Position numbers and translations under genes: made by a program
Part shown: positions 1 to 64,000 of the stretch, one piece after another
Position numbering within the stretch: position 1 is the first letter of the stretch
Layout: every line of letters starts with the position of its first letter
Assembly: GCF_001514535.1 (NCBI RefSeq)
Contig: NZ_BCNO01000001.1
Coordinates: forward strand, 1,073,012 to 1,137,011
Reading direction: 5' to 3'
From: Thermodesulfovibrio aggregans
GTDB taxonomy: Bacteria > Nitrospirota > Thermodesulfovibrionia > Thermodesulfovibrionales > Thermodesulfovibrionaceae
DNA length: 64,000 bases
The notes under the pieces: generated by a model
Told to the model about the DNA's origin: nothing
What the model saw: only the letters and a program-made list of their open reading frames with translations
Database searches by the model: none

Positions 1-467
1 ATGTAAAAACCGGAAAGATACCTCCTATTCCTGAAAATATTCCTGCTGATATGAAAAGAAGGGCTGGAGTATTTGTTTCAATTAAGAAAAAAGGTCAACT
101 TCGTGGATGTATAGGAACATTTTTACCTGCCACTGAAAATATATACACAGAAATTGTTAGAAATGCTATAGCTTCAGCAACTGAGGATCCTCGTTTCCCT
201 CCTGTTAGTCCTAAGGAACTTGAAGAATTGGAGTATTCAGTTGACATACTCAGCCCACCAGAACCTGTAAAAAGCCTTGATGAGCTTGATCCTAAAAAAT
301 ATGGAGTAATTGTTATAAAAGGATGGCAGAAAGGTTTACTACTTCCTGATATAGAGGGAGTAAACACTGTTGATGAACAATTAAGAATTGCCAAGCTGAA
401 AGCAGGCATTGATCCATATGACCCTGATATAGAGATTTATAAATTCAAAGTGGAGCGGTACAGGTAG
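1..467 (+). CDS. AMMECR1-domain protein (AmmeMemoRadiSam system protein A), 5'-truncated
   Basis: The reading frame (codons from base 3) is open to the left edge, so the true start lies outside the window and the ATG at 51 is internal. About 154 residues are visible. The segment KRRAGVFVS, then [11 protein letters not shown] and TEDPRFPPV, is the AMMECR1 core, whose LRGCIG stretch is its most conserved part. In bacteria this domain often occurs with a Memo-like protein and a radical SAM protein, and its biochemical role is not settled. Any partners would be to the left. The gene runs into the convergent hflX and overlaps its last 23 bases. Confidence 0.85.
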
Positions 468-2079
468 CTTCCTGCCAGAGCTTATTTTTTATTTCTTCTA
501 TTAAGGGGATAAGTGTTTGTTTATCAAGTGCGGAAATTCCTATCGCATTGTATCTACTGCAAATCTGCTTTGTATCAAAAGATGAAAGTTTATCAATTTT
601 ATTAAAAACGAGTATAACAGGTTTCGTTTCAAGTTCTAATTCTTTTAAAATTTTATTTACTGCTTCAATATGATTTTCAAACTGAGGATTAGAAATATCA
701 ACGAGATGAATAAGTAAAGATGCATCTTCAAGTTCTTCAAGTGTAGCCTTAAAAGCAGCAACAAGATCTTCAGGTAAATCTCTGATAAAACCCACTGTAT
801 CAGTAATTATAAGTTCTTTTTCTTCAGGAAATTTCAATCTTCTTGAAGATGTATCAAGAGTTGCAAACATTTTGTCTTCAACAAAAACTGAACTTTTTGT
901 AAGAGCATTAAGAAGTGTTGATTTACCAGCATTTGTATACCCTATGATTGATACAATAGGGATTGAAAACTCTTTTCTGCGTTTTTTTCTTTGCAGTCTT
1001 GCTAAGGTTAGTTTTTTTAGTTCATTTTCAAGATGATGAATCCTTTCTTTTATTCTTCGCCTGTCAATCTCAAGTTTTGTCTCTCCAGGACCCCTCCCCC
1101 CTATTCCTCCAGCAAGCCTTGACATGGCAGTTCCTTTACCTGTAAGTCTTGGAAGCATGTATCTTAGTTGAGCAAGCTCTACCTGAACTTTTCCATCCCT
1201 TGTGTGAGCTCTTTTAGCAAAAATATCGAGTATAAGCTGACTACGATCTATTACCTTTAACTCTGTCATATCAGTTATTGCTCTTATTTGTGATGGTGTT
1301 AAATTCTGATCAAATACCAGAAGGGTTGCTCCCATGTCCATTGCTTTAATAATTAACTCTCTGAGTTTTCCTTCACCAAGCAGATATTTTGGATTTATCT
1401 GTTTTACTCTTTGAATGATTTTATCTATTACGATTAAGTCGGCTGATTTTGCCAGTTCTTCTAATTCTTCCATCTGTTCTTCAAGAACATACTTTGGTGC
1501 GGTAGATACACTAATAAGTATAGCTTTTTCTCTTGGATCGTGCATATCAATAACTCTTGCTCTATCCATTTCTGCTTCCAGATTATTGATGAATTCTTTA
1601 AAATTTAGCTTAAGAGAATAAAAATTTGATGAAATGAGTTCAATTTGATTTTCTTTTCCATAAGGTAAAAGATGAACAATATGAATGATTTCAGGTGAGC
1701 CTTTTTCATGAGTTAAAACACCCAGAGTATCAAATCTTAAAAGCCTCAGGTCAGTTATATCTTCCCTGTTAGGCATTTCTTTATTTAAGTGTGTATGAAT
1801 GTATCTTAAGCCCCTTAGAGGTTTTCTTCCCATAGGAAAATCTTCAAGTGATGGGATTAGAATTGAATGGGCAGTCCCGATTATAACATGAGTTATATTA
1901 CCTGCTCTGTCAATTAAAACTCCAATTTGTCTATTAATTTCGTAAGATATAGAGCATAAAGACTTCGCTAATTCAGGAGTAATAAAAACATCTATAGGTT
2001 GTTTTTTCCTGTAAAGTCTTTCTAATCCATGTATTATGCTTTTTTTTAATCCAGATATATTGCCGTAAATTTTAGCTAT
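445..2079 (-). CDS. hflX: GTPase HflX (ribosome-splitting/ribosome-associated), probable AUA start
   Basis: HflX is a translational GTPase that binds the 50S subunit and rescues stalled ribosomes. Seen: the HflX N-terminal region ([10 protein letters not shown], then [10 protein letters not shown]), the glycine-rich linker [14 protein letters not shown], a G domain with GYTNAGKST near residues 379-387, DTVGF near 426 and NKID near 490. The first ATG (1833) would cut off about 82 residues. The frame stays open to 2115 and reads as protein ([22 protein letters not shown]). No ATG, GTG or TTG lies in that extension. A strong AGGAGG at 2089-2094 is followed by ATT (3 bases away) and ATA (9 bases away). 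I chose ATA at 2079, giving 544 residues. It follows feoB on the same strand. Confidence 0.87.
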
Positions 2080-2096
2080 TTTAATCTGCCTCCTTA
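2077..2096 (-). promoter_or_regulatory. Shine-Dalgarno and non-canonical start of hflX
   Basis: On the minus strand AGGAGG (2094-2089) is followed by CAG, ATT, AAA, ATA, GCT in the hflX frame. Spacing is 3 bases to ATT and 9 to ATA. No ATG, GTG or TTG occurs in frame between the upstream stop (2116-2118) and the ATG at 1833. Confidence 0.7.
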
Positions 2097-2127
2097 CTTC
2101 AAGGATATCAAATTTTTAAATCTTTTC

Positions 2128-4041
2128 TCAAATAATAAGAGACAGTGTTATTCTTGAAGTTAAAGCCAGTATTAATGCTAAAAGGATAGTTAAACCACTA
2201 ATTAAAATCATTTTTTTAAAACCAAGTTCTTTTACTAATGCTCCCATTGTTCCTACACAGGGCATGTAAAATATCGTAAATATTGTGTATACAATCAATT
2301 GAAGATTGGTCATAACTGTATTGAGCTGAGTTGTGTCCATTGCCTGAAAAAGCATTATCATAGAGAGTTCTTTCCTGAGAATACCAAAAAGAAGCGTTAT
2401 TCCTGTTTGTTCAGGCAGTCCAAGAATTTGAGTAATTACTGGATAAAAGAGTTTATTTAAAATTAAATCAAGCTTTAGATATTCTATAAAACTTAGAACA
2501 ACGCTACTTATAACAAGCAGGGGCCAGGCAACAAGAATAAAATCTTTGAGTCTCAGCCATGTTTTCATAAAAACATTTTTTACTGCCGGAATTCTCAATG
2601 GTGGAATCTCCATTATTAATCCAGGAGTAATTTCAGGGATAAATTTTGTTAATACAGCACCCAAACCCATGATTACAAAAAGATTAAAAAGATAAAGTCC
2701 TGCTGCTGCTAATCCTCCAATGTATGCTCCAACCAGTCCAAATATCACGGTTGTTCTTGCTGCACAGGGAATTAAAACAGAAAGAGTTGCTGTAATAAAG
2801 CGATCTCTTGGAGACTCTAGTATTCTCGTTGCCATAACTCCAGGAACATTACAGCCATAGGAAACAACAAATGGAAGAATACTTTTTCCATGCAATCCAA
2901 TTCTATGCATTATTGTATCCATTAAAAAAGCCATTCTTGGCAGATAACCTATATCTTCCAGAACAGTTAATCCAATAAAAAATGGTATTAAGTAAGGAAT
3001 GGCAACGCCAAGTCCTCCTGAAAAACCTTCAAGTAATCCTTTGACAATAAAGTATAATAAACTGTTTTCTTCAATAAACTGGGGCAATTTTTGAATTAAA
3101 GAATCAAAACCTTCTGTAATTGGCTCTTCAATAAATTTTCCAACTTCAAAAACTATATAAAAAATTCCAAATAAAATTAAAAATAACAAAGGATAGCCCA
3201 AGTATTTATTTGTGAGCAGATCATCGACCCTTTCTCTAAATGATTTTAAAGGCTCTACAACTTTTGCTACATCTTCAAATATATTCATTGAAAGGGCATG
3301 TCTTTCAGAGGAGATTACAGTATCAGCGTGCCTTCCATGGGTTATTTTAATTTCTTCTCTTAATTTTGTAACCTTCTCTGAAATTTCAGGAATATCTTTA
3401 ATTTCTTCAAAAATTTCCTTATCTCCCTCCAATAATTTTACAGCAATATATCTTCTTGGAATGTTTTTTAAAAAATCCTCGGGAATAATTTTTTCAATTT
3501 CTTCAATTTTTTCTTCTATGTCTTTGTGAAAAAACTGAATTTTTGGAATAAGTTTTTTATAATATGCCTGTTTTGCTGAGTTGAAGATATTATCAAGTCC
3601 TATTCCTTTATTTGCAATAGTTTCAATAACAGGCACTCCAAAGATTTGAGAAAGCTTCTCTATGTTGATTTCAATACCTTTTCTTCGGGCTTCATCTATC
3701 ATGTTTAAACAGATAACCATCGGAACCTGTAATTCTGCAAGTTGAAGTGTAAGTTCAAGACTCCTTGATAAAGCGGATGCATCAATTACATTTATAACAA
3801 CGTCTGCCTGTCCAGACAGAATGTATTTTCTTGATTCAAGCTCAGCAAGATCAATGGCAGTAAGAGAATAAATCCCTGGCAAATCAACGATTTCAAAGAT
3901 TTCATCTCCAACTTTTACTTTGCTTACTGTATAATGGACTGTTTGTCCCGGGAAGTTGGCAGTAATTGTTTTATATCCAGCAAGACCATTAAATATTGTG
4001 CTTTTACCAGCATTGGGCTGTCCTACAAAGGCGATTCTCAT
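2128..4041 (-). CDS. feoB: Ferrous iron transport protein B, short form (FeoB1)
   Basis: Inner-membrane Fe(II) transporter with an N-terminal G domain. G1 is GQPNAGKST (residues 7-15), the G3 region is DLPGIYSL, and G4 is NMIDEA near residue 113. After a helical spacer, the Gate-type membrane domains begin near residue 285 with the typical GCNVPGVMATRILE and a later second Gate repeat. At 637 residues it is shorter than the 719-residue FeoB encoded further on, mainly in the middle and C-terminal loops. Its start overlaps the stop of feoA by 4 bases, so the two are probably translationally coupled. The DtxR-like gene upstream suggests metal control. Iron is the family substrate, although short FeoB proteins in other bacteria can prefer Mn or serve other roles. 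Confidence 0.93.
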   Translation of the reverse strand: MRIAFVGQPNAGKSTIFNGLAGYKTITANFPGQTVHYTVSKVKVGDEIFEIVDLPGIYSLTAIDLAELESRKYILSGQADVVINVIDASALSRSLELTLQLAELQVPMVICLNMIDEARRKGIEINIEKLSQIFGVPVIETIANKGIGLDNIFNSAKQAYYKKLIPKIQFFHKDIEEKIEEIEKIIPEDFLKNIPRRYIAVKLLEGDKEIFEEIKDIPEISEKVTKLREEIKITHGRHADTVISSERHALSMNIFEDVAKVVEPLKSFRERVDDLLTNKYLGYPLLFLILFGIFYIVFEVGKFIEEPITEGFDSLIQKLPQFIEENSLLYFIVKGLLEGFSGGLGVAIPYLIPFFIGLTVLEDIGYLPRMAFLMDTIMHRIGLHGKSILPFVVSYGCNVPGVMATRILESPRDRFITATLSVLIPCAARTTVIFGLVGAYIGGLAAAGLYLFNLFVIMGLGAVLTKFIPEITPGLIMEIPPLRIPAVKNVFMKTWLRLKDFILVAWPLLVISSVVLSFIEYLKLDLILNKLFYPVITQILGLPEQTGITLLFGILRKELSMIMLFQAMDTTQLNTVMTNLQLIVYTIFTIFYMPCVGTMGALVKELGFKKMILISGLTILLALILALTSRITLSLII

Positions 4042-4268
4042 TCTATTTCCTCCACTTCTATCTTTGAAGCCACACCTCTACCAAGCGCTACATCAAAACC
4101 ATTTACTTCCAGAAGAACAGGACCACCTAAGAAAGAGCTTTTTTTCAAAGTTACAATGTCACCGATATGAATGCCGAGGCATTGAAGATGCTGTCGCACC
4201 CCTTTCCCGCCTGAAATTTTGAGAATTTTTACTCGTTTGCCATTATTTATATCAAGCAATGTTTTCAT
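4038..4268 (-). CDS. feoA: FeoA-type SH3-like protein (FeoA1)
   Basis: A 76-residue cytosolic SH3-like protein that partners FeoB. It has the FeoA pattern GKRVKILKISGGKGVRQHL, then LGIHIGDIVTL, and the end VALGRGVASKIEVEE. The usual RLxxMGLxxG is altered to HLQCLGIHIG, so it is the most divergent FeoA in the window. It sits between the DtxR-like gene (17 bases upstream) and feoB1 (4-base overlap). Confidence 0.9.
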   Translation of the reverse strand: MKTLLDINNGKRVKILKISGGKGVRQHLQCLGIHIGDIVTLKKSSFLGGPVLLEVNGFDVALGRGVASKIEVEEIE

Positions 4269-4285
4269 TACAAGCCTCCAGTATA

Positions 4286-4678
4286 TTATTGTTGCGATTT
4301 TTCTGTAAATTCAATAATTTTATTTATCGTTTCCTCTGAAAGGTCATGTTCCATCTTATGGACATCTCTTATAGCTGATTGTTCACTTACATTCAGAATT
4401 TCTGTTAAAAATTTATAAAGGATTTTTTTTCTGTTTTCAATTCTTTGAGCTATTTCAAGCCCTTTTTCTGTAAGTGTAATGTATTCATATTTCTGATAAT
4501 TGACGAGTCCTTTTTCTGCAAGACTTTTAACCGCTACAACCGTGCTTGAGAGTTTCACTCCTCGTTTTTTTGCAATATCTTTTATTCTTACGACAGGTGC
4601 TTTTTTTAAAATTTCAAAGATATCAAAAAGATAATCTTCAAGATTTTCAGTCAATTCTAATTTTGTTTGAGCATTCAT
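4286..4678 (-). CDS. DtxR/MntR-family metal-dependent repressor
   Basis: A 130-residue protein with an N-terminal winged helix (LEDYLFDIFEILKKAPVVRIKDIAKKRGVKLSSTVVAVKSLAEKGLVNY) and a helical metal-binding and dimerisation region containing HKMEHDLSEETINKIIEF. It lacks the C-terminal SH3 domain of DtxR/IdeR, so it resembles MntR or short iron repressors. It is the first gene of dtxR-feoA-feoB, so Fe(II)-dependent control of iron uptake is the natural inference, and Mn(II) is possible. There is no Shine-Dalgarno. An extended -10 box lies 5 bases before the ATG, which points to a leaderless mRNA. Confidence 0.88.
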   Translation of the reverse strand: MNAQTKLELTENLEDYLFDIFEILKKAPVVRIKDIAKKRGVKLSSTVVAVKSLAEKGLVNYQKYEYITLTEKGLEIAQRIENRKKILYKFLTEILNVSEQSAIRDVHKMEHDLSEETINKIIEFTEKSQQ

Positions 4679-4683
4679 ATTAA

Positions 4684-4692
4684 ATTATAACA
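4684..4692 (-). promoter_or_regulatory. Extended -10 promoter of the dtxR-feoA-feoB operon
   Basis: On the minus strand TGT-TATAAT is followed by only 5 bases before the ATG at 4678. Transcription would start at or next to the A of ATG. No convincing -35 is seen, which fits an extended -10 promoter. Confidence 0.55.
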
Positions 4693-4762
4693 TAAAATAT
4701 GCTAGAATTTTTATTGCATTATTTTTTTCCACATCTCAGTATTCATTTTTTATCACTTAAAA

Positions 4763-4771
4763 TGTTATATT
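4763..4771 (+). promoter_or_regulatory. Extended -10 promoter of the coiled-coil gene at 4778
   Basis: TGT-TATATT is followed by 6 bases and then the GTG start at 4778. No Shine-Dalgarno is present. The arrangement matches the divergent dtxR promoter about 70 bases away. Confidence 0.5.
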
Positions 4772-4777
4772 TTTATT

Positions 4778-5524
4778 GTGATTTTTGGTGTAGAATTAAT
4801 AGAAGAACTTGAAAAACTTGACCCTCATATAAGGTCTGCCTTTCTTAAAATTCTCAAGATTATCGAAAAGACAATCGGTGAGGTTGTAAAGCGAGAGGAC
4901 TTCCTTGAACTTAAAAAGGAAGTTGAGCTACTCACAAAAAGTGTTAAAGAGCTTGCAGAAGCACAGAAACGAACTGAACAGGTAGTAGGAGAGCTTGCAG
5001 AGGCACAGAGGCAGACCCAGAAAGAAGTCTCTCGCTTAGATAAAGCTCTACAAGAGCTTGCAGAAGCGCAGAAGCGTACTGAAGAGGCCTTAAAAAAGCT
5101 TACAGAAGATCACAAAAAAACGAGAGAGCATCTTGGAGGGCTTTCACACACAGTGGGCTATATTCTTGAAAATGAAGCATATAAACATCTGCCGAAACTT
5201 CTTATGGAAGACTTTGGAGTAAAAATTGCAGGAAGACTACTGAGAGACTTCATAGAAATCTATGATGGCAGATTTGAAGAGATAAATATTTTTGGCAAAG
5301 GGATAAAGAATGGTAAAAAAGTAGTAATACTGGGTGAAGCAAAAACCCAGCTTAAGAAGTCAGATATTGATAGTTTTCTCAAAAAAGTTGTAAAGCTCGA
5401 TAAAATTTATCCAGAAGAAAAACTTCTGATACTCGTAACCCATCAGGTTGCAAATCCTTATGTATTCAAATATGCACAGCAGAAAGGTATAACTAAGATT
5501 TACCTGAGCTACCAGTTTGTTTGA
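4778..5524 (+). CDS. Coiled-coil protein with putative PD-(D/E)XK nuclease-like C-terminal domain
   Basis: A 248-residue protein of unknown function, of the kind grouped in DUF3782-like families. Residues about 25-125 form a charged coiled coil with near-repeats of ELAEAQKRTE at 14- and 21-residue steps, which are multiples of seven. The C-terminal part contains LSHTVGYILENEAYKHLP, then EEINIFGKGIKNGKKVVILGEAKTQL. The spaced acidic residue followed by GEAK resembles a PD-(D/E)XK active site. That is inference from the motif, and nuclease activity is not shown. It starts at GTG without a Shine-Dalgarno, divergent from dtxR, and its 3' end overlaps the Cys-rich peptide gene by 32 bases. Confidence 0.7.
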   Translation: MIFGVELIEELEKLDPHIRSAFLKILKIIEKTIGEVVKREDFLELKKEVELLTKSVKELAEAQKRTEQVVGELAEAQRQTQKEVSRLDKALQELAEAQKRTEEALKKLTEDHKKTREHLGGLSHTVGYILENEAYKHLPKLLMEDFGVKIAGRLLRDFIEIYDGRFEEINIFGKGIKNGKKVVILGEAKTQLKKSDIDSFLKKVVKLDKIYPEEKLLILVTHQVANPYVFKYAQQKGITKIYLSYQFV

Positions 5525-5669
5525 TTTTTATTTCTGAATTTTTATTTCGTTGCATATTACAACAACCACCGCAGCCAGAACATTGCCCTTTTTTCCAGAT
5601 GGAGCGGTATAAGATGTATACCGCTCCTGTAAGGATTCCTGAAGCAACTAAAATATCTATAAAACTCAT
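5493..5669 (-). CDS. FeoB-associated Cys-rich membrane peptide (FeoC-like position)
   Basis: A 58-residue protein with one N-terminal membrane helix (IDILVASGILTGAVYILY), a basic WKK, then the cysteine cluster QCSGCGGCCN. This is the build of the FeoB-associated Cys-rich membrane proteins often found directly after feoB. The cluster could bind iron or an Fe-S centre, which is unproven. The ATG at 5669 has an AGGAG about 6 bases upstream. It lies 10 bases after the feoB2 stop as the last gene of the large Feo operon, and its tail overlaps the convergent gene ending at 5524. Confidence 0.8.
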   Translation of the reverse strand: MSFIDILVASGILTGAVYILYRSIWKKGQCSGCGGCCNMQRNKNSEIKIKQTGSSGKS

Positions 5670-5679
5670 TTTTTTCTCC

Positions 5680-7839
5680 TTAAAATCCTAAAATTTTCCC
5701 AACCTGATAAACCATAAAGCTCATAAGCCATGGTAGTAATGTGTAAATTATCAATATTTGTCCCAAAAATTTCCATGAACCAAACTCCTGTTTTATAACA
5801 CTGACAAATACCGCGCAGGGCCAGTAGAGTAGAACAAAAACAAGAAATGCGTAAGCACTAAGCGGTGTAAATACATCCTGAAGCTTGGTTTTAATGGAAG
5901 ACTGTTCTTCTTCTTCACCAACGGACAGTGTTTTTATGCCAATGCCTGATATTAAATTTTTAAAGGCATCACCGGTAGCTGAAAGAAAGGAAACAAAAAT
6001 ATCCTGTAAATCTTCAAAAAATCCTGTTTCTTCTTTTTTCTCTGCATTCTCATCTTTTTTTTCAGGAGCATAAATTACTGCCATTGTGCTTACAACAACC
6101 TCTTTTGCAACAACTCCGGTAATAAGTGATGCTGAGGCTTGCCAGGTGCCATATCCAAGAGGTTCAAATACAGGACTTATTGCCTTACCAACTTTACCAA
6201 GAACAGAGTTTTCTTTTTCCACTCCATAAGGTATGTTTAACATAAACCACATAATGACAGACACAGCCAATATGTAGGTTCCTGCTTTTACAACGAAGTG
6301 TTTTAATTTTTGCCATGTATGTATCATTAAGTCTCTAAAGAGAGGCATCCTGTATGGAGGTAACTCCATTATAAAAACAGGAGTAAAGCCTTTATATAAA
6401 GTTTTACTCAGGATAAAACCAATTAACACAGCCATTAAAATTCCAAGAACATAAAGAGACCAGATAACCATCGGTGCATTATGAGCAAAAAAAGCACCTG
6501 CGAACAAAACATAAACAGATAGTCTTGCTCCGCATGACATTAGAGGACAAAGCGTAGCGGTGAGTTTTCTGTCTCTTTCTGTTTCAAGAACACGGGTTGC
6601 ATAAATAGAAGGAACATTGCAACCAAAACCTAAAATCATCGGTATGAAGGATTTTCCGTGAAGCCCGATCGAATGCATCAACCTGTCCATTACAAAGGCA
6701 ACCCTTGCCATGTATCCAGTTCCCTCAAAAAAGGTCAGCATAAACATCACTGTCCCAATAAGAGGGATAAAAACAACAATAGCTCCAACTCCTGCAATAA
6801 TTCCTTCTGTAACAAGAGAGACAATCCACTCAGGGCTACCAGCTAAGTTAAGCAAAAATTTTGCCCACTTGGTCACAGGACCTCCTATTACAGAGTCAAT
6901 CCAGTCAGAGAAGGGAGATGAGAAGTCAAAGGCAATTTTAAAAACTAACCACATAGCTAAGAGAAACAGTGGTATACCCAGGTATCTGTTTAAAACTATT
7001 TTATCTATTTTCTCTGTAAGGTCTATTTTTTCACTGTCTTTTTTTATGAGAACCTCTCTTGTAATACCATGAGCTATCCCATATCTCGCATCAGCCATTA
7101 TAGATTCAATATCTTCACCAACTGTCAGAAAATGTTCTTTTGCTTTTTTCAGGAAATCCTCATCCTCCTTAATACCGGTCTCTTTTAAAACTCTTTCGTC
7201 TCCTTCAAGAAGTTTCATTGAAAGCCATCTTAAAGGATATTTATCTACTAATTCTTTATTGGACCTTATTGCCTCCTCAATTATTTTCATTGAATTTTCT
7301 ATATCTTCTCCATAATTAAGTTTAACGGGAGTGAATTTTTCTGGATGCTCAGCAACCTCCTTTAAAGCATCAAGTAATTCCTTCACTCCATCTTTTTTTA
7401 TGGCAACAGTTGGAACTACCTTTACGCCCAGTAATTGCTCCATCTTGTCTGTGTCTATTATATAGCCTTTTTTCTTCGCTTCATCATAAATATTGAGAGC
7501 AACAATTACAGGAATCCCGAGTTCGAGAAGCTGAACAGTAAGATAGAGATTTCGCTCAAGATTTGTGGAGTCAACAACATCAATTATAAGATCAGGTTTT
7601 TCTTTCACAAGAAAATCCCTTGCAATCACCTCTTCCAAAGTGTAAGGGCTTAGACTGTATGTCCCTGGAAGGTCAACCAGATTAATGGTTAAATCATCAA
7701 TTTTTAATGTGGCAGTCTTTTTTTCAACAGTTACACCGGGCCAGTTTCCAACATAAAGATTTGTACCGGCAATGGTATTTATTAGAGTTGATTTACCTGA
7801 GTTTGGATTTCCTGCCACAGCTACTGTAACTGTCTTCAT
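5680..7839 (-). CDS. feoB: Ferrous iron transport protein B, full-length (FeoB2)
   Basis: A 719-residue Fe(II) transporter. The G domain has GNPNSGKST (residues 10-18), DLPGTYSLSPYT and NIYDEA. Membrane domains follow, with GFGCNVPSIYATRVLE, CPLMSCGARLSVY and GVVAKEVVVSTMAV, typical of proteobacterial-type FeoB. A long charged loop precedes the last helices. It sits directly behind two small feoA genes (no gap to the nearer one) and is followed by a Cys-rich peptide. It is clearly distinct from FeoB1, so the cell has two ferrous uptake systems, presumably used under different conditions. Confidence 0.96.
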   Translation of the reverse strand: MKTVTVAVAGNPNSGKSTLINTIAGTNLYVGNWPGVTVEKKTATLKIDDLTINLVDLPGTYSLSPYTLEEVIARDFLVKEKPDLIIDVVDSTNLERNLYLTVQLLELGIPVIVALNIYDEAKKKGYIIDTDKMEQLLGVKVVPTVAIKKDGVKELLDALKEVAEHPEKFTPVKLNYGEDIENSMKIIEEAIRSNKELVDKYPLRWLSMKLLEGDERVLKETGIKEDEDFLKKAKEHFLTVGEDIESIMADARYGIAHGITREVLIKKDSEKIDLTEKIDKIVLNRYLGIPLFLLAMWLVFKIAFDFSSPFSDWIDSVIGGPVTKWAKFLLNLAGSPEWIVSLVTEGIIAGVGAIVVFIPLIGTVMFMLTFFEGTGYMARVAFVMDRLMHSIGLHGKSFIPMILGFGCNVPSIYATRVLETERDRKLTATLCPLMSCGARLSVYVLFAGAFFAHNAPMVIWSLYVLGILMAVLIGFILSKTLYKGFTPVFIMELPPYRMPLFRDLMIHTWQKLKHFVVKAGTYILAVSVIMWFMLNIPYGVEKENSVLGKVGKAISPVFEPLGYGTWQASASLITGVVAKEVVVSTMAVIYAPEKKDENAEKKEETGFFEDLQDIFVSFLSATGDAFKNLISGIGIKTLSVGEEEEQSSIKTKLQDVFTPLSAYAFLVFVLLYWPCAVFVSVIKQEFGSWKFLGQILIIYTLLPWLMSFMVYQVGKILGF

Positions 7840-8064
7840 TTAAATCACCTCCACTTCTATTTTTTCAGCCTCATTTTTTCTTAATGAGAGATGATAGTTT
7901 TTTACAACAATATCAACAGGATCTCCCAATGGAGCAATTTTCTCAACAATAACAATCTCTCCATCAAGAACACCCATATCCATAAGTCTCTTTTTTAGAG
8001 CTCCAGTTGTTTTAATTGATAAAACTTTTGCCTTCTGTCCTACTTTAAGCTCACTCAGTTTCAT
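7840..8064 (-). CDS. feoA: FeoA protein (FeoA2)
   Basis: A 74-residue SH3-like FeoA with the typical order MKLSELKVGQKAKVLSI, RLMDMGVLDGEIV, GDPVDIVVKNYHLSLRKNEAEKIEV. It is the best match to classical FeoA in the window and lies immediately before feoB2. A good AAGGAGG precedes the ATG. The start overlaps the stop of the preceding feoA by 4 bases. Confidence 0.95.
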   Translation of the reverse strand: MKLSELKVGQKAKVLSIKTTGALKKRLMDMGVLDGEIVIVEKIAPLGDPVDIVVKNYHLSLRKNEAEKIEVEVI

Positions 8065-8291
8065 GATATCCTCCTTACAAAAATTTTCATTGCCATACCT
8101 CTGCCAATGGCAATTCTTGAGTCATCAATCTTTAAAAGAATTGGTCCATTTCCGTTATTACTCAATACCTCCACCACTTTAGTAGGTAACAGCCCCATAT
8201 CTCTTATACGCTCCTTAAAGCCTCTCCCTTTTATGAAGAAATCAACAATTTCAACTTTTTCTCCGCTTTGAATCAATGCTATTGGTATCAT
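8061..8291 (-). CDS. feoA: FeoA-like protein (FeoA3)
   Basis: A 76-residue second FeoA in the same operon: GEKVEIVDFFIKGRGFKERIRDMGLLPT, then GPILLKIDDSRIAIGRGMAMKIFVRR. The ATG at 8291 has AAGGAG with good spacing even though it lies inside the 3' end of the HD-GYP gene (41-base overlap). Paired FeoA proteins are known in several anaerobes. A division of labour between the two copies is a guess. Confidence 0.92.
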   Translation of the reverse strand: MIPIALIQSGEKVEIVDFFIKGRGFKERIRDMGLLPTKVVEVLSNNGNGPILLKIDDSRIAIGRGMAMKIFVRRIS

Positions 8292-8955
8292 TCAAATCTC
8301 TCCTTTTTGTAAAAATTTCCCAAATTTTATCCATTACAGTTATGGTCGCATTTACTACCTTAGGGTCAAATTGGATTCCCGAGTTATTTTTAAGCTCTTC
8401 AAATGTTTCTTCAAAATCAAATGCTTTTCTATAAGGCCTATCGTGTAACATTGCAGAGATAACATCTGCTACTGTGATAATTCTTGAACCAAGGGGAATT
8501 TCTTCTGCTTTAATTCCTGAAGGATAACCCTTGCCATCGTATCTCTCATGATGATAAAGAACCATGTCTTTTATGTCAGTTAGCAAAGTAACGGGTTTTA
8601 AAATTGCAAATCCTACCAACGGATGTGTTTTGATAATCTTCCATTCATGCTTTGTTAACTTTCCTTTTTTATTTAGAATTTTATCAGGAATTGCAATCTT
8701 TCCTATGTCATGTAAATGTCCTGCAATGTGAATCTTTTCAGCTTCCTTTTCATTTAATCCATAAGAAAGAGCAATCGCATAACTTATTTCCGCAACTTCT
8801 TCAGAATGATTAGCAGTATAAACATCTTTTGCATCTATGACTCTTGATAGAGATTCAGCAAACTGATGAATTGTTATAAACTCATTTTTAATTTGATCTA
8901 AAGTACCTGTATAAAACTCATCTGATGGAATTTTCTTATACATTCTCATTTGCAT
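8251..8955 (-). CDS. HD-GYP domain protein, likely cyclic di-GMP phosphodiesterase
   Basis: A 234-residue cytosolic protein consisting almost only of an HD-GYP domain. Seen: AGHLHDIGKIAIPD with the HD pair at residues 82-83, THPLVGFAIL, HHERYDGKGYP at 135-145, and the DVISAMLHDRPYR region. All metal-binding and GYP signature residues are present, so hydrolysis of c-di-GMP is likely. The first 40 residues have no recognised sensor. It overlaps the FeoA-GGDEF gene upstream by 20 bases and a feoA downstream by 41 bases, so it is co-translated with iron transport genes. Confidence 0.9.
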   Translation of the reverse strand: MQMRMYKKIPSDEFYTGTLDQIKNEFITIHQFAESLSRVIDAKDVYTANHSEEVAEISYAIALSYGLNEKEAEKIHIAGHLHDIGKIAIPDKILNKKGKLTKHEWKIIKTHPLVGFAILKPVTLLTDIKDMVLYHHERYDGKGYPSGIKAEEIPLGSRIITVADVISAMLHDRPYRKAFDFEETFEELKNNSGIQFDPKVVNATITVMDKIWEIFTKRRDLNDTNSIDSKRRKS

Positions 8956-9715
8956 ACCTCCAGTAGAAAGTGCATACCATGTTTTTACCTCTCTTTTTAG
9001 CCATATATAGGGCTTTGTCAGCTCTATTTAAAAGTTCATCCATAGATATATAAGGTGGGGTTCCGTCAATTCCTGCACTTATCGTTACGATTCCTGTACC
9101 AAATGGTGAAATTTCAATAGATTTTGCCAGTTCCCTGAGTCTCTCTGCTATTAAATAGCATTGTTTTAAATTAACCCCTTTCATCAATATCAGAAATTCT
9201 TCACCACCCCACCTGAAAACATTGTCTGTCCTTCTTATGTTTTTCTTTAACATCTCCCCAACCTTTCTTAAAACCCTGTCTCCAAAATCGTGACCATAGG
9301 TATCATTGATTTTTTTGAAGTTATCAATATCTATTAGAATCAGTGAAAAGGGTAATTTGTTTGACACAGCTTTCTCATATTCTCCTGCTAAAAATAAATA
9401 AGCAGTGTTTCTGTTAAGACAACCTGTAAGGGAATCATACATTGCACTTTCTTTATAAAGATGATAGAAAGATTTTATCGGTCTTACTCTTATGAAATTT
9501 GCAAGTTCTGACTCAAAACCAAGATAAGCATTATTAACTTTTAATAAGACTTTTTTATTTATCACAGGATCATAGGAAATTAACTCTACAAGGATTCCTT
9601 CTTTTAATCCCATATCTCTTAATCTTTTAACTGCTGGAACATTGATGTCCATATATACAATCTCAGCCAATTCACCTATATATAAATCGCCCAGGAAGAG
9701 TCCATCTGGTTTCAT
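8936..9715 (-). CDS. Diguanylate cyclase with N-terminal FeoA domain (FeoA-GGDEF fusion)
   Basis: A 259-residue two-domain protein. Residues about 5-76 read as a FeoA SH3-like domain: GELAEIVYMDINVPAVKRLR, the signature RLRDMGLKEG at 31-40, then VLLKVNNAYLGFESELANFIRV. Residues about 88-255 are a complete GGDEF domain: DSLTG at 94-98, IDIDNFKKINDTYGHDFGD, the catalytic GGEEF at 170-174, and a product-inhibition site RRTD at 161-164 five residues upstream. It should make c-di-GMP from GTP. The FeoA domain could dock to FeoB or sense its state, which is inference. It lies directly upstream of the HD-GYP gene and the feoA-feoA-feoB cluster. Confidence 0.9.
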   Translation of the reverse strand: MKPDGLFLGDLYIGELAEIVYMDINVPAVKRLRDMGLKEGILVELISYDPVINKKVLLKVNNAYLGFESELANFIRVRPIKSFYHLYKESAMYDSLTGCLNRNTAYLFLAGEYEKAVSNKLPFSLILIDIDNFKKINDTYGHDFGDRVLRKVGEMLKKNIRRTDNVFRWGGEEFLILMKGVNLKQCYLIAERLRELAKSIEISPFGTGIVTISAGIDGTPPYISMDELLNRADKALYMAKKRGKNMVCTFYWRYANENV

Positions 9716-9730
9716 TATTTCCCCCCAATT

Positions 9731-10909
9731 TTAAAAGTTAATATTCCATCTTACACCATAAACATGGCCTGCCTTTGTGTTGTCTGATTCTCTTGCAGTA
9801 TCACGAATATACTGATAATCAAGGGTTATGTCTGAACTGAGAAATTTGTAAGAAAAAAGCTTAAACTTCACATAAGACTCAAATACCTGACTGTGTTTTA
9901 ATTTTTCATTTTCATCCTGTAATTTTTCATTCTTTGATGGGCTCTTTAGATAGGCATAACCAAAGCCTATTTCATCATCCTTACGACCCCACACACTTCC
10001 ATTTAGATTCAATCCAAGTGAAAACATTCTGTTATAATCTACCTTTGCAGAGTCATCCTGCCAGCCTGCACGGAAAAATGCTCCAAGTATGTCTTTTATC
10101 AACTGCTGGTCAAAGGATACTCCAACTCCTTTCAATGCTTTGTATGCATCGGTATCCCAGTTTTCAAATCTCTTATTCGTTGTGTATCCATAGAGCCTGT
10201 AATTACCCTCACCAATTGGTGTTTCAAGCTTGTATCCAATCTGTGCTCCAATCCAGTTGTAGTTTTTCACATCCATTATTTCATTATCATTTTTTGAACG
10301 CATTCCTACCAGTCTCAGATGAAAATTACCAGCTTCAAACTCTGCTGCCACCCCTGCATCATAGCTTGGAAGATTTGCAAGAGGATTATGCACCAGTGCT
10401 TCATTCATGAATTGTCCAAGTTCATCTGCTGCATAGGCATTGTCATCTATAAAGGCTGTTGAGTCAATTATTCCTGCTGTAAACTTTAGCGATACATCCT
10501 TCTGAATTGGAAACTTATGGGAGTACCAAAGCTCCTGTAGATGATCTCTTGGATGTCCATTTATGTTTTTTAGGTCGACAAAGAGGTCATCAGCATTGGG
10601 ATTGAGATTGAAAGGATAAAGAGAGCTTTCTGAGTGAAATCCGCTTCCTTTTGCAAAGCTTGCTCTGAGGAAGAATTCATCGTTTTCAGTTGGTTTAAGA
10701 GATACATTGAAGTCAATTACAGCTGAGCCTCTGTCCTTTGTTTTGTCCTTTGTTTCATCATCCACATATCCTTTGGTCATGTGTAGCCACTGATAAACTG
10801 TGGTTGCAGTTCCTGAAACTGAAAGCCAGTCTGTAATATCAGCCGCAAATACTGAAAATGAAAAAAGTAAACTTAAGAAAGCTACAATGGAAACTTTTAA
10901 ATTTTTCAT
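9731..10909 (-). CDS. Outer-membrane beta-barrel (porin-like) protein of the Feo operon
   Basis: A 392-residue protein with a Sec signal peptide (KVSIVAFLSLLFSFSVFAA, cut near residue 22). Alternating amphipathic strands run through its length, and it ends in GVRWNINF with the C-terminal Phe typical of outer-membrane barrels. The stretch NPLANLPSYDAGVAAEF recalls alginate/carbohydrate porin families, but I cannot assign a substrate. Its place between a DUF2325 gene and the FeoA-GGDEF gene suggests passage of ferrous ions or small iron complexes across the outer membrane. The start overlaps the stop of the upstream gene by 4 bases. Confidence 0.8.
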   Translation of the reverse strand: MKNLKVSIVAFLSLLFSFSVFAADITDWLSVSGTATTVYQWLHMTKGYVDDETKDKTKDRGSAVIDFNVSLKPTENDEFFLRASFAKGSGFHSESSLYPFNLNPNADDLFVDLKNINGHPRDHLQELWYSHKFPIQKDVSLKFTAGIIDSTAFIDDNAYAADELGQFMNEALVHNPLANLPSYDAGVAAEFEAGNFHLRLVGMRSKNDNEIMDVKNYNWIGAQIGYKLETPIGEGNYRLYGYTTNKRFENWDTDAYKALKGVGVSFDQQLIKDILGAFFRAGWQDDSAKVDYNRMFSLGLNLNGSVWGRKDDEIGFGYAYLKSPSKNEKLQDENEKLKHSQVFESYVKFKLFSYKFLSSDITLDYQYIRDTARESDNTKAGHVYGVRWNINF

Positions 10910-11214
10910 TTTAAATCCTCCTCTTTTTCTTTTATTTTTTTTAAGTATTCAATGCTTTTTCTTAAAGAGCTTATTCCGCAGCTATGGCACATTAAACAGG
11001 GGCATTTTTTAAAAGAAAAATTTTTTCTTATGCTTTCTTTTAATTCGTGCGAAACCTTGTTTGTAAAAATCACCACCGCATCAACATTTCCTATTTTCTT
11101 GTGAACATCTTTTTCCGGTTTTGTAAAAACTTTCAACTTTACTCCAAGTTTGTTTGCTTCTTCAATATAATGTTTTTCTAATCTATCCATTCCTCCAATT
11201 AACGCCACACACAT
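10906..11214 (-). CDS. DUF2325 family protein
   Basis: A 102-residue protein. It begins CVALIGGMDRLEKHYIEEA, followed by VDAVVIFTNKVSHEL and KCPCLMCHSCGISSLRKSIEYLKK. The Rossmann-like GGMDR start and the later conserved Ser/His fit DUF2325. The extra cysteines (CPCLMCHSC) could bind a metal. Function is unknown. It is the first gene of the large Feo operon, with a strong AAAGGAGG and a consensus promoter upstream, so a role in iron handling is plausible but only by context. Confidence 0.75.
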   Translation of the reverse strand: MCVALIGGMDRLEKHYIEEANKLGVKLKVFTKPEKDVHKKIGNVDAVVIFTNKVSHELKESIRKNFSFKKCPCLMCHSCGISSLRKSIEYLKKIKEKEEDLK

Positions 11215-11245
11215 ATTCTTCCTCCTTTAAATAATTGAAATATAT

Positions 11246-11287
11246 TTAGATAAATCTAATTATAAGAATTAATTCTAATTTTGTCAA
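11246..11287 (-). promoter_or_regulatory. Consensus sigma-70 promoter with palindromic operators for the large Feo operon
   Basis: On the minus strand TTGACA (11287-11282), a 17-base spacer and TATAAT (11264-11259) form a perfect consensus promoter. The spacer contains the palindrome AGAATTAATTCT (11265-11276). TTAGATTTATCTAA (11259-11246), an inverted repeat with 6-base arms, begins on the -10 box. A repressor bound to either would block RNA polymerase. The DtxR-like protein encoded at 4286-4678 is the obvious candidate. Confidence 0.75.
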
Positions 11288-11308
11288 GTCTGTCTAAAAA
11301 TTAAACTC

Positions 11309-11337
11309 TTGACTTTTTTTTTAATCTGTTTTTTAAT
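11309..11337 (+). promoter_or_regulatory. Promoter of the Hmc operon
   Basis: TTGACT (11309-11314), a 17-base spacer and TTTAAT (11332-11337). The first ATG (11352) is 14 bases after the -10 box, so the leader would be very short, and no Shine-Dalgarno is seen. The promoter is back-to-back with the Feo promoter. Confidence 0.6.
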
Positions 11338-11351
11338 AGATAACAATTAAC

Positions 11352-12605
11352 ATGTTCAACTGGGATTGGCAGACAAAGGAAAAGGTTATTTGTGATGTTA
11401 ATGAATGGAAGGAGAGATTCAGCCTTGTCCATGAGTTTATTCCGAGTGCTGATGGAGAGAGAATCGCAGCTGTTGTTGAAATAGAAGATAAAAAGGTTAC
11501 TCCATGTATAAATGGAAAAACATGGAGTGATACCTTTGAAAGAATTTGCTTTTTAAATTTTCTTCCTGACAGTTCCATAGTATGCCTTGTTTTACAAAAT
11601 TTTGAATGGACAATGGCAAAAGATGAAGTTTTACTTGATGAATCCTTTGACTATGCATGGAACCTTCAGTTTAGCGAAGATGCTTCTACAGTAGCATTTA
11701 ACATAAAAAAAGGAGACTCTTACGGACTTTGTGTAAATGGAAAAGTGTGGGATAATCTATTTTTTGATGCAAGGGATTTATTTATTTCTCCCGATGGGAA
11801 AAGAACTGCCTGCTATGTAAGGACAAAAAATCCTCAGGTTCTTGATATATTTAGTTTCAAAGAAGGTGTCTGGACAGTAGCAGTTGATGGTATTGCATGG
11901 GATAAAAACTTCATCTCTGTTTATGGGTTAAACTTCAGTCCTTATGGTAAGAGAGTTGCAGCTACTGTAAGGCTTTCTCAACAGGAGTTTACAGTAGCTG
12001 TTGATGGAAATCTCTGGAATGAAACTTTCTATAACGCTTGGGAGCCTGTTTTTGTAAATGAAGGTGATATATGTGTGCCAGTTAAAACAGAAAAAGGATG
12101 GACTCTTGCTTTGAATGGAAAGCCTCTGTGGAATAGACATTTTGTTCAACTATGGCACCAGAGAGTAAGCCCGGATGGTAAAAAAATTGCCGCTGTTTGC
12201 GCAACAGAGTTTGGCAAATGGACAGTTGCTGTTGATGGAATGCCATGGAAAAGAACATTTTCTCAGGCTGTTCTACCACCACAATTCAGCCCTGATGGTA
12301 AAAGAGTAGCCTCTGTTGTAAGGGAAAACAATCTATGGACAGTTGCTGTTGATGCAGTTGCATGGAATGTTGGATTTGAAAGAGTATGGACTCCACAATT
12401 CAGCCCTGATGGTTCTCATGTTGTTGCGATAGCAGAGAGAGATGGTGTTTTCTTTATAGTGCTTGATGGAAAGATTGGAAAGGATACCTTTGATATGCTT
12501 TGGGAACCTGTTTTCAGCCCAGATGGAGATAAAATTCTGATAAGATGCATTAAAAATGGCAGATATTACAGAAAAATTTTAACAATTGGAGAGATTTTGA
12601 GATAA
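11352..12605 (+). CDS. Tryptophan-rich WD40-like propeller protein (TmcD-like) of the Hmc operon
   Basis: A 417-residue protein without signal peptide or membrane segment. It is built from about eight to nine repeats of roughly 45 residues with the pattern FSPDGKRVAAxVxxxxxWTVAVDGxxWxxxF, as in WD40-like/PD40 beta-propellers. The tryptophan content is striking. A cytosolic tryptophan-rich protein, TmcD, accompanies the Tmc redox complex of Desulfovibrio, and this protein looks like its counterpart. It ends one base inside the next gene (cytochrome b), so it is translationally coupled. It may dock a cytosolic electron carrier, which is inference. Confidence 0.75.
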   Translation: MFNWDWQTKEKVICDVNEWKERFSLVHEFIPSADGERIAAVVEIEDKKVTPCINGKTWSDTFERICFLNFLPDSSIVCLVLQNFEWTMAKDEVLLDESFDYAWNLQFSEDASTVAFNIKKGDSYGLCVNGKVWDNLFFDARDLFISPDGKRTACYVRTKNPQVLDIFSFKEGVWTVAVDGIAWDKNFISVYGLNFSPYGKRVAATVRLSQQEFTVAVDGNLWNETFYNAWEPVFVNEGDICVPVKTEKGWTLALNGKPLWNRHFVQLWHQRVSPDGKKIAAVCATEFGKWTVAVDGMPWKRTFSQAVLPPQFSPDGKRVASVVRENNLWTVAVDAVAWNVGFERVWTPQFSPDGSHVVAIAERDGVFFIVLDGKIGKDTFDMLWEPVFSPDGDKILIRCIKNGRYYRKILTIGEILR

Positions 12606-13282
12606 TGGAGCAGTTTTTTAAAGATCCATCAATATACACTCTTGTGAGAGGACCTCTTGTCTGGATTGCTTTTATTGTGTTCATTGGAGGAACATTTTAT
12701 CGTATCTATAAGACCATACAACTTGCTAAAAAGGAAAAGATAATATATCCCTATCTCAGCCTGAAATATACTCTTCGTTCATTCATACACTGGCTAACAC
12801 CCTATGGAAGTATAAGCATGAGAAGACATCCATGGTTTACACTGATTACCTTTGTTTTTCATATATCTGTGATTTTAACTCCCATATTTCTTGCTGGTCA
12901 TATTGAGCTTTGGTACGAATCTTGGAAACTCAACTGGTGGAGTTTGCCTCAGGGACTTGCTGATGCAATGACTTTGATTGTAATAGTTTCTTTGATTTTG
13001 CTTTTGATAAGGAGACTTATTCAGTCTGATATAAAGTTTTTAACCGGAAAAGGTGATTACTTAGCAATTGCTTTGGTAGCTTTACCTTTTATTACAGGAT
13101 TTCTTGCCCATTACGAGCTTTTAATTGAGTATAAAACGATGCTTACAATTCACATGATTACTGGTGAGATTATGCTTGCTACGATACCTTTTACAAGACT
13201 CAGCCATATGTTTTTCTTCTGGCTTACAAGAGCTCACACAGGAAGTGAGTTTGGTGCTGTAAGACATTCAAGAGATTATTGA
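12605..13282 (+). CDS. hmcE: Membrane cytochrome b subunit, HmcE/TmcC-like
   Basis: A 225-residue NarI/DsrM-type membrane protein. About five hydrophobic segments are seen, near residues 15-33, 80-102, 118-137, 147-166 and 178-200. Histidines in or beside helices (HPWF, FHIS, HYEL, HMITGE) are candidate haem b ligands. The length matches HmcE of Desulfovibrio (about 225) and is much shorter than DsrM. It would pass electrons between the quinone pool or periplasmic haems and the FeS subunit encoded next. Confidence 0.8.
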   Translation: MEQFFKDPSIYTLVRGPLVWIAFIVFIGGTFYRIYKTIQLAKKEKIIYPYLSLKYTLRSFIHWLTPYGSISMRRHPWFTLITFVFHISVILTPIFLAGHIELWYESWKLNWWSLPQGLADAMTLIVIVSLILLLIRRLIQSDIKFLTGKGDYLAIALVALPFITGFLAHYELLIEYKTMLTIHMITGEIMLATIPFTRLSHMFFFWLTRAHTGSEFGAVRHSRDY

Positions 13283-13289
13283 GGTAACT

Positions 13290-14603
13290 ATGGAAAAGTT
13301 TGAAAGAAAACCAGTTACAGACATCGGAATTGATGAAACACTCAATAAAGTTGATGAGTCAACCATAAAAAAAGCTATTGATTGGGTTCTAAGAAAAGAA
13401 GCATCAGCAAGACTTAAAACATTTGTAGAGACCTGCATGAGATGCGGAATGTGTACTACTTCCTGTCATCACTATTTAGGACACGAAGGTGATCCAACCT
13501 ATGCTCCAGCAGCAAAGGTAAAGCAAACAATATGGGACATGCTCAATAAAAATGGAAATGTTAGCAAAGATGACATAAAGAAGTATGCCCGTATTGCATT
13601 TTCTGAATGCAATCTCTGCCGTAGATGTGTTCAGTTCTGCCCCTTTGGAATAGATATTGCCTACTTAATAGCACTTGTAAGAAGAATCTGCTGTCTAATT
13701 GGAGCAGTGCCTCAGTATATTCAGGATCAGGCATTAAGTCATATGCAGACAACAAATATGCTATGGTTCAGACAGGATGAATGGCTTGATACAGTTCAAT
13801 GGCTTGAAGATGAATTAAGAGCAGAAATTAAAAATGCAAGAATTCCTCTTGGTAAAAAGAATGCTGAAATCCTTTATCTTGCCCATGGACTTGAAGCAAA
13901 ATACATGACAGGACTGCTTACCAACATGGCAAAAATAATGAATGTGGCAAAGGTTGACTGGACAATGCCTGATACAGATGGCTGGGATTATACAAACAAA
14001 GCATTCTATGCACAGGATCAGGAGACTCTTCAAAAAGTGGTGAGAACCCATTATGAAATTGCCTTTAAGCTTAATGTTAAGAGAATTGTTATGGGAGAAT
14101 GCGGACATGCTTACAGAACAGGCATATATGAAGGTACAAGACTCATTGGTTGGAAGGAAAATCCAATACCCTATCTTCATGGTGTGGAGTTCTTCTATGA
14201 ACTTTTAAAAAGTGGAAGAATAAAAATCAGGGAAAAGATCAAAGAGCCTGTAACTTTGCAGGATCCCTGTAATATCATAAGATACAGAGGACTTGGAGAA
14301 AAGTTAAGATACATTGTAAACAGTCTCTGCGAAAACTTTATAGAGATGACGCCAAACGATGATCATAACTACTGTTGCTCAGCTGGTGGAGGGATGATAG
14401 ATGCAGGACCACCCTGGAAGATGGCAAGAATTGAAGGTGGTAAAGTTAAGGCAGAACAGATAAGAGATACAGGGGCGAAAATAGTGATAGCACCATGTCA
14501 TACCTGTCACAAGGGAATTGAGGACTTGAATGATTATTACAAGCTTGGAGTTCATGTAAAGTTTTTAACAGATATGATTGCAGAGCAAATGGAAATTCCT
14601 TGA
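13290..14603 (+). CDS. hmcF: CCG-domain iron-sulfur protein, HmcF/TmcB-like (HdrD family)
   Basis: A 437-residue cytosolic protein. Two [4Fe-4S] motifs lie near the N-terminus (CMRCGMCTTSC and CNLCRRCVQFCPFG). CCG-type cysteine-rich regions follow: GECGHAYR, DPCNIIRYRG and YCCSAGGGM, with a later CHTCHKG. This is the HdrD/DsrK/TmcB/HmcF build, in which the CCG cysteines hold a catalytic or relay FeS centre. It likely exchanges electrons with a cytosolic thiol/disulfide or DsrC-like partner. It starts 7 bases after the cytochrome b gene. Confidence 0.85.
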   Translation: MEKFERKPVTDIGIDETLNKVDESTIKKAIDWVLRKEASARLKTFVETCMRCGMCTTSCHHYLGHEGDPTYAPAAKVKQTIWDMLNKNGNVSKDDIKKYARIAFSECNLCRRCVQFCPFGIDIAYLIALVRRICCLIGAVPQYIQDQALSHMQTTNMLWFRQDEWLDTVQWLEDELRAEIKNARIPLGKKNAEILYLAHGLEAKYMTGLLTNMAKIMNVAKVDWTMPDTDGWDYTNKAFYAQDQETLQKVVRTHYEIAFKLNVKRIVMGECGHAYRTGIYEGTRLIGWKENPIPYLHGVEFFYELLKSGRIKIREKIKEPVTLQDPCNIIRYRGLGEKLRYIVNSLCENFIEMTPNDDHNYCCSAGGGMIDAGPPWKMARIEGGKVKAEQIRDTGAKIVIAPCHTCHKGIEDLNDYYKLGVHVKFLTDMIAEQMEIP

Positions 14604-14615
14604 GAGCTTGAGAGC

Positions 14616-16190
14616 ATGAAGAGATTATTTTTCATAGTATTTTTGATTATTACATTTTTTACAGTTACAATTTACTCAAAAAATCAGATACCAACGCAAG
14701 AGCCTGAAAACATGGTTGAGATAGCCCATAAAGAGATTTTCAAAAGGCTTGAATATGGTAAAGTTCTATTTGAACATCAGAAACACATTGATACAATGGC
14801 AAAACATCTAAATAAACCAAAAGAGATGACCTGTGGAGAATGTCATTTAAGGGATAAATATGGCGATTATTCCTTTGATTTTCAGGGTAGTGGAAATATA
14901 AAATCCTCAGAGGAACTTAAAAATCTATATCACATGAGATGCTTAAATTGTCACCAAACACTGAGTTCTCAGAATAAAAAAACAGGACCTGGAATTTTAT
15001 CTTGCCGTGACTGTCATAAAAAAGAGAGTGAAAAAGTTGAAGTAAAGTATCCTCTGTTTGAGTTTGATTTTTCACTTCATGAAAAACATGTAAAAAAACA
15101 TGAAAAAGACTGTAGTCTCTGTCATCATATCTATGATATTGAAGAAAAAGATAAAAGCTTAGCTCTTGTGTATGAGAAGGGAACTGAGCAGAGTTGTTAT
15201 TACTGTCATGATTTTACTAAAAAAAGAGGTCCTGAAATTTCAAAGATAGTAAAAGTAGCAAAGGAAAAGAATCTTGACATAAAAAATGCAAATCATTTAC
15301 TTTGCTTGAACTGTCATCTAAAGAACAGACTGCAGGCAAAGGATGCAGGTCCATTGGAATGTAAAAAGTGTCACACAGGAAAGTATAAAACCATAGAGGA
15401 ACTTAAAGATGTACCAAGACCTGAAAGGGATCAGCCTGATAAGGTATTCCTCAACATTGAAGAGGGAAAAATGAAAGGGGTTGCTTTCAAACATAGCTTC
15501 CATGAGAAAAATAATAGAAACTGCAGAGTCTGCCACCATGAGACATTAAGGGCCTGTCGAGATTGCCATAATCTCAAAGGTAAGGAAGAGGGTGGATTTG
15601 TAAATGCTCTTACAGCATTTCATTCATTAAATTCAGAGACAAGCTGTCAGGGATGTCACAAAAACTTCACCAGAAAAGAAGAATGCTATGGTTGTCATTA
15701 CTTTATACCGCCAGTAAAAGCGGAAGTTGGTAAAGGACAAACATGCAGTCGCTGTCATACAGGCAAAAAAGAACCAGAAGTAGTAAAAACTTTTGCATTA
15801 TCATCGGATAAAATAAAAAATGAAGTGACTATAAAGCACATTGAAAAGGAGTTTGAGCCTGTAAAAATACCTCATTACAAGATGATTAAAAAGCTCACTG
15901 ATATCTCAAACCAGAGTAAGATAGCAACATACTTTCATAAGGATATAGATACTATTTGCAGAGGCTGTCATCACAAAAGCAAGGAGGACGCAGAATCTCA
16001 AAGAGAGAGACCTCCTCTTTGTGTAAACTGTCATAGTGTAACTTTTGATGAAAAAGCAATTGCAAGACCAAGACTTCAAGCAGCATATCACAGTATGTGC
16101 ATAAAATGTCACGAAACCATTAAACTTGAAAAACCGAAAAAATGCGAAGACTGTCACAAAAGAAAGGTAGCGGAAAATGTATATAATTGA
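14616..16190 (+). CDS. hmcA: Sixteen-haem periplasmic cytochrome c, HmcA-like
   Basis: A 524-residue secreted protein with a signal peptide (RLFFIVFLIITFFTVTIYS). I count exactly 16 CxxCH haem sites, from CGECH near residue 73 to CEDCH near the C-terminus. Many separate histidines are available as distal ligands. Sixteen haems in a protein of this length is the hallmark of HmcA, the high-molecular-weight cytochrome of sulfate reducers, which takes electrons from periplasmic hydrogenases through cytochrome c3. The flanking genes encode every other Hmc subunit type, supporting the call over NrfA/OmcX-type multihaems. Confidence 0.88.
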   Translation: MKRLFFIVFLIITFFTVTIYSKNQIPTQEPENMVEIAHKEIFKRLEYGKVLFEHQKHIDTMAKHLNKPKEMTCGECHLRDKYGDYSFDFQGSGNIKSSEELKNLYHMRCLNCHQTLSSQNKKTGPGILSCRDCHKKESEKVEVKYPLFEFDFSLHEKHVKKHEKDCSLCHHIYDIEEKDKSLALVYEKGTEQSCYYCHDFTKKRGPEISKIVKVAKEKNLDIKNANHLLCLNCHLKNRLQAKDAGPLECKKCHTGKYKTIEELKDVPRPERDQPDKVFLNIEEGKMKGVAFKHSFHEKNNRNCRVCHHETLRACRDCHNLKGKEEGGFVNALTAFHSLNSETSCQGCHKNFTRKEECYGCHYFIPPVKAEVGKGQTCSRCHTGKKEPEVVKTFALSSDKIKNEVTIKHIEKEFEPVKIPHYKMIKKLTDISNQSKIATYFHKDIDTICRGCHHKSKEDAESQRERPPLCVNCHSVTFDEKAIARPRLQAAYHSMCIKCHETIKLEKPKKCEDCHKRKVAENVYN

Positions 16191-16293
16191 GCAACTTTTT
16201 TCAGGACACGGATATGAGTATTTAATTGCTGTGCTTTCAATATTTGTTTTTATAGTAATCTTCAGTATGCTCGGAGAAAAGAAAAAGTATTAG
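16177..16293 (+). CDS. hmcD: Small single-helix membrane subunit, HmcD-like
   Basis: A 38-residue protein (MYIIEQLFSGHGYEYLIAV, then SIFVFIVIFSML and a basic end EKKKY). One membrane helix spans residues about 15-33, followed by a positively charged cytoplasmic tail. It starts inside the hmcA stop (14-base overlap) and ends 9 bases before hmcB. The D. vulgaris Hmc operon also contains a very small membrane protein gene, hmcD, at the equivalent place. Sequence similarity cannot be judged at this length, so the name rests on size and position. Confidence 0.75.
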   Translation: MYIIEQLFSGHGYEYLIAVLSIFVFIVIFSMLGEKKKY

Positions 16294-16302
16294 AGGAAAG
16301 AT

Positions 16303-17268
16303 ATGGATAGAAGAGATTTTCTTAAGACAGCACTTAAAATTACAGGATTAACACTCATAGGAAAAAATGCTATAGCTAAGGATTCTTCTGTTTACTCAAC
16401 AGGAAATCTGGCAAACAGGAAAAACTGGGAAAAATATGAGAGCATAAAAAAAGAAGAAATCTCTCCAAAAGAGCCTTATGCTGTACTTGTTGATCTTACA
16501 AAATGCATTGGATGTAGAAGATGTGAATGGGCATGCAATGAATGGAATAAAAATCCAAATAGACCACTTAAAGAGTTTGAGGAATCCAAAGACAGAAAAC
16601 CTTCGGTTTTTGATAGAATTCGTAGAACCCATGCTGGACAGTTTACAGTGGTAAATAGATTTTATGATGGACAAAAACCAGTTTATGTAAAGAAACAATG
16701 CATGCACTGTGCTGAACCTGCCTGTGAAGCTTCCTGTTTTGTTGCTGCCTTTAAGAAAACTCCGCATGGAGCAGTTCTTTACAGTCCCTCTTTGTGTGTG
16801 GGCTGTCGTTACTGTATGATTGCCTGTCCTTTTGACATACCAGCCTATGAATACTATGACCCAATTACACCACAGATAACAAAATGCACAATGTGTTTTG
16901 ATAGAATAACAGAAGGAAAGGTTCCTGCCTGTGTTGAGATATGTTCAGCCGATGTTATGAAATTTGGACCAAGAAGTGAGATGCTAAAACTTGCCCATGA
17001 AACAATAAATAATAATCCTGAAAGATACATAAAGCATGTTTATGGTGAACATGAAGCAGGTGGAACGAACTGGCTTTATATATCTGGAGTTCCCTTTGAA
17101 AAACTTGGATTTCCAAAACTTGATAAAACACCTATTCCAGAATACAGTAAAAACTTTCTTTTTACTGTAAAAGTGCTTGAGATTGTTGCTGCTGCACCCC
17201 TTGTGTGGGGAGCTTATTACATGATTTCAAGAAATAAAAAGAAAAAAGATGAAAGCCATGAGAAATAA
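16303..17268 (+). CDS. hmcB: Periplasmic ferredoxin-like Fe-S subunit, HmcB-like (TAT signal)
   Basis: A 321-residue protein. RRDFLK at residues 3-8 followed by a hydrophobic stretch is a twin-arginine signal. Four [4Fe-4S] cysteine sets of the NrfC/DsrO/HmcB type follow: CIGCRRCEWAC (C68, C71, C74, C78), CMHCAEPACEASC, CVGCRYCMIAC, and CTMCFDR with CVEIC. A C-terminal membrane anchor (VLEIVAAAPLVWGAYYM) and a basic tail are present. It should relay electrons from HmcA to the NrfD-like membrane subunit encoded next. Its 3' end overlaps hmcC by 20 bases. Confidence 0.87.
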   Translation: MDRRDFLKTALKITGLTLIGKNAIAKDSSVYSTGNLANRKNWEKYESIKKEEISPKEPYAVLVDLTKCIGCRRCEWACNEWNKNPNRPLKEFEESKDRKPSVFDRIRRTHAGQFTVVNRFYDGQKPVYVKKQCMHCAEPACEASCFVAAFKKTPHGAVLYSPSLCVGCRYCMIACPFDIPAYEYYDPITPQITKCTMCFDRITEGKVPACVEICSADVMKFGPRSEMLKLAHETINNNPERYIKHVYGEHEAGGTNWLYISGVPFEKLGFPKLDKTPIPEYSKNFLFTVKVLEIVAAAPLVWGAYYMISRNKKKKDESHEK

Positions 17269-18436
17269 TAGCTGGTTTAAGGAAAAAATACTTTTAGGAA
17301 TGAGTTTTAGCGAATATGTTTCAAAACATGCTACACTACCGTTTGTCATAGCTTTTATAATTCTTGCTTTTTCTTTTTATTCAATGGCTTACAGACTTAT
17401 TTACGGACTTGGACCTGCAACAAATCTTTCTGATACCTATCCATGGGGATTGTGGATAAGTTTTGATATCCTTGCAGGAATTGCCCTTGCTGCTCCAGGA
17501 CTCACAGTTGGAACTGCAGTTTATCTTTTTGGAATGAAAGATTACAAAAAATTTGCAAGACCGGCAATTCTTTCAAGTTTGCTTGGCTATGTATTTGCTG
17601 TTTTTGCTCTTATGTTTGATCTTGGAAGATACTACCGTGTTCCATATGTAATTGGCTGGTCATGGGGATTAAACTCCATACTGTTTCTCATTGCCTGGCA
17701 TTTCTTTTTGTACATAATTATTTGCCTTATTGAATGGTTCCCTGCATTTTTTGAATGGCTTGGTAAAGATAAACTCAGAGATTTCTTCTCAAAGCTTGGA
17801 ATCTGGGCAACTGTATTCGGAGTCATCATAGCAGGTGGACATCAGTCAGCTCTTGGAGGACTGTTTCTTATTGCACCAACAAAAGTGCATCCACTCTGGT
17901 ATTCGGCACTTCTTCCGCTTTTTTTCCTTATTTCAGCAATTTTTGCTGGTATATCAATGGTTATAATTGAAAGCACCATATCTCATAAGATTTTTAAGGA
18001 ACAACTAAAAAATTTTGATGAGGAAGAATTTAACAGAAAAACACTCGGGCTTGCAAAGGCTCTTGTTGGCTGTCTTTTTGTATATCTAATTCTTAAACTT
18101 CTTGACCTTGCCCATTATGACAAATGGCATTACTTAATTACTGGTTACGGTTACTGGTATATTTTAGAAGTTGTTGGTTTTGTTTTAATTCCTGCAGTGA
18201 TTTTAATTAATGCAATAAAAGTAAAAGACGCAAAAATAGTGCGAGTAATTTCTTTCATAATAGCTGTCGGAGTAATCCTAAATCGTTTTAATGTGAGCCT
18301 TATAGCATATAACTGGTATGTACCTCTATCTGATAAGTATTATCCTACATGGATGGAAATTGCTCTTTCTTCAGGGGTAGTGGTTTTAGTAGTTTTATTT
18401 TACCGTTTCATTGTAAGAAGGATGGCTATTTTGTAA
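17249..18436 (+). CDS. hmcC: NrfD/PsrC-like integral membrane subunit, HmcC-like
   Basis: A 395-residue polytopic protein with about ten hydrophobic segments. It shows NrfD-family features such as YPWGLWISFDILAGIALAAPG, a conserved tryptophan-rich loop, and GGHQSALGGLF. In Hmc this subunit connects the periplasmic ferredoxin protein to the quinone pool. The ATG at 17249 lies inside hmcB, and a second ATG at 17258 is an equal alternative. It is the last gene of the operon and stops 2 bases before the convergent corC-like gene. Confidence 0.87.
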   Translation: MKAMRNNSWFKEKILLGMSFSEYVSKHATLPFVIAFIILAFSFYSMAYRLIYGLGPATNLSDTYPWGLWISFDILAGIALAAPGLTVGTAVYLFGMKDYKKFARPAILSSLLGYVFAVFALMFDLGRYYRVPYVIGWSWGLNSILFLIAWHFFLYIIICLIEWFPAFFEWLGKDKLRDFFSKLGIWATVFGVIIAGGHQSALGGLFLIAPTKVHPLWYSALLPLFFLISAIFAGISMVIIESTISHKIFKEQLKNFDEEEFNRKTLGLAKALVGCLFVYLILKLLDLAHYDKWHYLITGYGYWYILEVVGFVLIPAVILINAIKVKDAKIVRVISFIIAVGVILNRFNVSLIAYNWYVPLSDKYYPTWMEIALSSGVVVLVVLFYRFIVRRMAIL

Positions 18437-18438
18437 AC

Positions 18439-19728
18439 TTATTCTTTTATCGTAGAATACTTTATTTTTGATATTCTTTGTCCAACCATTTCAATTACTT
18501 TAAAAACTTTACCATCAATATCTACTGTGTCACCAACACGTGGAATTCTTTGAAGTGTAGTAAGAATAAATCCTCCAAGTGTATCATACTCTTCTGATTC
18601 TTCAATCTCTATTCCGTAGTCCTCTTTTAAATCTCTTATTGAAATGGTTGCATCGATTATCATTGAACCATCTGGGAGAGTGATTACTGGCGTTTCAGTA
18701 TCATACTCATCTCTTATTTCACCTACGAGCTCTTCAATAATATCTTCAAGTGTTACAAGTCCTGTTACAACACCGTATTCGTCAACAACCAGTGCCATGT
18801 GAACTCTTTTCTTTTGCATTTCCTTAAGGAGTATGTTTATTTTCATTGTCTCGGGAACAAACATGGGAGGTTTAAGAAGTCTCTTTATATCTAAGTTTTC
18901 TGGATTTTTAATAAGAGCATTGTAAAAATCTTTTGCATGAAGAATTCCTCTAATGTCATTAAGGTCTTTGCCAAGCGCAGGATATCTTGAAAACTTCTCA
19001 TCCATAATAATTTCTTTAATCTCATCAATACTCATGTAAATGCTGACAGTAACCATTTGAGGAGCAGGAACCATTATTTCTTTAACTGTGATTTCGCTAA
19101 AACTGAATGCACTATGTATAAGCTGACGTTCATCAGGTTCAAATATTCCTTTTTCTTCTCCCTCTTCAATTAAAAGTTTTAATTCTTCCTGTGAAATAAA
19201 GCCTCTCTGTGAGAATGCTTTAAGTCCAAAAGGTTTAAGAAGAAAGTTTGTACTCACTGTGAGAATTTTTACAAAAATAAATGTCAATTTTGAAAACTTA
19301 TCAATAAACTTTGCAGTTTTTAAACTTATCCATTCAGGATGTGAAAGGGCAATGGACTTTGGAATTAATTCCCCCAGTACTGTCGAGAAATATGTAACCA
19401 GAATAACTACTATTCCTATAGAGATTGCTTCAGCTGATACTCTTAAAAAACTGAATGGTAAAATTTCAATCAAAGGCTTTATATTCTTTACTGCATAGGC
19501 ACCTGCCAGAGCTGAGGCAAGACTTCCGATGAGTGTAATCCCAACCTGAATAGTTGCAAGAAATTGATCTGGATTTTCTTTAAATTTTTGAACAACTTCA
19601 GCATTTGGAGTCTTTTCTTCAATTAGTTGTTTCAGTCTCGATCTTCTCAGTGTAACAACACCAATTTCAGAAGCAGCAAACAGACCGTTTAGAAAAATTA
19701 AAAGAAATATTAAAAATACTTCATTCAT
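18439..19728 (-). CDS. CNNM/CorC-family transporter-associated protein (DUF21-CBS-CorC_HlyC)
   Basis: A 429-residue membrane protein. The N-terminal DUF21 domain has about four helices (NEVFLIFLLIFLNGLFAASEIG to residue about 165). A linker with the typical QEELKLLIEEGEEKGIFEPDE and a CBS pair follow (VKEIMVPAPQMVTV and VHMALVVDEYGVVTGLVTLEDIIEELVGEI). It ends with a CorC_HlyC domain (DATISIRDLKEDYGIEI). Members are linked to Mg2+/Co2+ export. It is the last gene of the minus-strand ilv/citrate operon, 3 bases after the isocitrate dehydrogenase gene. Confidence 0.9.
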   Translation of the reverse strand: MNEVFLIFLLIFLNGLFAASEIGVVTLRRSRLKQLIEEKTPNAEVVQKFKENPDQFLATIQVGITLIGSLASALAGAYAVKNIKPLIEILPFSFLRVSAEAISIGIVVILVTYFSTVLGELIPKSIALSHPEWISLKTAKFIDKFSKLTFIFVKILTVSTNFLLKPFGLKAFSQRGFISQEELKLLIEEGEEKGIFEPDERQLIHSAFSFSEITVKEIMVPAPQMVTVSIYMSIDEIKEIIMDEKFSRYPALGKDLNDIRGILHAKDFYNALIKNPENLDIKRLLKPPMFVPETMKINILLKEMQKKRVHMALVVDEYGVVTGLVTLEDIIEELVGEIRDEYDTETPVITLPDGSMIIDATISIRDLKEDYGIEIEESEEYDTLGGFILTTLQRIPRVGDTVDIDGKVFKVIEMVGQRISKIKYSTIKE

Positions 19729-19731
19729 AAA

Positions 19732-20814
19732 CTAATAAGATTTAATCTTCTCAATCAGTGCCTCTGCTACCTCCTGTGTTCCTACAGGTGGATTTGGGTC
19801 TTCAGGTGATTTCATATCATATGTTACATATTTACCTTCTTTGATAATTTCTGAAATTGCTTTCTCTATTTTAGAGGCAGCTTCTTTTTCACCAATATGG
19901 TTTAACATCATAACTGCACTTAATATTATTGCAAAAGGATTTACTTTATTCAATCCTTTGTATTTTGGTGCACTTCCATGGGTTGGTTCAAAAACTGCAT
20001 ATTCATCACCAATATTTGCACCTGGTGCCAATCCAAGTCCACCAATTAATCCAGCTGCAAGATCACTTATAATATCACCGTAGAGATTGGGCAGCACCAA
20101 TACATCATATAGCTCTGGTTTTTGAACAAGTTGCATACACATGTTGTCAACAATTTTGTCTTCAAATTCTATATCCGGATATCTGGTTGCAACTTCTCTT
20201 GCAACTTCAAGAAAAAGCCCATCAGAGTATTTCATAATATTTGCCTTATGCACAGCAGTAACTTTTTTGCGACTATTTTTTCTTGCATACTCAAAGGCAA
20301 ATCTTACAATTCTTTCTGTGCCGAAAACTGATATTGGTTTAATGCTTATTCCAGAGTCATGCCTGATTTTTTTGGTGGTTTTTTCTTCAATAAATTTTAT
20401 CAAGTCTATAGTTTCTGGTTCACCTTTCTTAAACTCAATACCAGCATAGAGGTCTTCGGTATTCTCTCTTATTATTACAAGATCAACATTTTCATATTTT
20501 GTCCTTGCACCTTTAAAGCTTTTACACGGTCTCACGCAGGCATAAAGATCAAGAGCTTGCCTTAAAGAAACATTAACGCTTCTAAAACCTGTTCCAACAG
20601 GCGTTGTTATAGGTCCTTTTATGGCAATCTTATTCTTTTTAATTGAATCTATCACTCTTTCAGGAAGTGGATTCCCTTCTTTTAAATATACTTCTTCACC
20701 GGCATTTTGAATTTCCCAATTAATTTTTACTCCTGTTGCTTCAACGACTTTTTTCATTGCTTCTGATATCTCAGGACCTATTCCATCTCCTGGAATAAGA
20801 GTAACAGTATACAT
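19732..20814 (-). CDS. NAD-dependent isocitrate dehydrogenase-like enzyme
   Basis: A 360-residue beta-decarboxylating dehydrogenase: [12 protein letters not shown] at the start, substrate loop [36 protein letters not shown] with the catalytic Lys region, and [26 protein letters not shown]. The serine-containing SVNVSLR motif favours isocitrate over 3-isopropylmalate, since LeuB has a Leu-rich segment there. NAD use is inferred from class. It lies 13 bases after the citrate-synthase-like gene, which supports a joint role making 2-oxoglutarate. Confidence 0.82.
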
Positions 20815-20827
20815 TCTATAGTTCCTC

Positions 20828-22069
20828 CTAAGGTGTTACTGTGAGAATTTGCCTGACAATGTCAGGATATTGGGCTATAAATCTAAGCTCATCATCAGTA
20901 AGAGGTTTTTGAGTATGTAAATTTGCATATTGGACAAGTTCAAGAATTTTTCTTGCTTCAGCATCATCGTGAAACTCTATACCGAGTTTGCTATATACAT
21001 ATCTGAATCCTTTTATTCCACCATATTCTCCTGTAGTGATGATTCTTCCTGTTTCAAGAAGTTCTGGTTCTCCACGACCAACATCTTCTGGAGAGTAAAG
21101 TTCATAATTTGATCTGTCTTTTAAAACTCCATCAGCATGAATTCCTGATTCATGGGCAAAGGCATTTGCACCAACTCCAGGTTGATTTATCGGAATAGGG
21201 ATATTGAAAGCATAGGAAGCATATCTGGCAATTTTCCAAGCCATTTTAAGATTTATATGCTCATCAAGAGGACATTTTTCTTTAAGCCCATGAGAAAACT
21301 TAAGAGCCAGTATTGTAGAGACTAAATCGGCATTTCCAGCTCTTTCACCATATCCATTTATAGTTGTATTTATGTAACTGTCTACACCTGCTTCCACTGT
21401 TGCTTGAGCTCCTGCAACAGAAACTGCTTCAGCCATGCCAAGGTCATTATGACAGTGCATTTCAATGGGAAATTTTGTTGCGAGAGCAAGCGTGTGAATT
21501 CTCTCGTAAATTGTAATCGGATCTTCGCATCCAAGTGTATCGCAATAGCGGAATCTATCTCCACCTGCTTCTTTTCCTGCAAGGATGAATTCAATGAGTC
21601 TGCTGAGTTCAGTACGGGATGCATCCTCTGCATTGAATCCAACTGTTTCTGCTCCAAGTTCTTTTGCAAGTTTGACAGCATTGTACATGCTTTTTACAAT
21701 GTCATCCCATGTTTTTCTTCCCTGAAATTTTCCCTGTATCATGATTTCAGAGGTGGAAATTGAAAGATTAAGATGTTTAAGTTTTGGACAATTCTTAAAA
21801 GCTAATTCCACATCTTCTGGAATTGCTCTTGCCCATCCTTCAAGATGAATTCTTTTTAATACACCCATTTCAGCAAGTTCAAGATTGGCATTGATATAGT
21901 TTACTTCATGTTTTAAAGTAGGAAATCCAATTTCACTCTGGTAAACACCCATTTCATCAAGATATAAATTGAGCATTGTTTTTGAAAGCTTTGGAAGAAG
22001 TATTCGTGAAGTCTGAACTCCATCTCTATTTGTTACATCAATAATGTAAACCTTCCCCATATTTGCCAT
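20828..22069 (-). CDS. Probable Re-citrate synthase (isopropylmalate/homocitrate synthase family)
   Basis: A 413-residue DRE-TIM metallolyase. Seen: [13 protein letters not shown] near residue 11 (the metal-binding Asp-Arg-Asp region), [32 protein letters not shown] with the metal-binding HxH, and [17 protein letters not shown]. Candidates in this family are 2-isopropylmalate, citramalate, homocitrate and Re-citrate synthase. The [11 protein letters not shown] start (rather than DTTLRDGEQ), the lack of the LeuA C-terminal regulatory domain and the adjacent isocitrate dehydrogenase favour Re-citrate synthase, known in Clostridium kluyveri and Desulfovibrio. This is an inference, and the ilvBN neighbours keep citramalate or isopropylmalate synthesis possible. 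Confidence 0.65.
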
Positions 22070-22096
22070 TTTTCCTCCTTGTTATAAAAATTGTTG

Positions 22097-22585
22097 TTAT
22101 TTTCTTTGTGAAATCTCTCTTGGAATGGCTACTTTGCCTGTTCTAACAAATTCCTTTATTCCCATTGGTTTCATAAGCTCAATAAAGGCTTGAATCTTTT
22201 TTTCATCTCCTGTTACTTCTATTGTATAGGTTGTTGGACCTGAATCAACCACTCTTCCACGAAATATTTCAACTGTTTTCAAAACTTCAAGTCTGTTTTC
22301 CTTTCTTGGTGCAACTTTAATTAAAACCATTTCCCTTTCCACATGGTCTATTTCAGTTAAATCAACAACTTTAATAACATCAACGAGTCTGTTAAGTTGT
22401 TTTGTAATCTGTTCAATAACTCTATCATCTCCTGTTGTTACAATTGTCATTATGGAGATATTGGGATCTATAGTTTCTCCTACTGATAGACTTTCTATAT
22501 TATAACCTCTACCACTAAAAAGTCCTGCTATTCTCGCTAAAACACCAAATTTGTTTTCTACAAGCACTGAGATTGTATGTCTCAC
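22097..22585 (-). CDS. ilvN: Acetolactate synthase small (regulatory) subunit
   Basis: A 162-residue ACT-domain protein: [36 protein letters not shown] at the N-terminus is the valine-binding ACT domain. A C-terminal domain ([23 protein letters not shown]) follows. It activates the large subunit and confers feedback inhibition by valine. It starts 9 bases after ilvB. Confidence 0.95.
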
Positions 22586-22594
22586 AGTTGCCCC

Positions 22595-24325
22595 CTATTT
22601 TACTGCTTTAAGTTTCCGTTCTTTTTTCTTCTCTTCAAAGATCATCTGATCAATAGGAGCTCCAGGCGGTACCATAGGATAAACTTTCTCTTTCCAGTCA
22701 ACAACGAAATCCATAAATACAGGTTTTCTTATTGATAAGGCTTCTTTTATAACTGGTTCAACTTCGCTTGGTTTAGTTGCTCTTAACCCAACAGCACCAT
22801 AAGCTTCTGCAACCTTTACAAAGTCTGGTGCTGTACTTAGATAGGTATGAGAGTACCTTTCATTATAAAAGATTTCCTGCCATTGTCTGACCATTCCAAG
22901 ATAGCTGTTATTAAGTATTGCCACTTTTACAGGTAAATCATAAACTACTGCTGTTGCGAGTTCCTGTATATTCATCTGAATACTTCCATCTCCTGCTATG
23001 TCGATAACTGTCATATCAGGAAAAGCAAGTTGAGCACCAATTGCAGCAGGAAATCCATATCCCATGGTGCCAAGTCCACCTGAGGTTACAAGTCTGCGGG
23101 GTTTGTCAAATTTGTAAAACTGTGCTGTCCACATCTGATTCTGTCCAACCTCTGTTGTAATAATTGCATCGCCTTTTGTAACTTCATATATTTTTTCAAT
23201 AACATACTGAGGCTTTATAACTTCAGGGTCAAATTCATATGTAAGAGGTCTTTCCTTTTTCCATTGATTTATCTGTTTGAGCCATGCCTTTCTAATCTCT
23301 TCCCATTGAGGTTTTATTTCTTCTTTGAGGATTTTATTTAATACCTGAAGAACTCTGCTAACATCTCCAACTATTGGAATATCAACTCTTACATTTTTAC
23401 GAATTGATGTGGGATCAATATCTATATGAATTATCTTTGCCTGAGGTGCAAAGGCATCTGTTTTCCCTGTTACTCTATCATCAAATCTCATTCCAATTGC
23501 AATGATTAAATCGGAATTCTGAACTGCCATATTGGCATAATATGTTCCGTGCATTCCGAGCATTCCAAGTGAAAGCTCATGGGTGCGTGGGAAACTGCCA
23601 AGCCCCATTAAAGTATTGGCAACAGGGATTTGAGTAATCTCTGCAAGTTCTTTAAGATATTCATGAGCATTGGAAATTATACATCCACCACCAGCAATAA
23701 TGACAGGTTTTTTGGCTTTAGCTATTTCCTGTGCTGCTTTTTTTATCATGTAAAAATTGCCTTCATAGGTTGGATTATAGCTTCTTATGTAAACTTTTTC
23801 TGGCCAAATAAACTCTGTTTTTCCCTGTGTGACATCCTTAGGAAGATCTATAAGAACAGGACCTGGTCTGCCAGTTGTTGCGATGTAAAAAGCTTCTCTT
23901 ACTTGCCGTGCGAGGTCCTTAACGTCTTTCACAAGAATATTGTATTTAGTGCATGGTCTAGTAATTCCTACAATATCTGCTTCCTGAAATGCGTCATTTC
24001 CAATTAAAAATGTAGGAACCTGACCTGTAAAAATAACAAGGGGAACAGAGTCCATATAGGCATTTGCAATTCCGGTTACAGTATTGGTTGCTCCAGGACC
24101 ACTTGTTACGAGAACAACTCCAGGTTTTCCACTAACTCTTGCATATCCGTCAGCAGCATGAGTTGCACCCTGTTCATGTCTCGTAAGAATTAGTTTTATA
24201 TCCGGATCATCGTAAAGAAGGTCAAAAATATCGAGTATTACTCCACCAGGGTAACCAAAAATATGTTTTACACCCTCTCTTTTTAGGCACTCAATTAAAA
24301 TTTCTGCACCTTTCATTTTAGCCAT
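22595..24325 (-). CDS. ilvB: Acetolactate synthase large (catalytic) subunit
   Basis: A 576-residue ThDP enzyme joining two pyruvates, or pyruvate and 2-oxobutyrate, for valine, leucine and isoleucine. Seen: [12 protein letters not shown] with the upstream catalytic-Glu region ([19 protein letters not shown]), SGPGATN, the FAD-binding middle domain ([11 protein letters not shown]) and the ThDP/Mg motif [29 protein letters not shown]. The length is normal. No leader peptide or T-box is seen in the 50 bases upstream, where another gene ends on the same strand, so expression probably comes from further upstream. Confidence 0.96.
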
Positions 24326-24375
24326 GGCTCTATCCTTATTTTATAAGTTTAAAAAATAAAATACCATAACTCTTT

Positions 24376-25134
24376 TTATTTTATCAATTCATTAAATTTT
24401 TTTATACTTTTAAAAACATCTTCAGGACTATGAGCTTCTATTGTGTAAATACAGTTTTTATTTTTGAATAATCCAAAAAATTTTTCAAAATCAAAGGAAC
24501 CACATCCAATACAGAGATGCTCATCAAACTGTTTATTATTGTCGTGTAAGTGAAGTTCAATTATATATTTATCCAATGAGTTAAGCCATTCTTCAATGCT
24601 CTTTTTTGAAAAAAGATTAAAGTGTCCTGTGTCTAAACATATTCCAAAATAAGGACAATAGAGTTTCTCAACAAGCATTTTCAGATTTTCAGGGTCTTCT
24701 TCAAAAATATTTTCTATTGCAATTTTAATGTTTAATCTTTCTGCTCTTGGTAAAATTCTTTCCCATGTTTTAAGGCTTGCTTGAAGCCATACATCTACTT
24801 TGAAAGCATATTTCCACTTTTCATAACCTGAATGAAAAACTATTGATTTTGGCTTAAGAATTTCAGCAATATCAAAAACCTGATTAAATCTCTCAATTGT
24901 AACTTCTCTTACTTTTGAATCAACTGCACCAGGTGAAAGATCCATAAAAGGTGCATGGAAAGACAAAGAGGGTTCATAGGAAAGAACCCTCTTAAGTTCT
25001 GTTATATCTTTTTGTGTAATACAATCAAGTGATTGAGAGTCAAAGTATATTTCAAGGTTAAATTTTTCTTTCTGAATTATATCAATGTAATCGTAAATTT
25101 TACTGTATGGAACATGAATGTGCAGGTTTTCCAT
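24376..25134 (-). CDS. TIM-barrel sugar-phosphate isomerase/epimerase-like protein
   Basis: A 252-residue protein of the AP endonuclease 2/xylose isomerase-like TIM-barrel family: SFHAPFMDLSPGAVD, KSIVFHSGY, KIAIENIFEEDPENL, GICLDTGHFNLF and ELHLHDNNK. The spaced His, Glu and Asp residues would bind divalent metal. The exact substrate cannot be read. It begins immediately after the FmdB-like gene and precedes ilvB by 50 bases on the same strand. Confidence 0.75.
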   Translation of the reverse strand: MENLHIHVPYSKIYDYIDIIQKEKFNLEIYFDSQSLDCITQKDITELKRVLSYEPSLSFHAPFMDLSPGAVDSKVREVTIERFNQVFDIAEILKPKSIVFHSGYEKWKYAFKVDVWLQASLKTWERILPRAERLNIKIAIENIFEEDPENLKMLVEKLYCPYFGICLDTGHFNLFSKKSIEEWLNSLDKYIIELHLHDNNKQFDEHLCIGCGSFDFEKFFGLFKNKNCIYTIEAHSPEDVFKSIKKFNELIK

Positions 25135-25389
25135 CTATGTAGATTTTTCCTCTGATTTTTTGGAAGTTTTATCGGAATTGTTTGAATTAGAAGTATTCTC
25201 TGAATTATTTTTTCTTGCATAATCTGTTACATACCAGCCAGTTCCCTTCAACACAAAAGAAGAAAGGGATATAAGTTTTTTAAGTTCTCCACCACAAACA
25301 GGGCAATTTTTTAAAGGTTTATCACTAAATTTTTGAATAACTTCGTGAATTTTGTGGCATTCCATGCATTCATACTCATATATGGGCAT
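25135..25389 (-). CDS. FmdB-family zinc ribbon protein
   Basis: An 84-residue protein starting [20 protein letters not shown], with CxxC pairs CMEC and CPVCG forming a zinc ribbon, then a short core ([16 protein letters not shown]) and a Ser/Asn/Lys-rich tail. The family (FmdB, CxxC_CxxC_SSSS) is thought to be regulatory and its function is unclear. An in-frame GTG at 25401 is closer to the AGGAGG than the ATG at 25389, but MPIYEY is the invariant family start, so I use the ATG. Confidence 0.88.
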
Positions 25390-25458
25390 CTGACTCAACA
25401 CCTCCTTTGTTTATTAGGATACTGATAAAATTTATTTTAAAACATCCATGCTTATTTT

Positions 25459-25467
25459 TGGTATAAT
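25459..25467 (+). promoter_or_regulatory. Extended -10 promoter of the epimerase gene
   Basis: TGG-TATAAT lies about 30 bases before the ATG at 25498. A TTAGGAGG Shine-Dalgarno sits between them, so this transcript has a normal short leader, unlike the leaderless set. No clear -35 is seen. Confidence 0.5.
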
Positions 25468-25497
25468 TTAGTAAGAATTTTTTAGGAGGCTTGAGAT

Positions 25498-26490
25498 ATG
25501 AAAGTTCTTGTAACAGGAGGAGCTGGTTTTATAGGAAGTGATTTTGTAAGATTAGCTGCAAGAAAAGGCTGGAAGGTTATAGTTGTTGATAAATTGACTT
25601 ATGCAGGTGATTTGGAAAGGCTTAAACCTATTCAAGACAGAATAGATTTTTATAATATAGATATTCTTGATAAGCAAGAATTAAGAAAAATATTTAAAAA
25701 ACATAAACCAGAAGTAATCTTACATTTTGCATCTGAGACAAATATTGATAAATCAGTCATAGATCCGAGTATTTTTATGGAAACAAACATTATAGGAACC
25801 ATATGTCTTCTTGATCTTGTTAAAGAATTTGAAGTAGAAAAATTTGTAAACATTACTTCTTATGAAGAATATGGAGATATTAGGGAAGGAGAAAGAGATG
25901 AAGACTGTCCTCTAAATCCTCGTTCTCCCTATGCTGTAAGCAAGGCATCAGCTGATATGCTTGGACAGGTTTACTGGAGAGCATTGCAAATTCCTGTTAT
26001 AACCTTAAGACTATGTAGTATATATGGTCCCTGGCAGAATCCTGAAAGACTCATACCTATGACAATACTTAGAGCTTTACGTAACGAGCAAATTCCGGTG
26101 TATGGAACAGGTGATATAATTCGTGAATGGCTTTATCTTTGTGATTGTGTTAGAGCAATTTTTGCGGTTCTGGAAAAAGGTAAACCTGGAGATGTATATA
26201 ATGTGGGAAGTGGAGAACGATTTTCAGTTATAGAGATTGTAAGGCGAATATTAAAAATTCTTGATAAACCTGAAAGTCTGATAAAATTTGTTCCAGATCG
26301 TCCAGGACATGAAAAAAGAGTTGCCATATGCAGTGAAAAAATAAAAAACAGAACAGGCTGGTCTCCGGTAACAAGCTTTGAATCAGGATTAAAATCTACA
26401 GTAGAGTGGAATTTAAACAATAGAACATGGCTATTTAAAAAGTTGTTTTATTATGAAGATTTATGGAGCAAGCTTTACAGAGAAGACTAA
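25498..26490 (+). CDS. NAD-dependent nucleotide-sugar epimerase/dehydratase
   Basis: A 330-residue extended SDR protein. Seen: GGAGFIGSDFVRLAARKGW (NAD-binding GxxGxxG at 7-13), SPYAVSKASADML with the catalytic YxxxK, and LRLCSIYGPWQNPERLIP. It resembles dTDP-glucose 4,6-dehydratases and UDP-sugar epimerases. The RmlB-type Asp-Glu pair before VYG is replaced by TSYEEYG, so I do not assign dehydratase activity. Likely role: making an activated sugar for surface polysaccharide. The 3' end overlaps the DUF72 gene by 28 bases. Confidence 0.8.
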   Translation: MKVLVTGGAGFIGSDFVRLAARKGWKVIVVDKLTYAGDLERLKPIQDRIDFYNIDILDKQELRKIFKKHKPEVILHFASETNIDKSVIDPSIFMETNIIGTICLLDLVKEFEVEKFVNITSYEEYGDIREGERDEDCPLNPRSPYAVSKASADMLGQVYWRALQIPVITLRLCSIYGPWQNPERLIPMTILRALRNEQIPVYGTGDIIREWLYLCDCVRAIFAVLEKGKPGDVYNVGSGERFSVIEIVRRILKILDKPESLIKFVPDRPGHEKRVAICSEKIKNRTGWSPVTSFESGLKSTVEWNLNNRTWLFKKLFYYEDLWSKLYRED

Positions 26491-27221
26491 ATTATCATAT
26501 TGGTACATCCGGCTGGCAATACGCACACTGGAGAGGAATTTTTTATCCTGCAGAATTAAAATATTCAGACTGGCTTTATTATTACTCCAAGTATTTCTCA
26601 ACAGTTGAGATTAATGTCACTTTTTACAGAGATGTAAGAACATCAACTTTTCAGAAATGGTATAATTCAACACCAAAAAATTTTCTATTTTCAGTTAAAC
26701 TTTCAAGACAGATAACACATTTTAAAAGACTTAAAGTTGACAAACTCTATATTGAAAGCTTTATTCAGAAGTATTCAACTTTAAAAGAAAAACTTGGAGT
26801 TATTCTAATTCAACTTCCTCCAGGATTAAAGTTTGACGAAACATTAGTTGATGATTTCATTTCTATGTTAGACAAAACCTATAAGTATACAATTGAAGTT
26901 AGAAATAAAACATTCATTCATGATAAATTTTTTGAAATTTTGAAACAAAACAACATTGCCTTTTGCATAGCAGATTCTGCTGGACGATTTCCCTATTATG
27001 AGGTAGTTACAGCAGATTTTATCTATGTTAGACTTCATGGCTCTCAGAGACTTTATGCTTCAGAATATACAGAGGAAGAGTTGAAAGAATGGGTTAGAAA
27101 GATTAACACATGGAATAAGCCTACATTTGTTTACTTTGACAATGATTATATGGGATACGCTGTGAAAAATGCATCAAGACTTAAAGAACTTCTTACTGAC
27201 ATTTCTCTTTTTCAAAAATAG
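26463..27221 (+). CDS. DUF72 (YecE-like) TIM-barrel protein
   Basis: A 252-residue protein with the DUF72 signature: YHIGTSGWQYAHWRGIFYPAEL, YSKYFSTVEINVTFYR, LGVILIQLPPG, YTIEVRNKTF, FIYVRLHGSQRLYASEYTEEEL and VYFDNDYMGYAVKNA. The fold is a TIM barrel and the function is unknown. It overlaps the epimerase gene upstream and the convergent VKOR gene downstream (29 bases). Confidence 0.88.
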   Translation: MEQALQRRLNYHIGTSGWQYAHWRGIFYPAELKYSDWLYYYSKYFSTVEINVTFYRDVRTSTFQKWYNSTPKNFLFSVKLSRQITHFKRLKVDKLYIESFIQKYSTLKEKLGVILIQLPPGLKFDETLVDDFISMLDKTYKYTIEVRNKTFIHDKFFEILKQNNIAFCIADSAGRFPYYEVVTADFIYVRLHGSQRLYASEYTEEELKEWVRKINTWNKPTFVYFDNDYMGYAVKNASRLKELLTDISLFQK

Positions 27222-27966
27222 GACAGAAACCTTCCTGAATATCTTTTTGAGAGATATTGCTTAGAAGATACTCTTTAATATTATCCTGCCCTATAATGAA
27301 TTTTTTTGTTGCCCCTTCATCACAGAATAGTACTGGAACATGCTGTATTTTCAAAGTTCTAAGAGCACCTGTAATTTCTTTTGCTTCAATAGCTTGAACT
27401 GAAATTGAATGAGTTTTACAGAACTGTATTACTTCTTCACAATGTTGACATTCCTTAGAATATATGAGAACGTACTGGGAAGAGGGAATCTGTCCAATTT
27501 CTGGATTTACAAAATAGGTTATGAGAAATATGCTAATAAAACAACTAAATGCATAGATTATTTCAAATCTTTTTCTAATAAGTCTAAATAAACAGCTTAA
27601 TAAAATAATTCCAAATACGGTAATACAAAAAATACAAAATTCTCTAACGACAAAGCTTTGAAAACCAAGTAAATAACCCTCTACAGACAAAGCTAAAATA
27701 AGAATACCGGAATGAAAATACTCAATCAATGGTTGAATTTTTGGAGGAAATTTATAAAGAGAAACAAAGATTAAAGTTATAAATAGCGCTAATCCTGAAA
27801 TAAGAAGGATAAGGTCTCCTCCTTTAACAAAGCTTTCAACAATTCTGCATCCTTGAGTAGTACAGATACTTTTACCGTGAATATGTAAAATAAATTCAGT
27901 TAATACAATTATAAAACCTGCAACATAAAATACTGGATAAAAATTGAGAATTTTAATTTTAGGCAT
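27193..27966 (-). CDS. Vitamin K epoxide reductase-family protein fused to a thioredoxin-like domain
   Basis: A 257-residue membrane protein from the ATG at 27966. An in-frame TTG at 27984 lies upstream of the -10 box and is unlikely. The VKOR part has four to five helices, the loop cysteines CTTQGC and the active-site CIFC in REFCIFCITVFGI. A soluble C-terminal domain carries CQHC (SKECQHCEEVIQF) in a thioredoxin/glutaredoxin-like fold. Such fusions oxidise periplasmic thiols in place of DsbB-DsbA. It probably supports folding of exported disulfide proteins, with electrons going to quinone. Confidence 0.85.
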   Translation of the reverse strand: MPKIKILNFYPVFYVAGFIIVLTEFILHIHGKSICTTQGCRIVESFVKGGDLILLISGLALFITLIFVSLYKFPPKIQPLIEYFHSGILILALSVEGYLLGFQSFVVREFCIFCITVFGIILLSCLFRLIRKRFEIIYAFSCFISIFLITYFVNPEIGQIPSSQYVLIYSKECQHCEEVIQFCKTHSISVQAIEAKEITGALRTLKIQHVPVLFCDEGATKKFIIGQDNIKEYLLSNISQKDIQEGFCPIFEKEKCQ

Positions 27967-27972
27967 AACTTT

Positions 27973-27981
27973 AATATACCA
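27973..27981 (-). promoter_or_regulatory. Extended -10 promoter of the VKOR gene
   Basis: On the minus strand TGG-TATATT is followed by 6 bases and the ATG at 27966. No Shine-Dalgarno is present. This implies a leaderless mRNA. Confidence 0.5.
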
Positions 27982-28028
27982 CAATGGAGCATTATTTATA
28001 AAAGTTTCTATAGCTTATACTTAGTGCA

Positions 28029-28056
28029 TTGACAAAGAGAAATGTTTTATGATAAT
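28029..28056 (+). promoter_or_regulatory. Promoter of the small coiled-coil gene and tRNA pair
   Basis: TTGACA (28029-28034), a 16-base spacer and GATAAT (28051-28056). The ATG at 28064 is 7 bases further on. The earlier in-frame ATG at 28049 lies within the promoter and would not be transcribed. Confidence 0.6.
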
Positions 28057-28063
28057 TTTTTAC

Positions 28064-28297
28064 ATGTTATCCTTCTTAAAAAAATGGAAGAAGAAAAGGG
28101 AGCTTAAAAAAATCAATAAGCTCATAAAAGAATTTGAAGAGATGAGAGAAAATTTATTGAAAAAAGCTGAAGCACTTGAAGAATTTGCAAATAGAAGGAT
28201 AAAAGAGTTAGAATTAAAATTAGACAATATGGAACAGCAATTAGAGGTCTTTGAGAAAATTATAGATTCTCTTGATCCTAAAAAAAGAGTTAATTAA
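28064..28297 (+). CDS. Small coiled-coil protein, unknown function
   Basis: A 77-residue protein. A short N-terminal hydrophobic/basic segment (LSFLKKWKKKRELKK) is followed by one long charged helix with heptad-like hydrophobics (INKLIKEFEEMRENLLKKAEALEEFANRRIKELELKLDNMEQQLEVFEKII). No family is recognised. The start was chosen from the promoter position. It ends 2 bases before tRNA-Gly, so it is probably co-transcribed with the two tRNAs. Confidence 0.6.
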   Translation: MLSFLKKWKKKRELKKINKLIKEFEEMRENLLKKAEALEEFANRRIKELELKLDNMEQQLEVFEKIIDSLDPKKRVN

Positions 28298-28299
28298 AT

Positions 28300-28372
28300 G
28301 CGGGTGTAGCTCAGCTGGTAGAGCACAACCTTGCCAAGGTTGGGGTCACGGGTTCGAATCCCGCCACCCGCT
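28300..28372 (+). tRNA. tRNA-Gly (GCC)
   Basis: A full cloverleaf: acceptor GCGGGTG paired with CACCCGC, a D arm with AGCTCAGCTGGTAGAGC, the anticodon loop TTGCCAA with anticodon GCC, and a T arm with GGTTCGAATCC. No CCA is encoded. It lies 2 bases after a small protein gene and 10 bases before tRNA-Cys. Confidence 0.95.
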
Positions 28373-28382
28373 TTTTTTTATT

Positions 28383-28455
28383 GGCGACGTACCCAAGCGG
28401 CTAAGGGAGCGGTCTGCAAAACCGCCATGCGCCGGTTCGAATCCGGCCGTCGCCT
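28383..28455 (+). tRNA. tRNA-Cys (GCA)
   Basis: Acceptor GGCGACG pairs with CGTCGCC. The anticodon stem GCGGT/ACCGC holds loop CTGCAAA with anticodon GCA. The T arm is GCCGGTTCGAATCCGGC. Discriminator base U is the tRNA-Cys identity element. No CCA is encoded. Confidence 0.94.
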
Positions 28456-28515
28456 TAAATTTTTTATTTTAGAGAACAGCAAAAAATTATTAAAAAATAA
28501 AAGAGATTTTTTAAT

Positions 28516-29358
28516 TTGAGACCTCTTGGCGTTCATACTTCAATTAAAAACACTTTAATTAATTCCATAGAAGAAGCTGTTCAGCTTCAATGTACAACAT
28601 TTCAGATATTTCTTCATAGTCCCAGGATCTGGGAAATTCCAGAGTATGAAGAACAAGTTATTGATGAGTTTAAAAGACTTAGAAAACTTCATGGATTGAA
28701 TCCTTTAGTTATTCATGCCTCTTATCTGATAAATCTTATCTCATCAAAACCAAAGACAATTGCCTCTTCAAGATATCTTTTAAAAAGAGAAGTCTTAATG
28801 GCAGATGCTCTGGGTGCAGACTATTATGTAATTCATTTAAAGGACAACAAAGATATGGACAAGGATGAGATTTATGCTAAAACTAAAGAAGGTTTCAGCA
28901 AAATAGGAAAGCTTGAAAAATGTAAAATTCTCATAGAAAATACAGCAAAAAGTAAAATAACATCTCAGATTCCTGATTTGATTGAAACACTTCAAAAAAT
29001 TGAAAGTGAAAACATTGGCGGAATTTGTATTGACACCTGTCATCTTTTTGCAGCCGGATATGATATATCTGGCGAAGATGGAATATCAAAGTTTATTGAA
29101 GAGGTTTTTCAATCTGGCTCTTTTGGTTTAATTAAGTTAATCCATCTTAACGATTCAAAAGCACCTGCAGGTTCTGGAATTGACAGGCACGAACATATTG
29201 GAAAAGGGCACATTGGAATATCAGGCTTTGAAAGATTTTTAAAGATAAAAGAACTCTCCAATGTGCCTTTAATTCTCGAGACACCTAAAAAATCTCCTGA
29301 AGATGATTTAAAAAATCTCAATGCTGTAAGAGAAATCCTCAGGAAGTTAGAATCCTGA
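28516..29358 (+). CDS. nfo: Endonuclease IV (AP endonuclease)
   Basis: A 280-residue TIM-barrel DNA repair enzyme that cuts at abasic sites using three Zn ions. Seen: [93 protein letters not shown] and LILETPK, which together supply the zinc-binding His, Asp and Glu residues. The start is TTG at 28516, with only a weak AAAGAGA upstream. It follows the tRNA pair and overlaps the convergent purC by 20 bases. Confidence 0.93.
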
Positions 29359-30217
29359 ATATTTCTTCATATCTTTCAGCAGTCTTTTTTACAATTTCAT
29401 CTGGTAATGGTGGTGCAGGTGGCTTTTTGTCCCAGTTTATAGAAATTAAATAATCTCTTACAATTTGCTTATCATAGCTGTCCTGAGGTTTTCCTGGTAC
29501 ATAATTTTTCACTGCCCAGAATCTTGATGAATCAGGTGTTAAAAGTTCGTCAATTAGTATGAGTTGTTCATTATAAAAACCAAATTCCATTTTTGTATCA
29601 GCAATTATAATACCCTTTTTTTCTGCGATTTCAGATGCCTTTTTATAGATTGAAATTGATATGTCTTTTATTTTTTTAGCTACTTCTTCGCCAAGAATTT
29701 TCACAGTTTCATCAAAACTTATATTTATATCATGTCCCTTTTCAGCCTTTGTGCTTGGTGTGTAAATCGGCTCAGGAAGTTTTTGAGATTCCACAAGCCC
29801 CTCAGGAAGTTTAATTCCACAAATCATGCCTGTTTTCTGATAATCCTTCCATCCTGAACCAGTTATATATCCACGGACTATGCATTCTACAGGAAGAGGT
29901 TTTGCTTTTTTTACAAGCATACTTCTTCCTTCTAGAATATCTTTATATTTTCTAAGAGGTTCGGGAAATTCATCTACATTAGCTGAAACAATATGATTTT
30001 CAATTATGTCTTTTACCATATTAAACCAGAATAGAGAAATTTGCGTTAACACCTTTCCCTTACCTGGAATTCCTGTTGGAAGCACTACATCAAAAGCAGA
30101 AACTCTGTCTGTCGCCACAATTAAAAGATAGTCTCCTACTTCATAAATATCTCTTACTTTCCCTCTTCTGAGAAATTTAACACCTTCAATATTTGTTTCA
30201 AGAACAATGTTTCCCAT
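29339..30217 (-). CDS. purC: SAICAR synthetase (purine biosynthesis)
   Basis: A 292-residue enzyme joining aspartate to CAIR with ATP. Seen: [33 protein letters not shown] at the N-terminus, [21 protein letters not shown] and [28 protein letters not shown]. It belongs to the longer type of the family (about 290-300 residues). It follows thiD on the same strand with a 14-base gap and faces nfo. Confidence 0.96.
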
Positions 30218-30231
30218 GTTTTCCTCCTAAA

Positions 30232-30999
30232 TTATATTTTCAATAAACGCATACCTTTCCCTAACTTCAGGGAATTTATGATAGCATTTTTAACAAAATT
30301 TTTTGCAGCCTTAAAAGCCTCTTTGGGTTCATAATTAAGACATAAAAAAGACAGAAAAGCAGAAGAAAAAGCACATCCAGTTCCATGAAACTCGCCTGGA
30401 TATTTTTCGCTTTCTATTTTATAAAAATTTTTCCCATCGTAAAGTATATCAATTGCTTTTTCCTCAAGATGTCCTCCTTTGATTATAGCAAAATTTGATC
30501 CAAGTTGATAAAGTTTTTCTGAAGCTCTATAAACATCCTCTATTTTTTCAATCTTTACTTCTGTGAGTGTCTCTGCCTCAGGAATGTTTGCTGTAACAGC
30601 AATTGAGAGAGGAATGAGTTCTTCTTTTAAAATTTTTAACGCATTGTTTTCTATTAATTTTGCTCCCAAAGTAGAGGTAATTACAGGATCAATTACAAGA
30701 TTTTTTATATTGAATTTTTTTATTTTTTCGACTATGCACTGTAAAGCTTCTTTACTGTAAAGCATTCCTGTTTTTGCTCCAAATGGTTTTATATCTTTTA
30801 AGAGAACTTCAAACTGGGCTTCTATAACTTCTGGAGGCACAGGATGGGTTAAAACAAACTCTGATGTACTTTGGGCAGTAACAGCAGTTAGGATACTCAA
30901 TCCATAGATGTCAAGGGAATAAAAAACTTTTAAATCCAACTGGATTCCTGCTCCAGATGTAGGATCAGAAGCTCCTATTGTTAAAGCTGTTTTCATCAT
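30232..30999 (-). CDS. thiD: Hydroxymethylpyrimidine (phosphate) kinase
   Basis: A 255-residue ribokinase-like enzyme of thiamine synthesis. Seen: TIGASDPTSGAGIQLDLKVF, GLSILTAVTAQST, GAKTGMLYS, VIDPVITSTLGAKL, TANIPEAETLT and GEFHGTGCAFSSAFLSFL with the catalytic Asp/Cys-loop context at the C-terminus. Its start overlaps the stop of the yihY-like gene by 4 bases. No thiamine riboswitch is visible nearby. Confidence 0.92.
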   Translation of the reverse strand: MMKTALTIGASDPTSGAGIQLDLKVFYSLDIYGLSILTAVTAQSTSEFVLTHPVPPEVIEAQFEVLLKDIKPFGAKTGMLYSKEALQCIVEKIKKFNIKNLVIDPVITSTLGAKLIENNALKILKEELIPLSIAVTANIPEAETLTEVKIEKIEDVYRASEKLYQLGSNFAIIKGGHLEEKAIDILYDGKNFYKIESEKYPGEFHGTGCAFSSAFLSFLCLNYEPKEAFKAAKNFVKNAIINSLKLGKGMRLLKI

Positions 31000-31793
31000 T
31001 TTTTCTCTATATTTTTAATTAGTTCTGCACCATAAAGAAAAACCGCCCATCCATAAAAAAGCCACATAAGAAGAGCAAGAAAGGTTGATACAGAGCCATA
31101 GAGAGAGCCTATTTTAATAATTTTTAAAACATAAAAAGCAAAAACATATTTAGCTATCTCTATCAATACTGTTGTTACTGCTGCTCCTGTTAGAATTGAA
31201 GAGAGTTTAATTTTTTTATTAGGCAGAATTTTATAAAGTAAGCTTGCTATAACAAACATTAACAGGAAAGGAAGAATGTGTTTAAGAAAGAAAATAAGCA
31301 GGGTCTTCAATCCAGAAAACTCTGGAGGCTGGAAAACTCTGATAAGATATGTTAGGGCAAATGAAGCTGCCACTGTAAATGTAATAAGAAGTATTATAAA
31401 GAATGACATTGCAATAGATGCCAGAAAATGTCTTTTTTTAGGAGTTCTAAAAATTTTGTTTAGAGAAAACTCAACTGCTGTAAAAAGCTGTAAAGAAAAA
31501 ATACCATAAAGTATAATAGAAATACTGCTTACTTCTTTTGAGGCTAAAATATTTCTTAGTTCCTTAATCATCTGTAATTCTATTGCAGGGAAAAATGCAA
31601 TTAATTTAGAGTACACGAATCTTACAACTCTCTCTTCCTGCATAATATTAACTAAAACATTGACAATAAACATGCTTAAAGGAATGATTGAAAGGATTGA
31701 AAAAAATGCAAGGGAGGAGCTCAAAAAGACTCCTTCATCATTGTAGAAATCCTTAAAACTTACAATAAAAGCTCTTGGAAGTTTTGTAATCAT
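30996..31793 (-). CDS. YihY/UPF0761 family inner-membrane protein
   Basis: A 265-residue polytopic protein with about six hydrophobic segments: FLSSSLAFFSILSIIPLSMFIVNVLV, ISIILYGIFSLQLFTAVEFSLNKIF, and FLALLMWLFYGWAVFLYGAELIK at the end. This is the YihY family, formerly mislabelled RNase BN. Function is unknown. Its start overlaps the stop of the amidohydrolase gene and its stop overlaps thiD. Confidence 0.88.
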   Translation of the reverse strand: MITKLPRAFIVSFKDFYNDEGVFLSSSLAFFSILSIIPLSMFIVNVLVNIMQEERVVRFVYSKLIAFFPAIELQMIKELRNILASKEVSSISIILYGIFSLQLFTAVEFSLNKIFRTPKKRHFLASIAMSFFIILLITFTVAASFALTYLIRVFQPPEFSGLKTLLIFFLKHILPFLLMFVIASLLYKILPNKKIKLSSILTGAAVTTVLIEIAKYVFAFYVLKIIKIGSLYGSVSTFLALLMWLFYGWAVFLYGAELIKNIEKK

Positions 31794-32578
31794 TTGAGTA
31801 GAATTTCAGCATTGATATAGTAGATTTTGTCTAATAACTCTTCAGAAAGACCAAGTTTTTTGAGATTCTCTATTTCCTTACCCTGGTCTGCCCAGGGAGA
31901 ATCAGTTCCAAATAGTATGTAATTTTCTGGATGTTTGAGAATTAATTCTTTGATTTTTTCATCAGGTATCCATCCAAAGGAAAAAGAGATTTCCATGTAT
32001 ATTGGTTTTCCTATCATTAATTTTTCCACCTCATCCCACTGTTTCCATGCTCCAAGATGTGTAGCTACAAATTTGAGTTTAGGAAAATGATTTATAACAT
32101 TCATTATTCTTGATGGAGAAGCAATATTCCACTCAGGAAAGGCTATATCATAACCACAGTGCATCACAATTAAAAGGTCATTTTCAATCAATGCTTCATA
32201 AATAGGATAGACTTTTTCATCATCAATGGCAAAGTCCTGATAAAAAGGATGCATTTTTATTCCATAAAAACCTTCTTTTTTGATTAGCCTAATATGTTCT
32301 TTTAAATTCTTATCTTCAGGATGAATAGATGGCAAAGGAATAATTCTATCAGAGCGAATTTTATCACTCCATTTAAGAATTGAGTTAAACTGTTCTGGTC
32401 TTGTAGCAATATTACATATAACGGATTTTGTTACATGATTTTTATCCATTGACCGAAGAAGGTCATCCAATGTTCCATTAAGAACAGCTTTGACTTTACT
32501 GTTTTCTTCAAGTTTTTTTATTGCTCTTTCTGCAATCTCATCTGGGAAGGCATGAGTATGAAAATCAATTATTTGCAT
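31790..32578 (-). CDS. Amidohydrolase 2-family metal-dependent hydrolase
   Basis: A 262-residue TIM-barrel protein: DFHTHAFPDE (metal-binding HxH), YGIKMHPFYQD, LIVMHCGYD, KFVATHLGAWKQW and ILFGTDSPWADQG (catalytic Asp). These fit the ACMSD-like/amidohydrolase 2 branch. The substrate is unknown. The promoter sits directly upstream of the ATG, with no Shine-Dalgarno. Confidence 0.82.
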   Translation of the reverse strand: MQIIDFHTHAFPDEIAERAIKKLEENSKVKAVLNGTLDDLLRSMDKNHVTKSVICNIATRPEQFNSILKWSDKIRSDRIIPLPSIHPEDKNLKEHIRLIKKEGFYGIKMHPFYQDFAIDDEKVYPIYEALIENDLLIVMHCGYDIAFPEWNIASPSRIMNVINHFPKLKFVATHLGAWKQWDEVEKLMIGKPIYMEISFSFGWIPDEKIKELILKHPENYILFGTDSPWADQGKEIENLKKLGLSEELLDKIYYINAEILLK

Positions 32579-32587
32579 AAGTCTTAT

Positions 32588-32616
32588 TTTATCGTTAAAA
32601 AAAATGAATTTGTCAA
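32588..32616 (-). promoter_or_regulatory. Promoter of the amidohydrolase-yihY-thiD-purC operon
   Basis: On the minus strand TTGACA (32616-32611), a 17-base spacer and GATAAA (32593-32588). The ATG at 32578 follows after 9 bases, leaving a leader of only a few bases and no Shine-Dalgarno. Confidence 0.6.
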
Positions 32617-32678
32617 CGATGTTTCTCTAAGCATATCTTTTTTGTTATATTTAATTATCTCATTTTGTGAGGTGAGTT

Positions 32679-33881
32679 ATGGATATATCATCATTGATTC
32701 AGAAAAATGATAGGAAGATAATTTTTATAATTCTTGATGGAATAGGTGGACTTCCTGTAAATGGAAAAACAGAGCTTGAGGCAGCAAACAAACCAAACCT
32801 TGACGCCCTTGCAAGAGTTTCTGCCTGTGGTATGCATATTCCTGTGGCTTATGGAATAACACCTGGAAGTGGTCCTGGCCATTTTGGAGTTTTTGGATAC
32901 GATCCTCTAAAGTATGAAATCGGAAGAGGTGTTCTTGAAGCACTGGGACTTGGTATAGAACTTCAAAAAACAGATGTTGCATTAAGATGTAATTATGCTA
33001 CGCTAAAAGATGATATAATTGTTGACAGAAGAGCAGGAAGAATACCAACAGAGAAAAATATAGAGCTTACAGCAAAATTATCAGAGCAGATTAAAGAAAT
33101 TGATGATGTTAAAATTATTTTAAAACCGGGAAAGGAACACAGATTTTGCCTTGTAATGCGTTTTCCTAAAAACATTACTGAAAAACAGGCAATGGTTACA
33201 GATACAGATCCGCAAAAGGAAGGAAAACCTCCGGCACAACCAATTCCTTTGAACGAGGAATCAAGAGAAGTTTCAGAGATAGCAAAAAAATTCATTGAAA
33301 GAGCAAGAGAAATTCTTAAGAATGAAGAAAAGGCAAACTATGTTTTATTAAGAGGTTTTTCTGCTCTTCCCCATATTCCTTCCTTTGAAGAAAAATACAG
33401 ACTCAAAGCTTGTTCCATAGCAGTATATCCCATGTATCGTGGAATTACAAGACTTCTTGGAATGGAGACTTTGTCAGTAGAAGGTGATATAAAGGAAGAA
33501 GTGGAAACTCTGAAAAAAGTTTATAAAGACTATGATTTTGTTTTTGTTCACATTAAAAAGATTGATTCTTTTGGTGAAGATGGAAACTTTGAAGGTAAGG
33601 TAAAGAAAATTGAAGAATTTGACAACTACTTGCCTGAGATTGTCTCATTGAATCCTGATACACTGGTTATTACAGGGGATCACAGCACTCCAAGTTTACT
33701 TAAAGCTCATAGCTGGCATCCTGTGCCTCTGCTGATTAACTCGCCCTATGTACTTGGTGGATTGGTTAATGGATTTACAGAAAGAGAATGCTTTAAAGGA
33801 GAACTTGGAATAATTCCAGCTACAGCAATTATGCCTTTGGTTCTTGCCAATACTTTGAGGTTGAGGAAGTTTGGAGCATGA
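32679..33881 (+). CDS. apgM: 2,3-bisphosphoglycerate-independent phosphoglycerate mutase, archaeal type
   Basis: A 400-residue alkaline-phosphatase-superfamily enzyme interconverting 2- and 3-phosphoglycerate. Seen: IIFIILDGIGGLPVNGKTELEAA (metal Asp), ITPGSGPGHFGVFGYDP (catalytic Ser region), YNFATL-like RCNYATLKDDIIVDRRAGRIP and VITGDHSTPSLLKAHSWHPVPLLI. This is the ApgM form (about 400 residues), not the longer GpmI. A GAGGTGAG Shine-Dalgarno precedes the ATG, and an extended -10 TGT-TATATT lies about 32 bases upstream. It ends overlapping the next gene by 4 bases. Confidence 0.93.
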   Translation: MDISSLIQKNDRKIIFIILDGIGGLPVNGKTELEAANKPNLDALARVSACGMHIPVAYGITPGSGPGHFGVFGYDPLKYEIGRGVLEALGLGIELQKTDVALRCNYATLKDDIIVDRRAGRIPTEKNIELTAKLSEQIKEIDDVKIILKPGKEHRFCLVMRFPKNITEKQAMVTDTDPQKEGKPPAQPIPLNEESREVSEIAKKFIERAREILKNEEKANYVLLRGFSALPHIPSFEEKYRLKACSIAVYPMYRGITRLLGMETLSVEGDIKEEVETLKKVYKDYDFVFVHIKKIDSFGEDGNFEGKVKKIEEFDNYLPEIVSLNPDTLVITGDHSTPSLLKAHSWHPVPLLINSPYVLGGLVNGFTERECFKGELGIIPATAIMPLVLANTLRLRKFGA

Positions 33882-35227
33882 TTGACAGCCACTGCCATCT
33901 TGAGATGTTTAAAGAGGAACTTTCCGATGTAGTAAGGCGTGCCTATGATTCAGGAGTTAGCACTATTGTCACAGTTGCTTCAGATGTTGAAAGTCTTGAT
34001 GAAGTAGTAAAAATTGCAGAACAATATCCGATGGTTTATGCAACAGTGGGAATTCATCCTCATGATGCAAAGGATTTTAACGATAAAGTTTTGAAAAAAA
34101 TATTTGAACTTAGTAGACACCCGAAGGTCATTGCAATAGGAGAAATAGGACTTGATTATCACTATGACAATTCTCCAAGAGAAGCTCAAAAATCCGCTTT
34201 TGTCCGTCAGCTTGAACTTGCACGGGATTTAGGATTACCTGTAGTAGTCCATTCAAGAGAAGCCTTTGATGATACAATAAAGATTTTGAAAGAATCAGGT
34301 GTCAGTCGAGGAGTTTTGCATTGTTTTAGTGGAAATCTGTCGCAAGCAAAAAAAGCTATTGAACTTGGATTTTTAATATCAATCTCTGGAGTTGTTACTT
34401 TTAAAAATGCAAAGAAAATTAAAGAAGTTGCTCAGTTTGTGCCTGATGATTATCTATTAATTGAGACAGATGCACCATATCTTGCTCCTGAGCCAATGAG
34501 AGGAAAAGGAAATGAACCTGCTTTTTTAATTTACACAGCCAGAGAATTGGCAGAATTAAGAGGAGTAACAGTTGAAGATATTGACAGAATAACTACTGTA
34601 AACACTTACAAACTTTTTCAAATTGGAAACCTTCCCAAAGGTGAGATTGCTTACAAAATAAGAGATACTCTTTATTTAAATGTAACAAATAGATGCACAA
34701 ATGTGTGCAGATTCTGTGTGAGATTTCACACTGACTATGTAAAAGGACACAATTTAAGACTAGAGAGAGAGCCTTCATCAGCAGAACTCATAGAGGCAAT
34801 AGGAGATCCTAAGAATTACAAGGAAATTGTCTTTTGCGGCTATGGTGAGCCATTTTTAAGGCTTGATTTAATTAAAGAGGTTGCAAAATGGATAAAAGAG
34901 CATGGCGGCAGAGTGAGAATAAATACAAACGGACAGGGAAATTTAATTCATGATCGAAAGATTTTGCCAGAACTTGCAGGTCTTATTGATTCTATTTCAA
35001 TAAGTTTAAATGCACAGGATAAAGAAACTTACAACAGAATATGTAATCCCGCAAATCCCGATGCCTATGAAGCTGTGATTGAATTTATAAAAGATGCCAA
35101 AGAATTTGTCCCTAAGGTGCAGGTGACTGTTGTAGATGTTAGAGAGGTTGATTTAAAAAAATGTGAAGAACTTGCAAACTCTTTGGGTGTTAGTTTTAAA
35201 ATACGGCATCTTGATCAGGTTGGATAG
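33878..35227 (+). CDS. TatD-family nuclease fused to a radical SAM domain
   Basis: A 449-residue fusion. Residues 1-255 are a complete TatD hydrolase: IDSHCHLEM (H5, H7), GIHPHDAKD, AIGEIGLDYHYD, VVVHSREAFDD, HCFSG and LIETDAPYLAPEP. Residues about 262-449 are a compact radical SAM domain (DTLYLNVTNRCTNVCRFC, CxxxCxxC at 273, 277, 280) with FCGYGEPFLRLD and RINTNGQGN. TatD-linked radical SAM proteins are a known family, usually separate or fused like this, with unknown substrate. No extra FeS (SPASM) domain is seen. It lies between apgM and a small coiled-coil gene. Confidence 0.9.
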   Translation: MIDSHCHLEMFKEELSDVVRRAYDSGVSTIVTVASDVESLDEVVKIAEQYPMVYATVGIHPHDAKDFNDKVLKKIFELSRHPKVIAIGEIGLDYHYDNSPREAQKSAFVRQLELARDLGLPVVVHSREAFDDTIKILKESGVSRGVLHCFSGNLSQAKKAIELGFLISISGVVTFKNAKKIKEVAQFVPDDYLLIETDAPYLAPEPMRGKGNEPAFLIYTARELAELRGVTVEDIDRITTVNTYKLFQIGNLPKGEIAYKIRDTLYLNVTNRCTNVCRFCVRFHTDYVKGHNLRLEREPSSAELIEAIGDPKNYKEIVFCGYGEPFLRLDLIKEVAKWIKEHGGRVRINTNGQGNLIHDRKILPELAGLIDSISISLNAQDKETYNRICNPANPDAYEAVIEFIKDAKEFVPKVQVTVVDVREVDLKKCEELANSLGVSFKIRHLDQVG

Positions 35228-35229
35228 AA

Positions 35230-35550
35230 ATGCTTGAGACAATTAAGCGAGATTTCTTACAGGGGCTTAAAACATTTAAGTTCTGGGCTCAGGTTCTCTC
35301 TGAAAGAGTGAAGATTGAAATCAATGTTTTAAAACTTATTAGTGAAATGAATAAACTTAATACAAAAAGAGATGCCTTTCTCAAATCAATTGGTAAAGAA
35401 ATATATGATGCATGGGCAACTGATTTAAATATTAAAGAAAGTGAAAAAATATCAAGCTTAGTAAGACAAGTAAAAGAAGTAGAAACTCAGATAGAGGAGA
35501 TAAAGAAAAGATTAAGTGATCTTGAGGACCTCAGTAAGTGGAAGTTCTGA
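35230..35550 (+). CDS. Small helical protein, unknown function
   Basis: A 106-residue, mostly alpha-helical, charged protein (VKIEINVLKLISEMNKLNTKRDAFLKSIGKEIYDAW, then VKEVETQIEEIKKRLSDLEDL). A C-terminal coiled coil is likely. No family is recognised. It starts 2 bases after the TatD-radical SAM gene and overlaps the prepilin peptidase by 13 bases, so it is in an operon with both. Confidence 0.75.
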   Translation: MLETIKRDFLQGLKTFKFWAQVLSERVKIEINVLKLISEMNKLNTKRDAFLKSIGKEIYDAWATDLNIKESEKISSLVRQVKEVETQIEEIKKRLSDLEDLSKWKF

Positions 35551-36278
35551 TATTTATTTTAGGGCTTGTAATTGGTTCTTTTTTAAATGTATGCATTTAC
35601 AGAATACCAAGAAAGCTATCAATAATCAAACCTTCATCATTCTGTCCTTCCTGTGGTAATTCAATTAAATGGTGGCATAATATACCAGTTTTAAGTTTTG
35701 TCATACTTAAAGGTAAATGTGCTTATTGTGGAGCAAAAATTTCTTTGAGATATCCAGTTGTTGAGATATTAAATGGTATTTTCTATGTTTTAGCATATTT
35801 AAATTTTGGTTTGACAATTTCTTTACCATTTGTTTTAATTTTTATCTCAGCTTTGATAGTTATTTCATTTATTGACTTTGATTTTCAGATTATTCCTGAT
35901 GAGATTTCAATTCCCTTGATTTTTTTAGGTATTATTTTATCCCTTCTGCCTCATAATTCAATAAACTTAGCTTATGATATTAAAGATTCCTTGATTGGCA
36001 TAGTTATTGGTGGAGGGAGTCTTTTAATCGTTTCATTGATAACCAGAGGAGGGATGGGCGGAGGAGACATAAAGCTCAATGCAGCAGTAGGAGCATTTCT
36101 TGGATGGAAGGCAGCATTGCTTACAATTTTTATTGGGAGTTTAGCTGGCTCAATTGTTGGTATTGTAATCTTAAAAAAGACAGGAAATAGAAAGATTCCA
36201 TTTGGACCATTTCTTTCTCTTGGTGCCTGTGTCTGTTTGTTTTTCGGCGAAAGCTTGCTTAATTGGTATTTTGGATAG
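35538..36278 (+). CDS. pilD: Prepilin peptidase / N-methyltransferase (type IV pilin leader peptidase)
   Basis: A 246-residue A24 membrane aspartyl protease. Seen: GLVIGSFLNVCIYRIPR, a zinc-type CPSC...CAYC pair in the cytoplasmic loop, the first catalytic Asp in FIDFDFQIIPDEISIP, and the second in GGMGGGDIKLNAAVGAFLGW. It processes and methylates type IV pilins and related pseudopilins. The GTG start lies inside the preceding gene. No pilin genes are in this window. It stops 2 bases before the convergent glgP. Confidence 0.93.
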   Translation: MEVLIFILGLVIGSFLNVCIYRIPRKLSIIKPSSFCPSCGNSIKWWHNIPVLSFVILKGKCAYCGAKISLRYPVVEILNGIFYVLAYLNFGLTISLPFVLIFISALIVISFIDFDFQIIPDEISIPLIFLGIILSLLPHNSINLAYDIKDSLIGIVIGGGSLLIVSLITRGGMGGGDIKLNAAVGAFLGWKAALLTIFIGSLAGSIVGIVILKKTGNRKIPFGPFLSLGACVCLFFGESLLNWYFG

Positions 36279-36280
36279 GA

Positions 36281-37975
36281 CTATCTTATATAAGCTTCAG
36301 TTACATAAAATCTGACCATTCTATGGGTATTGAAATAATAGGCATTTAAAGCAATTGCATTTTTCATTATTTTTACCCAGATATGGCGATTTTCATAGAA
36401 TAGAGGTAATATTTCACTGGAAAGTTTATAGTACAAATCCTCGGCATCTCTTTTTGAATCTGAACTTTCTTCCAGAGTTCCAATTGCCCAGCCAGTATAA
36501 CCTTCAATCCATCCTTCAATCCACCATCCGTCAAGAACACTTAAATTGGGAACACCATTGTGTGCTGCCTTCATTCCAGATGTACCAGAAGCTTCATGGG
36601 GTTTTTGAGGGTTATTAAGCCATATATCAACCCCTGCAACAAGTTTCATTGCCATTGCCATGTCATAGTTTGGTAAATAAACAACTTTAACCCTGTCTTT
36701 TAACCTTTCTTTTACTTCAAAAATTTTTTGAATCAGTTTTTTTCCACCTTCATCTTTTGGATGAGCTTTACCGGCGTATATAATCTGAATTCTTCCTTCT
36801 CCAATCATTGCAAGTCTTTCAGGATCAGACATTAGAAGGTCTGCTCTCTTATAAGGAGTTGCTCTTCTTGCAAATCCTATTGTAAAGGTATCATAGTTTA
36901 AATTTGCACTGGTGAGTCTGTTTACATAATCAATTAAATGTTTTTTTGCCTGCATATGGGCATCCCAGAGTTCTTCCTCAGGAATTTTCCATGCTCTTAC
37001 AAATATTTCAGGTTCATTTGCCCATCCCGGAAGATGTTTATTATAAAGTTGTTTGAAAGGCTCTGATACCCATGTGTAGGAGTGTACTCCATTTGTTATG
37101 GCATGTATTTCATATCCAGGGAACATCTTTTCCGAGACCTCTTCATGTTTTTTTGATACACCATTGATGTATTCACTTAGATTAAATCCCAACAGAGTCA
37201 TGTTCAACATTCCATCTCCTGCAAGCTTTTTCAGTAGCCATAAAGGAACCACTTCACCCATTATTTTTTCAACAACTTCGTAGGGAAATCTGTCATGTCC
37301 TGCAGCAACTGGAGTGTGTGTAGTAAAAACGCATAACTCTTTAACTTTTTCTATATCCCATACAAGTTCATCAGACCATACTTCTTCAATAGGTCTTTTA
37401 AATCTCTGAAGAAGTTCCAGAGTTAGAAAACTTGAATGTCCTTCATTCATGTGATATTTTTTTATTTCAAAACCAAGTTCATTAAGAATTCTTACTCCTC
37501 CTATTCCAAGAACAATTTCCTGTTTAAGACGATACTCTAAATCTCCTCCATAAAGATAGTGGGTGAGAGTTCTATAATTTGGTTCATTTTCCGGAATATC
37601 TGTGTCAAGAAATAATACAGGCACCCTTCCGCCAGTTCCGCTTTCTATGACATAGAGCCATGCAGTTACATAAACTGGTTTATTTTCTATAGTAACTGTA
37701 ACCATTACATCAAGTCTGGTTAGATATTTTTCAATATCCCATGGGTCAGGATGCTCAATTTGTCTGCCAAAGGGATCAAGTTCCTGCCTGAAATATCCCA
37801 TTTTATGAATTAATGTAACTCCTACCATTGGAATTCTCAGATCAGCAGCTGATTTCAAAGTATCACCTGCTAAAATGCCAAGTCCTCCACTGTATGTATG
37901 CATCTCTGGTATTATTCCTATTTCCATTGAAAAATAGGCAATTCTTGGCTCTTTAATAAATTCATCTATGACCAT
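36281..37975 (-). CDS. glgP: Alpha-glucan phosphorylase, short GT35 form
   Basis: A 564-residue PLP enzyme releasing glucose 1-phosphate from glycogen or maltodextrin. Seen: RIAYFSMEIGI at the start, YSGGLGILAGDTLKSAADL, YHMNEGHSSFLTLELL, VFTTHTPVAAGHDRF, GFARRATPYKRADLL, and the PLP region PHEASGTSGMKAAHNGVPNLSVLDGWW. It belongs to the divergent TIGR02094-type branch (YFSMEIGI start), whose members are often 700-850 residues. This one is compact at both ends but keeps the active-site segments. The start overlaps the end of mqnD by 10 bases. Confidence 0.9.
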   Translation of the reverse strand: MVIDEFIKEPRIAYFSMEIGIIPEMHTYSGGLGILAGDTLKSAADLRIPMVGVTLIHKMGYFRQELDPFGRQIEHPDPWDIEKYLTRLDVMVTVTIENKPVYVTAWLYVIESGTGGRVPVLFLDTDIPENEPNYRTLTHYLYGGDLEYRLKQEIVLGIGGVRILNELGFEIKKYHMNEGHSSFLTLELLQRFKRPIEEVWSDELVWDIEKVKELCVFTTHTPVAAGHDRFPYEVVEKIMGEVVPLWLLKKLAGDGMLNMTLLGFNLSEYINGVSKKHEEVSEKMFPGYEIHAITNGVHSYTWVSEPFKQLYNKHLPGWANEPEIFVRAWKIPEEELWDAHMQAKKHLIDYVNRLTSANLNYDTFTIGFARRATPYKRADLLMSDPERLAMIGEGRIQIIYAGKAHPKDEGGKKLIQKIFEVKERLKDRVKVVYLPNYDMAMAMKLVAGVDIWLNNPQKPHEASGTSGMKAAHNGVPNLSVLDGWWIEGWIEGYTGWAIGTLEESSDSKRDAEDLYYKLSSEILPLFYENRHIWVKIMKNAIALNAYYFNTHRMVRFYVTEAYIR

Positions 37976-38772
37976 ATTCCATGCTCCTGTATCTTCTTGA
38001 TTAATTCATTTATTGCTTGTATGCCTTTTTGTCCCATATCAAAAGTAAAGTCATTAACATAGCATTGAATATGTAATTTTATAACATCTTCACTAATTTC
38101 TTGGGAGTATTTTTTAGTAAAATCCATAGCTTCATCAAAATGAGAGTAGGCATAGTTGAGACTTTCCTTTATAATTTTTTCAACAGTTTCTTTTATATTC
38201 AATGACTTTCTGGACACGATGCAGCCAAGAGGAATTGGTAAAAGAGTTTCCTCCATCCAGAACTCACCAAGATCAGCTACCAGTTTAAGCCCTTTCAAGG
38301 AATAGATAAATCTTCCTTCATGAATAACAACTCCAAGATCTGCCTCCCCTTTAGCAACTTTATCAATAATCTCATAAAAAGGCATAAATTTCAGTTCGTA
38401 TTTTTTTTGAGAAAAGTTTTTTTGCCAATAAAGCCACATAAGCAAAGAAGCAGTTGTGAGTCTACCAGGCAGGGCAACTTTAACAGTTGAAATATTTTTA
38501 ATTTTTTCTAAATCTTTTGCAATCACAACAGGACCAAATTCAGATAGAGCTCCACCTGAGGATAGAAGTTCATAATCTTTTTGAAGATAATAAATGGCAT
38601 GGGATGAAATTTTTGAAATATCAAGCTCTTTTTTAAGACATAAAGAATTTAAAGATTCTACATCTTCAATTACAAAATCAAAGTTTAGTCCATAGGTGTT
38701 TACTTTTTTTTCAATTATCCCAAAAAATATGAATGTATCATTTGGACAAGGCGATATCCCAAACTTTAACAT
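37966..38772 (-). CDS. mqnD: 1,4-dihydroxy-6-naphthoate synthase (futalosine pathway)
   Basis: A 268-residue periplasmic-binding-protein-like enzyme of menaquinone synthesis. Seen: GISPCPNDTFIFFGI (MqnD signature SPCPNDTF), DVESLNSLCLKKELDISKIS, GRLTTASLL, ADLGVVIHEGRF and LLPIPLGCIVSR with the catalytic His region. It shows that the organism makes menaquinone by the futalosine route. No Shine-Dalgarno is present, and a -10 box ends 7 bases before the ATG. Confidence 0.9.
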   Translation of the reverse strand: MLKFGISPCPNDTFIFFGIIEKKVNTYGLNFDFVIEDVESLNSLCLKKELDISKISSHAIYYLQKDYELLSSGGALSEFGPVVIAKDLEKIKNISTVKVALPGRLTTASLLMWLYWQKNFSQKKYELKFMPFYEIIDKVAKGEADLGVVIHEGRFIYSLKGLKLVADLGEFWMEETLLPIPLGCIVSRKSLNIKETVEKIIKESLNYAYSHFDEAMDFTKKYSQEISEDVIKLHIQCYVNDFTFDMGQKGIQAINELIKKIQEHGIWS

Positions 38773-38779
38773 GAAAATA

Positions 38780-38788
38780 ATTTTAACA
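38780..38788 (-). promoter_or_regulatory. Extended -10 promoter of mqnD
   Basis: On the minus strand TGT-TAAAAT is followed by 7 bases and the ATG at 38772. TTCCAT about 18 bases upstream is a weak -35. The mRNA would be leaderless or nearly so. Confidence 0.45.
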
Positions 38789-38853
38789 GATGTTGAAACA
38801 TTTATGGAAACTGTGCTAATTTAAAAAATTAATACTCATTTAAGGAGGGCAAA

Positions 38854-39162
38854 TTGGCAACTAAGAGATCAACAGTTAAAAAGAGAAGTAAATCGGTACT
38901 GAAGAGAATAAGACAGAACAAAAAAAGAAGATTGAGAAATCAGGCATGGAAGACCAGAATTAAAACCTCAATTAAGAAGGTTGAAGAAGCAATTGCCCAA
39001 AATAATCAAGAAATAATTCAATCGGTATTAAAAGAAGCAATAAAAATAATTAGTAGAGCAGCTTCAAAAGGTATCATTCATAAAAATACAGCATCAAGAA
39101 AAATTTCAAGATTAATGAAAAAGGTAAATGCTGCTCTGGTAACTTCAGTTTCTGCAAATTAA
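38854..39162 (+). CDS. rpsT: 30S ribosomal protein S20
   Basis: A 102-residue very basic protein: ATKRSTVKKRSKSVLKRIRQNKKRRLRNQAWKTRIKT, then AISRAASKGIIHKNTASRKISRLMKKV. This is standard S20. It starts with TTG at 38854 after AAGGAGG with 6 bases spacing. E. coli rpsT also uses a weak start (UUG) for autoregulation. A strong terminator follows. Confidence 0.95.
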   Translation: MATKRSTVKKRSKSVLKRIRQNKKRRLRNQAWKTRIKTSIKKVEEAIAQNNQEIIQSVLKEAIKIISRAASKGIIHKNTASRKISRLMKKVNAALVTSVSAN

Positions 39163-39185
39163 TTGAATCTATTTATTTTGTAATT

Positions 39186-39222
39186 AAAGAGTTCAGGTAG
39201 TACCTGAACTCTTTTTATTTTT
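39186..39222 (+). terminator. Rho-independent terminator after rpsT
   Basis: The inverted repeat AGAGTTCAGG / CCTGAACTCT with loop TAGTA is followed by a T-rich run (TTTTTATTTTT). It is the clearest intrinsic terminator in the window. Confidence 0.88.
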
Positions 39223-39236
39223 CCCTGATAAAGTTA

Positions 39237-39265
39237 TTGCTAACTTACATTTATTTTTTTATAAT
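39237..39265 (+). promoter_or_regulatory. Promoter of the MFS gene
   Basis: TTGCTA (39237-39242), a 17-base spacer and TATAAT (39260-39265). The ATG at 39272 follows after 6 bases, with no Shine-Dalgarno. A leaderless mRNA is implied. Confidence 0.65.
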
Positions 39266-39271
39266 ATTTAA

Positions 39272-40798
39272 ATGAAAAGGTTCTGGATAGTTCTCACAGT
39301 GATGCTTCCTACCTTTATAGAGATTCTTGATACAACCATAAATAATGTTGCACTGAGACACATTCAGGGAAGTCTTTCAGCAGGAGTTGATGAGTCAACA
39401 TGGATTATTACATCTTATCTTGTTTCCAATGCAGTTGTAATTCCAATGGCTGGATGGTTAAGTAGAGTTTTTGGAAGGAAGAACTATTTGATTTTTTCCA
39501 TATCTCTCTTTACAATTTCTTCATTTTTATGTGGAATCTCCTGGAGTCTTTCATCTCTTATATTTTTCAGAATTCTTCAGGGCATTGGCGGAGGGGGTCT
39601 TCAACCTTTAAGTCAGAGCATACTTCTTGAAGTTTTTCCAAAAGAAAAATACGGCACAGCAATGGCAATTTACGGAATGGGAATAATTATGGCACCAATA
39701 CTTGGTCCAATTGTTGGAGGCTGGATAGCTGATAACTTTTCATGGCGATGGATTTATTATATAAACATTCCTGTCGGTATCATCTCTATTTTAATGACCT
39801 ATCTGGTTATAGAGGATCCACCTTATCTTAAAAGAGAAAAACTAAAAGTTGACTACCCCGGTATAATCCTTCTAGCTCTGGGGATTGGATGCCTTCAGGT
39901 TGTTCTTGACAAAGGTGAAAGGGAAGACTGGTTTGAATCAAATTTTATTGTTACTCTGTCAATCATAAGTGTTGTTAGCCTTGGGTTGCTTTTGTGGTGG
40001 GAACTAAAAAGAGCAGAACATCCGATTGTTAATTTCAGACTTTTTAAAGATAAAAACTTCTTTTTTGGAAATCTTGTAATGTTTTTTACCTTTGTAAACC
40101 TCTTTGGCAGTATTATTCTTTTGCCCATTTATGTTCAAAATTTAATGGGATATACGGCATTTTTAGCAGGACTGGTTCTTGGACCTGCTGGACTAATTCA
40201 ATTTATAGCTTTTCCAATAAGCGGTAAGATATCTGACCGAATAAATCCGAAGATACCACTTGCCTTTGGTATTATAATGTGTGCCTATTCAACTCATCTT
40301 ATGAGTTTATTTAATCTTCAGGCAGGATTCTGGGATTTTGTATATCCAAGAGCTGTTCTGGCTCTTGGTATGGCTTTTGTTATAACTCCACTTGCGGCAT
40401 TGACAGTAGCATACATTCCAAAAGAAAAAATGCAGGATGCAACACCACTGAGTGCTGTTATACGAAACATTGGAGGATCTGTTGGAACTGCAATAGTTAC
40501 AACAATTGTATCTCAAAGAGCCCAGTTTCATCAGTTTAGACTCATTGAGAATCTTACTCCCTATGATATTCCCTATCAAATTGCCATTGAAAAACTGAAT
40601 GAATATTTGCAAACAAGAGCATTTCTTCCACCTGAGGGAGCAATTTATAGGGAACTTATAAGACAGGCACAGGCAATAGCTTTTAATGAAGCATTCTGGA
40701 TACTAAGTGTTGGAATGATCTCAATGATTGCAACTGTTTTCTTTTTCCGTAAACCTATTTATAAAAAGAAAGGAGGGGCTCAAGATGCAGTCCATTAA
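39272..40798 (+). CDS. DHA2-family MFS multidrug efflux permease (EmrB/QacA type)
   Basis: A 508-residue protein with about 14 membrane helices. Seen: FIEILDTTINNVALRHIQGSL in helix 1 (motif D1), AGWLSRVFGRKNYL (motif A), FFRILQGIGGGGLQPLSQ (motif B), GMGIIMAPILGPIVGGWIADNFSWRWIYYINIP (motif C). This is EmrB/QacA-like proton-driven drug export. No membrane-fusion partner is adjacent. The tail overlaps the unused upstream part of the SDR frame, and the SDR start lies 14 bases before this stop. Confidence 0.92.
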   Translation: MKRFWIVLTVMLPTFIEILDTTINNVALRHIQGSLSAGVDESTWIITSYLVSNAVVIPMAGWLSRVFGRKNYLIFSISLFTISSFLCGISWSLSSLIFFRILQGIGGGGLQPLSQSILLEVFPKEKYGTAMAIYGMGIIMAPILGPIVGGWIADNFSWRWIYYINIPVGIISILMTYLVIEDPPYLKREKLKVDYPGIILLALGIGCLQVVLDKGEREDWFESNFIVTLSIISVVSLGLLLWWELKRAEHPIVNFRLFKDKNFFFGNLVMFFTFVNLFGSIILLPIYVQNLMGYTAFLAGLVLGPAGLIQFIAFPISGKISDRINPKIPLAFGIIMCAYSTHLMSLFNLQAGFWDFVYPRAVLALGMAFVITPLAALTVAYIPKEKMQDATPLSAVIRNIGGSVGTAIVTTIVSQRAQFHQFRLIENLTPYDIPYQIAIEKLNEYLQTRAFLPPEGAIYRELIRQAQAIAFNEAFWILSVGMISMIATVFFFRKPIYKKKGGAQDAVH

Positions 40799-41516
40799 AG
40801 GAAAAATTGCAGTTATAACAGGGGCATCAAAAGGAATAGGATTGGCAACTGCTGAAAAATTTGCCACTCAGGGAGCTAATCTTGTTTTAGTAGCAAGGTC
40901 TCATGAATTGTTAAACAATGTTACGCAAAAGTTGAAAAAATATGGAGTAGATGTAATAAGTGTACCTGCAGACCTTACAAAGGCTGAAGAAGTAGAAAAA
41001 GTATTTGAAAAGGTAAAGTCTTATTTTCAGCGAGTTGATATTTTAGTAAACAATGCTGGAAGAGGAATTTTTAACTACATTGAACATGGCTCACCGAAGG
41101 AATGGAAAGAAGTGATTGATCTGAATCTTACAGGTCTTATTCATTGCACTCACATGGCTGTAAAAATGATGATTCCTCAGAGGAGCGGTCATATTGTAAA
41201 TATTTCTTCAGTTGCTGGAAGAGTGGGAATTCCAGGATGGTCTGTATACTGTGCTACAAAATGGGCAGTTGTTGGTTTTTCTGAATCAATTCGCAAGGAG
41301 TTGATAAAATACAACATCCGTGTTACAGTAATAGAGCCGGGTGTTGTGACAACCGAATGGGGTGAAAATATGCCAGAGGAATGGATAAGAAGCAGAGCTT
41401 CAATGAGAGCTCTTAAGGCAGTTGATGTGGCAGAAGCAATATACTATGTGGTAACTCAGCCTGAATATGTCTCGGTAAACGAACTTTTAATCAGACCAAC
41501 AGAGCAGGAAAGATGA
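40785..41516 (+). CDS. Short-chain dehydrogenase/reductase
   Basis: A 243-residue classical [21 protein letters not shown] (NAD(P) motif TGxxxGIG), [13 protein letters not shown] (NNAG), [30 protein letters not shown] with catalytic Ser and YxxxK, and [14 protein letters not shown]. The substrate is unknown. I start at the ATG at 40785 because GGAGG precedes it by 9 bases. The earlier in-frame start at 40728 would add residues not found in SDRs. Its stop overlaps the moaC start. Confidence 0.9.
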
Positions 41517-41986
41517 AGTTTACACATTTTGATGAAAAAGGAAGAGCAAGGATGGTTGATGTTACAGGCAAAGCTGTAACTGAGAGGATTGCCATTACTG
41601 AAGGCATTGTTAAAATGAAGCCTGAGACACTAAAAATGATTTTGAATAAAGAGATTGCAAAGGGTGATGTTTTTCAGGTTGCCCGTCTTGCTGGAATTAT
41701 GGCTGCAAAGATGACTCCACATCTTATCCCTCTCTGTCATCCTCTTCCAATTACATCTGTTGAGATTGATTTTGAAGCAGATGAAGAGAAATCACAGGTT
41801 AAAATAAAAACAACTGTTAAAACAACAGCTCAAACAGGAGTTGAAATGGAAGCAATGGTTGCAACCTCTTTAGCAGCTTTAACAATTTATGACATGTGTA
41901 AAGCGGTTGACAAAGAAATGGAAATTGATGAGATAAAGCTTATTTACAAAGCCGGAGGGAAAAGTGGAGAATTTAAAAGAACTTAA
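41513..41986 (+). CDS. moaC: Cyclic pyranopterin monophosphate synthase
   Basis: A 157-residue enzyme of molybdenum cofactor synthesis, acting with MoaA. Seen: [36 protein letters not shown] (family core), [29 protein letters not shown] with catalytic Asp and Lys residues, and KAGGKSG. The start ATGA overlaps the SDR stop. Its stop overlaps the convergent gene by 4 bases. Other moa genes are not in the window. Confidence 0.95.
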
Positions 41987-42492
41987 TTATCTCTGACTGA
42001 ATCGCCTCCAGAATTAAGCTGTCTTTCCACTCGTGGGTTTAGTCTGATAAAAATCAATATAGAGTTACCTTCTTTTTTGTAAACTGTTTCAACGGGCTCT
42101 AATACTCCAAATATCCATAAAAAATAAATTGGCTTTAGCTCGTAACCTATTATATTCCCATTATCATAAATGGCCGAACATTTTATTGTGCTAACAGAAG
42201 AACTTTTCAAAATCTCATTGGCAATTTTTAAAGCCTCTTTTTCGTCTAGGTTTTCAATTGCTCTGTATTTAAAATCTGGAGCATATGGAGCTATTTTAAT
42301 ATTGTCATCAACTCTGTCAAGAATTATAAATGTTTCAGGATCATTTATGAAGGAGTTTGAATAAATAATTAAATTGAATTTGCCTTTGATATCACTGTCA
42401 CTACATTGCTTAACCAATACTTCTGCTTTTAAATTTAATGGCAAAGTAATTAATACTAAAATCATTAATAGTTTTATCAGTCTTACAAACAT
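41983..42492 (-). CDS. Exported protein of unknown function
   Basis: About 169 residues from the ATG at 42492, which has a GGAGA 8 bases upstream. A longer frame starts with TTG at 42507. A signal peptide is visible ([19 protein letters not shown]). The mature part contains one cysteine near its start ([11 protein letters not shown]), [22 protein letters not shown]-like strands, and ends [16 protein letters not shown]. No family is recognised. It lies 32 bases downstream of tRNA-Leu on the same strand. Confidence 0.65.
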
Positions 42493-42524
42493 AGCATATT
42501 TCTCCAATAGCCTTAAAGATTAAA

Positions 42525-42605
42525 TGCGAGAGGAGGGATTTGAACCCTCACGGGTTTCCCCACTGGATTCTAAGTCCAGCGCGTCTGCCATTCCGCCACT
42601 CTCGC
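42525..42605 (-). tRNA. tRNA-Leu (UAG)
   Basis: Read on the minus strand: acceptor GCGAGAG/CTCTCGC, a D arm with GCGGAATGGCAGACGC, the anticodon stem CTGGA/TCCAG with anticodon TAG, a long class II variable arm (TGGGGAAACCCGT), and a T arm GAGGGTTCAAATCCCTC. Discriminator A is standard for leucine. No CCA is encoded. Confidence 0.94.
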
Positions 42606-42627
42606 ATACTTTTATTTTAAACATTCT

Positions 42628-43893
42628 TTAAATATTCAATCCAATGTCTTTTCTGTACTGCATACCTTCAAAGTTGATAAGCCCTACTGCAGAGTATGCT
42701 TTCTGTCTTGCTTCCTGTAAATCATTGCCGAGTGCTGTTACTCCCAGAACTCTTCCACCATTTGTAACGATAATGCCCTCTTCGTTAAACTTGGTTCCTG
42801 CATGAAAAACTATAACATCCTTAAGATCTTTGATCATATCAAGCCCTTTAATTGGTATTCCCTTTTTATACTTTCCCGGATATCCCTCTGATGCAAGAAC
42901 AACACACAAGGAGGCTTTATTACTCCATTTTACATCTACTTTATTTAATTTCTGTTCTGCTATTGCCATAAAGATATCAACTAAGTCGGTTTCAAGTCTT
43001 GGCAGAATAACCTGAGTTTCAGGATCACCGAATCGGCAGTTAAATTCAAGTACATAGGGTTTGCCATTGACAATCATAAGTCCAGCATAAAGAATACCTC
43101 TGTAAGGTATCCCTTCCTGCTTGAGTCCCTTTACTGTGGGTTTTATTATAGTTTCAAGTATTTCTCTTTCAAGCTCTGGAGTAATTATCGGATTGGGACT
43201 GAATGTTCCCATACCTCCTGTATTTGGACCTTCATCATTGTCAAGAAGTCTTTTATGATCCTTTGAGGTAACCATAGGAATAATAGTTTTTCCATCTGTA
43301 AAAACAAGATATGAAACTTCTTTGCCTTGAAGGCACTCTTCAATGACAACCTTTTCTCCAGCTGCACCGAAGATTTTTTCTTTCATAATAAGTTTTAAAG
43401 CATTAACTGCTTCATCATAGTTTTGACAAACAAAAACCCCTTTACCTGCAGCAAGTCCGTCTGCTTTAATAACAATTGGTGTGCCTTTCATTCTGATGTA
43501 TTCTTCTGCATGGGTATATGAAGTAAAAATCTTGTATTCTGCTGTGGGGATTTTATGTCTTTTCATGAATTCTTTTGCAAATACTTTGCTACTCTCAATT
43601 TGAGCAGCAGCCTTTGTAGGACCTATTATTTTTCTTTTTTCTTTCTCAAAAGCATCAACAATTCCTTTTGCAAGGGGGTCTTCAGGTCCTACTACTGTAA
43701 GATCAATCCATTCATATTTAACAAAGTCAATTAAATCAGAAAAGTCCTTGTTTTCTATCTCAACACACTCAGCAATTTGTGCTATACCTGCATTACCAGG
43801 AGTACAATAAATTTTATCAACCACTCTCGATTGAGCAAGTTTCCATACAATGGCATGTTCTCTTCCTCCTGAACCTATCACGAGAACTTTCAT
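42628..43893 (-). CDS. purD: Phosphoribosylamine-glycine ligase (GARS)
   Basis: A 421-residue ATP-grasp enzyme, second step of purine synthesis. Seen: VLVIGSGGREHAIVWKLAQS, TVVGPEDPLAKGIVDAF, PIVIKADGLAAGKGVFVCQ, DHKRLLDNDEGPNTGGMGTFSP and VLEFNCRFGDPETQVILPRL. Normal length. Its start overlaps the stop of the globin/PsiE gene by 4 bases. Confidence 0.97.
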   Translation of the reverse strand: MKVLVIGSGGREHAIVWKLAQSRVVDKIYCTPGNAGIAQIAECVEIENKDFSDLIDFVKYEWIDLTVVGPEDPLAKGIVDAFEKEKRKIIGPTKAAAQIESSKVFAKEFMKRHKIPTAEYKIFTSYTHAEEYIRMKGTPIVIKADGLAAGKGVFVCQNYDEAVNALKLIMKEKIFGAAGEKVVIEECLQGKEVSYLVFTDGKTIIPMVTSKDHKRLLDNDEGPNTGGMGTFSPNPIITPELEREILETIIKPTVKGLKQEGIPYRGILYAGLMIVNGKPYVLEFNCRFGDPETQVILPRLETDLVDIFMAIAEQKLNKVDVKWSNKASLCVVLASEGYPGKYKKGIPIKGLDMIKDLKDVIVFHAGTKFNEEGIIVTNGGRVLGVTALGNDLQEARQKAYSAVGLINFEGMQYRKDIGLNI

Positions 43894-44780
43894 CTTCTTT
43901 CCTCCTCTGTCTTTTTAACTAACCAATAGACTATACCCATTATAAGTATAGCTGCTATAAGGGAGGCTATAAACTCAATTGTTTCGTGCTTTAGTGTTGC
44001 AATCATTGTCTCTCTTATTACAGTAACAAGAGCAACTCCAACAAAAACACTTATTCTGAACTTTCCTCCCTTGAGATGTGTAATTTCAGTATTTAGAAGC
44101 TCAAGCATAACCCATAGAATAAGAACTGAACCAAGAGCTGTTACAATTTTTTGCTCAAGTTTGCCTGATAATATTTCATATATATCTTTACCGCAAAGAT
44201 ATATTACTGCAAAAGTAAGAATGCTTAATCCAAGTATAAGCATGAGACTCACAAGTTGAGAGAATATCTCGCCATATCGGACAAGTTGATTTTTTATCCG
44301 GTAAGCTGGTGAATAACCTTTTATTTCTTCTTCAAGATAGGCAGAAGAGATAATATCAAGATTTATGTCAAGTATTTTATTAATTGAAATCACATATTTC
44401 TCCCTGTCATGTTCCATCTCTTCGCAAAGTATATCAATACAGGCATTTCTTATAATGTTTATTGCTCTTGTCATAAAATGAGGTTCAACACCAACTTTTT
44501 CATGTTTCTGCCCAATTCTTATGAGGGCATCATAAAAATAGTTATCATATTTACCAGAAAAAAGACTGATAAACCATGTTCTTACAAGCCTCATTACATG
44601 TTTTATCAATGACTCATTTTTAAAAATTCTTCTTGCTGAATCTGTTTGAATTATCCATTGATAAAGAGCTCCTACAACTTTTTCTGCTCTTTTTTCCATT
44701 AGAGGCTTGAGCTCTGAAAGTCTCAATTCATCATCTTTTGTAAAATAGTAATTTGCTTTTATTTCTTTAAAAGGTCTCAT
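43890..44780 (-). CDS. Globin-domain membrane protein (protoglobin-like N-terminus, PsiE-like C-terminus)
   Basis: A 296-residue fusion. Residues about 10-165 read as a globin-coupled-sensor/protoglobin domain: FTKDDELRLSELKPLMEKRAEKVVGALYQWI, then RIGQKHEKVGVEPHFMTRAINII, with His93 in the proximal-histidine position of the family motif. Residues about 175-290 hold four hydrophobic segments and the PsiE-like GSVLILWVMLELLNTEI and VGVALVTVIRETMI. The globin may sense O2, NO or CO and signal to the membrane part, which is inference. It is tightly placed between purH and purD (overlapping starts and stops), so it is co-expressed with purine genes. Confidence 0.8.
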   Translation of the reverse strand: MRPFKEIKANYYFTKDDELRLSELKPLMEKRAEKVVGALYQWIIQTDSARRIFKNESLIKHVMRLVRTWFISLFSGKYDNYFYDALIRIGQKHEKVGVEPHFMTRAINIIRNACIDILCEEMEHDREKYVISINKILDINLDIISSAYLEEEIKGYSPAYRIKNQLVRYGEIFSQLVSLMLILGLSILTFAVIYLCGKDIYEILSGKLEQKIVTALGSVLILWVMLELLNTEITHLKGGKFRISVFVGVALVTVIRETMIATLKHETIEFIASLIAAILIMGIVYWLVKKTEEERR

Positions 44781-44781
44781 T

Positions 44782-46314
44782 TTAGTGTCTGAAATGCCTT
44801 ATTCCTGTAAATACCATAGCTATATTATATTGATCTGCCGCATCTATTACTTCCTGGTCTCTTACAGAACCACCTGGCTGGATTATGGCAGTTACACCAT
44901 TTTGAGCGAGAACATCAATGTTGTCCCTGAAGGGGAAGAAACCATCGGATGCTACTACAGTTCCTTTTAGTGAGCTCAGTGCATGCATTGCACCTATTTT
45001 TGCTGAAAATACTCTGCTCGTCTGTCCAATTCCAAGTCCCACAGTTCTGTCTTCTCTTGCATAAACAATAGCATTTGATTTTACATGTTTGCAGACTTTC
45101 CATGCAAATTTCAAAGCTTTCCATTCACTGTCGGTTGGCTGTCTTTTTGTTGCTACTTTTACCTGCCAAAATTCATCATCAACTTTATCCCACTGTTGTA
45201 CTATAAATCCTCCAAGAATTCTTTTCAGGTCAAAGCCTGATGGTGTAATTTCGCCTGATAGACAAGGAAATCTAATTATTCTTAGATTTTTCTTTGTTTC
45301 GAAAATATCAAGTGCTTCTTTATCAAATTCTGGTGCTACAATTACTTCATAGAAAGTGTTTATAATCTCTGAGGCTGTTTGTTTATCAACAGTTCTGTTT
45401 AATGCAATTATTCCGCCAAAGGCACTTACAGGATCACACTCAAATGCTTTTTTATAGGCATCAATAAGATTTTCAGCTATAGCAACTCCGCAGGGATTAT
45501 TATGTTTTACAATTACACATACAGGCTCTGTAAATTCTGCTGCCAGAAGAACTGCAGAGTGCGTGTCAAGATAGTTGTTAAATGACATCTCTTTACCCTG
45601 AAGAACTTCTGCATCTATCAGTGAAGGGGTTTCATTCAAGGCATAAAGTGCTGCTTTCTGGTGTGGATTTTCTCCATATCTGAGTTTTTTTATCATTTTG
45701 AGGGGTAATGTCCAGTCCTGTCTGAATTCGGAAGTGCTGATTTTGTCAAAATATTCGGCTATCAAAGCATCATATCGTGCCGTATGAGAAAACACCTTTT
45801 TTGCAAGTTCAATTCTTTTATCCATTGAAACATCACCTTTTTTTAGCTCTTCTAATATGGCAGAGTAGTCGTCAGGATCAACAATAACCACAACATCTTT
45901 ATAATTTTTTGCAGCAGCTCTTAAAAGTGTTGGACCTCCTATATCAATGTTTTCAATAGCTTCTTCAAGGGTTACTCCTTCTTTTTTTACAGTTGCTTCA
46001 AAAGGATAGAGATTCACAACTACCATATCAATTGGTTTTATCCCAAGTTGTTTCATCCTTTCAATATCTTCTGGATTATCCCTTCTTGCGAGTATTCCTC
46101 CATGAATAAGTGGATGAAGAGTTTTTACCCTTCCGTCCATTATTTCAGGAAAACCTGTATACTGTGAAACATCTATCACATTTATTCCTGCTTCTTTCAA
46201 AGTTTTTGCAGTTCCACCTGTGGAAATAATTTCTACTCCCAAGCGATTAAGCTCTTTTGCAAACTCTACCAGCCCTCGCTTATCAGAAACACTTATTAAT
46301 GCTCTTTTTATCAC
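44782..46314 (-). CDS. purH: Bifunctional AICAR transformylase / IMP cyclohydrolase
   Basis: A 510-residue enzyme for the last two steps to IMP. Seen: [53 protein letters not shown] in the cyclohydrolase part, and [38 protein letters not shown] and [30 protein letters not shown] in the transformylase part. The start is GTG at 46314 with AGGAGG 7 bases upstream. It follows carB by 71 bases. Confidence 0.97.
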
Positions 46315-46385
46315 CTCTACACCTCCTCTGCCCTTATGGGTGATTCAAATACCTTTCGGGCGATTTAAAGTTAAAAATTCAAGGT

Positions 46386-49300
46386 TCAAATGCACTCATG
46401 ATACTCCTGTATTGATTTTACTTTAATTTTACTTTCTTTAAGCCTTTTTATTGTTTTAACAATCGCACTCGCACCTGAGATGGTAGTTGTGTATGGAATT
46501 TTGTAGTTTAATGCTCCTCTTCTTATGTACATTGAGTCCTTCTGGGCTTTTTTACCAAACACAGTGTTTATTATAAAACTAATTTGCCTGTTTTTGATTA
46601 AATCCAGAACATTTGGTCTTCCTTCCTGAAGTTTATTTACAACTTCCGCATTCAGTCCATTTTCTATCAAATATTTTGCAGTGCCTCTGGTTGCTATTAT
46701 GGTAAAACCCTGTTCAACAAATTCTTTTGCTATTGGTAAAACATGAGGTTTATCTTTGTCTTTCACGCTTATAAACACTTTTCCGCTTAATGGAATCTTA
46801 CCCATTGCACTCATCTGGGCTTTAGCATAAGCAAGTCCAAAATCTTCATCAATTCCCATAACTTCTCCTGTTGATTTCATCTCAGGTCCAAGAATTACAT
46901 CTACCTCAGGAAACTTATCAAATGGGAATATGGCTTCTTTTACTGTAACATAGGGAATTTTAATCTCTTTAGTTAACCCGAGTTCTTTTAAGGTTTTTCC
47001 TACCATAATTTTTGCTGCCATTGCTGCAAGAGGCACACCTATACTTTTACTTACATATGGAATTGTTCTTGATGCACGAGGATTTACTTCTAAAACATAG
47101 ATTTCTCCATCTTTAATTGCATACTGAACATTCATGAGTCCCCTTACTTCAAGTTCCCTTGCTATTGCCACTGTTTCATCTTTAATTTTATGAATTATCT
47201 CTTCGGAAAGATTATAAGGAGGAAGACTGCAGGCAGAATCACCTGAATGGATCCCTGCTTCTTCAATATGTTGCATTATTCCTGCAACAACCACATCAAC
47301 ACCATCAGATATAGCATCCACATCTACCTCTATAGCATCTTCAAGATATCTGTCAATGAGTACAGGATGGTCTTCAGAGGCTTTTACCGCTTCTTTCATG
47401 TATCTACGTAACGAGTCTTCATCGTAAACAATCTCCATTGCTCTTCCACCAAGCACATAGGATGGTCTTACAAGAATTGGATATCCGAGTTCTTCAGCTA
47501 TTTTTAGAGCTTTTTCAAGAGAAGTGGCTGTTCCACTTGGAGGCTGCTTTAGATTGAGTTTGTCCACCAATTCCTTAAATCTTTTTCTGTCTTCAGCTCT
47601 GTCAATGGCATCAGCCTTTGTACCGAGAATGTTTACTCCATATTTCTCAAGTGCTTTTGCCAGTTTTAAAGGTGTCTGCCCACCAAATTGAAGAATTACA
47701 CCAAGAGGCTTTTCTCTTTCAACAATATGTAAAACATCCTCAAGTGTAAGAGGTTCAAAATATAGTCTATCTGAGGTATCATAATCGGTGCTCACTGTTT
47801 CAGGATTACAGTTTACCATTATTGTTTCATATCCAAGCTCTCTCAGTCCAAAGACTGCATGAACACAGCAGTAATCAAACTCAATACCTTGCCCAATTCT
47901 GTTTGGTCCTGAACCAAGAATTATCACTTTTTTGGGATTTTCTGTGGGAGGTGCATCGGCATCATATATTGGTTGATTTTCCAGAGTCTGGGTTTCAGCC
48001 TTAATGCAATAAAATTCTCTCTCATAACATGAATACATATAAGGTGTATAGGCAATGAATTCAGCTGCACAGGTATCAACAAGTTTATAGACAGGTTTTA
48101 TTTTTAAGTCATTTCTCAATTGTCTTATTTCTTCTTCATTTTTCCCTGTAAGCATCGCTATTCTTCTGTCAGAGAGACCGTTTTGTTTGGCTTCAAAGAC
48201 AAGGTCACGACTTAGTTTTTCAGTTTTTAGCCTATTTTCAATTTCTATGATTTCCTTTATATTATTTAAAAACCAAGGATCAATTCCGCTTAATTCGTAT
48301 ATTTCCTCTACACTGAAACCTTTTCTTATTGCCTCTGCAATATACCAAAGACGTTCTGCTGTAGGATTTTTAAGCCTCCAGACTATTTCATCAGAAGTTG
48401 TTTCTATCTCTTCAAATCCGTATGAGCCGATCTCCAGGGAACGGATTGCCTTTCCAATTGCTTCTTTAAAGGTTCTTCCTATTGCCATTACCTCTCCAAC
48501 TGATTTCATCTGAGTTGTAAGAACTGGATTTGCCTCTGGAAACTTCTCAAAGGTAAATCTCGGAATTTTAACAACAACATAGTCAAGAACAGGTTCAAAG
48601 CTTGCAGGTGTTACCCTTGTTATGTCATTTGGAATCTCATCCAGCGTATATCCCACAGCCAGGCGAGCAGCTATTTTTGCTATTGGGAATCCTGTAGCCT
48701 TGCTGGCTAAAGCAGAACTTCGGGACACTCTTGGATTCATTTCTATAATGCACATTCTTCCATTTTTTGGATTTACTGCAAACTGAATATTGCTTCCACC
48801 TGTATCAACACCTATCTCTCTTATTGCCTTGATGGCACTATCACGCATCAATTGATATTCTTTATCTGTAAGGGTTTGTGCTGGTGCAACAGTGATAGAG
48901 TCTCCTGTATGAACACCCATCGGATCAAAGTTTTCAATAGAACATATGATTACAACATTGTCTGCTTTATCACGCATAACTTCAAGTTCAAACTCTTTCC
49001 ATCCAAGAAGGCTCTCTTCAATTAGCACCTGACTTATAGGACTGAGTTTAAGCCCTCTTTCAAGAAGTTCCTTAAACTCTTCAATATTGTAAGCTATTCC
49101 TCCTCCTGTTCCACCAAGAGTAAAAGCAGGTCTTAGAATTGCAGGAAATCCAATCCATTCTATTACTTCAAGCCCTTCCTTTAAACTGTGAACAGTAGCT
49201 GAACGGGGTACATCAAGCCCTATCTTTGTCATTGCCTGTTTGAAAAGCTCTCTGTCTTCTGCTTTTTTTATAGCATTTAAGTTTGCACCAATTAGTTCGA

Positions 49301-49637
49301 CCGAGTATTTCTCAAGAACTCCTGCTTCACCGAGCTCTACAGCAAGATTTAGAGCAGTCTGTCCACCAAGTGTTGGAAGCAAAGCATCAGGTCTTTCTTT
49401 TTTTATGATTAGTTCAAGAATTTCAGCAGTAAGAGGTTCAATATAGGTGCTGTCAGCCATTGAAGGATCTGTCATAATTGTAGCTGGATTTGAGTTTACA
49501 AGTACAACTTCATATCCTTCCTGCTTTAAAGCTTTACATGCCTGAGCTCCTGAATAGTCAAACTCACAGGCTTGACCAATAATTATGGGTCCTGAGCCTA
49601 TAATAAGTATTTTTTTAATGTCTGTTCTTTTTGGCAT
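46386..49637 (-). CDS. carB: Carbamoyl-phosphate synthase large subunit
   Basis: A 1083-residue enzyme with two ATP-grasp halves and a C-terminal MGS allosteric domain. Seen: [57 protein letters not shown] in the first half; [60 protein letters not shown] in the second; [12 protein letters not shown] in the MGS domain. It makes carbamoyl phosphate for pyrimidines and arginine. It starts 1 base after a small coiled-coil gene that separates it from carA. Confidence 0.98.
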
Positions 49638-49638
49638 A

Positions 49639-49878
49639 TTACTTTAGTAGTTCCTCCAATCCTTTAAGTCTTTCCTTTTCCCTTTTAAGGGCAAGTGTTT
49701 TTTCATAAAGTTTTTTAATTTTTTTATCTTTAAGCATTTCCTCTTTGATATCTGATGCTTTTATACCAAGTTTATCTTCAAGTTTTTTTATCTGTTTCTC
49801 ATAAGATTTTATATAATCTTTGCATATATTGATTTCTCGCATTGTAGAAATCCATACTTCATCGTAGGTTAAACTCAT
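49639..49878 (-). CDS. Small coiled-coil protein between carA and carB
   Basis: A 79-residue charged helical protein ([34 protein letters not shown], then [25 protein letters not shown]). It has a Shine-Dalgarno GAGGAG upstream and sits exactly between carA and carB, with 12- and 1-base gaps. No family is recognised. A role as a linker or regulator of the synthase is only a positional guess. Confidence 0.75.
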
Positions 49879-49890
49879 ACCTGCTCCTCT

Positions 49891-50982
49891 TTAGATTTTC
49901 TCGTATTCTTTTACTATTTCTCTAAATCTTTCAAATACATCAATAGCATCATTAGGTCCTGGTCCTGCTTCTGGATGATGCTGTACCGAAAATACTGGAT
50001 ACTCAACATGTTCCATTCCTTCTTCTGTTCCATCATAGAGATTTTTATGGGTGAGGCTTACCTGACCCTTAAGACTTGAAATATCAACACAGTAGTTATG
50101 ATTTTGAGCTGTAATTGAGATCCTGCCAGTTTTTAAGTCTTTTACCGGATGGTTTCCTCCGTGATGTCCAAATTTTAACTTATATATTCTTCCTCCCAAT
50201 GCAAGTCCAATTATTTGATGTCCAAGACATATACCAAAAAGAGGTTTTTTACCTATGATTTTTTTTATGTTTTCAACTGCATATGTAAGAATTCGAGGAT
50301 CTCCAGGACCATTGCTTAACATTACACAAGAAGGATTCATCTCAAGAACATGCTCAGCTGCAGTTTTACCAGAGACAACATAAACTGAAAAGCCGACTCT
50401 TTTAAGATTTTTCAGAATATTAAGTTTAACTCCATAATCATAAACTATGCATAGAGGAAGGGCTTCATCTTTATGAAACCAATAAGGTTCCTTACACATC
50501 ATTGTACTCACATGGTCAATCTCTGATATGTCTGGATGGGCAAGTACTTTTTTATGCAAACTTACAGGATCAAGGTCTACCGTGGATATAATTCCCATCT
50601 GTGCACCTTTGTCTCGTAAATGTTTGGTTAGAGCTCTGGTATCAATTCCGTGGATGCCTACAATCCCATGTTTTTTAAGATAATTTCCAAGACTTTCCTT
50701 TGAACGCCAGTTGCTTGGATAGTCCTTGTACTCTCTTACTACAAAGCCCTCTACTTTGGGTCCTCCAAATGATTCAACATCTTCTTCATTTACTCCGTAA
50801 TTGCCTATCTGTGTATAGGTCATAACAACAATTTGACCTTTATATGAAGGATCAGTAATTATTTCCTGATAACCTGTAATGGATGTATTAAAAACTACTT
50901 CTCCAATAGATTCTCCCTCCGCTCCAAAGGCATAGCCTTCAAACACTGTTCCGTCTTTTAAAACAAGCATTGCTTTTTTCAT
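49891..50982 (-). CDS. carA: Carbamoyl-phosphate synthase small subunit (glutamine amidotransferase)
   Basis: A 363-residue subunit. N-terminal: ALLVLKDGTVFEG-like MLVLKDGTVFEGYAFGAEG, VFNTSITGYQEIITDPSYKGQI. Class I amidotransferase: PLFGICLGHQIIGLALGG with the catalytic Cys, FGHHGGNHPVKD, and SVQHHPEAGPGP with the catalytic His and Glu. It supplies ammonia to CarB. The start overlaps the pyrC stop by 4 bases. Confidence 0.97.
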   Translation of the reverse strand: MKKAMLVLKDGTVFEGYAFGAEGESIGEVVFNTSITGYQEIITDPSYKGQIVVMTYTQIGNYGVNEEDVESFGGPKVEGFVVREYKDYPSNWRSKESLGNYLKKHGIVGIHGIDTRALTKHLRDKGAQMGIISTVDLDPVSLHKKVLAHPDISEIDHVSTMMCKEPYWFHKDEALPLCIVYDYGVKLNILKNLKRVGFSVYVVSGKTAAEHVLEMNPSCVMLSNGPGDPRILTYAVENIKKIIGKKPLFGICLGHQIIGLALGGRIYKLKFGHHGGNHPVKDLKTGRISITAQNHNYCVDISSLKGQVSLTHKNLYDGTEEGMEHVEYPVFSVQHHPEAGPGPNDAIDVFERFREIVKEYEKI

Positions 50983-52307
50983 TTATCCTCCTTCAACATA
51001 TTAAAAACTTTTTTACCTTTTATAGTGAGTAAAACTTTTCCCTTAAGTTTCCATCCATCAAAGGGAGTATTTTTACCGAGTGAGGCAAAATCTTCTTTTT
51101 TGACAATCCATTCTTTATTTATATCAACCAGTATTAAATCTGCCTCTTGGCCTTCTTTTATACCTGATTTTTCAAGTTTCAATATTTTTGCAGGATTTAC
51201 AGTAAATTTTTCAATAAGTTTATTTAGGCTTAAAACTTCATCATGAACCAATCTAAGACTCAGTGCCAATGCTGTTTCAAGTCCTGATATTCCATTTGCT
51301 GCCTGCTCAAAGGGAGTATTTTTATCATCAAGACTATGGGGTGCATGGTCTGTAGCTATTACATCAATTATTCCACTTCTCAGAGCTTCTTTTATTGCTT
51401 CTTTATCCTCTTCAGTACGCAAAGGGGGATTTACTTTTGCACTTGTATTATAGTCTTTTAAAGCCTCCTCGGTAAGAGTAAAGTAATGAGGACATGTTTC
51501 TGCTGTTACTTTTATCCCTTCTTCTTTAGCTCTTTTTATTAGTTCAACTGAGCCTTTTGTAGAAACATGGGCAATGTGTAAAGTTCCTTTTGAATATTTA
51601 CTTAGAATTATATCTCTTGCAACCATTACTTCTTCTGCTGCCTTAGAAATTCCCTTTAGTCCCATATAAAATGAAAGTTTTCCTTCATTCATTGCTCCAT
51701 TTTCACTTAAAGTGAAATCCTCACAATGAGATATAATTGGTGCATCAATCGCTTTTGAATATTGCAGGGCTCTTCTCATAATAAGAGAGTTCATCACAGG
51801 CATTCCATCATCTGAAAAACCAACACAACCAGCTTGTTTTAGCATTATCATTTCTGATAGTTCTTCACCTTTTAATCCCTTTGTGATAGCTCCTATTGGA
51901 TATACATCACAACTGCCTTCTTCTTTAGCCTTTGCAAGAATGTAATAGGTGACTTCAGGATTGTCATTGACAGGATTTGTATTTGCCATGCAGCATACTG
52001 ATGTAAAACCTCCTCTTACAGCAGCAAGAGTTCCTGTTCTGATAGTTTCTTTGTATTCATATCCGGGTTCTCTCAAATGGGTATGCATATCAATGAGTCC
52101 AGGGAAAACATATAAACCCTCTCCATTTATTTCTATAAAATCAGGTTGAACTACAATAATTTGAGAGTTGGAGGCGACTAAATCGTTTATGTCTGAAGAT
52201 TTAAAATTTAATTTAGCAATAATTCCATCTTCAATTACTATATCAACAACTCCTTCTTTATTTGTAAAGGGGTCAATTAGGTTGACATTGTAAATTTTGA
52301 TAATCAA
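50979..52307 (-). CDS. pyrC: Dihydroorotase (class I)
   Basis: A 442-residue amidohydrolase. Seen: GLIDMHTHLREPGYEYKETI with HxH metal ligands, MANTNPVNDNPE, ISHCEDF, LHIAHVSTKGSVELI, ETCPHYFTLTEE and DVIATDHAPHSLDDK with the catalytic Asp. All metal ligands are present, so this is an active enzyme and not the PyrC' pseudo-form that often pairs with PyrB. It ends overlapping carA and starts directly after pyrB. Confidence 0.96.
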   Translation of the reverse strand: MIIKIYNVNLIDPFTNKEGVVDIVIEDGIIAKLNFKSSDINDLVASNSQIIVVQPDFIEINGEGLYVFPGLIDMHTHLREPGYEYKETIRTGTLAAVRGGFTSVCCMANTNPVNDNPEVTYYILAKAKEEGSCDVYPIGAITKGLKGEELSEMIMLKQAGCVGFSDDGMPVMNSLIMRRALQYSKAIDAPIISHCEDFTLSENGAMNEGKLSFYMGLKGISKAAEEVMVARDIILSKYSKGTLHIAHVSTKGSVELIKRAKEEGIKVTAETCPHYFTLTEEALKDYNTSAKVNPPLRTEEDKEAIKEALRSGIIDVIATDHAPHSLDDKNTPFEQAANGISGLETALALSLRLVHDEVLSLNKLIEKFTVNPAKILKLEKSGIKEGQEADLILVDINKEWIVKKEDFASLGKNTPFDGWKLKGKVLLTIKGKKVFNMLKEDK

Positions 52308-53216
52308 CTATACCTCCCTTTGAGTCAAAAGATAGATCACAGCCATTCTTGTTGCTATCCCATTTGTTACCTGCCTTAGAATTACCGAGCGGGGACTGTC
52401 TGCTACCTCTGTTGAAATTTCAACTCCTCTGTTCATCGGACCTGGATGCATAATTATTGCATCATCTTTAATATATGAAAATGCTTCTTTTTTTAATCCC
52501 CATACATGAAAATACTCTTTTAAAGATGGGATAAACGCAGCATTCTGTCTTTCAAGCTGAATTCTTAGAAGCATGATAATATCAGCATCTTTTATGCCAC
52601 TTTTAAGATCATAAAAGAGTTTCACGTTATCAGGTGGTTGTTCAGGAAGAAGAGTAGGAGGACCTACAAATCTTATCTCTGTGTCAAATTTGCTTAAGAG
52701 ATATAGATTAGAACGGGCAACTCTGCTGTGAATTATATCTCCCACAATGGCAATTTTAAGTCCATCAAGTCTTCCCTTTACTTCAAGAATACTAAAAGCA
52801 TCAAGCAATGCCTGAGTTGGATGCTCATTTGTTCCATCTCCTGCATTTACAACAGAGGCTGGAGTATGAGATGCTACAAACTTTGCTGCTCCTGAGCACG
52901 AATGTCTGATAACAATATAGTCAACATTATATGCTTCTATAGTTTTCAAAGTATCGTAAAGGGTTTCACCTTTTACAACACTGCTTGTACTTACTGAAAA
53001 ATTAAGCACATCAAGACTTAGACGTTTTTCAGCAAGTTCAAAAGATGTTCTGGTTCTTGTAGAGGGTTCAAAAAAAAGATTTATTGCTGTTTTACCTCTA
53101 AGGGTAGGAACTTTTTTGATGTCTCTCTGAAGAACTTCTTTAAAAGCTTTAGCAGTATTGAGGATTTCCTCAATATCCTGCCTTGAAAGCTCTTTTATTC
53201 CTACAAGATCTTTCAT
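52308..53216 (-). CDS. pyrB: Aspartate carbamoyltransferase catalytic subunit
   Basis: A 302-residue transcarbamoylase. Seen: NLFFEPSTRTRTSFELAEKRL (carbamoyl-phosphate loop STRTR), VVNAGDGTNEHPTQALLDAF, KIAIVGDIIHSRVARSN and MHPGPMNRGVEI. No pyrI regulatory subunit is in the window. The start overlaps the pyrR stop by 4 bases. Confidence 0.97.
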   Translation of the reverse strand: MKDLVGIKELSRQDIEEILNTAKAFKEVLQRDIKKVPTLRGKTAINLFFEPSTRTRTSFELAEKRLSLDVLNFSVSTSSVVKGETLYDTLKTIEAYNVDYIVIRHSCSGAAKFVASHTPASVVNAGDGTNEHPTQALLDAFSILEVKGRLDGLKIAIVGDIIHSRVARSNLYLLSKFDTEIRFVGPPTLLPEQPPDNVKLFYDLKSGIKDADIIMLLRIQLERQNAAFIPSLKEYFHVWGLKKEAFSYIKDDAIIMHPGPMNRGVEISTEVADSPRSVILRQVTNGIATRMAVIYLLTQREV

Positions 53217-53743
53217 TGTTTAATTAATAATACAGAATCTTTACCTGTAGTTTCTTTAAAATTCACCTTTATTTTTTCCTCTCTTGAAGTTGGGATATAT
53301 TTTCCAGTATAGTTAGCCATGATTGGCAATTCTCTATGTCCTCTATCTATCAATACGGCAAGTTGAATCTGTGCAGGTCTTCCAAAATCCATTAAAGCAT
53401 CCATCGCAGCTCTTGTTGATCTTCCTGTAAAAAGTACATCGTCAACAAGAATAACTGTTCTGTTGTCTATACTGAAAGGAATATTAGTAGGTTTTATTGT
53501 TTTTCGTTTTTTTGAAATATTTATATCATCTCTGTAAAATGATATGTCAAGGACTCCCAGTGGCACATCAATCCCTTCTGTTTCTTTTATTTTATTTTTT
53601 ATTCTTTCAGCCAGATAAACTCCACCAGTAACAATGCCTATTAAGCAGATGTTCTGGGCACCTTTATTCTTTTCAAGTATTTCATGCGTTATCCTGGTGA
53701 GAATTCTCTCTATTTCCTGTTCATTAAGAAGTTCTTTTTCCAT
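53213..53743 (-). CDS. pyrR: PyrR regulator / uracil phosphoribosyltransferase
   Basis: A 176-residue phosphoribosyltransferase-fold protein that in other bacteria binds pyr mRNA in response to UMP. Seen: GIVTGGVYLAERI, LDISFYRDDI, VILVDDVLFTGRSTRAAMDAL (PRPP loop) and VLIDRGHRELPI. It heads pyrR-pyrB-pyrC-carA-orf-carB. No clear Shine-Dalgarno is seen, and the leader is short. Confidence 0.95.
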   Translation of the reverse strand: MEKELLNEQEIERILTRITHEILEKNKGAQNICLIGIVTGGVYLAERIKNKIKETEGIDVPLGVLDISFYRDDINISKKRKTIKPTNIPFSIDNRTVILVDDVLFTGRSTRAAMDALMDFGRPAQIQLAVLIDRGHRELPIMANYTGKYIPTSREEKIKVNFKETTGKDSVLLIKQ

Positions 53744-53775
53744 GATATCTATAACTCTGATATTTTTTGCTATCT

Positions 53776-53812
53776 GTCTGACACAGACCTCAAACTAAAT
53801 CAATAAATTATA
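53776..53812 (-). promoter_or_regulatory. pyr operon -10 box and leader hairpin
   Basis: On the minus strand TATAAT (53812-53807) should start transcription near 53800. The leader of about 57 bases contains a small hairpin GTCTG-TGT-CAGAC (53788-53776). There is no U-run terminator, so classical PyrR attenuation is not evident. Any PyrR effect would have to act on translation or through this hairpin. The -35 is poor. Confidence 0.4.
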
Positions 53813-53870
53813 CAAGATTTTTAAAAATTTTTCTATCAAGATTCTCATACTTCGCAAAACTATTGTTAAC

Positions 53871-53899
53871 TTGACAATATCGCAATGAAATAAGATAAA
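53871..53899 (+). promoter_or_regulatory. Promoter of the ihfA-merR-tRNA-Pro unit
   Basis: TTGACA (53871-53876), a 17-base spacer and GATAAA (53894-53899). The ATG at 53939 has GAGGAGG upstream. Confidence 0.6.
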
Positions 53900-53938
53900 A
53901 TTCAATAAACCATAATTCCTGAACTTGAGGAGGACATA

Positions 53939-54223
53939 ATGACAAAGGCAGATCTTATTAATTTTATTTTTGAAAGAGTTGGTTTACCAAAAACAGAAAT
54001 ACAGAAAATTGTAGAAACAGTTTTTGATACAATAAAGGAAGCTTTAAAAGAAGAAGAAGTGGTTAAAATATCGGGTTTTGGAGTTTTTACAGTAAGAAGA
54101 AAGGGAAGTAGAATTGGTAGAAATCCAAAAACAATGCAGACAGTTGAGATTAAACCAAGAAAGGTGGTCACCTTCAGACCAAGTGAGCAGTTGAAACAAA
54201 GGATTCAGAAAAGTATGAGCTGA
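53939..54223 (+). CDS. Integration host factor alpha / HU-family DNA-binding protein
   Basis: A 94-residue HU/IHF protein: TKADLINFIFERVGLPKTEIQKIVETVFDTIKEAL, ISGFGVFTVRRKGSRIGRNPKT and KVVTFRPSEQLKQRI. The RxGRNPxT arm sequence with KPRKVVTFRPS fits IhfA more than HU. It bends DNA in chromosome architecture and promoter control. The neighbour merR gene starts 1 base after its stop, an order often seen for ihfA-merR in proteobacteria. Confidence 0.92.
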   Translation: MTKADLINFIFERVGLPKTEIQKIVETVFDTIKEALKEEEVVKISGFGVFTVRRKGSRIGRNPKTMQTVEIKPRKVVTFRPSEQLKQRIQKSMS

Positions 54224-54224
54224 A

Positions 54225-54590
54225 ATGGGAGAGCCAATACAAAAACAGCTGCCTTTCAAAATTTTTTATAAAATTGGTGAGACAAGCAGAATTGTTGGAG
54301 TAGAGCCTTATGTTTTAAGATACTGGGAAACAGAATTTCCTTTTTTAAAGCCTAAAAAGACAAAAACAGGACAAAGATTGTATACTAAAAAAGATATAGA
54401 AATTTTATTTTTAATAAAAAAAATGCTATATGAAGATAAGTTTACAATAGAAGGAGTAAGACAAAAGTTAGGTAAAATGTATCGGCATGTTGAAGATGAA
54501 ATACCAGCAAAAGACGAAAATTTAATAAAAAAGGATATAGTAGAAAAAGTAAGATTCAAACTGAAAGAGATTTTGAAAATGCTTTCCTGA
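54225..54590 (+). CDS. MerR-family transcriptional regulator
   Basis: A 121-residue regulator: YKIGETSRIVGVEPYVLRYWETEFPFLKPKKTKTGQRLYTKKDIEIL is the MerR winged helix with the RYWE motif. A helical dimerisation tail follows (GKMYRHVEDEIP). No metal-binding cysteines are seen. This matches the small MerR protein usually found directly after ihfA. It ends 2 bases before tRNA-Pro. Confidence 0.9.
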   Translation: MGEPIQKQLPFKIFYKIGETSRIVGVEPYVLRYWETEFPFLKPKKTKTGQRLYTKKDIEILFLIKKMLYEDKFTIEGVRQKLGKMYRHVEDEIPAKDENLIKKDIVEKVRFKLKEILKMLS

Positions 54591-54592
54591 AT

Positions 54593-54667
54593 CGGGGCGT
54601 AGCGCAGCCTGGTTAGCGCACTCGCTTGGGGTGCGAGTGGTCGGCCGTTCAAATCGGCTCGCCCCGA
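54593..54667 (+). tRNA. tRNA-Pro (GGG)
   Basis: Acceptor CGGGGCG/CGCCCCG, a D arm with AGCGCAGCCTGGTTAGCGC, the anticodon stem CTCGC/GCGAG around loop TTGGGGT (anticodon GGG), and a T arm GGCCGTTCAAATCGGCTC. Discriminator A. A tRNA-Pro after ihfA-merR is a common gene order. No CCA is encoded. Confidence 0.94.
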
Positions 54668-54697
54668 TTTTTTAATGAAGATTTTTTGGAGGGTTAG

Positions 54698-56011
54698 TTG
54701 CTCAGTTTTGATGACTTTTTATCGGGAAAGAAGGCTATTTGTGTAGTAGGACTTGGGTATGTTGGACTGCCTCTTGCTCTACTTCTTTCAAAAAAATTCA
54801 ATGTAATAGGTTTTGATATAAATGATAGAAGAATAAAAGAATTAAAAAAAAGTATTGATACAACAGGTGAGTTTCTCACAGAAGAATTAAATAATTCATC
54901 TGTTCAATTTACATCCGATGAGAAGTTTATAAAAAAGGCATCCCTCATAATTGTTGCTGTTCCGACACCTGTAGATAAAATTAAAAATCCTGATTTGAGT
55001 TTTGTTAAATCAGCTTCTCATCGTGTTGGCAGAAATTTACAAAGAGACTCATTAGTAGTATACGAATCTACGGTATGGCCAGGACTTACAGAAGAAATAT
55101 GTGTTCCTATTTTAGAGAAAGAAAGTGGACTTAAGTGGAAAAAGGACTTTAATGTTGGATACTCTCCTGAGAGGGTTAATCCTGGAGACAAAGAGCATAC
55201 AATAGACAAAATTGTTAAAGTAGTTGCAGGAGATACTGAACAAACAACAGATTTAATTGCAAAAATTTATGGCGCTGTTATTGAAGCAGGGGTTTACAGA
55301 GCTTCAAATATAAAAACAGCTGAAGCTGCTAAGGTTATTGAGAATATTCAAAGAGATTTAAACATTGCACTTATGAATGAGCTTGCTATTGTTTTCCATA
55401 AGTTGGGAATTGATACCAAGGAAGTTCTTGAAGCTGCGTCAACGAAGTGGAATTTTTTGAGATTTGAACCAGGGCTTGTTGGAGGTCATTGTATTGGAGT
55501 AGATCCTTATTATTTAACCCACAAAGCTCAGCAAGTCGGATATACTCCTCAAGTTATTCTTGCAGGTAGAGGTATTAATGAATACATCCCACGATTCATA
55601 GCAGAAGAGACAGTCAAGTTGATGATAAAAAATGATAAAAAAGTTAATAAAGGTAGAATTCTTATACTGGGATTTACATTCAAGGAAAATATTTCAGATG
55701 TAAGGAACACTAAAGTATATGAGCTTTACAAAGAACTGAAGGAATACAACATAGACATTCATATTTACGATCCTCGGGCAAATAAAGAGGAAGTAAAAGC
55801 ATACTATGGCATAGATTTAATTGATGATATAGGAAGAAAAAAGTTTTATGATGCTTTGATTATAGCTGTAAAACATAAAGAGTTTATTGAAAATTTTACA
55901 TTACCCTTTTTGAAGTCTTTATGTAAGGAGCCATTGATTGTAGTGGACATAAAAGGAATTTTGAATAAGAAAGAAGTAGAAAAACAGGGCGGTATTTACT
56001 GGACACTTTAA
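54698..56011 (+). CDS. Nucleotide-sugar dehydrogenase (UDP-HexNAc/UDP-glucose 6-dehydrogenase family)
   Basis: A 437-residue NAD enzyme. Seen: AICVVGLGYVGLPLALLLSKKF (Rossmann), VPTPVDKIKNPDLSF, YESTVWPGLTEE, SPERVNPGD, KTAEAAKVIENIQRDLNIALMNELA and GLVGGHCIGVDPYYLTHKA with the catalytic Cys. This matches the TviB/WbpO branch (UDP-N-acetyl-galactosamine or -glucosamine oxidation) for surface polysaccharide. The start is TTG at 54698 with GGAGGG upstream. A second polysaccharide-type gene is at 25498. Confidence 0.88.
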   Translation: MLSFDDFLSGKKAICVVGLGYVGLPLALLLSKKFNVIGFDINDRRIKELKKSIDTTGEFLTEELNNSSVQFTSDEKFIKKASLIIVAVPTPVDKIKNPDLSFVKSASHRVGRNLQRDSLVVYESTVWPGLTEEICVPILEKESGLKWKKDFNVGYSPERVNPGDKEHTIDKIVKVVAGDTEQTTDLIAKIYGAVIEAGVYRASNIKTAEAAKVIENIQRDLNIALMNELAIVFHKLGIDTKEVLEAASTKWNFLRFEPGLVGGHCIGVDPYYLTHKAQQVGYTPQVILAGRGINEYIPRFIAEETVKLMIKNDKKVNKGRILILGFTFKENISDVRNTKVYELYKELKEYNIDIHIYDPRANKEEVKAYYGIDLIDDIGRKKFYDALIIAVKHKEFIENFTLPFLKSLCKEPLIVVDIKGILNKKEVEKQGGIYWTL

Positions 56012-56042
56012 CTATAAATCACGGGAGGTATGAATAGGGATT

Positions 56043-57524
56043 ATGCAGGAAACACCTTTATCTGAGCTTATACAGCAGAGAATTAAAAAACTTGAAGTAT
56101 TAAGAAGTCTTGGTATTGAACCTTATAATGGAGTTTTTGAACCTAAAGACAGTACTGATGATATCTTTAAAAAATTTGGAAGTTTTGATAAAGAAAAACT
56201 GGAAAATGAAAATATATTTACCTCAGTAGCAGGAAGGATAATTCTTTTAAGAGATTTTGGTAAAGCAGCTTTTGCTCATATTCAGGATTCAAAAGGAAGA
56301 ATTCAGATTTATCTTAGAAAGGATATTTTAGGAGAGAAGTTTTCTCTAATTAAAAATCTTGATATCGGTGATATTATTGGTGTAGAGGGAAGACTCTTTA
56401 GAACAAAGACAAATGAGTTAACAATAGAAGTGCATAATTTCGTTTTTTTAAGTAAATCACTGAGACCTCTTCCTGAAAAATGGCATGGACTCAAAGACAT
56501 TGAAGCAAGATACAGGCAAAGATATGTTGACCTTATTGTAAATCCATCGGTAAAAGATACTTTTATAAAAAGGCAGCAAATAATTAAGTATTTAAGAGAG
56601 TTTCTTGAAAGTGAAGGATTCCTTGAAGTTGAAACTCCAATGATGCATCCAATTGCAGGAGGAGCAAGGGCTAAACCTTTTAAAACATATCATGAAGCAC
56701 TTGATATGGAATTATACTTGAGAATCGCACCGGAGCTTTATCTAAAAAGACTTCTTGTAGGAGGATTTGAAAGAGTTTTTGAGATTGGCAAAAACTTCCG
56801 TAACGAAGGCATATCAACAAAACACAATCCAGAATTTACAATGGTAGAGTTTTATGTAGCCTACAAAGACTACAACTGGCTTATGGATTTTACAGAAAAA
56901 CTGCTAACTTATATTGTAGAAAGAGTGTGTGGAAGTCTTCAGATAAAATATGGAGATTATACGATTGATTTTACCCCACCATTTAAAAAAGTTACCATGC
57001 ACAATGCCTTGAAAAGTAAAGGTGTACCAGAAGAAGTATTGAGAGATTTTACCGCTGCTTTGAGATGGGCTAAAGAAAAGGGAATAGAGGTGCCTGAGAA
57101 GAGTTCTTTAAGCAAAGTCCTTGATGAAATATTTAAAGAAATGGTTGAACCAGAATTAATTCAGCCAACATTCGTTATTGACTATCCTGTTGAACTTTCT
57201 CCTTTAGCAAAGAGAAAAAGAGACAATCCAGAGTTTGTTGAGAGATTTGAGCTTTTCATTGCTGGACGAGAAATTGCAAATGCCTTTTCAGAACTTAATG
57301 ATCCTATTGATCAGAAAGAAAGATTTCTCCGTCAACTTGAGGAAAGGCTTAAAGGAGATGAGGAAGTTCCTGAAATGGACGAAGATTTTGTAAGAGCTCT
57401 TGAAGTTGGTATGCCTCCAGCAGCAGGAGAAGGCATTGGAATAGATAGACTTGTTATGATTTTAACTGACAGTCACTCAATAAGAGATGTTATACTGTTT
57501 CCTCTTTTAAGACCTGAAAAATGA
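56043..57524 (+). CDS. lysS: Lysyl-tRNA synthetase (class II)
   Basis: A 493-residue class II enzyme: an N-terminal OB fold (VAGRIILLRDFGKAAFAHIQDSKGRIQIYL), motif 1 near FLEVETPMMHPIAGGARAKPF, motif 2 FRNEGISTKHNPEFTMVEFY, and motif 3 GIGIDRLVMILTDSHSIRDVILFPLLRP. All catalytic motifs are present. The stop overlaps the lolC/E-type gene by 4 bases, the common lysS-lolC-lolD order. Confidence 0.97.
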   Translation: MQETPLSELIQQRIKKLEVLRSLGIEPYNGVFEPKDSTDDIFKKFGSFDKEKLENENIFTSVAGRIILLRDFGKAAFAHIQDSKGRIQIYLRKDILGEKFSLIKNLDIGDIIGVEGRLFRTKTNELTIEVHNFVFLSKSLRPLPEKWHGLKDIEARYRQRYVDLIVNPSVKDTFIKRQQIIKYLREFLESEGFLEVETPMMHPIAGGARAKPFKTYHEALDMELYLRIAPELYLKRLLVGGFERVFEIGKNFRNEGISTKHNPEFTMVEFYVAYKDYNWLMDFTEKLLTYIVERVCGSLQIKYGDYTIDFTPPFKKVTMHNALKSKGVPEEVLRDFTAALRWAKEKGIEVPEKSSLSKVLDEIFKEMVEPELIQPTFVIDYPVELSPLAKRKRDNPEFVERFELFIAGREIANAFSELNDPIDQKERFLRQLEERLKGDEEVPEMDEDFVRALEVGMPPAAGEGIGIDRLVMILTDSHSIRDVILFPLLRPEK

Positions 57525-58726
57525 AACTTCCCTTTTTTATTGCCCTACGCTATCTAAGAAGCCGAAAAAGAGGAATCTCTTTCAGCACTATAATTTCAAT
57601 AAGTGGAGTTGCATTAGGGGTAATGGCTCTGATTGTTGTTATTTCTGTAATAAGCGGTTTTCATGAGGATTTACAGAAGAAAATTCTTGGTGCACAGGCG
57701 CATGCCGTTGTTTTAAGTTATTCTGGAGGAATAGGTGACTATAAAACTATAATGGATTTTTTATCAAAAAAACAGGAAATTGAGGCATGTTCTCCCTTTA
57801 TAATCGGACAGGTTTTAATTTCATCAGGTAAAAGGGCTCATGGAGTTTACCTTAGAGGTATTATTCCTCAGTATGATATGAAAACTACAGAGATTTTTAA
57901 AAATGTTAAGTATAAATACGAAAATTACACAGACCTACCATGGATAATAATTGGTAAAGAACTGGCAAATCTTCTCGGAGTGCTACCAGGAGATACAATT
58001 ACTGTTATATCTCCAATGGGCTCAATTGGTCCATTAGGAATAATACCAAAAGTCAAAAAATTTATTGTTACAGGAGTTTTTGAAATAGGAATGTATGAGT
58101 ATGATATGAATCTTGCAGTAACAGACCTTAAAACAGCTCAGGATTTTTTTGAGTATGGAGATAAAGTAACAGGTATTCAATTAAGACTTAGTGACATATA
58201 TAAAGCAGATATTATTAGTCAAAAACTTACAAGAGAACTTGGGGGAGAGTTCTATGTTAAAGACTGGATGCAGATGAACAAAAATCTTTTTTCTGCTCTT
58301 AAACTTGAAAAATTTACAATGTTTCTTATTCTTACATTGATTGTTCTTGTAGCCTCTTTTAATATAGTCAGTATGTTAATGATAAATGTTACTGAAAAAC
58401 AAAGAGATATTGCAATCCTTAAATCAATGGGTGCAACAGATAATCTTATAAAACAGGTTTTTGTATTTCAGGGGCTTATTATAGGTTTAGTAGGCACTTT
58501 TATTGGTCTAGTGGGAGGAGTTTTTTTATGTGAGATTATTAAATCTTACGAAATTGTAAAGCTTCCCGCAGATGTTTACTATTTGAGCAGGTTACCAGTC
58601 AAGATTAAAATTTTTGATATTATACTTATATGTGCCTGTGCTTTGTTTATCAGTCTTATTTCAACTGTATATCCTGCTCACAGAGCATCAAAAATAAATC
58701 CTGTAGAGATTTTGAGGTATGAGTGA
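57521..58726 (+). CDS. lolC: Lipoprotein-releasing ABC transporter permease (LolC/LolE type)
   Basis: A 401-residue inner-membrane protein: FFIALRYLRSRKRGISFSTIISISGVALGVMALIVVISVISGFH at the N-terminus, a large periplasmic domain, then three C-terminal helices with TEKQRDIAILKSMGATDNLIKQVFVFQGLIIGLVGTFIG (MacB/FtsX type). It extracts outer-membrane lipoproteins with LolD. Only one permease gene is present, so it may act as a homodimer (LolF-like). It overlaps lysS and the small gene that follows. Confidence 0.9.
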   Translation: MKLPFFIALRYLRSRKRGISFSTIISISGVALGVMALIVVISVISGFHEDLQKKILGAQAHAVVLSYSGGIGDYKTIMDFLSKKQEIEACSPFIIGQVLISSGKRAHGVYLRGIIPQYDMKTTEIFKNVKYKYENYTDLPWIIIGKELANLLGVLPGDTITVISPMGSIGPLGIIPKVKKFIVTGVFEIGMYEYDMNLAVTDLKTAQDFFEYGDKVTGIQLRLSDIYKADIISQKLTRELGGEFYVKDWMQMNKNLFSALKLEKFTMFLILTLIVLVASFNIVSMLMINVTEKQRDIAILKSMGATDNLIKQVFVFQGLIIGLVGTFIGLVGGVFLCEIIKSYEIVKLPADVYYLSRLPVKIKIFDIILICACALFISLISTVYPAHRASKINPVEILRYE

Positions 58727-58971
58727 TGTTTAGATTTATTAGAAATATAGGTTGTCTGAGCATAATATTGCTCACAGTTTTTCTTTTTATAGCAGTATTC
58801 TTCGGAGGAGAAAAAATTAGAAATATAGGTGATAAAACAACAGGTATAGTTAAAAAAGGATTTCACCATGCTGCAGACAAAGCTGATGATATTCATCGTT
58901 ATATAATGGAACATATAAATAAATTTGGAAAACCCTTCCGTGAAAGAGATATTAATAACAATAAATCTTAG
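58723..58971 (+). CDS. Small membrane protein between the Lol permease and ATPase genes
   Basis: An 82-residue protein: an N-terminal membrane helix (IGCLSIILLTVFLFIAVFFGG) followed by a charged amphipathic part (IRNIGDKTTGIVKKGFHHAADKADDIHRYIMEHINKFG). No family is recognised. It overlaps the permease gene by 4 bases and the lolD frame by some 30-47 bases, so it is translated with the transporter. Confidence 0.7.
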   Translation: MMFRFIRNIGCLSIILLTVFLFIAVFFGGEKIRNIGDKTTGIVKKGFHHAADKADDIHRYIMEHINKFGKPFRERDINNNKS

Positions 58972-59638
58972 AAAGACATATCTGACAAAGGCTGGTGCTA
59001 TAGAAGTGTTAAAAGGAATTGATTTTGTAGCCTATCAGGGTGAAATTGTCGCAATAACAGGAGCGAGTGGAGTTGGTAAAAGCACATTTCTTCATGTAAT
59101 TGGAACATTAGATAATCCTACATCTGGTGAGATTTTATACAAATTTGACAGAGAAATAAATACTTCCAAACTCTCTGCTGATGCTCTTTCTGAGTTTAGA
59201 AATAAACATATCGGATTTGTATTTCAGTTTCACTATCTTTTACCAGAATTTAATGTCATGGAAAATGTTATAATGCCTGAGTTAATTGCAAGGGAATATA
59301 AAAAGAATAAAGAAACTCAAGATAGTCTTAAAGAGAGAGCTTTTGAAATTCTTAAAAAACTGGGACTTTCAGAACGTGTTTATCATCGTCCTGGTGAGCT
59401 TTCAGGTGGTGAGCAACAGAGAGTGGCTGTAGCAAGAGCTCTATTTAGAAAACCTTCTTTAGTACTTGCTGATGAACCTACAGGAAATCTTGATTCACGA
59501 TCAGCCCATGAACTTTTTGAGCTTTTTCAGAAAATTAACTCTGAAGAAGGCACAACTTTTATAATTGTAACTCATAACGAAACACTTGCTCAAAAATGCA
59601 CAAGAAGGTTAAGAATGATAGATGGAACTTTAACATAG
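58940..59638 (+). CDS. lolD: Lipoprotein-releasing ABC transporter ATPase (LolD)
   Basis: About 232 residues. Seen: Walker [10 protein letters not shown], the Q loop [16 protein letters not shown], signature [19 protein letters not shown], Walker [13 protein letters not shown], and the H-loop VTHNE. LolD/MacB-type features are clear (HLLPEF-like sequence, [10 protein letters not shown]). The start is uncertain: TTG at 58925, GTG at 58940, or an ATA around 58949-58955 near a weak AAAGAGA. I give the GTG. It supplies energy to the Lol permease. Confidence 0.9.
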
Positions 59639-59690
59639 ATATTGATTATTACGAAGCTTTTAGATTAATATAGATTTTGAAAAATTTTTA

Positions 59691-59705
59691 AGGAGGTTGA
59701 GCATA
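59691..59705 (+). promoter_or_regulatory. Shine-Dalgarno and probable AUA start of thrS
   Basis: AGGAGG (59691-59696) touches an in-frame TTG (59697-59699) with no spacing, which makes that TTG a poor start. ATA at 59703 has the ideal 6-base spacing. No other ATG, GTG or TTG is in frame nearby. Confidence 0.6.
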
Positions 59706-61592
59706 AAAGTAAAAATTAAAGACAGTATTTTTGAGTTAGAGCCTGAAGAAGTAAAAAAACTTATTAAAGAAAATCAGGCAATAGCTATTAAAGTAAATGG
59801 TCAGTTAAAAGATTTACTATTTTTATCCTTCCTAAATGGAGATGAAGAAATTGAAATAATAACAGCTGATAATGAAGAAGGACTTGAAATTCTCAGGCAC
59901 AGCACTGCCCATATAATGGCTCACGCTGTAAAGGATCTTTTCCCTGAAGTAAAAGTCACCATAGGACCTGCCATTGAAGATGGATTTTACTATGATTTTG
60001 ATAAAGATGAGCCCTTTACTGAAGAGGATCTTCAAAAAATAGAAAAAAGAATGCAGGAAATTATAAGAGCAAAAAATCCTTTTACAAGAAAAGAAATATC
60101 AAAGCAAGAGGCAATTGAACTTTTTGAATCTCTTGGTGAGTCTTACAAAGTTGAGATTCTCAGTGAAATAGAAGATGAAAAAGTCTCGATATATGAGGAG
60201 GGTGGATTCATTGATTTATGTAGGGGTCCTCATGTTCCTCATACTGGAGTGGTAAAAGCATTCAAACTTCTCAGTGTTGCTGGCGCTTACTGGCGTGGAG
60301 ATGAAAAGAATAAGATGCTACAAAGAATATATGGTATAGCCTTTCCAACCAAGGAACAGCTTGAAAGCTATCTTAAATTTCTTGAAGAAGTTAAAAAGAG
60401 AGACCACAGAAGACTTGGTAAACAACTGAGACTTTTCGAAATAAGCGAGGAAATAGGTCCTGGTCTTATAATATGGCTTCCAAATGGAGCACTAATTAGA
60501 AAAATTATAGAAGATTTCTGGAAAGATGAACATATAAAAGCAGGTTATCAACTTCTTTATACTCCTCATATTGCAAAACTTGAACTGTGGCAAAAGAGTG
60601 GACATCTTGATTTTTACCGGGAAAATATGTACTCTCCTATGGAAATTGACGAAGTTGCCTATCAACTTAAACCAATGAACTGTCCTTTTCATATTCAGGT
60701 ATATAAATCAGAACTTCGTAGCTACAGAGACCTTCCATTAAGATTTGCAGAACTTGGAACAGTTTATAGATATGAGAGATCAGGAGTACTTCATGGACTT
60801 TTGCGGGTTAGAGGATTTACTCAGGACGATGCCCACATATTTTGCACAGAAGAGCAACTTGAAGAAGAAATACAGAAAGTTCTTGATTTCACGGTATTTA
60901 TTTTATCTACCTTTGGATTTGACAATTACGAAATATACATTTCAACAAGACCAGAAAAATACGTTGGAAGTCTTGAAAACTGGGAAAAAGCAACAGGAGC
61001 TCTGGAGCAGGCACTTAAAAAACAAAATTTGCCATATCAGATTGATCCTGGAGAGGGAGTTTTTTACGGACCAAAGATTGATATAAAAATAAAGGATGTA
61101 TTAAACAGAGCCTGGCAGTGCAGTACAATTCAGGTAGATTTTAATATTCCAGAAAGATTTGATATTACATATAGAGGGAAAGATGGTAAAGAACATAGAC
61201 CAATTATGATACATAGAGCCCTTATGGGTTCACTTGAGAGATTTATGGGAGTTCTTATTGAGCACTATGCAGGTGCTTTTCCATTATGGCTTGCACCTGT
61301 GCAGGTCGAGGTTATGTCCATTTCTGAAAAACACACGGATTATGCAAAACAGATTTATGATAAACTTGTACAAAAAGGTTTTCGAGTAAAACTTAACATT
61401 GAAAATGAAAAAATTGGGTACAAGATAAGACAGGCAACTTTGAATAAAATACCATACATGGTAATAGTTGGTGAAAAAGAAATGGAAAGTGGTCGACTCA
61501 CAGTAAGATTGCAAGAAGGTAAGAATCTTGAACTAATATCAATTGATGAGTTTTTACAACAGCTTTTTGAGAGAATACAGCAAAGAAAATAA
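59703..61592 (+). CDS. thrS: Threonyl-tRNA synthetase
   Basis: A 629-residue class II enzyme from the proposed ATA start. Domains in order: TGS ([14 protein letters not shown]), the editing/SAD domain ([34 protein letters not shown], then [14 protein letters not shown]), the catalytic core with [37 protein letters not shown] and [32 protein letters not shown], and an anticodon domain. The zinc ligands (Cys of MNCPFH and two His) and the editing HxxxH are present. thrS-infC-rpmI order follows. Confidence 0.95.
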
Positions 61593-61596
61593 ATTT

Positions 61597-61612
61597 AGGA
61601 GGTGAAATAATA
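61597..61612 (+). promoter_or_regulatory. Shine-Dalgarno and AUA start of infC
   Basis: AGGAGG (61597-61602), TGAA, then ATA ATA GCA ACC in the infC frame. The first ATA is 4 bases and the second 7 bases after the Shine-Dalgarno. No ATG, GTG or TTG is in frame until the GTG at 61778, which is deep inside the conserved sequence. Confidence 0.8.
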
Positions 61613-62116
61613 GCAACCAAAGATATTAGAGTAAACGAATCTATTAAAGCAAAGGAAGTAAGATTAATTGATGAAAATGGTAAGCAGATAGGTGTTGTAA
61701 GTATTAAAGAAGCTCTTCAAATAGCAAGGGAAAGGGGATATGATCTTGTAGAGGTAGCGCCAAATGCAAATCCACCAGTGTGTAAAATTATGGATTATGG
61801 AAAATATAAGTATCAACTTGACAAAAAGATTTCTTCAAAGAAAACTTCTACTGTAAAGGAGATAAAAATAAGACCACAGATATCAGATCATGACTTACAA
61901 CTTAAAGTAAAACACATAAAAAGATTCCTTGAAGACGGGGACAAAGCAAGAGTAACACTTTTTTTCAGAGGAAGAGAAATTGTGCATCCGGAACTGGGGA
62001 TGAAAGTTTTTGATAAGATAAAAGCTCTTTTAATAGGTTTTTCTCATCGTATTGAGCAAGAACCCCGGCTTGAAGGCAATAGTATGAGCATGATCATAGC
62101 TCCAGGAAAAGATTGA
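61610..62116 (+). CDS. infC: Translation initiation factor IF-3
   Basis: A 168-residue protein from ATA at 61610 (ATA at 61607 is equally possible). N-domain: DIRVNESIKAKEVRLIDENGKQIGVVSIKEALQIARERGYDLVEVAP and VCKIMDYGKYKYQ. C-domain: KEIKIRPQISDHDLQLKVKHIKRFLEDGDKARVTLFFRGREIVHPELG. IF-3 selects initiator tRNA on AUG and discriminates against AUU, AUA and similar codons. E. coli infC itself starts with AUU and is autoregulated that way. The same logic probably applies here with AUA. Confidence 0.95.
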   Translation: MATKDIRVNESIKAKEVRLIDENGKQIGVVSIKEALQIARERGYDLVEVAPNANPPVCKIMDYGKYKYQLDKKISSKKTSTVKEIKIRPQISDHDLQLKVKHIKRFLEDGDKARVTLFFRGREIVHPELGMKVFDKIKALLIGFSHRIEQEPRLEGNSMSMIIAPGKD

Positions 62117-62175
62117 TAAATTCATAAAAGTTTTATTAAAATATTTTTCTAAACTTATTGAGGAGGAGATTGTTT

Positions 62176-62376
62176 ATGCCAAAACTCAAAACACACAGAG
62201 GAGCTGCAAAAAGATTTAAAGTAACAGCTACTGGCAAGATAATGCGTAGAAAAGCAAATAAGAGTCATTTACTTACAGGAAAACCTTCCAAGAGAACAAG
62301 AAGTTTAAGACATCCAACTGTGGTTGATGAAACTCAGTACAAAACTATAAAAACCCTGATTCCTTACAAATTTTAA
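62176..62376 (+). CDS. rpmI: 50S ribosomal protein L35
   Basis: A 66-residue basic protein: [45 protein letters not shown]. The ATG at 62176 has GAGGAGG upstream. The longer in-frame TTG at 62158 covers that Shine-Dalgarno and is rejected. rplT, almost always next, is absent; rpmH follows instead. Confidence 0.96.
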
Positions 62377-62391
62377 TCAGGAGGTTAAAAA

Positions 62392-62532
62392 TTGGGAGCT
62401 TATACAACTTACCATCCTCATAAGCTTAAAAAGAAGAGAACACATGGTTTTCTTAAAAGGATGAGCACACCTGGAGGAAGAAGAGTAATAAAAAGAAGAA
62501 GAGCAAAGGGTAGATGGAGATTAACTCCTTAA
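62392..62532 (+). CDS. rpmH: 50S ribosomal protein L34
   Basis: A 46-residue highly basic protein: [20 protein letters not shown], then [21 protein letters not shown]. This is L34. The start is TTG at 62392 with AGGAGG 7 bases upstream. The first residues (GAYTT) replace the usual KRTFQP-like start. It lies 15 bases after rpmI, an unusual joining of the infC and rpmH operons. yidD starts inside its last codons. Confidence 0.93.
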
Positions 62533-62738
62533 TTTCAAGAGTTTTCCTAATTTTAATAATTTTTTACAGGAGGTTCATATCGCCACTTATGCCTCCTGTA
62601 TGTAGATTTTATCCAACATGTTCAGAGTATGCAGAACAGGCAATAAAAAAATATGGTGTAAAAGGTATTTTATTGTCAATAAAAAGACTACTTAAATGTC
62701 ATCCATTTCATCCAGGAGGATATGATCCATTAAGGTGA
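62514..62738 (+). CDS. yidD: Membrane protein insertion efficiency factor YidD
   Basis: A 74-residue protein: an amphipathic N-terminus ([40 protein letters not shown]), then [28 protein letters not shown]. The [11 protein letters not shown] and [11 protein letters not shown] motifs define the family. The ATG is 19 bases inside rpmH. In most bacteria rnpA lies between rpmH and yidD, and here there is no room for it. Confidence 0.95.
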
Positions 62739-62742
62739 TAGT

Positions 62743-64000
62743 ATGGAAAATGCAGGATTAAGAGCTTTTTTGGCTGTGCTTTTAAGCATGGTCATTCTTT
62801 TTGGCAGTCAGTACTTGTTTACAAAATATTATAAGCCAGCGATTCAGCCTACTGAGCAAAAAGAAGAAAGGAAAAAAGAGGAAAAAACTCAAACTCCTCA
62901 AACTCATAGTTTTCCTACTGATAAAAAAGAGGTTAAACCACTGGTAAAAGAGACAAAGTACAAGGAAGTTGTTGTAGAAAATGAAGTCTTTAAGGTAGTC
63001 CTTTCAAATGAGGGAGCTTCTATTAAATCAGTTGAGCTTAAAAAATATAAAGACTCAAAAGGCAATCCTATTAAAATTTCCTCTGGTCAAATTCCTGCTC
63101 TTTCAATAATTAAAGATGGTAAATTTGATTATGCAAAAGTTATCTTCAATATAGATGACTCAAGGGCAACATTTAAAAAATCAAATGAAGCAGAGGTTGT
63201 TTTCACCTATACTGATGACACTATTTCTATTAAAAGAAGTTTTATTTTTAATAAAACCGATTATGTAATTGACCTAAAAGATGAGATAAACGGAATTGGT
63301 TCTCACTATGTATCACTTGGAGAGAATTTCGGAATTTTTGATAAAACTGACGCACCGCACTTCGGTCCAGTAATTCTAAAAGAAGCTGAAAGAATTGAAA
63401 TCAATCCTTCAAAAATAAAAGACACTGTCACATACAGAGAAGGTGTAAAATGGATTGCTCAGGAAGACAAATACTTTTTTTCAGCTATTGTTCCTTTAAG
63501 TAAAGCCGAGAAATTTATTATATTTCCATATAATGGAGATGCTATTGGAGCAGTTGAATTTCAGGATGGAATAAATCAGTACAGGGTATTCACTGCTCCA
63601 AAGGATTATGATTATCTTAAAAAATTTAATGTAGATTTACAACACATAGTTGATTTCGGATTTTTCTCAATTATAGCTCGTCCTCTTTTTTGGTTTTTAA
63701 AACTTCTTTATACGCTCGTTGGTAATTACGGAGTTGCCATAATAATTCTAACAATACTTGTTAGAATTCCTTTTATCCCTATAGTTAATCGTGGACAGAA
63801 ATCAATGCAAAAACTCAGTGAACTTCAGCCCAAATTAATGCAATTGAAAGAACAGTACAAGAATGATCCACAGAGACTTCAAAAGGAGATGATGGAACTT
63901 TACAGAAAGTACAAAATCAATCCAATGAGTGGATGTCTTCCAATATTACTTCAGATTCCTGTATTTTTTGCTCTCTACAAAATTCTCACAATTGCCATTG
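62743..64000 (+). CDS. yidC: Membrane protein insertase YidC, 3'-truncated by the window
   Basis: 419 complete codons are visible and the frame is open at the right edge. The protein starts with a membrane helix (LRAFLAVLLSMVILFGSQYLF), has a Lys/Glu-rich linker, then the large periplasmic beta domain (VVLSNEGASIKSVELKKYKD, ENFGIFDKTDAPHFGPV). The conserved core begins GNYGVAIIILTILVRIPFIPIV, continues KLSELQPKLMQLKEQYKNDP and reaches GCLPILLQIPVFFALYKIL. It inserts and folds inner-membrane proteins. It begins 4 bases after yidD. Confidence 0.96.
   Translation, partial: MENAGLRAFLAVLLSMVILFGSQYLFTKYYKPAIQPTEQKEERKKEEKTQTPQTHSFPTDKKEVKPLVKETKYKEVVVENEVFKVVLSNEGASIKSVELKKYKDSKGNPIKISSGQIPALSIIKDGKFDYAKVIFNIDDSRATFKKSNEAEVVFTYTDDTISIKRSFIFNKTDYVIDLKDEINGIGSHYVSLGENFGIFDKTDAPHFGPVILKEAERIEINPSKIKDTVTYREGVKWIAQEDKYFFSAIVPLSKAEKFIIFPYNGDAIGAVEFQDGINQYRVFTAPKDYDYLKKFNVDLQHIVDFGFFSIIARPLFWFLKLLYTLVGNYGVAIIILTILVRIPFIPIVNRGQKSMQKLSELQPKLMQLKEQYKNDPQRLQKEMMELYRKYKINPMSGCLPILLQIPVFFALYKILTIAI

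Follow-up and report, generated by a model that had tools for sequence, protein, structure and literature searches.

The window, the stretch of 64,000 nucleotides of Thermodesulfovibrio aggregans DNA analysed here, carries on its minus strand a seven-gene feo operon in the order DUF2325, porin, FeoA-GGDEF, HD-GYP, feoA1, feoA2 and feoB, whose neighbouring genes overlap, abut or lie at most 15 nt apart. The third gene (8936..9715), recognised from its open reading frame, Pfam matches and orthologues, encodes a FeoA-GGDEF fusion protein of 259 aa with an ATG start. Next come an HD-GYP c-di-GMP phosphodiesterase of 234 aa (8251..8955; HD_5 135 bits, and motifs), feoA1 (8061..8291; 76 aa, PF04023 60.3 bits), feoA2 (7840..8064; 74 aa, PF04023 78.6 bits) and feoB (5680..7839; 719 aa, TIGR00437 658 bits against a cut-off of 315.65). 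The HD-GYP gene shares 20 nt with the fusion and 41 nt with feoA1, and its motifs are intact (HDIGK, residues 82-86; HHERYDGKGYP, residues 135-145). The run of HD-GYP, feoA, feoA and feoB after the fusion, as the preliminary description had it, is borne out, with all genes on the same strand and overlapping or directly abutting.

Upstream of the fusion by 15 nt is an OprB-like porin gene (9731..10909; PF04966 61 bits, and congener neighbourhoods), preceded by the operon's first gene, which encodes a DUF2325 protein (10906..11214; PF10087 88 bits). The porin adjoins feoA or the fusion in congeners. In most congeners read, the pair (9731-11214, minus strand) comes first in the feo operon, which suggests that Fe(II) has a route of entry through the outer membrane. 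Directly downstream of the operon lies a second ferrous transport set (2128-4678, minus strand) of a DtxR-like gene, feoA3 and a shorter feoB (637 aa), so that two FeoB proteins and four FeoA-type domains are encoded within 8 kb.

A sigma-70-type promoter matching the consensus at 12/12 positions (TTGACA-17-TATAAT; 11259..11287, minus strand) is located upstream of the DUF2325 gene and is the sole 12/12 site in 5400-11400. The palindrome TTAGATTTATCTAA (11246..11259, minus strand), DtxR-box-like by resemblance only, starts at the last base of the -10 hexamer and overlaps the hexamer end and the start region. Its pattern, TTAGRTTNAYCTAA, has one match in the 2.0 Mb genome, at the operon promoter; the backward control of that pattern also matched once, and being rare is thus no proof in itself. 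The DUF2325 genes of two congeners, G010 and G008, are preceded at the corresponding place by similar palindromes, TTAGATTAATCTAA and TTAGATTAACCTAA; other congeners have the left half only. A DtxR/MntR-family regulator of 130 aa that lacks the C-terminal SH3 domain (4286..4678, minus strand; PF01325, PF02742) is encoded downstream of feoB and is a candidate regulator of the operon. Homologues occur at the feo locus in 6 of the 7 sister loci read, with none in the stretch read from congener G013. The palindromes and the presence of a DtxR/MntR gene at these loci together make it likely that the operon is under iron or manganese control. A riboswitch search of the first 30 kb returned two tRNAs only.

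The FeoA-GGDEF protein

The FeoA domain of the fusion occupies residues 8-79 (9479..9694, minus strand) by Pfam, AlphaFold2 and Foldseek, and matches PF04023 with 30.6 bits against a curated cut-off of 23 bits. The match is not due to chance, since the FeoA parts of both orthologues score higher (48.0 and 40.4 bits). The preliminary description had placed the domain at residues 5-76; the assignment stands, and the boundaries shift to those given by Pfam. The remainder is a GGDEF diguanylate cyclase domain (residues 91-245; 8981..9445, minus strand; PF00990 151 bits, and Foldseek) with GGEEF at residues 170-174 (9194..9208), an I-site RRTD five residues N-terminal to it (residues 161-164; 9224..9235), DIDNFKKIND (DxDxFKxxND) and DSLTG all intact. 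GGEEF, RRTD and DxDxFKxxND are invariant in the alignment of all three orthologues, in keeping with the intact active site and I-site first described for this protein. The two domains are joined by a linker of about 11 residues, and both a membrane segment and a long coiled coil are absent. A soluble, catalytically competent enzyme is most likely encoded, its diguanylate cyclase activity being predicted from these motifs. A chance or artefactual fusion was ruled out, the same open fusion standing at the same site in three separate assemblies.

Residues 1-83 were modelled by AlphaFold2 from an alignment of the three fusion sequences, with free FeoA excluded, and gave a pLDDT of 90.7 with the elements in FeoA order. 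The top Foldseek matches of this model were the FeoA structures 2k5f (E 4e-5) and 7r7b (TM 0.87 by target length), and the best matches as a group comprised free FeoA proteins together with the FeoA portion of Bacteroides fragilis FeoAB. VIA-align gave a Z of about 12 for FeoA, tied with the SH3-like domain of the DtxR-family repressors MntR, ScaR and IdeR (12-13). When the domain was compared with the PDB by sequence, FeoA was nearest, if weakly, and DtxR was not found. The fold of the N terminus had been set beforehand as the refuting test for the reading of this protein, and AlphaFold2 and the two structure aligners agree on FeoA; the predicted domain has the SH3-like FeoA fold with its helical clamp. 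In the full-length model confidence is low at linker residues 82-90. The GGDEF part matches SiaD, PleD and WspR in Foldseek, the top hit being the structure of SiaD bound to its activator protein SiaC.

Distribution and history in the genus

Our genus sample comprised 16 genomes, the window genome (G000) included. Full-length orthologues of the fusion are present in 2 of the 15 other congeners, G010 (64% identity) and G005 (61%), where they sit directly between the porin gene and feoA1, the same site as in the window. All three fusions thus lie directly upstream of feoA-feoA-feoB, and the linkage of homologues to feo genes, on which the original proposal depended, is upheld. Five congeners have a feo operon free of the fusion: G002, G008, G012 and G013 read porin-feoA-feoA-feoB with nothing inserted, and G004 reads feoA-feoA-feoB up to a contig end upstream. 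The remaining congener genomes have at most two FeoA matches each and lack the fusion. As most congeners manage without it, the fusion is accessory.

Profiles built from the real fusions and from made-up FeoA+GGDEF chimeras found no further copy or similar protein in 176 genomes of the order, and none in 396 genomes of the phylum, Nitrospirota, where six candidates were scored per genome and a weak fusion could be missed. In the phylum search the score of the fusion profile drops from 516 bits to 146. Two matches, in genomes G259 and G021, that reach into the FeoA region were rejected by eye, being longer proteins in which HAMP- and GAF-like stretches precede GGDEF and a FeoA motif is missing. 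A pattern scan of genome contigs, with patterns that reach close relatives only, recovered just the G005 orthologue, and a plasmid search for the fusion gave no match. The preliminary description knew of no FeoA-GGDEF system, and the open-licence literature agrees: its papers only co-mention FeoA with GGDEF, diguanylate cyclase or c-di-GMP, and we could not find there an earlier description of a cyclase with a FeoA input domain.

The operon tree divides the three carriers between two well-supported groups, each of which also holds non-carriers, and a single clade of carriers is rejected. In that tree G010 joins with G013 and then with G000, the window genome. The GGDEF tree joins G010 with G005 (99/94), and an AU test mildly rejects a grouping of G000 with G010 (p 0.03). 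These trees fit transfer between members of the genus into the same site, and they also fit an old gene that was lost repeatedly and evolved at uneven rates. Identity between orthologues is nearly equal in the two parts (57-63% for FeoA, 62-71% for GGDEF), so both appear to be constrained. The FeoA domain of the fusion is 31% identical to feoA1 and 26% to feoA2, values too close to call on whether it may have come from duplication of the adjacent feoA1, and it shares 23-31% identity on average with the free FeoAs of the genus.

The HD-GYP gene stands inside the feo operon in the window only and is absent from that position in the orthologous operons. In G010, an HD-GYP 52-56% identical to that of the window is encoded downstream of feoB. 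The two form a clade (95/94) on long branches, apart from the other HD-GYPs of the genus that were sampled. The G010 gene belongs to a palindrome-headed row that adjoins feo (L035:554-2401), made up of DUF2325, a dinitrogenase-cofactor-like protein (PF02579), HD-GYP and a dtxR-like gene; a c-di-GMP phosphodiesterase gene is there found beside a gene for a metal-dependent regulator. The G005 stretch read has no HD-GYP near feo. Cyclase and phosphodiesterase are therefore paired at feo in two of the three carriers, and the five non-carrier loci read show no such pair; with so few genomes, this is suggestive only. The earlier claim that synthesis and breakdown of c-di-GMP are both tied to the transporter is sustained for the window and more loosely for G010, where the HD-GYP gene lies by the dtxR-like gene; it does not extend to G005. 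The genome also has two PilZ and three MshEN matches, and these proteins are possible readers of c-di-GMP.

Proposed docking on FeoB and its alternatives

In B. fragilis FeoAB, FeoA contacts NFeoB in the GTP-analogue state; a hydrophobic clamp of Phe23, Ile27, Met30, Ile59 and Leu61 has been proposed for FeoA, and a PxxP motif of FeoB as its contact (PMC8980893). By alignment the clamp maps to A28, L32, M35, L65 and F67 of the fusion. The last four positions are hydrophobic in all three carriers, and the Phe23 position is A, L or Q. FeoBs of the genus, from carriers and non-carriers, keep the second proline of PxxP and have lost the first. A co-variation test found no excess, over comparable splits, of FeoB, FeoA1 or FeoA2 residues that track the fusion. 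With four hydrophobic clamp positions kept and a GTP-dependent FeoA-NFeoB contact already published (PMC8980893), FeoB is a plausible partner for the FeoA domain of the fusion, although the absent co-variation, the varied Phe23 position and the lost proline weigh against it.

We propose a model where the fusion is an iron-regulated cyclase that is produced together with the ferrous transporter, uses its FeoA domain as a docking input and makes c-di-GMP according to the state of the transporter; we give this reading a probability of roughly 45%. The single promoter, its -10/start region overlapped by a DtxR-type box, would probably co-induce cyclase, phosphodiesterase, FeoA1, FeoA2 and FeoB at low iron (or manganese). 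The cyclase, as sequence and model show, carries a FeoA SH3-like domain, the linker of some 11 residues and a complete GGDEF domain. Its FeoA domain would bind a protein partner as free FeoA does, the likeliest being the G domain of FeoB in the cytosol (or FeoA1 or FeoA2 on FeoB), and docking would bring two GGDEF domains together or hold them apart, so that c-di-GMP output follows transporter state. In the window genome the neighbouring HD-GYP may reset the signal, and PilZ or MshEN proteins may read it. A sharper form, in which the FeoA domain docks on the GTP-bound G domain of FeoB and switches the cyclase, and the transporter reports its cycle through c-di-GMP with the phosphodiesterase of the same operon, is doubtful. 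The placement of the fusion inside an iron-uptake operon suggests a lifestyle switch that may be tied to ferrous iron supply, and it is tempting to speculate that the output falls on attachment or motility.

It is also conceivable, if unlikely, that the FeoA domain is its own sensor, and that Fe(II) or Mn(II) bound to it would switch the cyclase with no part played by FeoB. In DtxR-family repressors the SH3-like domain contributes to an ancillary metal site, and the model matches the SH3-like domains of MntR, ScaR and IdeR no less well than FeoA; the FeoA domain of the fusion also has 11-13 acidic residues, several of them invariant. However, no Cys or His is found in the FeoA domain of any of the three carriers, and this favours protein contact over metal binding. 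The metal site of DtxR proteins is shared between the SH3-like and another domain; the fusion has no winged-helix or dimerisation domain by Pfam, so the arrangement of a DtxR-type SH3 domain is not found here, and the searches of the PDB by sequence point, weakly, to FeoA and not to DtxR. Direct metal sensing is accordingly the less likely input, with carboxylate sites as its possible means.

The short linker has none of the coiled coil that usually precedes GGDEF domains, so that these domains must owe their dimerisation to contact between FeoA domains or to a partner. This leaves room for an FeoA domain whose sole role is to dimerise or stabilise the cyclase. Iron-controlled expression would then follow from the operon position, with no contact to Feo proteins; the patchy presence in the genus and a gene tree that differs from the operon tree are as expected for a loosely attached cargo gene. 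We nevertheless regard such a passive role as improbable, given that the insertion site and the feo linkage are the same in all three genomes and that most clamp positions are retained. Least probable is that the fusion acts as a c-di-GMP- or GTP-responsive FeoA that competes with FeoA1 and FeoA2 for FeoB and tunes iron uptake through nucleotide or c-di-GMP held at the active site or I-site of its GGDEF domain: the intact I-site and nucleotide site, the FeoA-like domain with its largely kept clamp and the gene's position upstream of feoA-feoA-feoB in all three carriers would suit it, but the protein retains its full set of catalytic residues, for which a pure receptor would have no use, and co-variation with FeoB is lacking.

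Related systems and neighbouring genes

Among the known systems closest to the fusion is FeoA (PF04023), including the FeoA part of B. fragilis FeoAB (7r7b), with which it shares fold, length, the RLRDMG helix and four of the five hydrophobic clamp positions. As in FeoAB, FeoA is fused rather than free and is linked to feoB, but its fusion partner is a diguanylate cyclase instead of FeoB, and in contrast to the usual FeoA the domain is without the LGDP loop and the SLRK strand end. Like the short cytosolic cyclases SiaD and DgcZ, it combines a full GGDEF domain and I-site with one small N-terminal regulatory domain. That input is a helical domain in SiaD and a zinc-binding CZB domain in DgcZ, whereas here it is FeoA-like. 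The C-terminal SH3-like domain of DtxR, MntR and ScaR has the same fold, with tied Z-scores, yet these proteins are DNA-binding repressors, farther in sequence, whose metal site needs a partner domain absent from the fusion. A c-di-GMP enzyme joined to an iron-related domain is also seen in Vibrio cholerae Bhr-DGC and Ferrovum Bhr-HD-GYP (PMC9388753). There the domain is a hemerythrin, which has a bound diiron centre and is a sensor of oxygen or redox state, whereas FeoA has no known cofactor. Unlike the fusion, the Bhr genes have not been described as belonging to an operon for iron transport.

There is still debate over the function of FeoA, and where iron supply has been linked to c-di-GMP, the link described is usually one of gene regulation. 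On both matters a FeoA-carrying cyclase in a feo operon offers a direct biochemical handle, in that FeoA-FeoB contact could be read as c-di-GMP made. If our model is true, the fusion would be, to our knowledge, the first known c-di-GMP enzyme connected to a metal transporter by way of an accessory domain of that transporter; in the sharper form of the model, it would provide a second-messenger read-out of ferrous iron flux.

Several congeners have a very short, Cys-rich, membrane-anchored reading frame (LYRSIWKKKG..C..C) between feoB and the dtxR-like gene (L036 near 2500-2710, L038 near 6080-6210, L041 near 8270-8430), which resembles FeoB-associated Cys-rich proteins. On the plus strand of the window, an operon at 12605-18436 encodes a multihaem cytochrome and electron transfer proteins similar to TmcC, TmcB and HmcB, a gene content that points to a sulfate reducer. 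Upstream of it, at 11352-12605 on the same strand, lies the gene for a 417-aa protein of repeated 'FSPDGKRVA..W.VAVDG..W' units, apparently a beta-propeller.
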